36,360 bases of DNA from Chitinophagaceae bacterium. GTDB lineage: Bacteria > Bacteroidota > Bacteroidia > Chitinophagales > Chitinophagaceae. Within the stretch, counting starts at the first letter, position 1; each line of letters starts with the position of its first letter. This document shows, piece after piece, positions 1-36,360 of the stretch. The position numbers were made by a program, and so were the translations under genes. Below the pieces are notes generated by a model. That model was given only the letters and a program-made list of their open reading frames with translations. It had not been told where the DNA came from and made no database searches. Where the stretch lies: contig CANCVE010000038.1 of assembly GCA_947381435.1 (NCBI GenBank), positions 1 to 36,360 of the forward strand. The letters run 5' to 3'.

Positions 1-190
1 AACTGCAAGATGCCTCTACGCAAGTTATATAACTTGGAAACAGTAACCCTAATTTTTTACTTAAAGCGAAGCGTTTCCTTACTGAACACTATGTGGCTAT
101 GTGACTATGTGGTATATTTTATCCAATTAATTTTAGTGCGTTTGCCCTGAGGGAGTAAAAAATAAGCATACCTAGAAAAAAGTTTTCTTT

Positions 191-198
191 TATGTTTG
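191..198 (+). promoter_or_regulatory. Possible -7 promoter box of glmM
   Basis: TATGTTTG matches the Bacteroidota TAnnTTTG -7 consensus exactly and lies 35 bases before the glmM start, giving a short leader. No convincing TTG -33 element is visible at the expected distance, so this is only a candidate. The rest of the first 232 bases shows no gene. Confidence 0.35.
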
Positions 199-232
199 CA
201 TCCACTGGCTACAAAAAATTTAATATTAATAT

Positions 233-1627
233 ATGTCATTAATCAAGAGTATTTCAGGTATCAGAGGAACCATTGGAGGACGTGTTGGAGAGTCATTGTC
301 TCCCATTGATGTGGTTAAATTTACTGCTGCTTACGGCACTTGGATTTTAAAACAAGACGCGCTGAATAATAGCAAAAAGATTGTTATTGGAAGAGATGGA
401 CGTATTAGTGGAGAATTGGTGCAAGGACTAGTGATTAGCACCCTAAATGCACTTGGCTTAAACGTAATTGACCTCGACCTTAGCACCACCCCAACTGTAG
501 AAATGGCGGTAGTATTTCATAATGCAGCTGGTGGCATTATCCTTACGGCAAGCCATAACCCTAAAGAATGGAATGCATTGAAATTATTGAATCATAAAGG
601 AGAATTTATTAGTGGAGACGACGGATTAACCATACTAGAACTTGCTGCTAATGACAATTATAGTTTTGCCGGTGTTGATAGTTTGGGATCGTATTCATTA
701 GATACAGATGCACTACAGAAACATATTACTGCCATTGTAAATTATCCTTTAGTGGATGTGTCCGCCATTGCCAATGCTAACTTTAAAATAGTAATTGATG
801 CTATTAATAGTACAGGAGCTACTGCGGTTCCTGCTTTGCTTACTGCATTAGGACTTAAGGATTTCACTGTTTTGAACAGTGAAATAAATGGTCAATTTGC
901 ACACAACCCTGAACCACTTCCACAACACTTGAGGGGATTGTGCGATGCTGTCGTGAAACAAAAAGCACACCTGGGCATTGCCGTTGATCCAGATGTAGAC
1001 AGACTTTGCTTTGTTTGTGAAGATGGAAGTCTTTTTGGGGAGGAATACACGCTTGTAGCTGTGGCTGATTATGTACTGAAACATAAAAAAGGTAATACCG
1101 TTAGTAATATGTCGTCTACTCGTGCACTAAAAGATGTTACGCTGAAACATGGTGGAGAATATACGCCAAGTGCTGTGGGAGAAGTAAATGTGGTAACCAA
1201 AATGAAACTAACCAATGCCGTAATTGGTGGGGAAGGAAATGGAGGAATCATTGTTCCTGACTTACATTATGGAAGAGATGCGTTGATAGGTATTGCTTTA
1301 TTTTTAACACACCTGGCACATGAGAAAATAAGTGTACGTAAACTGCGTAATCAATATCCTAATTACACTATGAGTAAAAACAAAATAGAATTAGATCATG
1401 GTGTAGACATTAAGAAAGTATTTGCTCACATACAGAAGAAATACAAGAAGAACCCCATTAACACGGAAGATGGTTTAAAGATTGAGTTTGATAATGACTG
1501 GGTACATCTTAGAACGAGTAATACAGAACCTATTATTCGTATTTACTCTGAAAGTAGCTTTGAAACAACCGCCACTAATATTTCTAATAGATTGATGCAA
1601 GACATAAATGAGGCAATGCATTCATAG
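233..1627 (+). CDS. glmM: Phosphoglucosamine mutase (phosphohexomutase family)
   Basis: Likely converts glucosamine 6-phosphate to glucosamine 1-phosphate in the cytoplasm, feeding UDP-GlcNAc, peptidoglycan and lipid A synthesis. All four alpha-D-phosphohexomutase landmarks are present: the phosphoserine loop TASHNP with Ser107, the metal loop DPDVDR (D252, D254, D256), the sugar-binding loop GEGNGG (about 333-338) and the phosphate-binding RTSNTEP (427-433). The N-terminus, with ISGIRGTIGG, is what Bacteroidota GlmM proteins carry, and 464 residues is full length. A phosphomannomutase/phosphoglucomutase of the same superfamily is the main alternative, because substrate specificity cannot be read from the motifs alone. 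It is followed by a hairpin and then a cysteine desulfurase gene, and appears to be a single-gene unit. Confidence 0.85.
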   Translation: MSLIKSISGIRGTIGGRVGESLSPIDVVKFTAAYGTWILKQDALNNSKKIVIGRDGRISGELVQGLVISTLNALGLNVIDLDLSTTPTVEMAVVFHNAAGGIILTASHNPKEWNALKLLNHKGEFISGDDGLTILELAANDNYSFAGVDSLGSYSLDTDALQKHITAIVNYPLVDVSAIANANFKIVIDAINSTGATAVPALLTALGLKDFTVLNSEINGQFAHNPEPLPQHLRGLCDAVVKQKAHLGIAVDPDVDRLCFVCEDGSLFGEEYTLVAVADYVLKHKKGNTVSNMSSTRALKDVTLKHGGEYTPSAVGEVNVVTKMKLTNAVIGGEGNGGIIVPDLHYGRDALIGIALFLTHLAHEKISVRKLRNQYPNYTMSKNKIELDHGVDIKKVFAHIQKKYKKNPINTEDGLKIEFDNDWVHLRTSNTEPIIRIYSESSFETTATNISNRLMQDINEAMHS

Positions 1628-1634
1628 AGACAGA

Positions 1635-1703
1635 CGTAAAACGTAAAAACGGGAATCGCAAGTAATATTCAGCTTACTTTCGATTCCCGTTTCTCGTTTT
1701 ACG
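1635..1703. repeat. Intergenic inverted repeat, GGGAATCGCAAG family
   Basis: Three nested arm pairs fold this gap into one long hairpin: CGTAAAACG (1635-1643) with CGTTTTACG (1695-1703), ACGGGAATCG (1649-1658) with CGATTCCCGT (1681-1690), and AAGTAA with TTACTT. The 15-mer CGGGAATCGCAAGTA recurs in the hairpin between hddC and gmhB, so this is a dispersed element and not a unique terminator. It could still end glmM transcription. Confidence 0.75.
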
Positions 1704-1726
1704 AATAAGACGCTAACTTCGAAATC

Positions 1727-2857
1727 ATGAAAGAAAGAATATATCTAGACAATGCAGCTACCACACCTTTAGATCCTGAGGTATTGGCAGCAATGATGCC
1801 CTACCTTACGACGCAGTTTGGCAACCCTTCATCTATCTATAGTTATGGCAGAGAAAGTAGATTGGCTATTGAGAACGCTAGAAAGTTGGTGGCAAAGCTT
1901 TTAAATGCACATCCTGCCGAGATATTCTTTACTTCTGGTGGTACAGAAAGCACCAATATGGCATTGATGGCAGCTGTGAAAGATTTGGGGTGTTTGCACA
2001 TCATCACCTCTCCTATTGAGCATCATGCCACTTTACATACTGTAGAATACCTACATAAAACTGAAAACATTTCGCTTTCGTATGTAAAGCTTTTGCCCAA
2101 TGGACATATTGATTTAGATAATCTTGCTGCGTTGCTATCCACTATCACAGACAAATGCCTTGTGGCACTCATGCACGCAAATAATGAGATTGGCAACCTT
2201 TCGGACATTTACTCCATCGGAGATATTTGCAAACAATATAACGCCATATTCTTTTCCGATACTGTACAAACACTTGGACATTACCCCATCAATTTGCGTA
2301 ATACGCCTGTTCATTTTATTACGGGTTCTGCACACAAATTCCATGGTCCAAAGGGCGTAGGAATTGTTTATATAAATGAGAATGTAAAGATTCATCCATT
2401 TATATATGGCGGTGCACAAGAGCGAAATATGCGGGCTGGCACAGAGAACTTGTATGGTATAGTTGGTTTTGCCAAAGCATTAGAGATTGCAAGTCACAAT
2501 TACGAGGCAGATAGTACTTACGTTAAAAGCCTGAAACTATATATGATGGAGCAACTACAAAAACATATTGTAAACGTTCATTTTAATGGCGATGTGGCAG
2601 GCAGCAGTTTATATACAGTGCTTAGTATTAGTATACCTAGAACAGAAAAGAGTGAAATGTTGATTTATAATCTAGATATTAATAACATTTGTGCAAGTGG
2701 TGGTAGCGCTTGTACTAGTGGAGCAAATCAGGGGAGTCATGTAATGCAAGCCGTAAACAATGACCCTAATCTTGATACCGTTCGATTCTCATTTAGTAAA
2801 CATAATACTTACAAAGAAATTGATCACGTTGTGAAACTTTTGAAGGATATGATATAA
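1727..2857 (+). CDS. Cysteine desulfurase (IscS/NifS family)
   Basis: A PLP-dependent class V aminotransferase-fold enzyme that removes sulfur from L-cysteine as an enzyme-bound persulfide for Fe-S clusters or tRNA thiolation. The N-terminus YLDNAATTPLDP is diagnostic. The PLP lysine is K204 in GSAHKFHGPKG, the PLP-stacking histidine region is SPIEHHATLHT, and the persulfide cysteine is C329 in GGSACTSGA. Its 376 residues match the NifS/IscS group. The catalytic loop is the GSACTSG type of group I enzymes. It stands alone, without iscU or suf genes beside it. MnmA, which needs a persulfide donor, lies about 2 kb away on the other strand, so a role in supplying MnmA is possible but only inferred. 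Confidence 0.9.
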   Translation: MKERIYLDNAATTPLDPEVLAAMMPYLTTQFGNPSSIYSYGRESRLAIENARKLVAKLLNAHPAEIFFTSGGTESTNMALMAAVKDLGCLHIITSPIEHHATLHTVEYLHKTENISLSYVKLLPNGHIDLDNLAALLSTITDKCLVALMHANNEIGNLSDIYSIGDICKQYNAIFFSDTVQTLGHYPINLRNTPVHFITGSAHKFHGPKGVGIVYINENVKIHPFIYGGAQERNMRAGTENLYGIVGFAKALEIASHNYEADSTYVKSLKLYMMEQLQKHIVNVHFNGDVAGSSLYTVLSISIPRTEKSEMLIYNLDINNICASGGSACTSGANQGSHVMQAVNNDPNLDTVRFSFSKHNTYKEIDHVVKLLKDMI

Positions 2858-2978
2858 TCATCTCAATCAAAAAAGTCTCTTGAAACTAAGTTGAAAAAAA
2901 TAATTATTTTATTTGTTACTATGAAAAGTAAAGTTCATATTTGCATCGGTTTTTCATAGGATATTGGATTTTAAAACG

Positions 2979-3012
2979 GGGCTAGATTTCTATCTTGGCC
3001 CTTTTTTATTTT
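2979..3012 (+). terminator. Rho-independent terminator after cysteine desulfurase gene
   Basis: GGGC (2979-2982) pairs with GCCC (2998-3001) and AGAT pairs with ATCT around a TTCT loop, followed by TTTTTTATTTTT on the + strand. It lies about 120 bases after the cysteine desulfurase stop. The AT-rich gap before it shows no ORF, and a small transcribed RNA there cannot be excluded. Confidence 0.6.
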
Positions 3013-3082
3013 TATTACTTAATGTATCACCTAAAATCTAATTCGAGTCAACAATTTAACTAACCAATCAACCGATTTATAC

Positions 3083-3664
3083 ATGTATAATCTCCCACAC
3101 TTTAAGGCTAATAATCAGGAAGAAGTTTATGCTTTTATGCAAGCCCACCCATTTATCACGATGTGTTGTGTTGATGCTAATGGGCATCCTGTAGCAACAC
3201 ATATACCAGTATTGTTTGAACAAAGAGAGGGAAAACTGTATCTGCAAGCTCATATCATGCGTAAGCAAGCACACGCCTTAGCAATAGAGCAGAATCCTAA
3301 TGTGCTTGCAATATTTTCTGGAGATCATGCTTACATCAGTGCTAGTTGGTACACAAAACAAAATGTAGCCAGCACTTGGAATTATAGGGCAGTGCATGTG
3401 AAAGGGATTGTCCACTTTTTCAATAATGAGGGATTACTCGACTTGTTGGTTAAACTTACTAATCATTTTGAAGGTAATGCTGAAAGCCCCTCGGCTGTAA
3501 AGAATATGAGTGCAGACTATGTTAGGGAAAATATGAGGGCAATTGTAGGCTTTGAAATAGAAGTAACAACCATCGACCATGTATTTAAACTTAGTCAAAA
3601 TAGAGATGAGTCATCCAAAAAGGAAATAATAAAACAATTAGGCAACGATAATTTGGTTGATTAA
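3083..3664 (+). CDS. PaiB-like FMN-binding protein (FMN_bind_2 family)
   Basis: A 193-residue cytoplasmic protein of the PaiB family, which has a split-barrel flavin-binding fold and is annotated as a negative transcriptional regulator from the Bacillus paiAB locus. Family hallmarks seen in order are an N-terminal Y-x-P-x-F-like start, HPFITM, a PVATHIPV strand, the QAHIMRKQAHA helix region, FSGDHAYISASWY and the VASTWNYRAVHVKG block. The length is normal. Whether it regulates transcription in this organism is unknown; flavin-dependent reduction or heme/FMN handling are alternatives suggested by the fold. There is no paiA-like acetyltransferase beside it. Confidence 0.85.
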   Translation: MYNLPHFKANNQEEVYAFMQAHPFITMCCVDANGHPVATHIPVLFEQREGKLYLQAHIMRKQAHALAIEQNPNVLAIFSGDHAYISASWYTKQNVASTWNYRAVHVKGIVHFFNNEGLLDLLVKLTNHFEGNAESPSAVKNMSADYVRENMRAIVGFEIEVTTIDHVFKLSQNRDESSKKEIIKQLGNDNLVD

Positions 3665-3716
3665 TGCCCTTAAATAAGTATTAGGTTATAAGTACTAGGT
3701 CATTAGTAATTAACAG

Positions 3717-4472
3717 CTACTTCTTGTAACTTACCAAACGAAGATTTACTGCAAAATAACCATCTTCGTAATAACCAGCTTTAAACACGGGCGTATCAAT
3801 TTCCGGTTGAAAGAAATAGTTAATAATATTTTTCTCCACTAACCCAACCCCCTTTGCATACACTTCCTTAGAATAGGTTTTGCTATTCGCTTTGTGTATA
3901 TCAAAATCTCCAATCGAACTATCGGCTACTTGTTGCACACTAATAGTGTTTTGATAGGTACTATCCAACACCGTGTGTGGCTGATTGATGCTTGTATATT
4001 GATAGAGCCACCCAAAATAAGTAGTATTGTCTGAGATACGGAGCTGTGCTGAATCTAGATAGGTATTCCCATACCATGAAGTATTGAATGATAGCGGGTT
4101 GGCTAGAGGAATAAATCGAAAGTTTCTACCATCCACATATTCTATTCTGCTCTTGTCATAGACCACATAGTGTGTTTCGGAATATTGGTATGGCTGAATA
4201 GCAAGTGTATCGGTTAAATAACGAAAAACAGTATAACTCTTACGACCAGTTAAATCAATAAACGATGCTGCCACTGAATCTTTTACCAGATAATAAACTG
4301 TACCCAAACTAGTAAAATTCACTAGTCTTGTACTATCCATTTTATAAAAAAATACATTGCCAATACTCAGAGGATAATAAGAAGCCACATCTGCAATATC
4401 TAGTTTTTCTGTTTGTTTCTTACAACCAACAACAGAAAAAACTAATAGGACTACAACAATCAAATATTTCAT
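3717..4472 (-). CDS. Predicted outer-membrane or periplasmic lipoprotein, function unknown
   Basis: A 251-residue protein that starts with a short basic n-region and a hydrophobic core, followed by the lipobox VVGC with the acylated cysteine at position 17. It is therefore predicted to be exported and lipidated. After the lipobox comes KKQ, then a segment (YYPLSIGNVFFYKMDST) like the first strand of many small beta-rich Bacteroidota surface lipoproteins. No catalytic motif is visible. It lies downstream of mnmA on the same strand, separated by a repeat-rich spacer, and may or may not be cotranscribed with it. Confidence 0.75.
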   Translation of the reverse strand: MKYLIVVVLLVFSVVGCKKQTEKLDIADVASYYPLSIGNVFFYKMDSTRLVNFTSLGTVYYLVKDSVAASFIDLTGRKSYTVFRYLTDTLAIQPYQYSETHYVVYDKSRIEYVDGRNFRFIPLANPLSFNTSWYGNTYLDSAQLRISDNTTYFGWLYQYTSINQPHTVLDSTYQNTISVQQVADSSIGDFDIHKANSKTYSKEVYAKGVGLVEKNIINYFFQPEIDTPVFKAGYYEDGYFAVNLRLVSYKK

Positions 4473-4482
4473 ATATAAATTT

Positions 4483-4624
4483 TTTCAGTGACCAGTTAAA
4501 AGTGACCAGTTAACAGTAATTAGTTATCAGTGCGAAATTACTAATCACTAATAAATATTGTCTGCTCACAACTCACTGTTCACTGTTTACTGTTTACTGT
4601 TCACTGATTATTGTTCACTGTTAA
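4483..4624. repeat. Intergenic repeat cluster of CAGTGAACAGT-type words
   Basis: The spacer between the lipoprotein gene and mnmA is made of near-repeats of CAGTGACCAGTT, TAACAGTAATTAGTTATCAGT and, in the opposite sense, ACTGTTTACTGTTCACTG. The two senses can pair into a long imperfect hairpin. The same word family fills the gap before rluD. The repeat runs into mnmA: the last codons (NSEQ and stop) are written in it. Confidence 0.7.
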
Positions 4625-5720
4625 AAACTGTTTTCTGAATGATACCACCGCCTATTACATCGTTGCCTTCATAAAACACGGCACTCTGCCCTGGTGCAAT
4701 TCCTTTTACATCTTCATAAAAACGAATCTTCAATCCATTATCGCTATTATTCAAGGTACTCAAACCACCTTTGTCCTTATATCTAATTTTGGTGAGTGCC
4801 TCCATTCCATCAGTGATACCATCATACTTCACCCAATTTATCTTTATCACTTGCACTTCGCTCTGATCCAAATCAGACTCCTCTCCTAGTGTAACGGTGT
4901 TAGTATCAGGATTAATATTGGTAACATAAGCTGGCCTTCCCAATGCTATTTCCAATCCTTTACGTTGCCCGATTGTATAAAAGGGATAGCCTTTATGCTT
5001 GCCTAGTCTTTTACCAGTTTTATCTACAAACCAACCGCCATCTACTCTTTCTTCCAACCCTTCTACTCTGCGTTTCAAAAAGCCGCGATAGTCATTATCT
5101 GGCACAAAACATATCTCGTAGCTTTCGTTCTTCTTAGCCAATTCTGGGTAGCCCATATCTACTGCCATTTGGCGTATCTCCGTCTTTCTATATTTCCCCA
5201 AAGGCATGATGGTACGGCTAAGTAACTCCTGATCCAGTCCCCAAAGCACATAGCTCTGATCTTTAGTTTCGTCCAATCCTTTGCTAATCACATATCTACC
5301 ATTGGTATGTTGCCTCACTTCGGCATAGTGACCGGTGGCAATCCATTGGCAGCCCAAAGCATTCGCTCTTTTCAGTAATGCACGCCATTTAATGTGGGTA
5401 TTGCACATCACACAAGGGTTTGGTGTGCGCCCGGCCAAGTATTCTTCTACAAAGTTCTCAATTACAAAATCACCAAACTCATCCCTTATATCTAGTATAA
5501 AATGTGGGAAACCATTATCTACCGCAGCTTGTCGGGCATCGTTAAAGCTATCGATGTTGCAGCAGCCAGTTTCCTTACTGCTAGCATTGCTTGTAGCATA
5601 ATCCCAAGTTTTCATCGTGATGCCTATCACTTCATAACCTTCCTTATGCAGCATAAGTGCCGTTACGGTACTATCTATACCGCCACTCATTGCCACTAAA
5701 ACCTTTCCTTTTGTACTCAT
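4608..5720 (-). CDS. mnmA: tRNA-specific 2-thiouridylase MnmA
   Basis: Catalyses ATP- and persulfide-dependent thiolation of U34 in tRNA for Lys, Glu and Gln. Visible are the PP-loop SGGIDST (12-18), the catalytic cysteine C103 in TPNPCVMCN, the tRNA-adenylation region GHYAEV, the DQSYVLWGL helix and the second catalytic cysteine C203 in SYEICFVPD. The C-terminal half has GYPFYTIGQRKG and a beta-barrel ending with the usual GQSAVFY block. The length (370) is normal. The extreme C-terminus is encoded by an intergenic repeat (see the repeat entry), suggesting that the stop moved when the repeat arrived or expanded. The gene is monocistronic or leads a unit with the downstream lipoprotein. Confidence 0.95.
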   Translation of the reverse strand: MSTKGKVLVAMSGGIDSTVTALMLHKEGYEVIGITMKTWDYATSNASSKETGCCNIDSFNDARQAAVDNGFPHFILDIRDEFGDFVIENFVEEYLAGRTPNPCVMCNTHIKWRALLKRANALGCQWIATGHYAEVRQHTNGRYVISKGLDETKDQSYVLWGLDQELLSRTIMPLGKYRKTEIRQMAVDMGYPELAKKNESYEICFVPDNDYRGFLKRRVEGLEERVDGGWFVDKTGKRLGKHKGYPFYTIGQRKGLEIALGRPAYVTNINPDTNTVTLGEESDLDQSEVQVIKINWVKYDGITDGMEALTKIRYKDKGGLSTLNNSDNGLKIRFYEDVKGIAPGQSAVFYEGNDVIGGGIIQKTVFNSEQ

Positions 5721-6090
5721 TTAATCTATTGTTATCTATTGCTAATATTTTGATGAAGGGATATAGATACCCTTTATTAGTCAACAAGAAATCGAAGTTA
5801 ATGGCTATTTTAAATATACTGCCTAGAAAATGGTTTCAGGCTTATAATGATTTCTTAAAACGATAAATTTGGAGTATTAAATCATAATAATAGACTTAAA
5901 AACAGAATAAGCTACCCATTTCTGATAATTATAACCATATAAAGGTATTGAAACTTTATAGGGTTTATCGGTTTCAATAAAAAGCAATCAAAATCAGTAA
6001 AATATAGCTTTCTTTTGATTGACAAAAGGCTATTCTAAACCAAAATAAAATAATTAGTATCAATAATGTGGCACATATAAATTAATTAAA

Positions 6091-6240
6091 TGGCCTGTTA
6101 ATGTAAACTGGTCATTTAAAAGTTATTTAAGAGACCTGTTTGCGTTAACAGGTCATATATTTCGCGTTATAAGTGGCCTGTTTGCGTAAACAGGCCATAT
6201 AATTCGTGTGATAAGTGGCCTGTTAATGTAAACAGGTGCC
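6091..6240. repeat. Four tandem palindromes, 41-42 bp period
   Basis: Four copies of a palindrome built on TGGCCTGTTtgcgtAAACAGGCCA begin at 6091, 6133, 6174 and 6216. The third copy is the most perfect, with 10-bp arms around a GCG centre. The others differ at compensating or wobble positions (GACCTG with CAGGTC). The spacers are AT-rich and related to each other (ATAAGT before copies three and four). The spacing is close to four helical turns. This could be an operator array, a REP-like element or just a tandem duplication. It is not a CRISPR, because the spacers are short and similar. Confidence 0.85.
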
Positions 6241-6340
6241 TTATTTTCACTCAAAAGCCTTCCTCATTTTATTTTACAAGAATCTTATTCCGTTAAAAAA
6301 GTATCATTTTATTACTATAAAGTTTTCGTTCAAAAAAAAA

Positions 6341-6401
6341 GCTTTGCTTTGCCACCCGCATCCATAAGGATTGCTGGCATACGGTGGCAGCTAAGCAAAG
6401 C
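6341..6401. other. Strong hairpin in the leader of the heptose cluster
   Basis: GCTTTGCTT (6341-6349) pairs with AAGCAAAGC (6393-6401). The adjoining TGCCACC pairs with GGTGGCA (6383-6389) across a 3-base bulge, and ATCC pairs with GGAT inside. The structure ends 17 bases before the hddA start, so it probably sits in the 5' leader. It may be a regulatory leader, a processing signal or another copy of an intergenic repeat. Confidence 0.5.
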
Positions 6402-6418
6402 CACATAAAAAACATAGA

Positions 6419-7444
6419 ATGATATATCGCAGTAAAGCGCCTTTACGTATTGGTTTGGCAGGTGGAGGCACAGATGTTAGTCCTTATAGCGACGAGTTTG
6501 GAGGTGCTATTCTCAATGCAACCCTCTCTTTATATGCCCACGCTTCCATAGAACCCACCAATGGCGACGAAATTATTGTACAGGCATTGGATAGAAATGA
6601 AGTAGAATCTTACCCGTGGACCACTACTTTACCCATTAATGGCAAGCTCGATTTGCTGAAGGGCGTGTATAACCGCATCCAAAAAGATTATGGCATAAAG
6701 CAAGGAGGTTTTAAACTGAGCACTTTTGTAGATGCGCCCGCCGGTAGTGGATTGGGAACTTCATCTACGCTTGTGGTGGCCATTATTGGTGCCTTTGTAG
6801 AGATGCTAAAACTGCCTTTGGGCGATTATGACATTGCTCATTATGCCTTCGATATTGAGCGTAATGATTTGCAACTTAGTGGTGGAAAGCAGGATCAATA
6901 TGCGGCTACTTTTGGTGGTGTAAACTTTATGGAGTTTTATGGTAATGATAAAGTTATTGTTAATCCGCTGCGCATACGTCAGGAATATCTGAATGAATTA
7001 GAAAATAACTTGGTGCTTTATTATACGGCTACAAGCAGGGAAAGTGCTACCATTATAAAGGAGCAACAAAGTAATGTGACGCAAAAGAAAGTGGCTTCGG
7101 TGGATGCGATGCACCAACTAAAGGAACAATCCAAAATGATGAAGGAGGCTTTGCTAAGAGGAAAGCTTCACGAAATAGGGCATATACTGGACTATGGTTT
7201 TGAACAGAAAAAGCTGATGGCGAAGAGCATTACCAATGGTTTGATTGATGATATTTATAGTGCAGCCAAAGCGGCCGGTGCTAGTGGTGGAAAGATAAGT
7301 GGTGCCGGCGGTGGTGGATTTATGACATTCTATTGCCCTGGTAATAATAGATATAAGGTAATAGATACCCTCTTAAAATTTGGTGGCGAAGTAAAAAACT
7401 ACCAACTAACTCAAGTTGGATTAACAACGTGGACAACACAATAA
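6419..7444 (+). CDS. hddA: D-glycero-alpha-D-manno-heptose-7-phosphate kinase (GHMP kinase)
   Basis: Phosphorylates D-glycero-D-manno-heptose 7-phosphate at O1 in the GDP-heptose pathway. The N-terminus RSKAPLRIGLAGGGTDVSPY is the substrate-binding start of the HddA/fucokinase branch of GHMP kinases. The ATP-binding glycine-serine loop PAGSGLGTSS is at 107-116, the GGKQDQYAATFGG segment follows, and the C-terminal motif 3 is KISGAGGGGFMTFY. The length of 341 fits HddA. It is the first gene of four same-strand genes (gmhA, hddC and gmhB follow) that together complete the pathway, which fixes the substrate better than the motifs alone. Confidence 0.88.
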   Translation: MIYRSKAPLRIGLAGGGTDVSPYSDEFGGAILNATLSLYAHASIEPTNGDEIIVQALDRNEVESYPWTTTLPINGKLDLLKGVYNRIQKDYGIKQGGFKLSTFVDAPAGSGLGTSSTLVVAIIGAFVEMLKLPLGDYDIAHYAFDIERNDLQLSGGKQDQYAATFGGVNFMEFYGNDKVIVNPLRIRQEYLNELENNLVLYYTATSRESATIIKEQQSNVTQKKVASVDAMHQLKEQSKMMKEALLRGKLHEIGHILDYGFEQKKLMAKSITNGLIDDIYSAAKAAGASGGKISGAGGGGFMTFYCPGNNRYKVIDTLLKFGGEVKNYQLTQVGLTTWTTQ

Positions 7445-7447
7445 GAA

Positions 7448-7530
7448 TTAATTTATTTTGAATTTTAAGTTTTGAATTTTGAATGATGAGACTTTAATTT
7501 AAAATTTAAAATTCAGAATATAAAATAACA
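7448..7530. repeat. AT-rich inverted repeat (TTTTGAATTTTGAAT family)
   Basis: The hddA-gmhA spacer consists of TTTTGAATTTTAAG and TTTTGAATTTTGAAT facing TTTAATTTAAAATTTAAAATTC, an imperfect hairpin around GATGAGAC. It has the same build as the other intergenic word-repeats here, in an AT-only alphabet. Confidence 0.6.
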
Positions 7531-7532
7531 AC

Positions 7533-8117
7533 ATGGATAATAAGATTAAGGAACTGATAGCTTCTTCTATCAGTGTGAAAGAAAAAATATTGCAGGATGA
7601 AACGATGCTGCAAACGCTAAATACGGTGGTGGATGTGATAAGTGATGCATTTGCGGCTGGCAATAAGGTGTTGTTTTGTGGTAATGGTGGCAGTGCTGCC
7701 GATGCGCAACACTTGGCAGCTGAGTTTAGTGGCAGGTTTTATAAAAATAGACGTGCCTTGCCTGCCGAGGCTTTGCATTGCAATACATCGTACCTAACAG
7801 CTGTGGCAAACGACTATAGTTATGATGTTATTTATGCCCGCCTATTAGATGGCATTGGCGTAACGGGCGATGTGATACTTGGTTTTAGTACTTCGGGCAA
7901 CTCTGTAAACATCATCAAAGCCTTTGAAGTAGCAAGAGAAAGAGGGATTGTAACCATTGGATTAACGGGCGAAAGTGGTGGCGACATGAAGGCATTGAGC
8001 GATTATTTGTTTAACGTACCATCTACCATTACACCGAGAATACAGGAAAGTCACATACTATTAGGACATATCATTTGCGAACTAGTAGAAGAAAAAGTAT
8101 TTGCCCCCAACCCCTAA
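7533..8117 (+). CDS. gmhA: Sedoheptulose-7-phosphate isomerase
   Basis: Converts sedoheptulose 7-phosphate to D-glycero-D-manno-heptose 7-phosphate, the first step of ADP/GDP-heptose synthesis, in the cytoplasm. It is a single SIS domain: CGNGGSAADAQHLAAEF (49-65) binds the sugar phosphate, and FSTSGNS (118-124) is the second phosphate loop. The C-terminal helix with QESHILLGHIICELVE supplies the conserved catalytic histidine and glutamate. The length of 194 is typical. The last residues (PNP and stop) lie in a CCCCAACCCCTAAAGGGG repeat that reappears inverted at the start of hddC. Confidence 0.92.
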   Translation: MDNKIKELIASSISVKEKILQDETMLQTLNTVVDVISDAFAAGNKVLFCGNGGSAADAQHLAAEFSGRFYKNRRALPAEALHCNTSYLTAVANDYSYDVIYARLLDGIGVTGDVILGFSTSGNSVNIIKAFEVARERGIVTIGLTGESGGDMKALSDYLFNVPSTITPRIQESHILLGHIICELVEEKVFAPNP

Positions 8118-8335
8118 AGGGGCTTTTAAGGGTTAACCACTAAGTCAACAAAGGTTTACCACAAAGGACACTAAGATTTTACTTTTTCCTTTGTGTACTT
8201 TGTGGTTAGATAAATTATAAAAAACTTTGTGTTCTTTGTGAATAACCCTAGTGGACTTTGTGGTAAAAGCAATAAATAAAAATCATTGTGTTCTTTGTGA
8301 TAAACCTTTGTGTTCCTTGTGGTTAAAGCAATATA
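8103..8335. repeat. CTTTGTGTTCTTTGTGGTTA repeat cluster with CCCCAACCCCTAAAGGGG hairpin
   Basis: The gmhA-hddC gap begins with CCCCAACCCCTAAAGGGG, overlapping the gmhA stop. It continues with ACCACTAAGTCAACAAAG and TTTACCACAAAGGACAC in one sense, then several copies of CTTTGTGTTCTTTGTG in the other sense. A related inverted set lies between rluD and ribF. No ORF is supportable here. Confidence 0.75.
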
Positions 8336-8339
8336 AATT

Positions 8340-9089
8340 ATGAGTAATCTGAAAAATAATGAGCCTTCTTACTCCCCTTTAGGGGTCGGGGGGGGTGAGG
8401 CAATAATACTTGCCGGCGGACTAGGCACAAGATTACGAAGTGCCGTGCCCGACTTACCCAAATGTATGGCGCCCGTAAATGGCAAACCATTCATAGGCTA
8501 CGTAATAGATTACCTGCAAAAGCAAGGTGTAGAGAAATTCATCTTGTCGCTTGGCTACATGAAGGAAGCTATCATAGATTATGTGGCTGAACATTATCCT
8601 ACTCTTCAAGTTCAGTTTGCCATAGAAGAAGAACCATTAGGTACCGGTGGTGGCATTTATCTTTCTTGCCAAAAGGCTACCGAAAAGAATGTATTTGTGA
8701 CTAATGGAGATACACTGTTTGATGTAAACCTATCTGCATTATTGGCAAGGCACACTGAAACAATCTCCGACTGCACACTATCTTTAAAACCTATGCAAGA
8801 CTTTGAAAGATATGGTGTTGTGGAACTAAAGGAGGATTACAGCATTGCATCATTTAAGGAAAAACAATATTATAAAGAAGGATTGATTAATGGCGGTTTG
8901 TATGTACTGAATGTAGCCAACTTCTTGGCTGAATCATTACCCCAAAAGTTTTCCTTTGAAAAGGACTACATGGAAGCCCTCTACCAACAAAGAAAGATGA
9001 GCGGATTAGTACAAGACGCTTACTTTATTGATATTGGCATCCCTCAAGATTATTTACAAGCACAAACAGATTTTAAGGACAAACCGTGA
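8340..9089 (+). CDS. hddC: D-glycero-alpha-D-manno-heptose 1-phosphate guanylyltransferase
   Basis: A nucleotidyltransferase expected to transfer GMP to heptose 1-phosphate, giving GDP-D-glycero-D-manno-heptose. The nucleotide-binding signature is AIILAGGLGTRLRS (21-34), followed by LPKCMAPVNGKPF with the catalytic lysine, EEEPLGTGGG, the metal site VTNGDTLFDVN and the product-side INGGLYVLN block. Specificity is inferred from its place among hddA, gmhA and gmhB. The first 19 residues (with YSPLGVGGG) are encoded by a CCCCTTTAGGGG repeat and are not part of the fold. No other start codon lies between ATG and the conserved core, so the repeat-derived start is the only one available. Confidence 0.85.
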   Translation: MSNLKNNEPSYSPLGVGGGEAIILAGGLGTRLRSAVPDLPKCMAPVNGKPFIGYVIDYLQKQGVEKFILSLGYMKEAIIDYVAEHYPTLQVQFAIEEEPLGTGGGIYLSCQKATEKNVFVTNGDTLFDVNLSALLARHTETISDCTLSLKPMQDFERYGVVELKEDYSIASFKEKQYYKEGLINGGLYVLNVANFLAESLPQKFSFEKDYMEALYQQRKMSGLVQDAYFIDIGIPQDYLQAQTDFKDKP

Positions 9090-9150
9090 GTCGTAAGTCG
9101 GGAATCGCAAGTATAGAACCCTAACTTGCGATTCCCGATTCCCGACTCAC
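9086..9150. repeat. Intergenic hairpin, second copy of GGGAATCGCAAG family
   Basis: GTGAGTCG (9086-9093) pairs with CGACTCAC (9143-9150), and CGGGAATCGCAAGT (9099-9112) pairs with ACTTGCGATTCCCG (9124-9137). The element shares the 15-mer CGGGAATCGCAAGTA with the hairpin after glmM. It begins at the hddC stop and its flank continues into the gmhB start. Confidence 0.8.
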
Positions 9151-9169
9151 GACTGAATACTCTCGACTT

Positions 9170-9730
9170 ATGACTTTCGACTCTCAACTACTTAAAGATA
9201 TTGACAAATCCTGGACACTATTTATTGATCGTGATGGTGTGATTAATCATGAAAAGAAAGCAGATTATATCAGGAATTGGGAAGAGTTCAACTTCTATGA
9301 TGGTGTGCTGGAAGCCATGGAGATACTAAACGAAAAGTTTGGCGTAATAGTGATGGTTACTAATCAGAAGGGCGTTGGCAAAGGTTTGATGACCAAAGAT
9401 GATCTGGATACCATCCACAATAATATGTTGGACAACATAGTAGCCAATCAAGGAAGGGTAGATAAAATATATTACTGCTCAGATTTAGAAGACAATTCTC
9501 CCAATAGAAAGCCCAATCCGGGTATGGCTTTTCAGGCTAATAAAGACTTTCCCACAATAGATTTCAGCAAGAGTATCATGGTAGGAAATAAATTGAGTGA
9601 CATGAACTTTGGTCGCAATGCAGGCATCAATACGGTATTTGTAGCTACTACTAATCCGGAAACCCATTTCCCTCATACAAGCATCGATTTTAGGTTTACC
9701 GACTTACTCGCATTTGCTAAAGCTTTATAA
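9170..9730 (+). CDS. gmhB: D-glycero-D-manno-heptose 1,7-bisphosphate phosphatase-like HAD protein
   Basis: A HAD-superfamily phosphatase of the histidinol-phosphatase/GmhB type, expected to remove the 7-phosphate before guanylylation. Motif I is DRDGVIN with nucleophile D20 and acid/base D22. Motif II is VTNQKG, motif III is the lysine in RKPNPGM, and motif IV is VGNKLSDM. Two oddities stand out. The family's zinc-binding Cys-x-His...Cys-x-Cys loop is absent, with only one Cys left before the RKPNPG motif. Motif IV reads VGNK where VGDK is usual. The first residues (MTFDSQ) fall in repeat sequence of the GACTTTCGACTC family. It is the last gene of the heptose cluster. Confidence 0.75.
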   Translation: MTFDSQLLKDIDKSWTLFIDRDGVINHEKKADYIRNWEEFNFYDGVLEAMEILNEKFGVIVMVTNQKGVGKGLMTKDDLDTIHNNMLDNIVANQGRVDKIYYCSDLEDNSPNRKPNPGMAFQANKDFPTIDFSKSIMVGNKLSDMNFGRNAGINTVFVATTNPETHFPHTSIDFRFTDLLAFAKAL

Positions 9731-9788
9731 TTAATCCCTAAAATTGTAGAATCCTTAGGGGCATGTTATTTTCAATGGCACAGCCTAT

Positions 9789-9796
9789 TAACTTTG
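9789..9796 (+). promoter_or_regulatory. -7 box for the exported protein gene
   Basis: TAACTTTG matches TAnnTTTG. Transcription would begin about seven bases later, after the first possible ATG (9794) and before the ATG at 9815, so the box also decides the start codon of the following gene. Confidence 0.45.
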
Positions 9797-9814
9797 TTTC
9801 AATTCAACCGCAGA

Positions 9815-10876
9815 ATGAAACAGTTACTAATTTGTATATTATTGATAAGTTCTATTAGTTTGGCAGTGTCTCAGCCTGCAAAACTAGATAGCAAAGCAGA
9901 GTTAAAACAACGCGAGGCAAAGCTGAAAGTCTTCTCTGAAGATATGATTAATGGCAAGCATTGGTACTTACGTTTTTATGCAGACAGCGTATTCACTCGT
10001 GGACTTGTACAGGCACTGAAGGTTAAGAACTCCTTCTCCTACCCTTTTGATTCTATAGAGACAATATCAAAACTATACGCCCCCGACAGTAGCTTCAGGA
10101 TATTTACTTGGCAGATGATGAAAGATTACACTTACTATCGTCAGCGCGGTGCCATACAAATGCGTACCAAAAATGGTAGCTTAAAGTTGTTTCCATTGTT
10201 TGATGCCAGCTCTTTTACCAATGCCCCCAATGACTCCATCAGAGATATAAATAATTGGATTGGTGCTATCTATTACAAAATATTACTGAATAAAGATGGC
10301 AATAAAAACGTGTACACATTACTTGGCTTCGATGAGAATGGCCCTCGAAGTAACAAGAAGTGGATGGATATATTAACTTTTGACGAAGAAGGAGTACCGC
10401 ATTTTGGTGGTGACTATTTCAGGTTCGAAACGCCTGCCCGAGATACGGTAAAGCATAGGAAGCCAGTTCTTCGTTTTAACTTAGAATATAAAAAAGAATC
10501 AAAACTGAAATTTAACTATGATAATAGAACACAGATGATAGTGTATGATCACCTGATAAGCGAAGAAAATGAACCTGAGAACTTGTACACTTACATACCT
10601 GATGGAAGCTATGAAGCATTTACATGGATAAATAACAAATGGGAACACACCAACAAACTCCCTACACAAGTACTTACTAACGGAAATGCACCGATGGAAG
10701 ACGCCATACTAAATGAAGATGGCAACGTGAACCAACAGAAACTTGAGGATATGATAAAAAAGAATAAGAAGCTACAATTGGAGGAAAGTAAGGAGGAGAA
10801 CAAACCTGCTAAACCTGTTAATAATAAGAAGAAACCGGTACTGCAAACCCCGCCGCAACAGCAGAATGAGTATTAA
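9815..10876 (+). CDS. Exported protein of unknown function, conserved-looking
   Basis: The start at 9815 gives MKQLLICILLISSISLAVSQ, a clean signal peptide with likely cleavage after LAVSQ. The ATG seven codons earlier adds FQFNRR and lies on the predicted promoter box, so it is less likely. The mature protein (about 330 residues) has no recognised catalytic motif. It is rich in Tyr, Trp and Asp, with a beta-like middle part, and ends in a Lys/Glu-rich and Pro/Gln-rich low-complexity tail (from about 300). It probably acts in the periplasm or at the outer membrane. It is followed closely by a cytochrome gene and may be in one unit with it. Confidence 0.7.
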   Translation: MKQLLICILLISSISLAVSQPAKLDSKAELKQREAKLKVFSEDMINGKHWYLRFYADSVFTRGLVQALKVKNSFSYPFDSIETISKLYAPDSSFRIFTWQMMKDYTYYRQRGAIQMRTKNGSLKLFPLFDASSFTNAPNDSIRDINNWIGAIYYKILLNKDGNKNVYTLLGFDENGPRSNKKWMDILTFDEEGVPHFGGDYFRFETPARDTVKHRKPVLRFNLEYKKESKLKFNYDNRTQMIVYDHLISEENEPENLYTYIPDGSYEAFTWINNKWEHTNKLPTQVLTNGNAPMEDAILNEDGNVNQQKLEDMIKKNKKLQLEESKEENKPAKPVNNKKKPVLQTPPQQQNEY

Positions 10877-10947
10877 TAATAGCTTTTTACCGAATACTTT
10901 TTATTGTTGAACAAATACAGCTATTTTTCCATTCTAAATTAAATATT

Positions 10948-11382
10948 ATGTTCAAGACTCACAAATACAAAATTGCCTTCGTAGCATTAATTGCGGCGGT
11001 AACATTTGCTAGCATTGCGGCTATTTCGCCTAAGGAGCAGCCTAGACAGCGGAACTTGAAAGTATTACCCAAAGATATTAGTCATGATAGCCTAGATCAT
11101 TTAATGGATTACTATAAAGTAGCTTTAAATGTAAAGTGTGGTTATTGCCACGCCCGTTCTGCAAGTAATCCAAAGAAGCCCGATATGGCAAGTGATGCCA
11201 ATCCGATAAAAGAAGTTACCCGTAAGATGATATTGATGACAAATGAAATGAATGATAAATACATCAATTCCATTTCGCATCCTACAAGCGATGCTACTCC
11301 ATTGCAACTCGTAACTTGTAATACTTGCCACCGTGGAAAAGCAAAGCCTGATGTTGCAGCTATTAAAATGCATGACGACTAA
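10948..11382 (+). CDS. Exported diheme c-type cytochrome (reaction-centre cytochrome-like)
   Basis: A 144-residue protein with an N-terminal membrane/signal segment (about 8-26) and two CXXCH heme c sites: CGYCH (64-68) and CNTCH (124-128). The block NLKVLPKDISHDSLDHLMDYY before the first site, and the spacing, resemble the small c-type cytochromes related to the photosynthetic reaction-centre cytochrome subunit that are common in non-phototrophic Bacteroidota. It probably transfers electrons on the outer face of the inner membrane; its partner is unknown. It ends shortly before a perfect 17-bp terminator stem. Confidence 0.85.
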   Translation: MFKTHKYKIAFVALIAAVTFASIAAISPKEQPRQRNLKVLPKDISHDSLDHLMDYYKVALNVKCGYCHARSASNPKKPDMASDANPIKEVTRKMILMTNEMNDKYINSISHPTSDATPLQLVTCNTCHRGKAKPDVAAIKMHDD

Positions 11383-11395
11383 TTTAGCTATGCCT

Positions 11396-11456
11396 AAAAC
11401 GAAAGAAGCCTTACAATATACATTAGACTTGTTTATTGCAAGGCTTCTTTCGTTTT
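11396..11456. terminator. Bidirectional terminator after the cytochrome gene
   Basis: AAAACGAAAGAAGCCTT (11396-11412) pairs perfectly over 17 bases with 11440-11456, ending in CGTTTT on the + strand and TTTTAGG on the - strand. It lies 13 bases after the cytochrome stop. The 190 bases after it hold no gene or repeat that could be recognised. Confidence 0.8.
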
Positions 11457-11652
11457 ATAAGCTAATCAACTGCGTACAAGGGTATCATCAATTGAAAATC
11501 ATTTCTTGATACCCTATTCACATTCTCACATGAAATTTAATTTGTGCTCCACATATTCACCTCAAAGTACAAATTACAACCTTTTCATTATTGTAATGGC
11601 TTTACAATAGCTAATTGACTCTTTTAGGGCTTGCTAGTAACGTCCCGTGACT

Positions 11653-12052
11653 ACCTCCCGACGTTTACTGAGTACCTCCCGAGATGAAGGGAACACCTCC
11701 CGAGATGAAGGGAACACTTCCCGAGATTAAGGGAACACTTCCCGAGATTAAGGGAACACTTCCCGAGATTAAGGGAACACTTCCCGAGATTAAGGGGACA
11801 CTTCCCAAGATTAAGGGGACACTTCCCGAGATTAAGGGAATACTTCCCGAGATGAAGGGAACACTTCCCGAGATGAAGGGAACACCTCCCGAGATGAATG
11901 GAATACCTCCCGAGATGAAGGGAACACCTCCCGAGATGAAGGGAACATCTCCCGAGATGAAGGGAACACCTCCCGAGATGAAGGGAACACCTCCCGAGAT
12001 GAAGGGAACACCTCCCGAGATTAAGGGAACATCTCCCGAGATTGCAAGAGGT
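11653..12052. repeat. 21-bp minisatellite, about 18 units
   Basis: Units of CACCTCCCGAGATGAAGGGAA follow each other without gaps, with variants such as TTCCCGAGATTAAGGGAA. Seventeen units are in one reading frame, and a degenerate unit (with GACGTTTACTGAG) precedes them. The centre is dominated by the TTCCC/ATTAAG variant and both flanks by the CTCCC/ATGAAG variant. Because 21 is divisible by three, all frames can stay open: one reads MKGTPPE heptads, the opposite strand reads FISGGVP heptads. No start signal precedes the array and the variation is not at synonymous positions, so it is taken as non-coding. Each unit contains TTCCC...GGGAA, a small inverted repeat. The flank after it contains CTTCGGGAGG and TCCCGAGACTTC, further decayed copies. 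Confidence 0.9.
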
Positions 12053-12162
12053 CGGCTTGAGACTTCGGGAGGTAGTCCCGAGACTTCACATTTAGGTAAA
12101 AAAGCAAAGAATGATAAAACAATTCGAAAGTAAAGATTTAGAAGTCGATAGTATGAGAATAT

Positions 12163-12202
12163 AAAAAAAAGGCAGTGGGGAAGATAAAACTTCTCTACTG
12201 CC
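12163..12202 (-). terminator. Rho-independent terminator of the FKBP gene
   Basis: GGCAGTGGGGAAG (12171-12183) pairs over 13 positions, with two G-U wobbles, with CTTCTCTACTGCC (12190-12202) around a six-base loop. On the - strand the stem is followed by eight T. It lies about 80 bases past the stop of the leftward FKBP gene. Confidence 0.8.
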
Positions 12203-12282
12203 TCTTCATTATGCATTAGGACAATCGACTTTTGTTTTTTGACTAACGACTATCGACTTTAAACTTTCGACTCCCGACTTGA

Positions 12283-12714
12283 CTAGAAACTAATCAATTC
12301 TACATCGAATATCAAGGTACTGTTAGCTCCAATCTGTGCACTTACTTGTCTATCACCATAAGCTAATGATGGATGTAAAAAGAACCTGAACTTGCTACCC
12401 GTTGGCATTAACTGCAACCCTTCTGTCCATCCACTAATTACCCTGTTTAAAGGAAAAGAAGCTGGCTGTCCCCTTTGCACACTGCTATCAAACACAGTTC
12501 CGTCTATCAATGTACCATGATAATGACAAGTTACGGTGTTTGTTGCACTTGGTTTTGCACCTGTACCCAATGTAATTACTTCATACTGCAATCCACTTGC
12601 GGTTTCGGTAACACCGGGTTTTGTTTTATTCTCTGCCAAAAACGCCTCTCCAACTTTTAGGTTAGCGTCACTTTTTCCATTTCTCAATTCTGCTAATTTG
12701 TCTGCGATTCCCAT
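12283..12714 (-). CDS. FKBP-type peptidyl-prolyl cis-trans isomerase
   Basis: A 143-residue cytoplasmic prolyl isomerase. A short helical N-terminal stretch (about 1-35, with VGEAFLAENKTKPGV like FklB/FkpA linkers) leads into a complete FKBP domain: SGLQYEVITLGTG, HYHGTLIDGTVFDSS, the hydrophobic pocket block FPLNRVISGWTEGLQLMPTGSKFRFFLHPSLAYGDR (given here in family order, about 92-125) and the final strand STLIFDVELISF. There is no signal peptide, which differs from the exported FkpA/Mip relatives. It has its own promoter-like box upstream and a terminator downstream. Confidence 0.92.
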   Translation of the reverse strand: MGIADKLAELRNGKSDANLKVGEAFLAENKTKPGVTETASGLQYEVITLGTGAKPSATNTVTCHYHGTLIDGTVFDSSVQRGQPASFPLNRVISGWTEGLQLMPTGSKFRFFLHPSLAYGDRQVSAQIGANSTLIFDVELISF

Positions 12715-12729
12715 TTAAATTAATTTTTT

Positions 12730-12737
12730 GCGAAAGT
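12730..12737 (-). promoter_or_regulatory. Likely -7 box of the FKBP gene
   Basis: Read on the - strand this is TACTTTCG, seven of eight matches to TAnnTTTG, 15 bases before the ATG. No clear -33 element was found. Confidence 0.35.
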
Positions 12738-12935
12738 AAGGTTCTGTTTGCTAATAGTCATCTTTCCAAAATAAATTGTGACAAAAACCGTTCTTGTCAG
12801 CATTATAAGTCACTATTCAAAATACAAGAATAATAGTACTGTGTAGACTTTCATCGGTTAGTTTGGGTTATTTACGGCACATTTGGCGTTATTTTATCAA
12901 AACTAATTACGGGATTCTAACAGCATCGATAGGCA

Positions 12936-13070
12936 AATCCACTCAGTAAACGTGGCAGAAAAAGTAAACTGACGATAGAAGACCAACTTTTATTGACATT
13001 TCTTTACATGCGTTGCGTCAATTTGATACCATTGATTGTGTGCAGAAAAAAGGTCAGTGGGCATTTCGCT
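12936..13070 (+). pseudogene. IS5-like transposase N-terminal fragment
   Basis: One frame reads NPLSKRGRKSKLTIEDQ and then LLLTFLYMRC, the typical helix-turn-helix start of IS5/IS1031-type DDE transposases (KRGRKxKLSxEDQLLxTLxYxR). The frame decays after about 40 codons, and neither terminal inverted repeats nor the DDE part is present. It abuts the truncated nrdB remnant, so an insertion may have broken that gene. The 220 bases before it, back to the FKBP gene, hold nothing recognisable. Confidence 0.45.
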
Positions 13071-13081
13071 AGATAGATAAT

Positions 13082-13596
13082 GGAAGCTTTGCAGAGCGTT
13101 TGATGGCTTTTGCAGCGGAGGAAGGCATCTTTTTTAAGGGTAGTTTCTGCTCTATTTTTTGGCTGAAGAAACGTGGATTGCTGCCATGACTAAGTTTTGC
13201 AAATGAACTAATTAGCCGTGATGAAGGCTTGCATTGCTACTTTGCCTGCTTACTTTATATGCAACACTTGGTGAATCCATTACCAAAAGAAACGGTTACA
13301 GAAATTATTACAGACGCGGTGGAGATTGAGAAGGAGTGTGTAAGTAGTGCACTGCCGTTAAGCTTGATAGGCATGAACACTGAACTTATGTGCCAATGCC
13401 TTGAATTTGTTGCTGACAGACAATTTTAGCAATGAACAGTAATAAGGTTTATAATTCCACCACCCCATTCAACTTTATGGAATTGATTTCACTTTAGGGT
13501 AAAAACAACTTCTTTGCTAAAAGAGTGGGCGAATACCAAAAAGCAAGTGTGAAGGCAGGTTCATCGAATGCAAATTCTATAGACGAAGACATTTAA
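13082..13596 (+). pseudogene. nrdB: Ribonucleotide reductase small subunit (NrdB), truncated and broken
   Basis: Translating the first frame gives [18 protein letters not shown], then [16 protein letters not shown], a stop, [25 protein letters not shown] and [21 protein letters not shown], then a stop. A shifted frame continues with NKVYNSTTPFNFMELISL, a stop, GKNNFFAKRVGEYQKASV and ends SIDEDI. These are the core helices of the class I RNR beta subunit, including the second iron-ligand region (EGIFF; DEGLHC; EIEKE) and the C-terminal GKxNFFxKRVxEYQK. There are three internal stops and one frameshift, and the first roughly 150 residues are missing. It is dead, and the functional copy must be elsewhere in the genome. 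Recognised from family knowledge, not a search. Confidence 0.85.
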
Positions 13597-13684
13597 CAGT
13601 TAGCAGTTATCAGTTATCAATGAAAAGAATCAACTCCTAACTGCTAACTGATTACTGCTAACTGTTCACTGTTCACTGATAACT
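13597..13684. repeat. CAGTTAGCAGTTATCAG / CTGATAACTG inverted repeat
   Basis: CAGTTAGCAGTTATCAGTTATCA faces GCTAACTGATTACTGCTAACTG and GTTCACTGTTCACTGATAACTG, giving an imperfect hairpin. It belongs to the same word family as the cluster beside mnmA, and stops about 25 bases before the rluD start. Confidence 0.7.
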
Positions 13685-13708
13685 GTATGTTATTATATAT
13701 TTGCGCTT

Positions 13709-14758
13709 ATGAATGTGGACGTAAATTTGGTACAAGACGAGAACAGTGAAGATGTATACGAAAAGAAGACCTTTACTGTGGATAAAGGGCAAGAACCTAT
13801 TAGGATAGACAAATGGATACAAAACCACATAGAGGGCGCTACCAGAAATAAAATACAACAAGGCATTGATGCTGGCTTCCTGACCGTAAACGGCAAGATT
13901 GTTAAGAGCAATTACAGAATAAAACCAGGGGACGACATTGTTTTGATGACTTTTGTAAACCCCGACTACACCATACTAAAATCGGAACCAGTACCCCTAA
14001 ACATTGTATATGAAGATGAAGACGTATTGGTAATAAATAAGCAAGCCAATATGGTGGTTCATCCTGGAGTTGGCAATTTTTCTGGTACATTATTAAACGG
14101 TGTATTCTATCATTTGCTTCAACAGAATCCAGAGATAAGTGAAGAGTCGCTTCCCCGTTTTGGTTTGGTGCACCGGATTGATAAAAACACTACGGGGCTT
14201 ATTGTCATGGCCAAAAATGCAATGGCAGCGGCACATTTATCGAAACAATTCTTTAATCATACCGTTCAGAGAAAATATGTTGCCGTAGTTTGGGGCGATG
14301 TGGATGACGATAAGGGAACTATTGTAGCACATGTGGCACGCCATCCTCAATACCGTAAAATGTTTGCTGCTTTTCCGGAGGGAGAAGTGGGTAAGCATGC
14401 CATAACGCATTATTCTGTTTTAGAAAGAATGAATTATGTAACGGTTGTAGAATGTGTGTTAGAAACTGGACGCACACATCAGATAAGGGTTCACATGAAA
14501 CACATAGGTCATACCCTTTTTAATGATTGGGAATACGGTGGAGAAAAAATACTGAAAGGAACTATCTATACTAAGTACAAGCAGTTTGTAGACAACTGTT
14601 TAGAAATTTGCCCAAGATGTGCTTTACATGCAAAAACACTTGGTTTTATACATCCTAGAACTGAGCAACCGATATTTTTTACGACAGAACTGCCAGATGA
14701 TATGAGGCTAATGATAGAAAAGTGGCGTAAATACGTAGGAAATAATAGTGAAGAGTAA
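13709..14758 (+). CDS. rluD: Pseudouridine synthase RluD (23S rRNA U1911/1915/1917 type)
   Basis: Isomerises specific uridines in helix 69 of 23S rRNA. An S4 RNA-binding domain (about 30-90, with RIDKWIQNHIEGATRNKIQQ) precedes the RluA-type catalytic domain. The catalytic aspartate is D158 in LVHRIDKNTTGL. The later family motifs GRTHQIRVHMKHIGH and LHAKTLGFIHP are intact. A 349-residue length is normal for the Bacteroidota form. TATATTTG (13696-13703) matches the -7 consensus but ends only five bases before the ATG, so if it is used the transcript would be essentially leaderless. It is convergent with ribF. Confidence 0.9.
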   Translation: MNVDVNLVQDENSEDVYEKKTFTVDKGQEPIRIDKWIQNHIEGATRNKIQQGIDAGFLTVNGKIVKSNYRIKPGDDIVLMTFVNPDYTILKSEPVPLNIVYEDEDVLVINKQANMVVHPGVGNFSGTLLNGVFYHLLQQNPEISEESLPRFGLVHRIDKNTTGLIVMAKNAMAAAHLSKQFFNHTVQRKYVAVVWGDVDDDKGTIVAHVARHPQYRKMFAAFPEGEVGKHAITHYSVLERMNYVTVVECVLETGRTHQIRVHMKHIGHTLFNDWEYGGEKILKGTIYTKYKQFVDNCLEICPRCALHAKTLGFIHPRTEQPIFFTTELPDDMRLMIEKWRKYVGNNSEE

Positions 14759-14767
14759 GAGCGAATT

Positions 14768-14884
14768 TACCACGGGGTACACAATGGTTTCCAACAAGGA
14801 ACACTAAGTTTTGAATAAAATATAGTATAAAAACTTTGTGTTCATACTGTTACTTTTCCTTGTGTCTCTCGTGGTTATACTTCC
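14768..14884. repeat. CTTTGTGTTC-type inverted repeat between convergent genes
   Basis: TTTACCACGGGGTACACAA and CAAGGAACACTAAG face CTTTGTGTTC and CCTTGTGTCTCTCGTGGTTA. The arms match the CTTTGTGTTCTTTGTGGTTA family seen between gmhA and hddC. It sits where rluD and ribF transcripts converge, so it could serve as a two-way terminator. Confidence 0.65.
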
Positions 14885-14896
14885 TTTGCAGTTAAT

Positions 14897-15844
14897 TTAT
14901 TTCGCTAGTTCTACCAATAACTCTTTTGCCTTTACTGCATCTCCTTCTAGTTGTGTTATCAGGGCATCGATGCCATTAAACTTTACTTCGTTACGCAGGA
15001 AAGCATGAACATGTATCTGTAGTGTTTTGCCATAAATCTCTTGAGAGAAATTGAATATGTTTACTTCCACCAGTCTTTTCTTGCCATCAACGGTGGGACG
15101 GAATCCAATATTCATCATTCCATAAAGAGTGGGATGATTTGTAGGTTTTATGTTTAAAGAGACAGCATAAACACCATCCGCAGGTAATAGTTTTTCGTTA
15201 GTATTTAAACTAATATTAGCCGTTGGATAACCAATCGTTCTGCCCAATTGGTTGCCATGTACTACTTCACCTTCGAAGAAGTAGGGGTAACCCAAGAAGC
15301 CATTAGCAATTGGTATTTCATTATTCAGTAATGCGTTGCGTATGCCGGTGCTACTAATAATGATGTCATTCAATACTTTTTCATCAATTTCCATCACCTG
15401 AAAACCAAGTTCTAACCCTATTTCCTCTAGTAAGTGATAGTCGCCAACACGGTTTTTGCCAAAGCGATGGTCATAACCAATTATGATAGTATGGGGTTTA
15501 AAGTGCTGATAGATGAAATCTCTACAGTATTCTTCTGCGGTTTTACTGGCAAACTCTCTTGTAAAGGGAACAATGACAAGATGGTCAATTCCGGCAGCAT
15601 CTAACAGATGAATCTTTTCTTCGATGGTGTTTAGAAGTGCAACCTGCCCACCATAAGTGCCAATTACAGATCGTGGATGTGGATTGAAGGTAATGATAAC
15701 CGTTTCGCCATTAATTTTTTGAGCAGTTTCTTTAAGTTGCCTTATTATTTGTTGATGCCCCAAATGCACACCATCAAAAGTGCCAATGGTAATTACTGCG
15801 TTGTTGAAGTGAGGTAACTGAGATAACTCTTTATGTACTTGCAT
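14897..15844 (-). CDS. ribF: Bifunctional riboflavin kinase / FAD synthetase
   Basis: Phosphorylates riboflavin to FMN and adenylylates FMN to FAD. The N-terminal FAD synthetase part shows ITIGTFDGVHLGHQ, ITFNPHPR and the IISSTGIRNAL segment. The C-terminal riboflavin kinase part shows GRTIGYPTANI, LLPADGVYAV and EVNIFNFS. The start at MQVHKEL is preferred over the ATG five codons upstream, because a TAAATTTG -7 box overlaps that upstream codon and places transcription initiation after it. The gene lies just downstream of pyrG on the same strand, but has its own promoter and a hairpin in between. Confidence 0.92.
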   Translation of the reverse strand: MQVHKELSQLPHFNNAVITIGTFDGVHLGHQQIIRQLKETAQKINGETVIITFNPHPRSVIGTYGGQVALLNTIEEKIHLLDAAGIDHLVIVPFTREFASKTAEEYCRDFIYQHFKPHTIIIGYDHRFGKNRVGDYHLLEEIGLELGFQVMEIDEKVLNDIIISSTGIRNALLNNEIPIANGFLGYPYFFEGEVVHGNQLGRTIGYPTANISLNTNEKLLPADGVYAVSLNIKPTNHPTLYGMMNIGFRPTVDGKKRLVEVNIFNFSQEIYGKTLQIHVHAFLRNEVKFNGIDALITQLEGDAVKAKELLVELAK

Positions 15845-15856
15845 AGCTGTTAAACA

Positions 15857-15864
15857 CAAATTTA
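15857..15864 (-). promoter_or_regulatory. -7 promoter box of ribF
   Basis: On the - strand this reads TAAATTTG, a full TAnnTTTG match, with TTG (15889-15887) 22 bases upstream as a possible -33 element. It sits immediately after the pyrG terminator stem. Confidence 0.5.
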
Positions 15865-15867
15865 AGG

Positions 15868-15898
15868 GGGAAGCAGCTTATAAAAACAACTGCTTCCC
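15868..15898 (-). terminator. Hairpin terminator between pyrG and ribF
   Basis: GGGAAGCAG (15868-15876) pairs perfectly with CTGCTTCCC (15890-15898) around a 13-base loop. On the - strand it is followed by CCTTAAATTTG, so the T-run is weak. It overlaps the ribF promoter region. Confidence 0.55.
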
Positions 15899-15925
15899 AT
15901 AATTATATCCTCAATTACAAATACA

Positions 15926-17892
<1,967 letters not shown>

Positions 17893-18590
17893 TTATACTT
17901 TTAAGGCTAAAATGCAAAATATTCTTGGCAAAATAGGCTCACATAAATATTTCATGGACAATACAAATAGTTTAGCAAGCCTAAAGAGAAAGAATTTAGT
18001 ATCCGTTACACCTCTAAGATTAGCTCTGAATAGTTTTAATTTGGAATTAAAAGATTCGGCATTTGTGTTTGTGCTTCTGTTATTAAAGAAATTGAGGATG
18101 TTATCAATATTGCATTTTACCGTATTTGCCACTGTGCAAAATTCCTTAATTTGTTTTTCTATAACCTCATACACCATGCTGTAAATCTTACCTTGGCAGA
18201 CTCATTGCTTTTATCTTCATAAATGTTCCTGAATGCCAAAGTCTGTAAATAAGCAGCCTTTAATTCCGTGTATCTTTTAAAAAGAATAGACCTCTGTGTC
18301 TGGTTTTGAGTCCACTCATTTTCCTTCTTTACCAATAAATACCTGCACCTTGCAAGTAACTGTTTTGGGTATACCCATTTCCAAATCTTCCGCCACATGC
18401 TTTTGTTGCTGCTCTTTTGAAGTCTTCACGACCTCGTTTTCCTTATCGATTTCCTGCCATTTTAGGTTTACCCTGATATGTTGCAATGCCTCCATCGCTA
18501 ATCTGACAACATGAAACCTATCAGTAACTAGTTTGGCTTGGGGAAATACTTTTTTGATGGCAGGTTCCATGTTTTTGGCCATATACCCAC
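17893..18590 (-). pseudogene. ISL3/ISAon1-type transposase remnant
   Basis: Three - strand frames, joined by two frameshifts, read as the C-terminal half of an ISL3-family DDE transposase. They are MAKNMEPAIKKVFPQAKLV with VTDRFHVVRLAMEALQ (second catalytic Asp), then RARYLLVKK-like and NEWTQNQTQRS, then NAESFNSKLKLFRANLRG with VTDTKFFLFRL (catalytic Glu in NAES). The N-terminal zinc-ribbon part and the terminal inverted repeats are missing. From 18591 to the palindrome array, about 240 AT-rich bases hold nothing recognisable. Confidence 0.8.
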
Positions 18591-18832
18591 AAACTCTTTT
18601 TCACAGTCATATAAATTATCTAACTTGTTAAGGGGTTGAAGTTCATCATAACTTTCTTTTTATAACATTATTAATAGGATAAATATACAGATTGTACTTT
18701 AATTTTTTTCAATTAATCAAAATCCCTTTGATTAAACATTAATAACACTTAAAAACTATCATTAATTCAAAATTTGTTTCTCAATATTTATATTTTACGT
18801 TCAACTACTTGACTTTAAGGTTATTTTAAGGT

Positions 18833-19047
18833 CTTCCCATTGCCGTTTTTGCCCTATAAACGGCAACCAATACCCCTTCCCATTGCCGTTTTTGCCCCAT
18901 AAACGGCAACCAATACCTCTTCCCATTGCCGTTTTTGTCTCATAAACGGCAAACATTACCCCTTCAGATTGCTGTTTTTATCTCATAAAAGGCAAACAGT
19001 ATCCCTTCCCATTGCTGTTATTGCTCATGAAACGGCAACAATCAAGA
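18833..19047. repeat. Five tandem 43-bp units, each a palindrome
   Basis: The palindrome half GCCGTTT starts at 18842, 18885, 18928, 18971 and 19014, an exact 43-base period. Each unit is CTTCCCATT, GCCGTTTTTG, a short centre (CCCTAT, CCCCAT or TCTCAT), AAACGGCAA and CCAATACC. The last two units have diverged (GCTGTT, AAAAGGC), as in a decaying or end-degenerating array. Identical inter-palindrome sequence rules out CRISPR. The array ends 29 bases before the recognisable part of the hipA pseudogene. Confidence 0.9.
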
Positions 19048-19075
19048 GACATTCTTTTCCGAATAATAAATATTT

Positions 19076-19943
19076 TTTTTTGGTCAAGCCATTGCCCCCG
19101 AATTACCCTAAAGTGAAGTTAAAATTGAAGAACTGGCCGAATAGGTCATAAAAAGCCAAACTGCCGTTACAGGAGTTCAGCCCAAGTTGTCGTTGCATTT
19201 GGCTTTTGCCGAGAAGCCAAATCTACCCAATCGGTTTGCCATAGTAGGAATGTGGGGGGCTACATTTTAAAGCCACCTTCTCCTCATTATACGCATTTGC
19301 CAGAGGTAGAAGACCATACAATGCATTTGGCAAGCATTGCCAAAATAAAAGGAGTTCCCCATAGTTTAATTCGTTTGCAATCTGGCAACTTGGCATATAC
19401 CACAATACGAATAGACAGGGTAAAATGGAAAAACTACACATGGAAGATATGTGTCAGCTAACCGAGCGTATGAGTGAAGACAAATACCAAGGCTCTTACG
19501 AACATATAGCCAAAGCCATATAAAAATATTCAGCAACGCCCAGATTGGATGTAGTCAATTTCTTCGAGTTGGTTTTGTTTTCATTCGTTACAGGTAATGC
19601 AGATATTCACCTATAGAACTTTTCATTAATTCATGAACCTATAATAGGCTCAATTTTTTCACCAGCATACGATTTAGTGGCAACCGCATTAGAAAATCCC
19701 GCCGATGAAGAAGACATGGCATTGACATTGAACTGGAAAAAGAAAAAAATCAAGAAGTCCGACTTTATTGCAGCTTTCAATACAGTGAAGCTTGATGCCA
19801 AACAACAAGAAAACATCTTCAAGAAAATTGTAAATGCAAAAAGTAAATGGTTCGATTTTAATGATTCAAGCTATATAAGTGAAGACGACAAGGCTGCTAT
19901 TAAAATATTGATAAATAGGCAGATTGCTAAAGTTAAGAAGTGA
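19076..19943 (+). pseudogene. hipA: HipA-type serine/threonine kinase toxin, degraded
   Basis: Three frames give a nearly continuous short HipA/HipT-type kinase: FFGQAIAPELP (stop for Tyr), SEVKIEELAE (stop), VIKSQTAVTGVQPKLSLHLA, a slip in the G-run near 19255, YILKPPSPHYTHLPEVEDHT, VPHSLIRLQSGNLAY, a second shift, LHMEDMCQLTERMSEDKYQG, LDVVNFFELVLFSF, TGNADIHL (stop) NFSLI, FSPAYDLVATALENP and a long intact 3' end. The phosphate-binding and catalytic TGNADxHxKN motifs are recognisable, but the Lys is a stop. At least four stops and two frameshifts make it inactive. The usual hipB antitoxin gene is not found upstream, where the 43-bp array lies. Confidence 0.85.
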
Positions 19944-19976
19944 TGCAACAAGAGCTACATTGGCTAATATGAAAAA

Positions 19977-20011
19977 AGAGTTTCAGAAGATAAACTTTGA
20001 AACCCTTTTTT
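19977..20011 (+). terminator. Terminator after the hipA pseudogene
   Basis: AGAGTTTCA (19977-19985) pairs with TGAAACCCT (19998-20006), with one mismatch, followed by a run of six T. It probably served the intact kinase gene and now insulates the integrase gene. Confidence 0.65.
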
Positions 20012-20147
20012 ATATTTTGTGACCGCGTTAGGATTATGTACTATACACCCTAAAACCCCTTATTTCGCTACAATTCAATACAGATAAGGCTTTCAAAAAA
20101 TACCATAGTGCAGACAAATGTGCATAAAAGCATCAAAATAACCTAAA

Positions 20148-20171
20148 TGTTTACCCCATTGTTTACCCCAC
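20148..20171. repeat. Two tandem 12-bp repeats before the integrase gene
   Basis: TGTTTACCCCAT is followed directly by TGTTTACCCCAC. They lie about 45 bases before the integrase start and could be arm-type integrase sites or an operator. No further copies were noticed elsewhere in the window, and no core attachment sequence could be defined. Confidence 0.45.
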
Positions 20172-20215
20172 TTTGCACTTAAAAGCGTATATTTACACAT
20201 AATAAAAAGTGAGCA

Positions 20216-21424
20216 ATGACAAGTGTAGCGATAGTTTGCCGTAAAGATAAAGTCAATAAAAAGGGGGAAGTTCCCATTCATTACCGTTTAATCAAAGACA
20301 GAAAAGTTAGTTATTTAGCTTCTGGTACAATGATACCATTAGAGAATTGGGACTTTGAAAGGAACAAGTTAAAAGCCAAACACCCAAATAGTGTTAGGAT
20401 AAACAATGAATTGTTAACCAGGGTATTAGAGTTGCAAGGCGAGGTAATCAGCAGTGAATCCAACACTAAATCCCTTACCACCAAACAGCTAAGAAGCAAG
20501 CTATATGGTAATAAGCCATCAGACTTTTTTGTAATAGCTGAGGAGGTCTTAGAATCTTACGAAAGCAATGGTAAAGTTGGTACTCACGATAAATGCAAAT
20601 CAATCATTAATAAGTTCAGGACTTACAATAAAGACCAAAGCGTTTTCTTTCAGGACATTACGGTTGATTACCTTACAAAATATGAAAAGTACCTCCGTGT
20701 CAATTTGGGCAATAAAACCAATACTGTACACAAAGATTTAAAGTTCATTCGCCGCATTTTCAATGAGGCCATTAAAAGGGATCTAATAGAAATGCACATT
20801 AGCCCTTTTTATAAATTCAAGATTAAGTTAGAAAAAACATCAAGAACCTTCCTCACTGATGATGAATTGACTTTAATAGAAAATCTAGAAATGAAGGCAG
20901 GTTCATTAATAAAATGCCATAGAGAAATGTTCGTGTTTGCTTGTTATGCAGGTGGGCTTCGTGTATCAGATGTTTTAAAGCTAAAGTGGAGGCATTTAGA
21001 CGGTGATTATCTTCTTATTGACATCAAAAAGACTAGGGAGCAATTGCGTTTAAAATTACCAGATGTTGCAGCTAAAATAATTAAAAGCTTCCAAACAGAA
21101 GAAGACTTGCCAAATAACTATATCTTTCCAGTGTTAGAAAACGGTTTGGACGAAAAAGATGCAAGGCTTTTTGATAATGCTATTACTTGTGCAACTTCTT
21201 TAATCAACAAGAATCTAAAATTTATAACTAAAAGGGCAAAGGTCGAAAAAACAATAAGCTTTCACATTAGCCGTCACACATGGGCTACTAAAGCTTTGAG
21301 GTTAAAAGTTCCTATTGAAATAGTATCAAAAATATTAGGTCATGCCAATTTAAGAGAAACAATGATTTATGCAAAAATTGTAGATACCCAAATGGATAAT
21401 GCAATGGACTTATTCAACCGTTAA
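20216..21424 (+). CDS. Tyrosine recombinase / integrase of the element
   Basis: Site-specific recombinase that would integrate and excise the element. It has the Bacteroidota architecture: an arm-type DNA-binding domain (about 1-90, VAIVCRKDKVNKKGEVPIHY), a SAM-like core-binding domain (about 100-205) and a catalytic domain. Catalytic residues are R249 (GGLRVSDVL), H350 and R353 (HISRHTWA), H376 (LGHANL) and nucleophile Y385 (MIYAKI), all intact. The 402-residue length is normal. It lies next to decayed genes, and the downstream genes run in the same direction. No tRNA or other obvious target is adjacent. Confidence 0.93.
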   Translation: MTSVAIVCRKDKVNKKGEVPIHYRLIKDRKVSYLASGTMIPLENWDFERNKLKAKHPNSVRINNELLTRVLELQGEVISSESNTKSLTTKQLRSKLYGNKPSDFFVIAEEVLESYESNGKVGTHDKCKSIINKFRTYNKDQSVFFQDITVDYLTKYEKYLRVNLGNKTNTVHKDLKFIRRIFNEAIKRDLIEMHISPFYKFKIKLEKTSRTFLTDDELTLIENLEMKAGSLIKCHREMFVFACYAGGLRVSDVLKLKWRHLDGDYLLIDIKKTREQLRLKLPDVAAKIIKSFQTEEDLPNNYIFPVLENGLDEKDARLFDNAITCATSLINKNLKFITKRAKVEKTISFHISRHTWATKALRLKVPIEIVSKILGHANLRETMIYAKIVDTQMDNAMDLFNR

Positions 21425-21438
21425 TACCATAAAAAACA

Positions 21439-22218
21439 ATGTCTAGAGAAATGTATTGGATAGAGCAAGTCGAATGGTTAGTAATGGCGGCTGCGAACGA
21501 TGATTTAAAATATTTTGGCAACAATGTAGATGGTTCTAATACTAATTTTGATTTCAATATCCCAACTACCCATACAGAATTATACCTTCAAACAACCTTG
21601 TTTTCAAACGCCGAAAATAAATTCTTTGATGCAATAAAAGATAAACCTCACATTGAAGTTTACAGATATATTCAAAAGTCATTTGAACAAGCTACTACTC
21701 GTTTTCCCGAATTAATAAAGGCAGAACTACTAGAGAACTTTTGGGTAGAATTTTGGATTCCGAATGAACCTGAAAGTGAAGTTGATATATTTCACCAAGA
21801 ATATTACGAATTACAATTCCGTGCTTACCAAGCATCTTTTCATGTCTTTGCTGCTTTCATTACCAAAATCAAAGAAGATTTTAGAAATGGGTTGCTTACA
21901 CCTCCCCAACCTCAACCACTGTCGCAACAACTACAACCGCAATCCATCCCCCACAAAAAGCTAAAAGTAAATATCACCGTCCCGCAGCTTACTTTTTTAT
22001 TCAAGATGCTCAACGACTTAAACCCTGCAATTTTCGACATTGCAGCAAAAACAGAACTAAGCAATTTCATTGCAGACAATTTCATTACAAAAGCAACTGA
22101 AAAAGAGGGCATCAAAGAAGGTAGTGTTTACAATCTTTTAACCGATACCGATAAAAAGACCGCCAATTTCTGGTCAGAAAAACTTGTCAAAATGCTACAA
22201 GAAGCCCGTCAAGTTTAA
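21439..22218 (+). CDS. Element accessory protein, unknown (possibly RteC-related C-terminus)
   Basis: A 259-residue soluble protein starting 14 bases after the integrase stop, so almost certainly cotranscribed. The N-terminal two thirds is helical. A Pro/Gln-rich linker (about 155-172, PPQPQPLSQQLQPQ) separates a C-terminal domain beginning LKVNITVPQLTFLF that contains a conserved-looking FWSEKLVKML end. That C-terminal pattern resembles the end of RteC-type proteins and other proteins found beside Bacteroidota integrases, but the match is from memory and weak. A regulatory role in mobilisation is a guess. Confidence 0.6.
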   Translation: MSREMYWIEQVEWLVMAAANDDLKYFGNNVDGSNTNFDFNIPTTHTELYLQTTLFSNAENKFFDAIKDKPHIEVYRYIQKSFEQATTRFPELIKAELLENFWVEFWIPNEPESEVDIFHQEYYELQFRAYQASFHVFAAFITKIKEDFRNGLLTPPQPQPLSQQLQPQSIPHKKLKVNITVPQLTFLFKMLNDLNPAIFDIAAKTELSNFIADNFITKATEKEGIKEGSVYNLLTDTDKKTANFWSEKLVKMLQEARQV

Positions 22219-22227
22219 TTAATTAAA

Positions 22228-22282
22228 ATTGCTACAATCCTTTGTAGCAATATGTTTCAGCAGGGGTGGTAACACCCCCTGC
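22228..22282. other. Two consecutive hairpins before the excisionase-like gene
   Basis: ATTGCTACAA pairs with TTTGTAGCAAT (22228-22251). GCAGGGGTG then pairs with CACCCCCTGC (22260-22282). They sit between the accessory gene and the HTH gene. The first may end the integrase transcript, though it lacks a T-run. The second has a strong GC stem and could be a recognition site, for example an origin of transfer or an excisionase site; this is speculative. Confidence 0.5.
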
Positions 22283-22354
22283 CACTGAATACGCTGCACT
22301 TTCCTACTCACTTTTACAGCAGAAACATTTCAAATACACTGTAAAATTTTAAAA

Positions 22355-22633
22355 ATGGAAGTAGTCACAATTCAGTCAGAAGCTTATTTAGCCATTATCG
22401 GCAAAATTGAAGCAATCAACACACGTCTTAACAGTAAAGAGAAAGAGCCTAAAGAACAATGGCTCGACAATCTCGAAGTAATGAAGTTGCTTAAAATCTC
22501 CAAGCGCACCGCCCAGCACTACCGAGACAATGGCGTTATTTCCTTCTCGCAGGTAGGCAACAAAATCTACTACCGTCTTTCCGATGTCGAAGCATTGCTA
22601 AACAAGCATTACATCAAAGCCTTTAAAAAGTAA
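22355..22633 (+). CDS. Excisionase-like helix-turn-helix protein
   Basis: A 92-residue protein with a short N-terminal coiled region (IEAINTRLNSKEKE) and a MerR-like/HTH_17 DNA-binding domain: WLDNLEVMKLLKISKRTAQH, then YRDNGVISFSQVGNKIYYRL and a final helix. This is the standard small regulator/excisionase that sits between the integrase and the VirE-type gene in Bacteroidota elements. It may direct excision or regulate the adjacent replication gene. Confidence 0.85.
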   Translation: MEVVTIQSEAYLAIIGKIEAINTRLNSKEKEPKEQWLDNLEVMKLLKISKRTAQHYRDNGVISFSQVGNKIYYRLSDVEALLNKHYIKAFKK

Positions 22634-22676
22634 TCTGTGTTTCTACACAGAATTGTTCTCATTACAAATTAGCAAC

Positions 22677-24926
22677 ATGAAAGCTTCAATTTTTCAAAAC
22701 TTCGTTCAATGGAAGGAGGATAAGTCATTAATCATCATTACAAAGTACATTATAGATGGCAAGTACAAAGAACAAGTCGAAGCAATAAGGGCAGCCATTG
22801 CAGAAGGTAAAAAAGAGTTAGCAGACGATTTAAAAAAAAAGCTGCCAGCCTTCACACCTTCCGGCACATTTCACAATGGCCGCAAAGCCAATTTATTAAC
22901 CGAGTACAGTAATCATGTCATTTTAGATATTGACAATATTACTGAAACCCAAATAGTGGATGCCATCCAAAAAGCGGCTTTACAGCCTCATACCTTCGCC
23001 GCCTTTGTTAGCCCTAGCGGAAATGGTGTAAAGATTATTGTAGCAGTCAGTGGCAGCGCAGACACCCACAAAGCCGCTTTCACACAAGTGGCAACCTACT
23101 ATCAACAAGCTTTGCAAGTCACTATCGACCCATCTGGCAAAGATGTCTCTCGTCTCTGCTTCATGTCTTACGACCCTAATTGCTTTCGCAACATCAACGC
23201 TACGCCTTTTCAGGTTCGAGTTATCGACCAAGTGGTAAAAGTAAAAAGCGAATCTTCCGTTACAGAAGCTCCAGTGCAGAAAATAAGCGAAGAGGATTCC
23301 GTAACAATCTTTGGCAAGTGTATAGACCTCACCGAAACCAAAGGCGATTACAAAGAAGGCAACCGAAACGCTTTTATTCATTCATTGGCTTGCAATTGCA
23401 ATCGGGCTGGGATTCTTCAAGCCACTACCGAAAGCTTAACTAAGGAAAATTACAATTTAGATGCAACAGAAATTGAACAAGCCATTGAAAGTGCCTATAA
23501 AAACAATGTAAACGATTTTGCAAAGGTTGCAAAGGTTGCAAACATTGCAACATTTCCCACAGAAACACCAAAATCAAAAGATGAGTTATTGATGGCAATG
23601 CCTTTCTTGCCCGAAAGCATTTACACCATGTTGCCCAGTATTCTCACCGAAGGTTGTGGCGTATTAAAAGACCGCCGAGAAAAAGATATATTCATCACAG
23701 GGGCATTATCCATTCTTAGCGGTTGTATGCGCAATGTCATTGGGCTTTATCGCGGCAAGGAGCATTACAGCAATCTATTTGTTTTCATCATTGCGCCTCC
23801 CGCAAGTGGCAAGGGGGCTATCACCTTCTCAAAAGAGTTAGGCAATAAATACCACGATAAACTAGTGGAAGCTAGCAAAATTGTAAAGAAAAAATACGAA
23901 GCCGAGTTAGCAGCCTATAAAGCCGCTTTGTATGGCACTAAAAGTAGAGGAAAACTGAAAGAAGAGGCAGCCCCTGAACCTCCAGACGAACCACCTTTCA
24001 AAATCCTATTCATTCCTGCCAATAATAGTAGTTCAAGAATTATTCAGCACTTGAATGAAGGAGACGAACAAGGTATTTTTTGCGAAACAGAGGCAGATAC
24101 TATGGGTAATGTCCTCAAACAAGATTGGGGAAGTTATTCCGATTTGCTGCGCAAAGCTTTCCACCACGAGCCAGTTTCTTTTAGTCGTAAAACAAACAAA
24201 GAATGGATCGAATTAAAAATGCCTCGTTTGTCAGTTTGTTTGGCAGGAACACCAGGACAAGTAGAGGGTTTAATCAAGTCGGCAGAAGATGGATTGTTTA
24301 GCCGTTTTATGTTCTATGTTTTCAAGGCGGATTGTGTTTGGATAAATGCAGGTCCCACTATGGATGGTGTCAACCTTACCAAACACTTCGAAGCACTTTC
24401 AGTCAAGGTATTAAATTTCGTAGAGTTCCTTGCCAATCAACCACAGATAAACTTTCACCTCACAGATGCCCAGTGGGCAATTCTAAACACCTTCGGCAAA
24501 GAAAGTTTGACCACCCTTTCCACCTTTATAAGCGAAGATTTGGCAAGCACATCAAAACGCCTTGGGCTTGTCCTATTTCGTATCTGTATGGTAATAACTG
24601 CATTGCGTTATTTCGATAATGCAGAAGATGGTTGCGAATACACTTGTACCGATGAAGATTTCGATTTAGCACTACAGATGGTAAAAGTCTATGAACAACA
24701 TTCTGTTTTTATGTTCAACGAATTGCCCAAGGCAGCAACAGTAACCGACAAGGCAATGAAAGCCTTTTTTGATGCCTTACCTCAAAAGTTCCGCCGTAAA
24801 GAAGCAATTCTGATAGCCGATGCAAAGTTCAAAATTAAAAGCCGCTCTGCAGATACCTACCTCTCCAAATTAGTCGCCAACAAGTGGCTTTCACAAGCTC
24901 GTATTGGCAATTTCGAAAAGAAATGA
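22677..24926 (+). CDS. VirE N-domain / DUF3987 replication protein (primase-helicase-like)
   Basis: A roughly 750-residue protein with the usual two-part build of mobile-element replication proteins in this phylum. The N-terminal BT4734/VirE_N domain (about 50-190) shows VILDIDNI, FVSPSGNGVKIIVAV and the DPSGKDVSRLCFMSYDPN block, an archaeo-eukaryotic primase-like signature. The C-terminal DUF3987 domain carries the P-loop APPASGKG (K379) and CETEADTMG, with CLAGTPGQVEGL and DGLFSRFMFY. The ATG start MKASIFQNF is chosen over a TTG eight codons earlier, because it matches the conserved beginning of the family. A linker (KVAKVANIATF) is encoded by repeated TTGCAAAGG words. Confidence 0.85.
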   Translation: MKASIFQNFVQWKEDKSLIIITKYIIDGKYKEQVEAIRAAIAEGKKELADDLKKKLPAFTPSGTFHNGRKANLLTEYSNHVILDIDNITETQIVDAIQKAALQPHTFAAFVSPSGNGVKIIVAVSGSADTHKAAFTQVATYYQQALQVTIDPSGKDVSRLCFMSYDPNCFRNINATPFQVRVIDQVVKVKSESSVTEAPVQKISEEDSVTIFGKCIDLTETKGDYKEGNRNAFIHSLACNCNRAGILQATTESLTKENYNLDATEIEQAIESAYKNNVNDFAKVAKVANIATFPTETPKSKDELLMAMPFLPESIYTMLPSILTEGCGVLKDRREKDIFITGALSILSGCMRNVIGLYRGKEHYSNLFVFIIAPPASGKGAITFSKELGNKYHDKLVEASKIVKKKYEAELAAYKAALYGTKSRGKLKEEAAPEPPDEPPFKILFIPANNSSSRIIQHLNEGDEQGIFCETEADTMGNVLKQDWGSYSDLLRKAFHHEPVSFSRKTNKEWIELKMPRLSVCLAGTPGQVEGLIKSAEDGLFSRFMFYVFKADCVWINAGPTMDGVNLTKHFEALSVKVLNFVEFLANQPQINFHLTDAQWAILNTFGKESLTTLSTFISEDLASTSKRLGLVLFRICMVITALRYFDNAEDGCEYTCTDEDFDLALQMVKVYEQHSVFMFNELPKAATVTDKAMKAFFDALPQKFRRKEAILIADAKFKIKSRSADTYLSKLVANKWLSQARIGNFEKK

Positions 24927-25046
24927 CTTGTTAACATTATGTTTTTCTTTAATGAGGTTGTTATTATTTACTAACAATCTTCTATTTGCCTCGTACTGTC
25001 AAGATAAAATTGCATATAAATACACTAATTTCACAAAAAATAGAAA

Positions 25047-25589
25047 ATGAGTATTGCTATTGCTTCCAAACTAAAGGCATTTGAATACCTTTTAATACAA
25101 CTAATAAAATGGTATGAGGATGTTTCGCCTGGCAAATCCGTTGTAACAGATTTTAATAAATTGAAGGTAATAAAGTTACATTTTTTTGCATCTGCTGTTA
25201 ATGCAGACTCTAATTCTGACGGTCTTCTGAATATTTTTAGTGAATTTTATGCACTTCCTTTTGGTCATGTAGAAAGTGATATTTATGATAGTCTTTCTAA
25301 TCTTCAGGTTTTTAAGCTAACAAAAAATGATATGTCTATTAACCAATATCCTTCAAATTATTTTGATGACATTGAAATGGATAAGGCTACAATTGAATTA
25401 GCCGTAGATACTCTAAAATCAATAAACCCAAATCTTGTTAAATATGAAGCTATGGATTTAGTAGAGTTAAGTCATCGTTGGTACTCATGGAAAACTACTT
25501 TTGAAACAGCACGTAGCTTAGGTCGTTTTTCTTTACGGATTCCTAATGAACTTATAAAAAAAGAAAGCAAATTCTACGTTTTAAATTGA
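25047..25589 (+). CDS. Panacea/SocA-like (DUF4065) antitoxin candidate
   Basis: A 180-residue soluble protein. The segment NKLKVIKLHFFASAV followed by FSEFYALPFGHVESDIYDSL follows the core pattern of the Panacea/SocA domain (hydrophobic KLxxLxFF helix, then A-x-P-x-G-P/H-V-x-x-x-V/I-Y). The C-terminal LVELSHRWYSWKTTFETA also resembles the family's helix with a conserved His and Trp. Panacea domains are known to neutralise many unrelated toxins encoded next to them. The stop is 12 bases before a large membrane-protein gene, the expected toxin position. The family call is from pattern memory and needs a profile search. Confidence 0.55.
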   Translation: MSIAIASKLKAFEYLLIQLIKWYEDVSPGKSVVTDFNKLKVIKLHFFASAVNADSNSDGLLNIFSEFYALPFGHVESDIYDSLSNLQVFKLTKNDMSINQYPSNYFDDIEMDKATIELAVDTLKSINPNLVKYEAMDLVELSHRWYSWKTTFETARSLGRFSLRIPNELIKKESKFYVLN

Positions 25590-25601
25590 TTTATTTAAAA
25601 G

Positions 25602-27620
25602 ATGTACATAACCAAAATTAAAGAGAAATTCCAAAATGAATTCGGACAGAATTGGTGTACTGACTTGTATAATGCTCCTGACTCCAATTATGATTCGATA
25701 AAAACTTCTATATCCTCAAAATTAAATTCATTCGCAATAGATTTTTTTGAAGCTATTAATCTTTCTGTTATTTCTGGCGAATATATAGTTGATACTACCT
25801 TTATAGACAATTTGGATAGTCTTTTAAGTTTAATATTCAATATTGCTACTTTAGATACAGATAATATTGATGTCAATGTCATTGGAAAGGAGAATGTAAA
25901 TGCATTAAATACTCTAGTTATAAATTCCTTTCGGCCACATTTAATGAATGCTATAAATCATTATAAAGGACTTAACAAACAAGTCTTGCGGCAATCAACC
26001 GTTTTTGATACGCAGGTTATATTGGATGCATTTAAAAATGAAAGGTCAGAATATACATCTTCAGAATTTTCAACTTTAATATCTCAAACAAATGATTTCA
26101 TTTCTTTGAATGTAAAACTTGCACATATAGATCACAATCTTTCTGTCAATCCAGATATTTTACGTGAATTGGTTCTAATTAATATTTCTTTAATTGATAA
26201 AGTAAACCAATCCCCTTCATTTTATAATATCCTTTTAGATAAATGCGAATTTCTTAAGAAAAAATTAATCTATCGGTTTAATGAAGATAAAAAGAATTAT
26301 ACATATAGTTTTAATTTCGAAAACATAGACTTATCTACAGGTAAAAACGAGTTCAAATACTTTAATGAGTTTTATAGTATAACCAATCTTAATCACAATT
26401 TAGACAATGCCAATAATACAGAGTGTAAAAAAGAATTCGATAGAAAGGTTGAATCAGCTTTGAAAAAAATTGCAACTAATCAAACGATACAATTTGAGGA
26501 TTTTCATTATTTGGTAAAGTACTACAAAGATGAAAATAAAAATGAGGTAAAGCTAAATAATTTATATGAACAGTTTAAAGCCTTAGAGTTACCTAATTCA
26601 ACTAATTTAATTGATAAAAGAGCATACCAAATTTCAAGTAATTATCTATTTAACAATACAGTTTCTTTTATTTCAAAGAAGGACAATATTTCATTAGAAA
26701 TTTTAAATACGTATACGTCCGATTTGAAATTTATTCAAGAACAAACAAAAGTTTTTAATTACTTCCCTTACCTACGTATTTGCGAATCTCTATTAAAAAA
26801 AATTGATTTACTATTAAAACCAAGCATTAACAATAATGAATCATTAAGTGATGTAAAAAAAATACTTAGTTTGCTGGAGGATTTGGAAAAAATACTTTAT
26901 CAAAATTACGAATGGTGCAGAAATAGAAATTTTCAAGCTTTTCAAGTTCCTTTAATTGAATGTCAAAAAACTGTTGAAGGTGTTACTGTTTTTCTATCCT
27001 CATCTTTTATTTTGCCAATTAATTATGCTCAAGTTAATAAAGATATACTTTTAGTAACATCGCAAATATTGAAATACAAAACAATTTATGATTATAAATT
27101 CGATATAAACGAGGATAAGGAAGAGATTAATCGAATAAAGGATTCTATAAATAAAACTGAGAAAAGGAGTATTGAAATCATAAGCATTTTTGCAGCAATA
27201 GTGTTGTTTGTTTCTGGTAGTATCCAGCTATTTGCTAAGGTTGAATCATTTAAACAATCTCTTTTGTTTATGTTAGTTTTCGCTTATGCCCTATCTGTTT
27301 TTGTTTTATTAATTTGGATTATAACTAGAGAAAATGGGTTTAAATATAAAAAAATGCCTAATATCCATCGTTGGCTAATTGCAATAGTCGGGGTTGCAAC
27401 TATTGGTTCATTTATCCTCATTCAGTGTAATACTAACTTTCAAACTGTCACGCAAAAAAGTATTACAAATTTAAAAGATTCAATAAAAATAAATATTTTA
27501 CAAGACAGCCTTAAAAAGTTAAAGAATAAGGAAGAAATTGATGCCTTTAAACCTATTACAAACTTAAGTGACTCTATAAAAAAGCCGTTCTCGAAGGTGG
27601 CTTTAAAAAATAAACAGTAA
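25602..27620 (+). CDS. 672-residue protein with three C-terminal membrane segments, function unknown
   Basis: Not recognised as any characterised family. About 520 N-terminal residues are predicted soluble and helical, rich in Asn, Lys and Ile, without visible nuclease, kinase or protease motifs. Three hydrophobic stretches follow: about 522-545 (IISIFAAIVLFVSGSIQ), 553-575 (LLFMLVFAYALSVFVLLIWI) and 589-607 (WLIAIVGVATIGSFILI). A charged, possibly coiled segment (INEDKEEINRIKDSINKTEK) precedes the first. The tail repeats ITNLKDSIK and ITNLSDSIKK. A large sensor-like domain ending in a small membrane module is common among membrane-perturbing defence effectors, so with the Panacea-like partner it may be the toxin. 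Base use is more AT-rich than in the restriction genes that follow. Confidence 0.6.
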   Translation: MYITKIKEKFQNEFGQNWCTDLYNAPDSNYDSIKTSISSKLNSFAIDFFEAINLSVISGEYIVDTTFIDNLDSLLSLIFNIATLDTDNIDVNVIGKENVNALNTLVINSFRPHLMNAINHYKGLNKQVLRQSTVFDTQVILDAFKNERSEYTSSEFSTLISQTNDFISLNVKLAHIDHNLSVNPDILRELVLINISLIDKVNQSPSFYNILLDKCEFLKKKLIYRFNEDKKNYTYSFNFENIDLSTGKNEFKYFNEFYSITNLNHNLDNANNTECKKEFDRKVESALKKIATNQTIQFEDFHYLVKYYKDENKNEVKLNNLYEQFKALELPNSTNLIDKRAYQISSNYLFNNTVSFISKKDNISLEILNTYTSDLKFIQEQTKVFNYFPYLRICESLLKKIDLLLKPSINNNESLSDVKKILSLLEDLEKILYQNYEWCRNRNFQAFQVPLIECQKTVEGVTVFLSSSFILPINYAQVNKDILLVTSQILKYKTIYDYKFDINEDKEEINRIKDSINKTEKRSIEIISIFAAIVLFVSGSIQLFAKVESFKQSLLFMLVFAYALSVFVLLIWIITRENGFKYKKMPNIHRWLIAIVGVATIGSFILIQCNTNFQTVTQKSITNLKDSIKINILQDSLKKLKNKEEIDAFKPITNLSDSIKKPFSKVALKNKQ

Positions 27621-27657
27621 GACAAGATACAATATGTTAATAACCAAGAGAAATAGA

Positions 27658-27684
27658 GGTTGCAAGGTTGCAAACCTTGCAACC
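27658..27684. other. GGTTGCAAGG/CCTTGCAACC hairpin
   Basis: Perfect 10-bp arms GGTTGCAAGG and CCTTGCAACC enclose TTGCAAA, followed by a further TTTGCAACCTTGCAAA. The same word, TTGCAAAGGTTGCAAAGG, is written inside the DUF3987 gene near 23520-23545. It lies after the membrane-protein gene and could end its transcript or be a protein-binding repeat. Confidence 0.5.
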
Positions 27685-27833
27685 TTTGCAACCTTGCAAA
27701 TCAATTCTCACCCCCTTTTTACATCAAAAAAACACTCACTTTTCCCTCTAGCAAAAAACATTCATAGAATAATAATTTATCATAAAAAGCTATTTACACC
27801 TACTTTCATTACATTGCATAGTTTTATACTAGA

Positions 27834-28481
27834 ATGATAGAAGAAGTTTCCACAAAGCAGGTAAAAAGTAAAAAGAGAGTTACAGACCACGGCGAGGTTT
27901 TTACCAACGAAAGAGAGGTAAATGCTATGCTCGACCTTGTAAAAGATGAAACCGAGCGTATAGATTCTCGTTTCTTGGAACCAGCTTGTGGTAATGGCAA
28001 TTTTTTGGCTGAAGTATTACGGAGAAAGCTAGCAGTTGTAGGCGGTAGATATAGCAAAAGCCAGATTGAATGGGAATGCTATGCTTTAACAGCAATTGCA
28101 AGTATTTATGGGGTTGATATTTTAGAAGATAATGCAATAGAATGTAGGAAACGCTTGTTTGATATTTTCTCTAAATTATACTTATCTACTTTTAATACTA
28201 ATTGCAAGTTGGAATTTCTCAAAGGGATAAGGTTTATACTCGAAAGAAATATATTGTGGGGTGATGCTTTAGATTTTACCAATCCCGTTACCAAGAAGCC
28301 AATTATATTTTCTGAGTGGAGTATGGTAAATTCAACAATGGTAAAACGTAGAGACTATATTTTTAAGTTCTTAGTAGAAAAGTCACATCAGTTTGCGCTC
28401 TTCAATGATGAAGGAACGGCAGCAGCAATTGATGAACCAATAAAGGATTTTCCACTCATTCATTATCTAAAGCTAGACTAA
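27834..28481 (+). CDS. SAM-binding methyltransferase-like subunit of the restriction system (no NPPY)
   Basis: A 215-residue protein with an N6-adenine methylase-like front: HGEVFTNEREVNAMLDLV, then motif I FLEPACGNGNFL (47-58) and the GVDILEDN acidic motif. The region after LWGDALDF, where N/DPPY/F should be, reads TNPVTKKPIIFSEWSM instead, so the catalytic motif is absent. It therefore probably cannot methylate by itself, and may work as a partner of the next gene product, whose start is two bases after this stop. Translational coupling is likely. It could be a specificity or accessory subunit. Confidence 0.75.
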   Translation: MIEEVSTKQVKSKKRVTDHGEVFTNEREVNAMLDLVKDETERIDSRFLEPACGNGNFLAEVLRRKLAVVGGRYSKSQIEWECYALTAIASIYGVDILEDNAIECRKRLFDIFSKLYLSTFNTNCKLEFLKGIRFILERNILWGDALDFTNPVTKKPIIFSEWSMVNSTMVKRRDYIFKFLVEKSHQFALFNDEGTAAAIDEPIKDFPLIHYLKLD

Positions 28482-28483
28482 CA

Positions 28484-29980
28484 ATGATACTAACCAATTA
28501 CAATCCTGATGTCCTTTCTTGCATTGCCAACCTAAGCAATGATGAGGTTTTTACGCCACCACATTTGGCAAACCAAATGCTCGATTTGTTACCTAAAGAA
28601 TTATGGAGTAACAAAAACGCCACCTTTTTAGACCCTGTTTCAAAGTCGGGTGTGTTTTTGAGAGAGATAGCCAAAAGATTGATGGTTGGGTTAGAAACAC
28701 AAATACCCGACAGGCAGGAGCGTATTAACCATATTTTCAAAAAGCAATTGTTTGGCATAGCCATTACCGAGCTTACCTCTTTGTTATCTCGGCGTTCAGT
28801 TTATTGTAGCAAAACTGCAAATAGTGTTTATTCTGTTTGCACCAACTTCGAAACAGAACAAGGCAACATACTTTATGAAAGGCTACAACATACTTGGCAA
28901 AATGGCAAATGCACTTATTGTGGGGCAAGCCAAGAAGTTTATGATCGCGAGGATGCGTTAGAAACTTACGCTTACAACTTTATACATATTGATTCAATTG
29001 ATAAACTCTTTAAGAAAATGAAATTTGATGTTGTCGTGGGTAATCCCCCTTATCAATTAAGTGATGGTGGTCATGGTAGAAGTGCAAAGCCTTTATACCA
29101 TTTATTTATACAACAAGCTAAAAAATTAAACCCTAGGTATCTATCTATGATTATACCAGATAGATGGTTTGCAGGTGGCAAGGGGCTTGATGATTTTAGA
29201 AGTGAAATGCTAAATGATACACATTTTAAAAAAATTGTTGATTACACTTCAGCTGCAGATGTATTTCCAGGTGCAGATGTTCCTGGTGGCATTTGTTTTT
29301 TTCTTTGGGATAGTACTTATAAAGGCAAAACTGAAATCGAAATTCGAAATGGGGCTCATATAGAAAAGTCGGAAAGATATTTAAATGAGTTTAATACTTT
29401 CATACGCAATTCCACGGCAGTTGATGTAATTCGAAAAGTCAATTTAAAGACAAAGGATTTTATGAATACACAAGTCTCAAGTAGAAAACCATTTGGTTTA
29501 GCAACGAATGCTAGACCCAAAAGCAAAGGTGATTTACGCTTGAAATATTACGGTGGTTATGGCCCATATCCCAAAAAAGAAATAACAACTGGAGTTGAAT
29601 ATATTAATAAATGGAAAGTTGTAACTTCCAAGACATCTTATGATCATGCTGGTCAACCAGACAAGGATGGAAAAAGAAAAGTTTTCTCAACATTAGAAAT
29701 ATTAAAACCTGATGAAATTTGTACTGAGTCTTATATTATCACTGGTAGTTTTAATACTGAATCTGAATGCTTAAATCTGTTAAGCTATCTTAAAACCAAA
29801 TTTGTACGATTTTTAGTTTCTCAATTATCATTTTCTCAAGACATAACTAAGGATAGATTCTCGTTTGTTCCAATACAAAATTTTGAAGAAAGCTGGAATG
29901 ACGAAAAGCTTTATAATTTTTACGAGTTATCAAATAATGAAATTGATTTTATTAATTCTATGATTCGCCCAATTGAGTAA
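28484..29980 (+). CDS. Eco57I-type N6-adenine DNA methyltransferase
   Basis: Modification subunit of the restriction system. It starts with NDEVFTPPHLANQMLDLLP and a degenerate motif I FLDPVSKSGVFL (49-59), in which Lys-Ser replaces the usual glycines, as I recall for this subfamily. It continues with GIAITELTSLLSRRSVYCSK, a CTYCGA half zinc finger and the catalytic motif GNPPYQLSDGG (NPPY at 187-190). After that come LNPRYLSMIIPDRWFAGGKG and FPGADVPGGICFFLWD, typical of Eco57I/type II methylases. The C-terminal third is more AT-rich and probably holds target recognition. It is followed three bases later by the restriction subunit gene. Confidence 0.88.
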   Translation: MILTNYNPDVLSCIANLSNDEVFTPPHLANQMLDLLPKELWSNKNATFLDPVSKSGVFLREIAKRLMVGLETQIPDRQERINHIFKKQLFGIAITELTSLLSRRSVYCSKTANSVYSVCTNFETEQGNILYERLQHTWQNGKCTYCGASQEVYDREDALETYAYNFIHIDSIDKLFKKMKFDVVVGNPPYQLSDGGHGRSAKPLYHLFIQQAKKLNPRYLSMIIPDRWFAGGKGLDDFRSEMLNDTHFKKIVDYTSAADVFPGADVPGGICFFLWDSTYKGKTEIEIRNGAHIEKSERYLNEFNTFIRNSTAVDVIRKVNLKTKDFMNTQVSSRKPFGLATNARPKSKGDLRLKYYGGYGPYPKKEITTGVEYINKWKVVTSKTSYDHAGQPDKDGKRKVFSTLEILKPDEICTESYIITGSFNTESECLNLLSYLKTKFVRFLVSQLSFSQDITKDRFSFVPIQNFEESWNDEKLYNFYELSNNEIDFINSMIRPIE

Positions 29981-29983
29981 AAT

Positions 29984-32497
29984 ATGGCAAAAGAATTCTT
30001 CCCAAAACGTTCCGAGGCTAAACCAACCATTTATGCCTATACCGATACCAACCCACAATATAATGGGCTATTAAAAGTGGGCTATACCAGTGTAAGTGCA
30101 AAAGCAAGGGTAGAGCAGCAGTACCCCATCATAAAGCCTGGTGCTTTACCTTACAAAATAGTGATAGAAGAGAGTGCCATGCGCAATGATGGCAGCACAT
30201 TTACCGACCACGATGTTCACCGCTATCTAAAAAGTAAAAACATCCGAAACGAAGCTGGCGAATGGTTTAGGTGTACCGAAAAAGAAGTATTAGCTGCAAT
30301 TGTTGCTGTAAAACAAGGAGAACTAAACGAAGAAAACCGTACCCTTACCTTTGGTATGCGCCCAGAGCAGCAAGACGCAGTAAATAAAACGATTGCCTAT
30401 TTCGATAGCTTCAAGCAAGAAAAAGAAAACAAAGACAAAACACCTCGCTTTCTTTGGAATGCTAAAATGCGTTTCGGTAAAACCTTTGCTACTTATAAGC
30501 TAGCAAAGCAAATGAATTGGAAAAAGGTATTGGTACTCACCTTCAAACCTGCGGTTCAAAGTGCTTGGGAGCAAGATTTATCTACGCACGTAGATTTTAA
30601 AGGGTGGCAGTTTATAAACAAAGGCGGTTCATTAACAATAGACAATGCAGATAAAACAAGACCAATAGTGTGCTTTGGTTCTTTCCAAGACTTTTTAGGC
30701 AAAAACAAAGCAGGTGGTATAAAAACACATAATGAATGGGTACACCTCACCAATTGGGATTGTGTTGTTTTTGATGAATACCATTATGGTGCTTGGCGTG
30801 AAAATGCGAAAGATTTATTTGAATCGGAGGATGAAAAAGAAATGAAACTCGATTTGGGTGAAGGGCTTGAATATTTTAATGAAGATAATATGCCCATCAC
30901 CACCAATGGCTACCTCTATTTGTCGGGTACGCCATTTAGGGCAATCAACTCTGGCGAGTTTATAGAAGAACAAATTTTCAACTGGACATATAGCGACGAA
31001 CAAAGGGCGAAGCAAGAATGGCAAGGGGAAAATAACCCTTATGCTTCCCTGCCTCGAATGGTGATGCTTACTTATCAATTGCCCGATAGCATTAGAGAAA
31101 TAGCCATACAGGGTGAATACAACGAGTTTGATTTGAATGTTTTCTTTACCGCCAGTGGCAATCGCAATAGTGCAAAATTTCAATATGAAGAAGAAGTTCA
31201 AAAGTGGCTCGATTTAATACGAGGTGCTTACTTGGGAACTACAATAGACAATTTAAAGTTAGGTGGTTCAAAGCCCCCAATGCCTTTTTCCGATGCTCGT
31301 TTATTAAATGTGCTGTCACACACTTTTTGGTTTTTACCAAGTGTAGCTTCTTGCTATGCCATGAAAAACTTATTAGAACAGCGTAAAAACACTTTCTACC
31401 ACGACTATGAAATAATTGTTGCAGCAGGGTTAGAGGCAGGTTTAGGAGTAGAAGCCTTAAAACCTGTAGAGTTTGCAATGGACAATCCATTAAAATCAAA
31501 AACTATCACCCTTTCTTGTGGCAAATTGACCACTGGCGTATCAGTTAAGCCTTGGACGGGTATTTTTATGCTGCGCAATTCATCAAGTCCCGAAACTTAT
31601 TTTCAAGCAGCTTTCCGTGTACAAACACCTTGGACAACAAAGAACCCCGATAGTCTTTCGCCAAACAAAGAAGAAATACTAAAAGAAGAGTGTTATGTGT
31701 TTGACTTCGCCCCTTCAAGGGCATTGCGTCAAATAGCCGATTATAGCTGTAGGCTCAATATCGACGAAACCAACCCCGAAAAGAAAGTAGCAGAGTTTAT
31801 TAGCTTTCTTCCTGTATTGGCTTATGATGGCAGTTCAATGAAAGAAATAGATGCTGCTGGCGTTTTGGATATGGCAATGAGTGGCACAACATCAACCTTA
31901 TTAGCGAAAAGATGGGAGAGCGCTTTGTTAGTGAATGTTGACAATAATACTTTACAACGCCTAATGAACAACCCAGATGCAATGAAAGCATTAATGGGAA
32001 TAGAGGGCTTTAGGAATTTAAACCAAGATATAGAAACAATCATCAACAAGTCGGAAGCTATACAAAAGACAAAGAAGGAAGCTAACAAGCGTGAACTAAC
32101 TAAAGAAGAAAAGAAAGAATTAACCGACGAAGAGAAAGAGTACAAAAGCAAGAGAAAAGAGATACAAGATAAACTGATAAAGTTTGCAACCCGTATTCCT
32201 GTTTTTATGTATCTAACAGATTACAGAGAACACACCTTAAAAGATGTCATTACACAACTAGAACCGGGGCTATTTAAAAAAGTAACGGGTTTGAATGTAA
32301 AAGACTTTGATTTGTTGGTAAGCCTTGGTGTGTTCAATAGTTCATTAATGAATGATGCAGTCTATAAATTCAAACGCTACGAAGATGCAAGCCTAGAATA
32401 CACAGGCATCAACAGACACCATGAAGATAAAGTGGGAGGATATGATACTGTAATAAGTGCGGAAGATTATAAGAGTATTTATGAGAATGTGGGATAG
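29984..32497 (+). CDS. Restriction subunit: GIY-YIG nuclease fused to SF2 helicase
   Basis: An 837-residue enzyme with an N-terminal GIY-YIG (T5orf172-like) nuclease (about 15-100): IYAYTD, LLKVGYTS, a conserved Arg in SAKARVEQQ and the metal-binding Glu E93 in AGEWF. A helicase/translocase follows, with Walker A RFGKT (K166), the DEYH box (D264-H267), SGTPF (314-318) and the motif V/VI region TTGVSVKPW plus YFQAAFRVQTPW, where the last arginine would be the finger. A charged coiled segment (about 690-725, KKEANKRELTKEEKK) separates the C-terminal domain. With the two methylase-type genes upstream it forms a complete restriction-modification operon. The active residues look intact. Confidence 0.87.
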   Translation: MAKEFFPKRSEAKPTIYAYTDTNPQYNGLLKVGYTSVSAKARVEQQYPIIKPGALPYKIVIEESAMRNDGSTFTDHDVHRYLKSKNIRNEAGEWFRCTEKEVLAAIVAVKQGELNEENRTLTFGMRPEQQDAVNKTIAYFDSFKQEKENKDKTPRFLWNAKMRFGKTFATYKLAKQMNWKKVLVLTFKPAVQSAWEQDLSTHVDFKGWQFINKGGSLTIDNADKTRPIVCFGSFQDFLGKNKAGGIKTHNEWVHLTNWDCVVFDEYHYGAWRENAKDLFESEDEKEMKLDLGEGLEYFNEDNMPITTNGYLYLSGTPFRAINSGEFIEEQIFNWTYSDEQRAKQEWQGENNPYASLPRMVMLTYQLPDSIREIAIQGEYNEFDLNVFFTASGNRNSAKFQYEEEVQKWLDLIRGAYLGTTIDNLKLGGSKPPMPFSDARLLNVLSHTFWFLPSVASCYAMKNLLEQRKNTFYHDYEIIVAAGLEAGLGVEALKPVEFAMDNPLKSKTITLSCGKLTTGVSVKPWTGIFMLRNSSSPETYFQAAFRVQTPWTTKNPDSLSPNKEEILKEECYVFDFAPSRALRQIADYSCRLNIDETNPEKKVAEFISFLPVLAYDGSSMKEIDAAGVLDMAMSGTTSTLLAKRWESALLVNVDNNTLQRLMNNPDAMKALMGIEGFRNLNQDIETIINKSEAIQKTKKEANKRELTKEEKKELTDEEKEYKSKRKEIQDKLIKFATRIPVFMYLTDYREHTLKDVITQLEPGLFKKVTGLNVKDFDLLVSLGVFNSSLMNDAVYKFKRYEDASLEYTGINRHHEDKVGGYDTVISAEDYKSIYENVG

Positions 32498-32636
32498 GGG
32501 CAATTTATTTTTAAGAAAAATTGAAAAAGAGCAAATGAAAATAAAGTCTATTTGTAGTGGTATTCAGTTTAAATACATAAGTAAATACTAAAAAGGAATA
32601 ATTCTGTAAGGTTACTAATTTAAAGGTTACTAGTCA

Positions 32637-32646
32637 CCCCCCCCCC
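32637..32646. repeat. Run of ten C before the XRE-ImmA promoter
   Basis: A homopolymer of ten C in an AT-rich gap, just after two copies of AAGGTTACTA (32608-32617, 32623-32632). Its length could vary by slippage. It is not in a coding frame, so any effect would be on expression. Confidence 0.6.
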
Positions 32647-32668
32647 AATCAACATATTGTCCACATTT

Positions 32669-32684
32669 TTGGTAAAACTACCAA
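32669..32684. promoter_or_regulatory. Operator 1 of the XRE-ImmA gene
   Basis: TTGGTA-AAAC-TACCAA, a 16-bp palindrome with 6-bp arms. The same arms and the same 4-base centre length recur 65 bp downstream. Probably a dimer site for the XRE-type protein encoded next. Confidence 0.65.
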
Positions 32685-32723
32685 TAAAGCTAAGCATTAT
32701 ACTATAAAGTACTAAAAATTGCT

Positions 32724-32731
32724 TACTTTTG
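32724..32731 (+). promoter_or_regulatory. -7 box of the XRE-ImmA gene
   Basis: TACTTTTG matches TAnnTTTG. Transcription would start near 32738, inside operator 2, so occupancy of that site should block initiation. No TTG was found at -33. Confidence 0.5.
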
Positions 32732-32733
32732 TT

Positions 32734-32749
32734 TTGGTAATTTTACCAA
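32734..32749. promoter_or_regulatory. Operator 2 of the XRE-ImmA gene
   Basis: TTGGTA-ATTT-TACCAA, the second copy of the palindrome, begins three bases after the -7 box and ends 15 bases before the start codon. Its position over the predicted transcription start fits autorepression. Confidence 0.7.
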
Positions 32750-32764
32750 TATGATAAAGCAACA

Positions 32765-33979
32765 ATGGACGACAACTTAAATAATATAGACAGAATTATA
32801 AACGGTGCATTAAGTCCTAGGGGATGGATTAATACATTGTCACTTTCACAATTTTTCAAAGTAAAGATTGATGAAATGGATATATCAAAAAACCAAGCTC
32901 TTAAAATTATGGACATCGAAACAAAAAGCTTTGATGCCTTTATGTTGGGTGAGTCCACCAAGATTGATTACCTAACAATTTTAAAAATATCCAAGTTTTT
33001 AGAAATATCCCCAACTGTATTTATAGATAAATTTTTGTTGAAGATTGGCGAGGAAAATAAGCAAGAATTAGAAAGAATTAAGATAAACCATTTTATTGCA
33101 AAAAATTTCGACTTAGAAACTTTAAGGAAGAATGGGTTTATTAATAGCGTAAACGATTTTGATGATATCGAGAAAAAGATATTAAATTTTTTCGGATACG
33201 AAACAGTATTTCAATATAAAAGCAATATAGATATTCCTGTTTATTCTAGTGGCAAAATAACTTCTAACATTAAAAGTCAGAAGTTTTGGGTTAATATGGC
33301 TTACGCTACTTTTGATAAAATTTATAATTCAAATGAATATGACAGAGACTATTTAGTAAAATTATTCCCTTCTTTAAGAGCTTATTCTATAAATGTAGAG
33401 AGCGGTCTAAGTCAAGTTTGTAAACTTCTTTTCAAGGCTGGTATTACAGTCATTTTTATTCCGAAAATTTATGATAATTTACATATTAGGGCTGCTACAT
33501 TTTGTATTAACGATAAACCATGTATAGCTATAACAAATTATAAAGATTATTATCCTACCCTTTGGTTTAGCCTGTTCCACGAACTTTATCATGTTCTATA
33601 TGATTGGGAAGAGATTTTGATTTCCGAAAGTAATGCGCATATATCAGCTGGTATGTCAACAGCAACAGTTAATGAAGATGCGGCAAATGAATTTGCGTCA
33701 AGATATTTATTTGATGAAGATAAATTAAAGGAGATAGAGCCTTTTATTAATAACCCTAGTTATATAGCAAAGTATGCCCGTGGGTACAATATTCATGAAA
33801 GTATTGTCTATGCAATATATGCTTACAAATTTTCAACGCCTAAAAATAAACTATTTGGCAAATTCAGGCATTTTCTTATAACTCCTGGTCCAGCTATAGA
33901 ATCTTTTAACCCCTCAGATTATGAAAATTATGTACCTATTCCAAAAATAGCAAGAACAACAAAATTACTTATAGATTAA
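32765..33979 (+). CDS. XRE-family regulator fused to ImmA/IrrE metallopeptidase
   Basis: A 404-residue protein. The N-terminal part (about 38-82, ISKNQALKIMDIETKSFDAF then LKISKFLEIS) is a helix-turn-helix of the XRE type. The C-terminal part is a COG2856/ImmA-IrrE zinc peptidase: SLFHELYHVLYDW with the HExxH H272-E273-H276, and the third ligand region DAANEFASRYLF with E309. Such proteins act as phage or element repressors, or as proteases that cleave a repressor after damage. They also occur as antitoxin-like partners (HigA-like). It leads a two-gene operon behind twin operators. The restriction genes end 267 bases upstream. Confidence 0.88.
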   Translation: MDDNLNNIDRIINGALSPRGWINTLSLSQFFKVKIDEMDISKNQALKIMDIETKSFDAFMLGESTKIDYLTILKISKFLEISPTVFIDKFLLKIGEENKQELERIKINHFIAKNFDLETLRKNGFINSVNDFDDIEKKILNFFGYETVFQYKSNIDIPVYSSGKITSNIKSQKFWVNMAYATFDKIYNSNEYDRDYLVKLFPSLRAYSINVESGLSQVCKLLFKAGITVIFIPKIYDNLHIRAATFCINDKPCIAITNYKDYYPTLWFSLFHELYHVLYDWEEILISESNAHISAGMSTATVNEDAANEFASRYLFDEDKLKEIEPFINNPSYIAKYARGYNIHESIVYAIYAYKFSTPKNKLFGKFRHFLITPGPAIESFNPSDYENYVPIPKIARTTKLLID

Positions 33980-33989
33980 AAATTATATA

Positions 33990-34586
33990 ATGAAAGCAAA
34001 AAATACTCAAAAGAAAATATTGATAGAAAGTAAGGCTAAGCCGATTAAGAAAATAGACCCCAAACAACTTCAAGAGCAGGAGGGGCTTTTTTCTCAAGCC
34101 GATTCTATTTCGCCAATCAATAAGAAAATAGATAAGGCTGAAATAATCCAACTTACAAGTGGCGAATTTGTGAATGTTGATGAATATGTAGATGAACATT
34201 TCTACGCGGAGGTCGCAACTCATTTCTACAAAATATTTTATAATTTAATCGCGGATTTATTAGGTATTAGCAGAGAAGAGATGAAGCCATTTAGAAAACC
34301 GTATGTAGTTGCATTGTTAAAGAACAAATTGATTTATGGTAGATTCCCGAATGCAATCCAAAAGAAAATATATGCAAGGAATCCATATATTGGATATTGC
34401 ACAAGGAAGTATTGGAACTATCAGACACTAACAAAAACAGGAGATTTGTCGTTAAGAGACTTTATAAATGATTTTCAAATTTTAGGGGAAAGTGTATTAG
34501 GTAACAACGGGAATCTAAAAATCTTTATAATTGAATATTGTAAAAAATATCAATTGCCAATTCAATTAGAATTGTTTGATTTGTAA
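33990..34586 (+). CDS. P63C-like protein, function unknown
   Basis: A 198-residue basic protein starting 10 bases after the XRE-ImmA stop. The N-terminal 45 residues are Lys-rich and probably disordered. The rest, with HFYKIFYNLIADLLG, VALLKNKLIYGRFPNAIQKK, YWNYQTLTKTGDLSLRDFIN and a short end, resembles the P63C domain of phage- and element-borne proteins (FYxxIYRLxGW...NKLIYExLPPGVLxxL...HQxLTxDxG). This is assigned from pattern memory, and the usual Trp/Pro signature is only partly kept. Its role with a metallopeptidase is unknown; a substrate or toxin of the ImmA partner is one possibility. Confidence 0.55.
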   Translation: MKAKNTQKKILIESKAKPIKKIDPKQLQEQEGLFSQADSISPINKKIDKAEIIQLTSGEFVNVDEYVDEHFYAEVATHFYKIFYNLIADLLGISREEMKPFRKPYVVALLKNKLIYGRFPNAIQKKIYARNPYIGYCTRKYWNYQTLTKTGDLSLRDFINDFQILGESVLGNNGNLKIFIIEYCKKYQLPIQLELFDL

Positions 34587-34607
34587 TTGCATAAACAATA
34601 CTAAACT

Positions 34608-34637
34608 AAAAACGCCACTAAAAATAGTAGCGTTTTT
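34608..34637. terminator. Bidirectional terminator between convergent units
   Basis: AAAAACGC-C-ACTA pairs with TAGT-A-GCGTTTTT around an AAAA loop, with a single C/A mismatch. It has a T-run on the + strand (for the ImmA-P63C operon) and on the - strand (for the 65-residue protein gene). Confidence 0.75.
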
Positions 34638-34656
34638 ACTAAAATATATAAAACGC

Positions 34657-34854
34657 TTATGCGTTAAGTATAATTCCACTCAGTTCCAGTTCCGACAGCT
34701 TCTCGCTTTTCTTCTGAGTATGCAAAAAGTCTTCCATCCCTTTATTTAGACATTCCATCATTGAAAGATTGTCTGCTTCACTGTAAGTTGTAACTCTTTT
34801 TTCATTAGCATATCGCTCCATAATAAGCTCATATTGGCTTTTTATTTCTATCAT
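34657..34854 (-). CDS. Small 65-residue protein beside the C39-like peptidase
   Basis: Not recognised. It is short, helical, acidic and without cysteine or membrane segment, and contains SEADNLSMMECLNKGMEDFL. It begins 43 bases after the stop of the peptidase gene and ends just before a terminator, so it closes that operon. The C-terminal KLSELELSGIIL faintly recalls the LSxxELxxI pattern of C39-type leader peptides, but at the wrong end of the protein and without GG. It might be a regulator, an immunity protein or an antitoxin of the peptidase. Confidence 0.5.
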   Translation of the reverse strand: MIEIKSQYELIMERYANEKRVTTYSEADNLSMMECLNKGMEDFLHTQKKSEKLSELELSGIILNA

Positions 34855-34897
34855 TAGTATGCTCCTTTTTAGTATGTTAATATTTTTTCTATCTTTT

Positions 34898-36360
34898 TTA
34901 TTTCAGGTTATTTTTATAGCTATTGAATTCGCCGGCGAAAATAGCAACTTCTTTGAACTTTCCATGCATCTGAGTAAAATATTTTCCATCTAAATACCCA
35001 GAAATTAAAGTTAAACTTCCAAGTGTTGTACTATCAGTATATTTAATAGGCTCTGTCGCATCTTGCATAATAATCCCGTCACACATTTTTTTTACAAAAT
35101 TTCCCTTCGTTGAAATTTCCGCAATCCAAATAAATTTGGGCATAGTAGCACCCAAAAATAATTCCTTTAAATCTTTATCAAGCTCCTCATTTAATGCCAA
35201 ATATTCTTTATACGATCTACTTGATGCTAAAAAAACTTTAATAATTCTTACCTCACCACTTTTTATTCCAATCCTAGGGTTTTTCAGATATTGAAAAAAA
35301 TTATGTCTAGCCCTATTTGCCTCTAAATAAATCTTTGGATATAACGGTACAATAATATTAGTTATTGTACAACCGTGCCATTTTTTTTCATCATAATATT
35401 CCAAACAAGGGTTTGCTAAGTTAGCTATTTGATATGGTGGATGATTATCGTCTATAAACACATATTTCCTTTCTATATCATTGTAGTCAATTATTTCAAT
35501 TTTATCTGCCCCTTCCTCACTAATTATTTTTGTTTGGGCATTTAATATTTTTTCTACATTATCAATTTCTCTACCTACAATATTAACAGCATGTCCCAAA
35601 TCATTATCAGAGTTGCTTAAAACTGCAACAATTGGTATCCCGGACTCAATGTAGGCACTTATTATAGAATCAAATGTATCTGGATATCTACTCTGAGAAT
35701 ATATCATTGCGCCAAAACCCAATTCCCTTACTGCGTACGTTACCTGTTCAGCAGTAAGCCCTTCTGACGGCATCAGTCTCTTGTAAGAGAACTTGTGCAA
35801 TATTTTATGTATTGTTGATGGCAGTACGGGTTTATATTCAGGATATTTGTTCCCAAAATATTCTAGTAATGCCCATATTGTTGTTTCGGCACAAGTTATT
35901 GCCTGGTTGTCTTGTGAAGAATGAGGAAAACAATTCACTTTATATTTTACAAAGTTTACAGTAGAATTGATTTTTGCAAGGCAGCATAAGATATTGTCTT
36001 CCTTTTTAGCTTTTGTTGATAATGCTGTTCTTCCTATAATTTTAGGAAAAGTCGGTCTAATTGTCAAAAATCCAAGATACTGATGTTCTGTTTCTATTAG
36101 CTTTTTTTTATCATAGTTTCTAAAGTCGTCCCAAACAATCTCTTTATTAAAAAAAGAAATCCTTATTGTATCTCTATGATATTGTTCTAGTTTGGATGAA
36201 TAATAGTTGTAATATGTATCCCTATACATTTTATCAACGTATGGATATTCTACAATAGCATATAAATTATCCTTTAAAGATTTGATATAAGGACCTATAG
36301 TCTTTTCTATTATTTTCCCAGAGTATTCTTCCGTTAAATTGTATTTCTCAATCCATATTG
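34898..36360 (-). CDS. Papain/C39-like cysteine peptidase, 5' end outside the window
   Basis: The frame stays open from the stop to the right edge. The first internal ATG (36229) is not the start, because 43 further in-frame codons (with KTIGPYIKSLKDNLYAIVEY) precede it. A central papain-like domain shows NQAITCAETTIWALLEYFG with the presumed nucleophile Cys, GIPIVAVLSNSDNDLGHAVNIVG with the His, and VFIDDNHPPY with an Asp, in the order and spacing of C39-like and BtrH-type peptidases (Cys, His and Asp about 100 and 48 residues apart). Flanking N- and C-terminal regions (about 95 and 140 or more residues) match nothing I know. There is no signal peptide or ABC part in view. It is cytoplasmic as far as seen. 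Confidence 0.65.
   Translation of the reverse strand, partial: IWIEKYNLTEEYSGKIIEKTIGPYIKSLKDNLYAIVEYPYVDKMYRDTYYNYYSSKLEQYHRDTIRISFFNKEIVWDDFRNYDKKKLIETEHQYLGFLTIRPTFPKIIGRTALSTKAKKEDNILCCLAKINSTVNFVKYKVNCFPHSSQDNQAITCAETTIWALLEYFGNKYPEYKPVLPSTIHKILHKFSYKRLMPSEGLTAEQVTYAVRELGFGAMIYSQSRYPDTFDSIISAYIESGIPIVAVLSNSDNDLGHAVNIVGREIDNVEKILNAQTKIISEEGADKIEIIDYNDIERKYVFIDDNHPPYQIANLANPCLEYYDEKKWHGCTITNIIVPLYPKIYLEANRARHNFFQYLKNPRIGIKSGEVRIIKVFLASSRSYKEYLALNEELDKDLKELFLGATMPKFIWIAEISTKGNFVKKMCDGIIMQDATEPIKYTDSTTLGSLTLISGYLDGKYFTQMHGKFKEVAIFAGEFNSYKNNLK

Follow-up and report, generated by a model that had tools for sequence, protein, structure and literature searches.

In toxin-antitoxin (TA) systems of the PanAT type, antitoxins carrying the Panacea domain (DUF4065) are paired with membrane toxins (Kurata et al., 2022, PMC8832971; Ernits et al., 2023, PMC10440598), and membrane depolarisation is described in these reports as a validated activity of several Panacea-partnered toxins. 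As described there, many of the membrane partners are small peptides, a toxin of 281 aa is called 'relatively large', and the toxin gene comes first more often (78%; PMC10440598). The PanAT toxin PanT-Hel.sp. from Helicobacter, with a coiled-coil-like N-terminal region and C-terminal membrane helices, is reported to depolarise membranes (PMC8832971) and is, compared by description only, the nearest described architecture to the protein presented here. Other relevant systems include SocAB, a type VI TA system of Caulobacter (PMC8832971), and RosmerTA (RmrT/RmrA), a phage-borne TA system described as having an ImmA-type protease as antitoxin and a depolarising toxin with a C-terminal membrane region, and as protecting against some phages (PMC10440598). 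PycTM of the Pycsar systems is described as a membrane-disrupting defence effector (PMC11224242). We analysed a two-gene locus in a stretch of 36,360 nucleotides from a Chitinophagaceae bacterium (hereafter, the window), which is one entire contig of a 4.88-Mb genome. The locus shares with PanAT a Panacea-type partner adjoining the effector, a putative toxin that spans the membrane, and prophage carriage, but unlike many of the PanAT membrane partners, the effector family ranges from 559 to 700 aa and includes a helical part of ∼470 residues. We consider it probable, at roughly 60%, that the pair is a Panacea-restrained, membrane-acting, TA-like defence module of Bacteroidota mobile elements and prophages.

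The first gene of the pair (positions 25047..25589, forward strand) encodes the putative antitoxin, a Panacea/SocA-type protein of 180 aa, whose ORF lies 12 bases before that of a 672-residue protein, as originally reported. The Panacea/SocA-like pattern noticed in its sequence proved to be real, though divergent, and the profile match that had been named beforehand as a test was found in Pfam, NCBIfam and PHROGs. The alignment with Pfam PF13274 (E = 9.2e-5) covers profile positions 2-113 of 113 and scores 23.8 bits, 1.9 under the gathering score of 25.7; phrog_1281 of PHROGs was matched with E = 1.8e-10. SocA (NCBIfam NF047745) is the nearest named model, with E = 5.6e-8, but the score of 32.7 bits does not reach the SocA equivalog cut-off of 190. 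The AlphaFold2 model (pLDDT 96.6) is composed of helices and short strands, and in a Foldseek search of the PDB, its top and sole high-probability match was 7yk3_B from the M. tuberculosis DarTG complex (probability 1.00, TM 0.52), with an E value of only 0.028 and in a system whose toxin differs. Judged by its profile matches, the product is a divergent but genuine Panacea/SocA protein at the superfamily level, although marginal by the Pfam cut-off.

The second gene (25602..27620, forward strand) encodes the 672-aa effector, which is delineated by its ORF, its homologues and an AlphaFold2 model. The prediction that this protein lacks a recognised family held, since sequence searches of Pfam, PADLOC, NCBIfam, PHROGs and the PDB returned no significant match. 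Foldseek searches with the model found nothing in the PDB at E <= 0.001 (the best matches, at E = 0.012, were weak ones to helical repeats) and a single match at this threshold in BFVD, to the unnamed 634-aa viral protein A0A8S5VY37 (E = 3.9e-7). In the model, which was built with 27 homologues (pLDDT 80.0, pTM 0.69), residues 1-470 (25602..27011, forward strand) are mostly helical with two short strand pairs. They are followed by a helix at residues 475-525 (27024..27176, forward strand), which the model and its conservation mark as a probable coiled coil, and which leads into the first of three membrane segments assigned on the same strand by hydropathy: TM1 (residues 526-544; 27177..27233), TM2 (556-574; 27267..27323) and TM3 (591-609; 27372..27428). 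A continuous helix spanning residues 475-544 enters TM1 in the model, and helices 550-575 and 587-643 contain TM2 and TM3.

The three C-terminal membrane segments, previously noted in the window protein, recur in all 27 intact members of the family described below. Across this family, the best-conserved block of 20 residues (521-540) is the junction between the coiled coil and TM1, followed by blocks 341-360 and 461-480; the best-conserved single residues, mainly aromatic or small ones, do not make up an obvious catalytic set. The architecture and the conservation peak at the coiled coil/TM1 junction support action of the C-terminal module on the membrane, and the damage claimed for it is putative. 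The charges of the TM2-TM3 loop (4 K/R versus 1 D/E) point weakly to a cytosolic N-terminus, with which the K-rich tail after TM3 fits poorly.

Relatives were difficult to reach from the effector. As a single query against 298 genomes of the same order, it retrieved, besides itself, only one locus with two internal stops (L003; E = 7.2e-4), and nothing useful was obtained from the genome_contigs, viral_contigs, plasmids and phages collections. We therefore surveyed genomes of the phylum with PF13274, which matched at E <= 0.001 in 92 of 395 Bacteroidota genomes. The window Panacea, used alone as query, yielded one distant Panacea (L004) in 396 genomes, no match in viral_contigs or plasmids, and phage cr128_1 in the phages collection. 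From the survey, the neighbourhoods of 110 among the matches listed were taken in (30 + 80 fetched stretches, with flanks of only about 1.5 kb in loci L007-L036), and a script found the Panacea ORF in 103 of these 110. One of them, L046, encodes a 184-aa Panacea and, 3 bases downstream, a 628-aa protein whose C-terminal part carries three membrane helices. This protein is 26% identical to the window effector over 645 columns (BLASTP E = 6e-20, as a single comparison), and the Panaceas are 33% identical over 185 columns. L046 and L145, which have the same ORFs, are one locus, from genome G558 of Flavobacterium sp. LC2016-23. Weak matches to a two-sequence effector profile in genomes G881 and G953 were dropped; they resembled what we take to be a transporter and a ligase, respectively.

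When Panacea alignments were used to search genome_contigs, 23 loci were found, and the downstream neighbour on the same strand was the effector in all 23, although a gene inserted on the opposite strand interrupts it in L139. IMG/VR contributed four intact pairs (L121, L146, L148, L006) and one broken copy (L122). Co-occurrence of the two genes in other genomes, which had also been named beforehand as a test, was thus found, with 27 intact pairs: the window, 22 bacterial loci and four IMG/VR contigs, including the near-copies L123/L124, L135/L136, L143/L145 and L121/L146/L148/L144. As in PanAT, two adjacent, co-directional genes are kept as a pair in all 27, with Panacea preceding the effector each time and gaps ranging from -26 to +14 bases. 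The effectors have 559-700 aa (median 632) and the Panaceas 166-196 aa; an internal start codon was used for the L006 effector and for the Panacea of the phage record L160. Named hosts include Dyadobacter, Pontibacter, Hymenobacter, Pedobacter, Sphingobacterium, Mucilaginibacter, Flavobacterium, Draconibacterium, Prevotella, Bacteroides and Barnesiella. A constant order and spacing in 27 intact pairs is more than chance. The antitoxin-first order, unlike the usual order of published Panacea systems, counts against our preferred reading of the pair, as do the PF13274 score just below the gathering score and a promoter scan that did not exceed chance, with 16 signals found and 18.6 expected from shuffled sequences.

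The association also proved to be specific. When a profile of the 27 effectors was run against the 395 Bacteroidota genomes, with at most three candidates scored per genome, the effector was found in two, the window's and G558, in each case together with Panacea (loci L178 and L179). Among all fetched loci, no effector lacked a clade Panacea, and none of 102 survey loci had the effector beside another Panacea, a count that includes three loci (L025, L031, L035) in which a wrong multi-helix ORF was picked. Most loci were reached through Panacea, so these figures speak to the fidelity of the pair rather than to its frequency. In quick tree searches without bootstrap, the paired and phage-borne Panaceas formed one clade (SH-aLRT 100, branch 1.81 or 1.73) versus 98 other Bacteroidota Panaceas, which were kept after leaving out L025, L031, L035, L046 and duplicates. 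Tree distances of the Panaceas correlated with those of the effectors, both for the 27 pairs (Mantel r = 0.86, 0/5000 permutations) and for the 20 remaining after thinning of near-copies (r = 0.77, 0/5000 permutations), although the agreement may come partly from shared host descent. Panacea and effector are conserved and inherited together in scattered members of the Bacteroidota and in prophage-like contigs.

Scans of the 27 effectors with Pfam and PADLOC gave no model of note. Scattered weak Pfam matches, such as DUF2157 (three effectors, best E = 6.3e-4) and LapA_dom (two, best E = 8.4e-4), were taken as membrane-helix composition. PADLOC models of PycTM also matched weakly, one in 7/27 effectors (best E = 0.0039), one in 2/27 (best E = 1.4e-5) and one in 1/27, but profile-profile comparison did not support kinship with PycTM, with hhalign against 16 PycTM-matching domains giving a probability of 0.6% and reversed controls 0.26-0.39%. 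The PADLOC matches thus speak for kinship and the comparison against it. Both are membrane-type effectors, and we read the weak matches as probably reflecting shared membrane-helix composition; the gene before the effector is Panacea in 27/27. As for RosmerTA, the PADLOC models that the 27 effectors matched included none for Rmr, and the partner here is Panacea instead of an ImmA-type protease. An ImmA/M78 antitoxin is not next to the effector; the window's M78 gene lies about 5 kb off, behind other genes.

We then considered the DNA that carries the pair. The window pair sits on a mobile element, with a tyrosine integrase (20216..21424, forward strand; PF00589, E = 1.7e-21), an HTH gene and, just upstream of the pair, a gene for a primase-type protein (22653..24926, forward strand; BT4734-like N-terminal, PriCT-1 and DUF3987 domains by Pfam). 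Downstream are a restriction-modification-like set and the M78-peptidase gene (32765-33979), which matches the PD-Lambda-2_B and RmrA models of PADLOC. No tRNA was found in the window, and no direct repeats between 18500 and 36360 were taken for attachment sites. In three of the four pair-bearing IMG/VR contigs, L146, L147 (the same as L121) and L148, an endolysin or amidase gene is located upstream of the pair, and L147 and L148 have an integrase further on, at the contig end. A tyrosine integrase is accordingly present in L121 and L148, whereas none was found in the pair-bearing contigs L146 and L006, both of which are short.

Such surroundings raise the possibility that the pair is a membrane TA module whose main role is to stabilise its mobile element or prophage by addiction, or to exclude superinfecting phages. 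Both the integrase element of the window and the prophage-like contigs with the pair near lysis genes are in keeping with this, as is the patchy distribution, with the effector in 2/395 genomes. The site occupied by the pair in Flavobacterium G558, next to a gene that we take to be hemF, illustrates the patchiness. Among 25 loci at this site (G558 and 24 relatives of the genus; a 26th genome yielded no locus), the pair was present in one, presumed hemB was directly next in 11, another shared gene was there in four and something else in eight, and one was unread; at this frequently unoccupied site, the pair was therefore either gained by insertion or lost. The neighbouring genes argue in the other direction, since strong PADLOC matches adjoin the pair in four loci, fitting defence islands, though with no control set for comparison. 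These matches were to PDC-S24 (L127), Tmn (L128), Upx (L130) and PDC-S01 (L125), and come from ten hand-picked flanking genes scanned singly; of the other six, one matched Cas3 weakly and five gave no match. A set of 98 flanking proteins, likewise with no control set, gave matches to 50 PADLOC families at E <= 1e-6, and Pfam identified many housekeeping genes.

Addiction also accounts less well for a set of phage records in which a Panacea of this clade occurs and the effector was undetected, and which fit counter-defence better, even if some of these genes may be relics. The four records are L120 (146,490 bases), L160 (42,810 bases), L158 (a fragment of 4,575 bases) and the crAss-like phage cr128_1 (95,150 bases, a 'complete genome' by its record title). 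Effector profiles found nothing in any of them, while one of these profiles did detect four pair-bearing records. The absence is firm only for cr128_1, because the IMG/VR records may be fragments; a fifth record, L161, ends at the Panacea gene and was left uncounted. None of L120, L160, L158 and cr128_1 yielded a tyrosine integrase, and L161 has a sub-threshold match. The L120 Panacea is 45% identical to that of Flavobacterium L130 over 174 columns and groups with the Flavobacterium pairs L129/L130, and the L160 Panacea joins L120 and these pairs in the tree (support 86). The cr128_1 protein, gp061, is 65% identical to the Panacea of Barnesiella L142 over 94 residues and falls inside Barnesiella in the tree; it may be a relic, because with only 97 residues it comprises just the N-terminal half of Panacea. 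On the tree, the four lone Panaceas correspond to four label changes, two of which are forced by well-supported branches. The presence of Panacea alone in phage records suggests an arms race, and these genes are candidates for counter-defence, for which the phage antitoxin AdfB, described as countering DarTG defence, provides a precedent (PMC11481870). Given the phage records and the PADLOC matches beside the pair, we hold addiction or exclusion as the main role to be unlikely. The more specific proposal that the pair is a Bacteroidota immune module engaged in a phage arms race, with lone antitoxins acquired or kept by several phages (a gut crAss-like phage included) at least twice and from different bacterial lineages, and serving as decoys that hold the effector closed, is a tentative one, to which we give somewhat worse than even odds.

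For the membrane-acting defence module that we prefer, the following sequence of events can be proposed. Panacea, encoded first, would bind the large effector and keep it inactive, as its family and its co-inheritance with the effector suggest. The ∼470-residue helical part, predicted to lie in the cytosol, would serve as a platform and/or sensor, and the coiled coil, judging from the anatomy of the protein, would couple it to the three-helix membrane module. Infection would disturb the complex, whereupon the membrane module would open or damage the inner membrane, and growth would stop or the cell would die before phage release. The matching lone Panacea of some phages would re-inhibit the effector. 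The original prediction had placed sensing in the 520-residue part of the effector, but the putative sensor could equally be Panacea or the complex, and Panacea itself has been hypothesised to act as sensor (PMC10440598).

Restraint might operate differently if Panacea were a SocA-like proteolytic adaptor that hands the effector to a protease, in a type VI-like manner, without steric block. SocA is the sole NCBIfam model that the window Panacea matches, and the two modes are described as not necessarily mutually exclusive (PMC8832971). We nevertheless think this improbable, since the match is far below the equivalog cut-off, the effector is membrane-anchored, and direct complexes are reported for validated Panacea pairs (PMC8832971). 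It is also very doubtful that the pair is instead a membrane-anchored signalling or housekeeping complex with Panacea as regulatory subunit, which would suit an effector with no obvious catalytic residues but not a rare, patchy gene pair found on mobile and prophage-like DNA and broken in L122 and L139.

For the proposed membrane-acting defence module, the effector family and its architecture are new, whereas the Panacea kind of TA system is already known. Among the PMC papers listed, judged by titles and the beginnings of abstracts, none describes the pair or counter-defence by lone Panaceas, although supplements, preprints and NetFlax may list the cluster. With this pair, the Panacea network comes to include a large membrane effector built of several parts, and its Panacea clade has only one partner here, in contrast to the promiscuity described for Panacea overall. 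The effector alignment provides a new profile with which 'hypothetical proteins' of about 600 aa in Bacteroidota mobile elements and prophages can be annotated, and the antitoxin-only phage records permit a direct test of antitoxin mimicry as a means of counter-defence in phages of Bacteroidota, gut crAss-like phages included.

Downstream of the pair, window positions 27834-32497 are occupied by three genes that, judged from their Pfam and PADLOC matches, form a restriction-modification-like set whose parts are split. Besides an adenine methylase of the Eco57I type and a helicase-like protein of the T5orf172/ResIII kind, which matched separate portions of a single PADLOC type IIG model, the set includes a short protein resembling methyltransferases. 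Further along, at 32765-34586, lie a gene for a 404-residue M78/IrrE peptidase-like protein, which in Pfam and PADLOC searches matched the PADLOC models PD-Lambda-2_B (9e-16) and RmrA, the RosmerTA antitoxin (6e-9), and, after it, a 198-residue gene that had no PADLOC match. These two genes are possibly a second toxin-antitoxin-like set, carried by the pair's own mobile element.

A repeat scan of window positions 18500-36360 detected an array of 43-base units upstream of the integrase gene (18832-19046), recorded as four overlapping 86-base copies at a spacing of 43. Immediately downstream of the effector gene, a terminator-like hairpin of 13 pairs was located on the minus strand (27657-27685), the only one in the scan, versus 0.9 expected from shuffles.

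Two other loci hold broken copies of the pair, and intact copies are found elsewhere. In Bacteroides ilei (L139, 8537-11791), the effector gene is interrupted by a gene on the opposite strand, and in L122 (8040-10249), both the Panacea and effector genes are fragmented. The crAss-like phage cr128_1 (L005) encodes a lone Panacea, gp061 (97 residues; 4007-4300), which across 94 residues is 65% identical to the Panacea of the Barnesiella type and corresponds to that protein's N-terminal half; profile searches of the 95-kb phage genome detected no effector.

Small membrane PanAT-like pairs appear from sequence to be expanded in G598, G651 and G769, three genomes all of family f58, with 9-11 Panacea matches per genome in the PF13274 survey (395 Bacteroidota genomes; E <= 0.001). 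Several of their Panaceas adjoin small proteins having one or two membrane segments.
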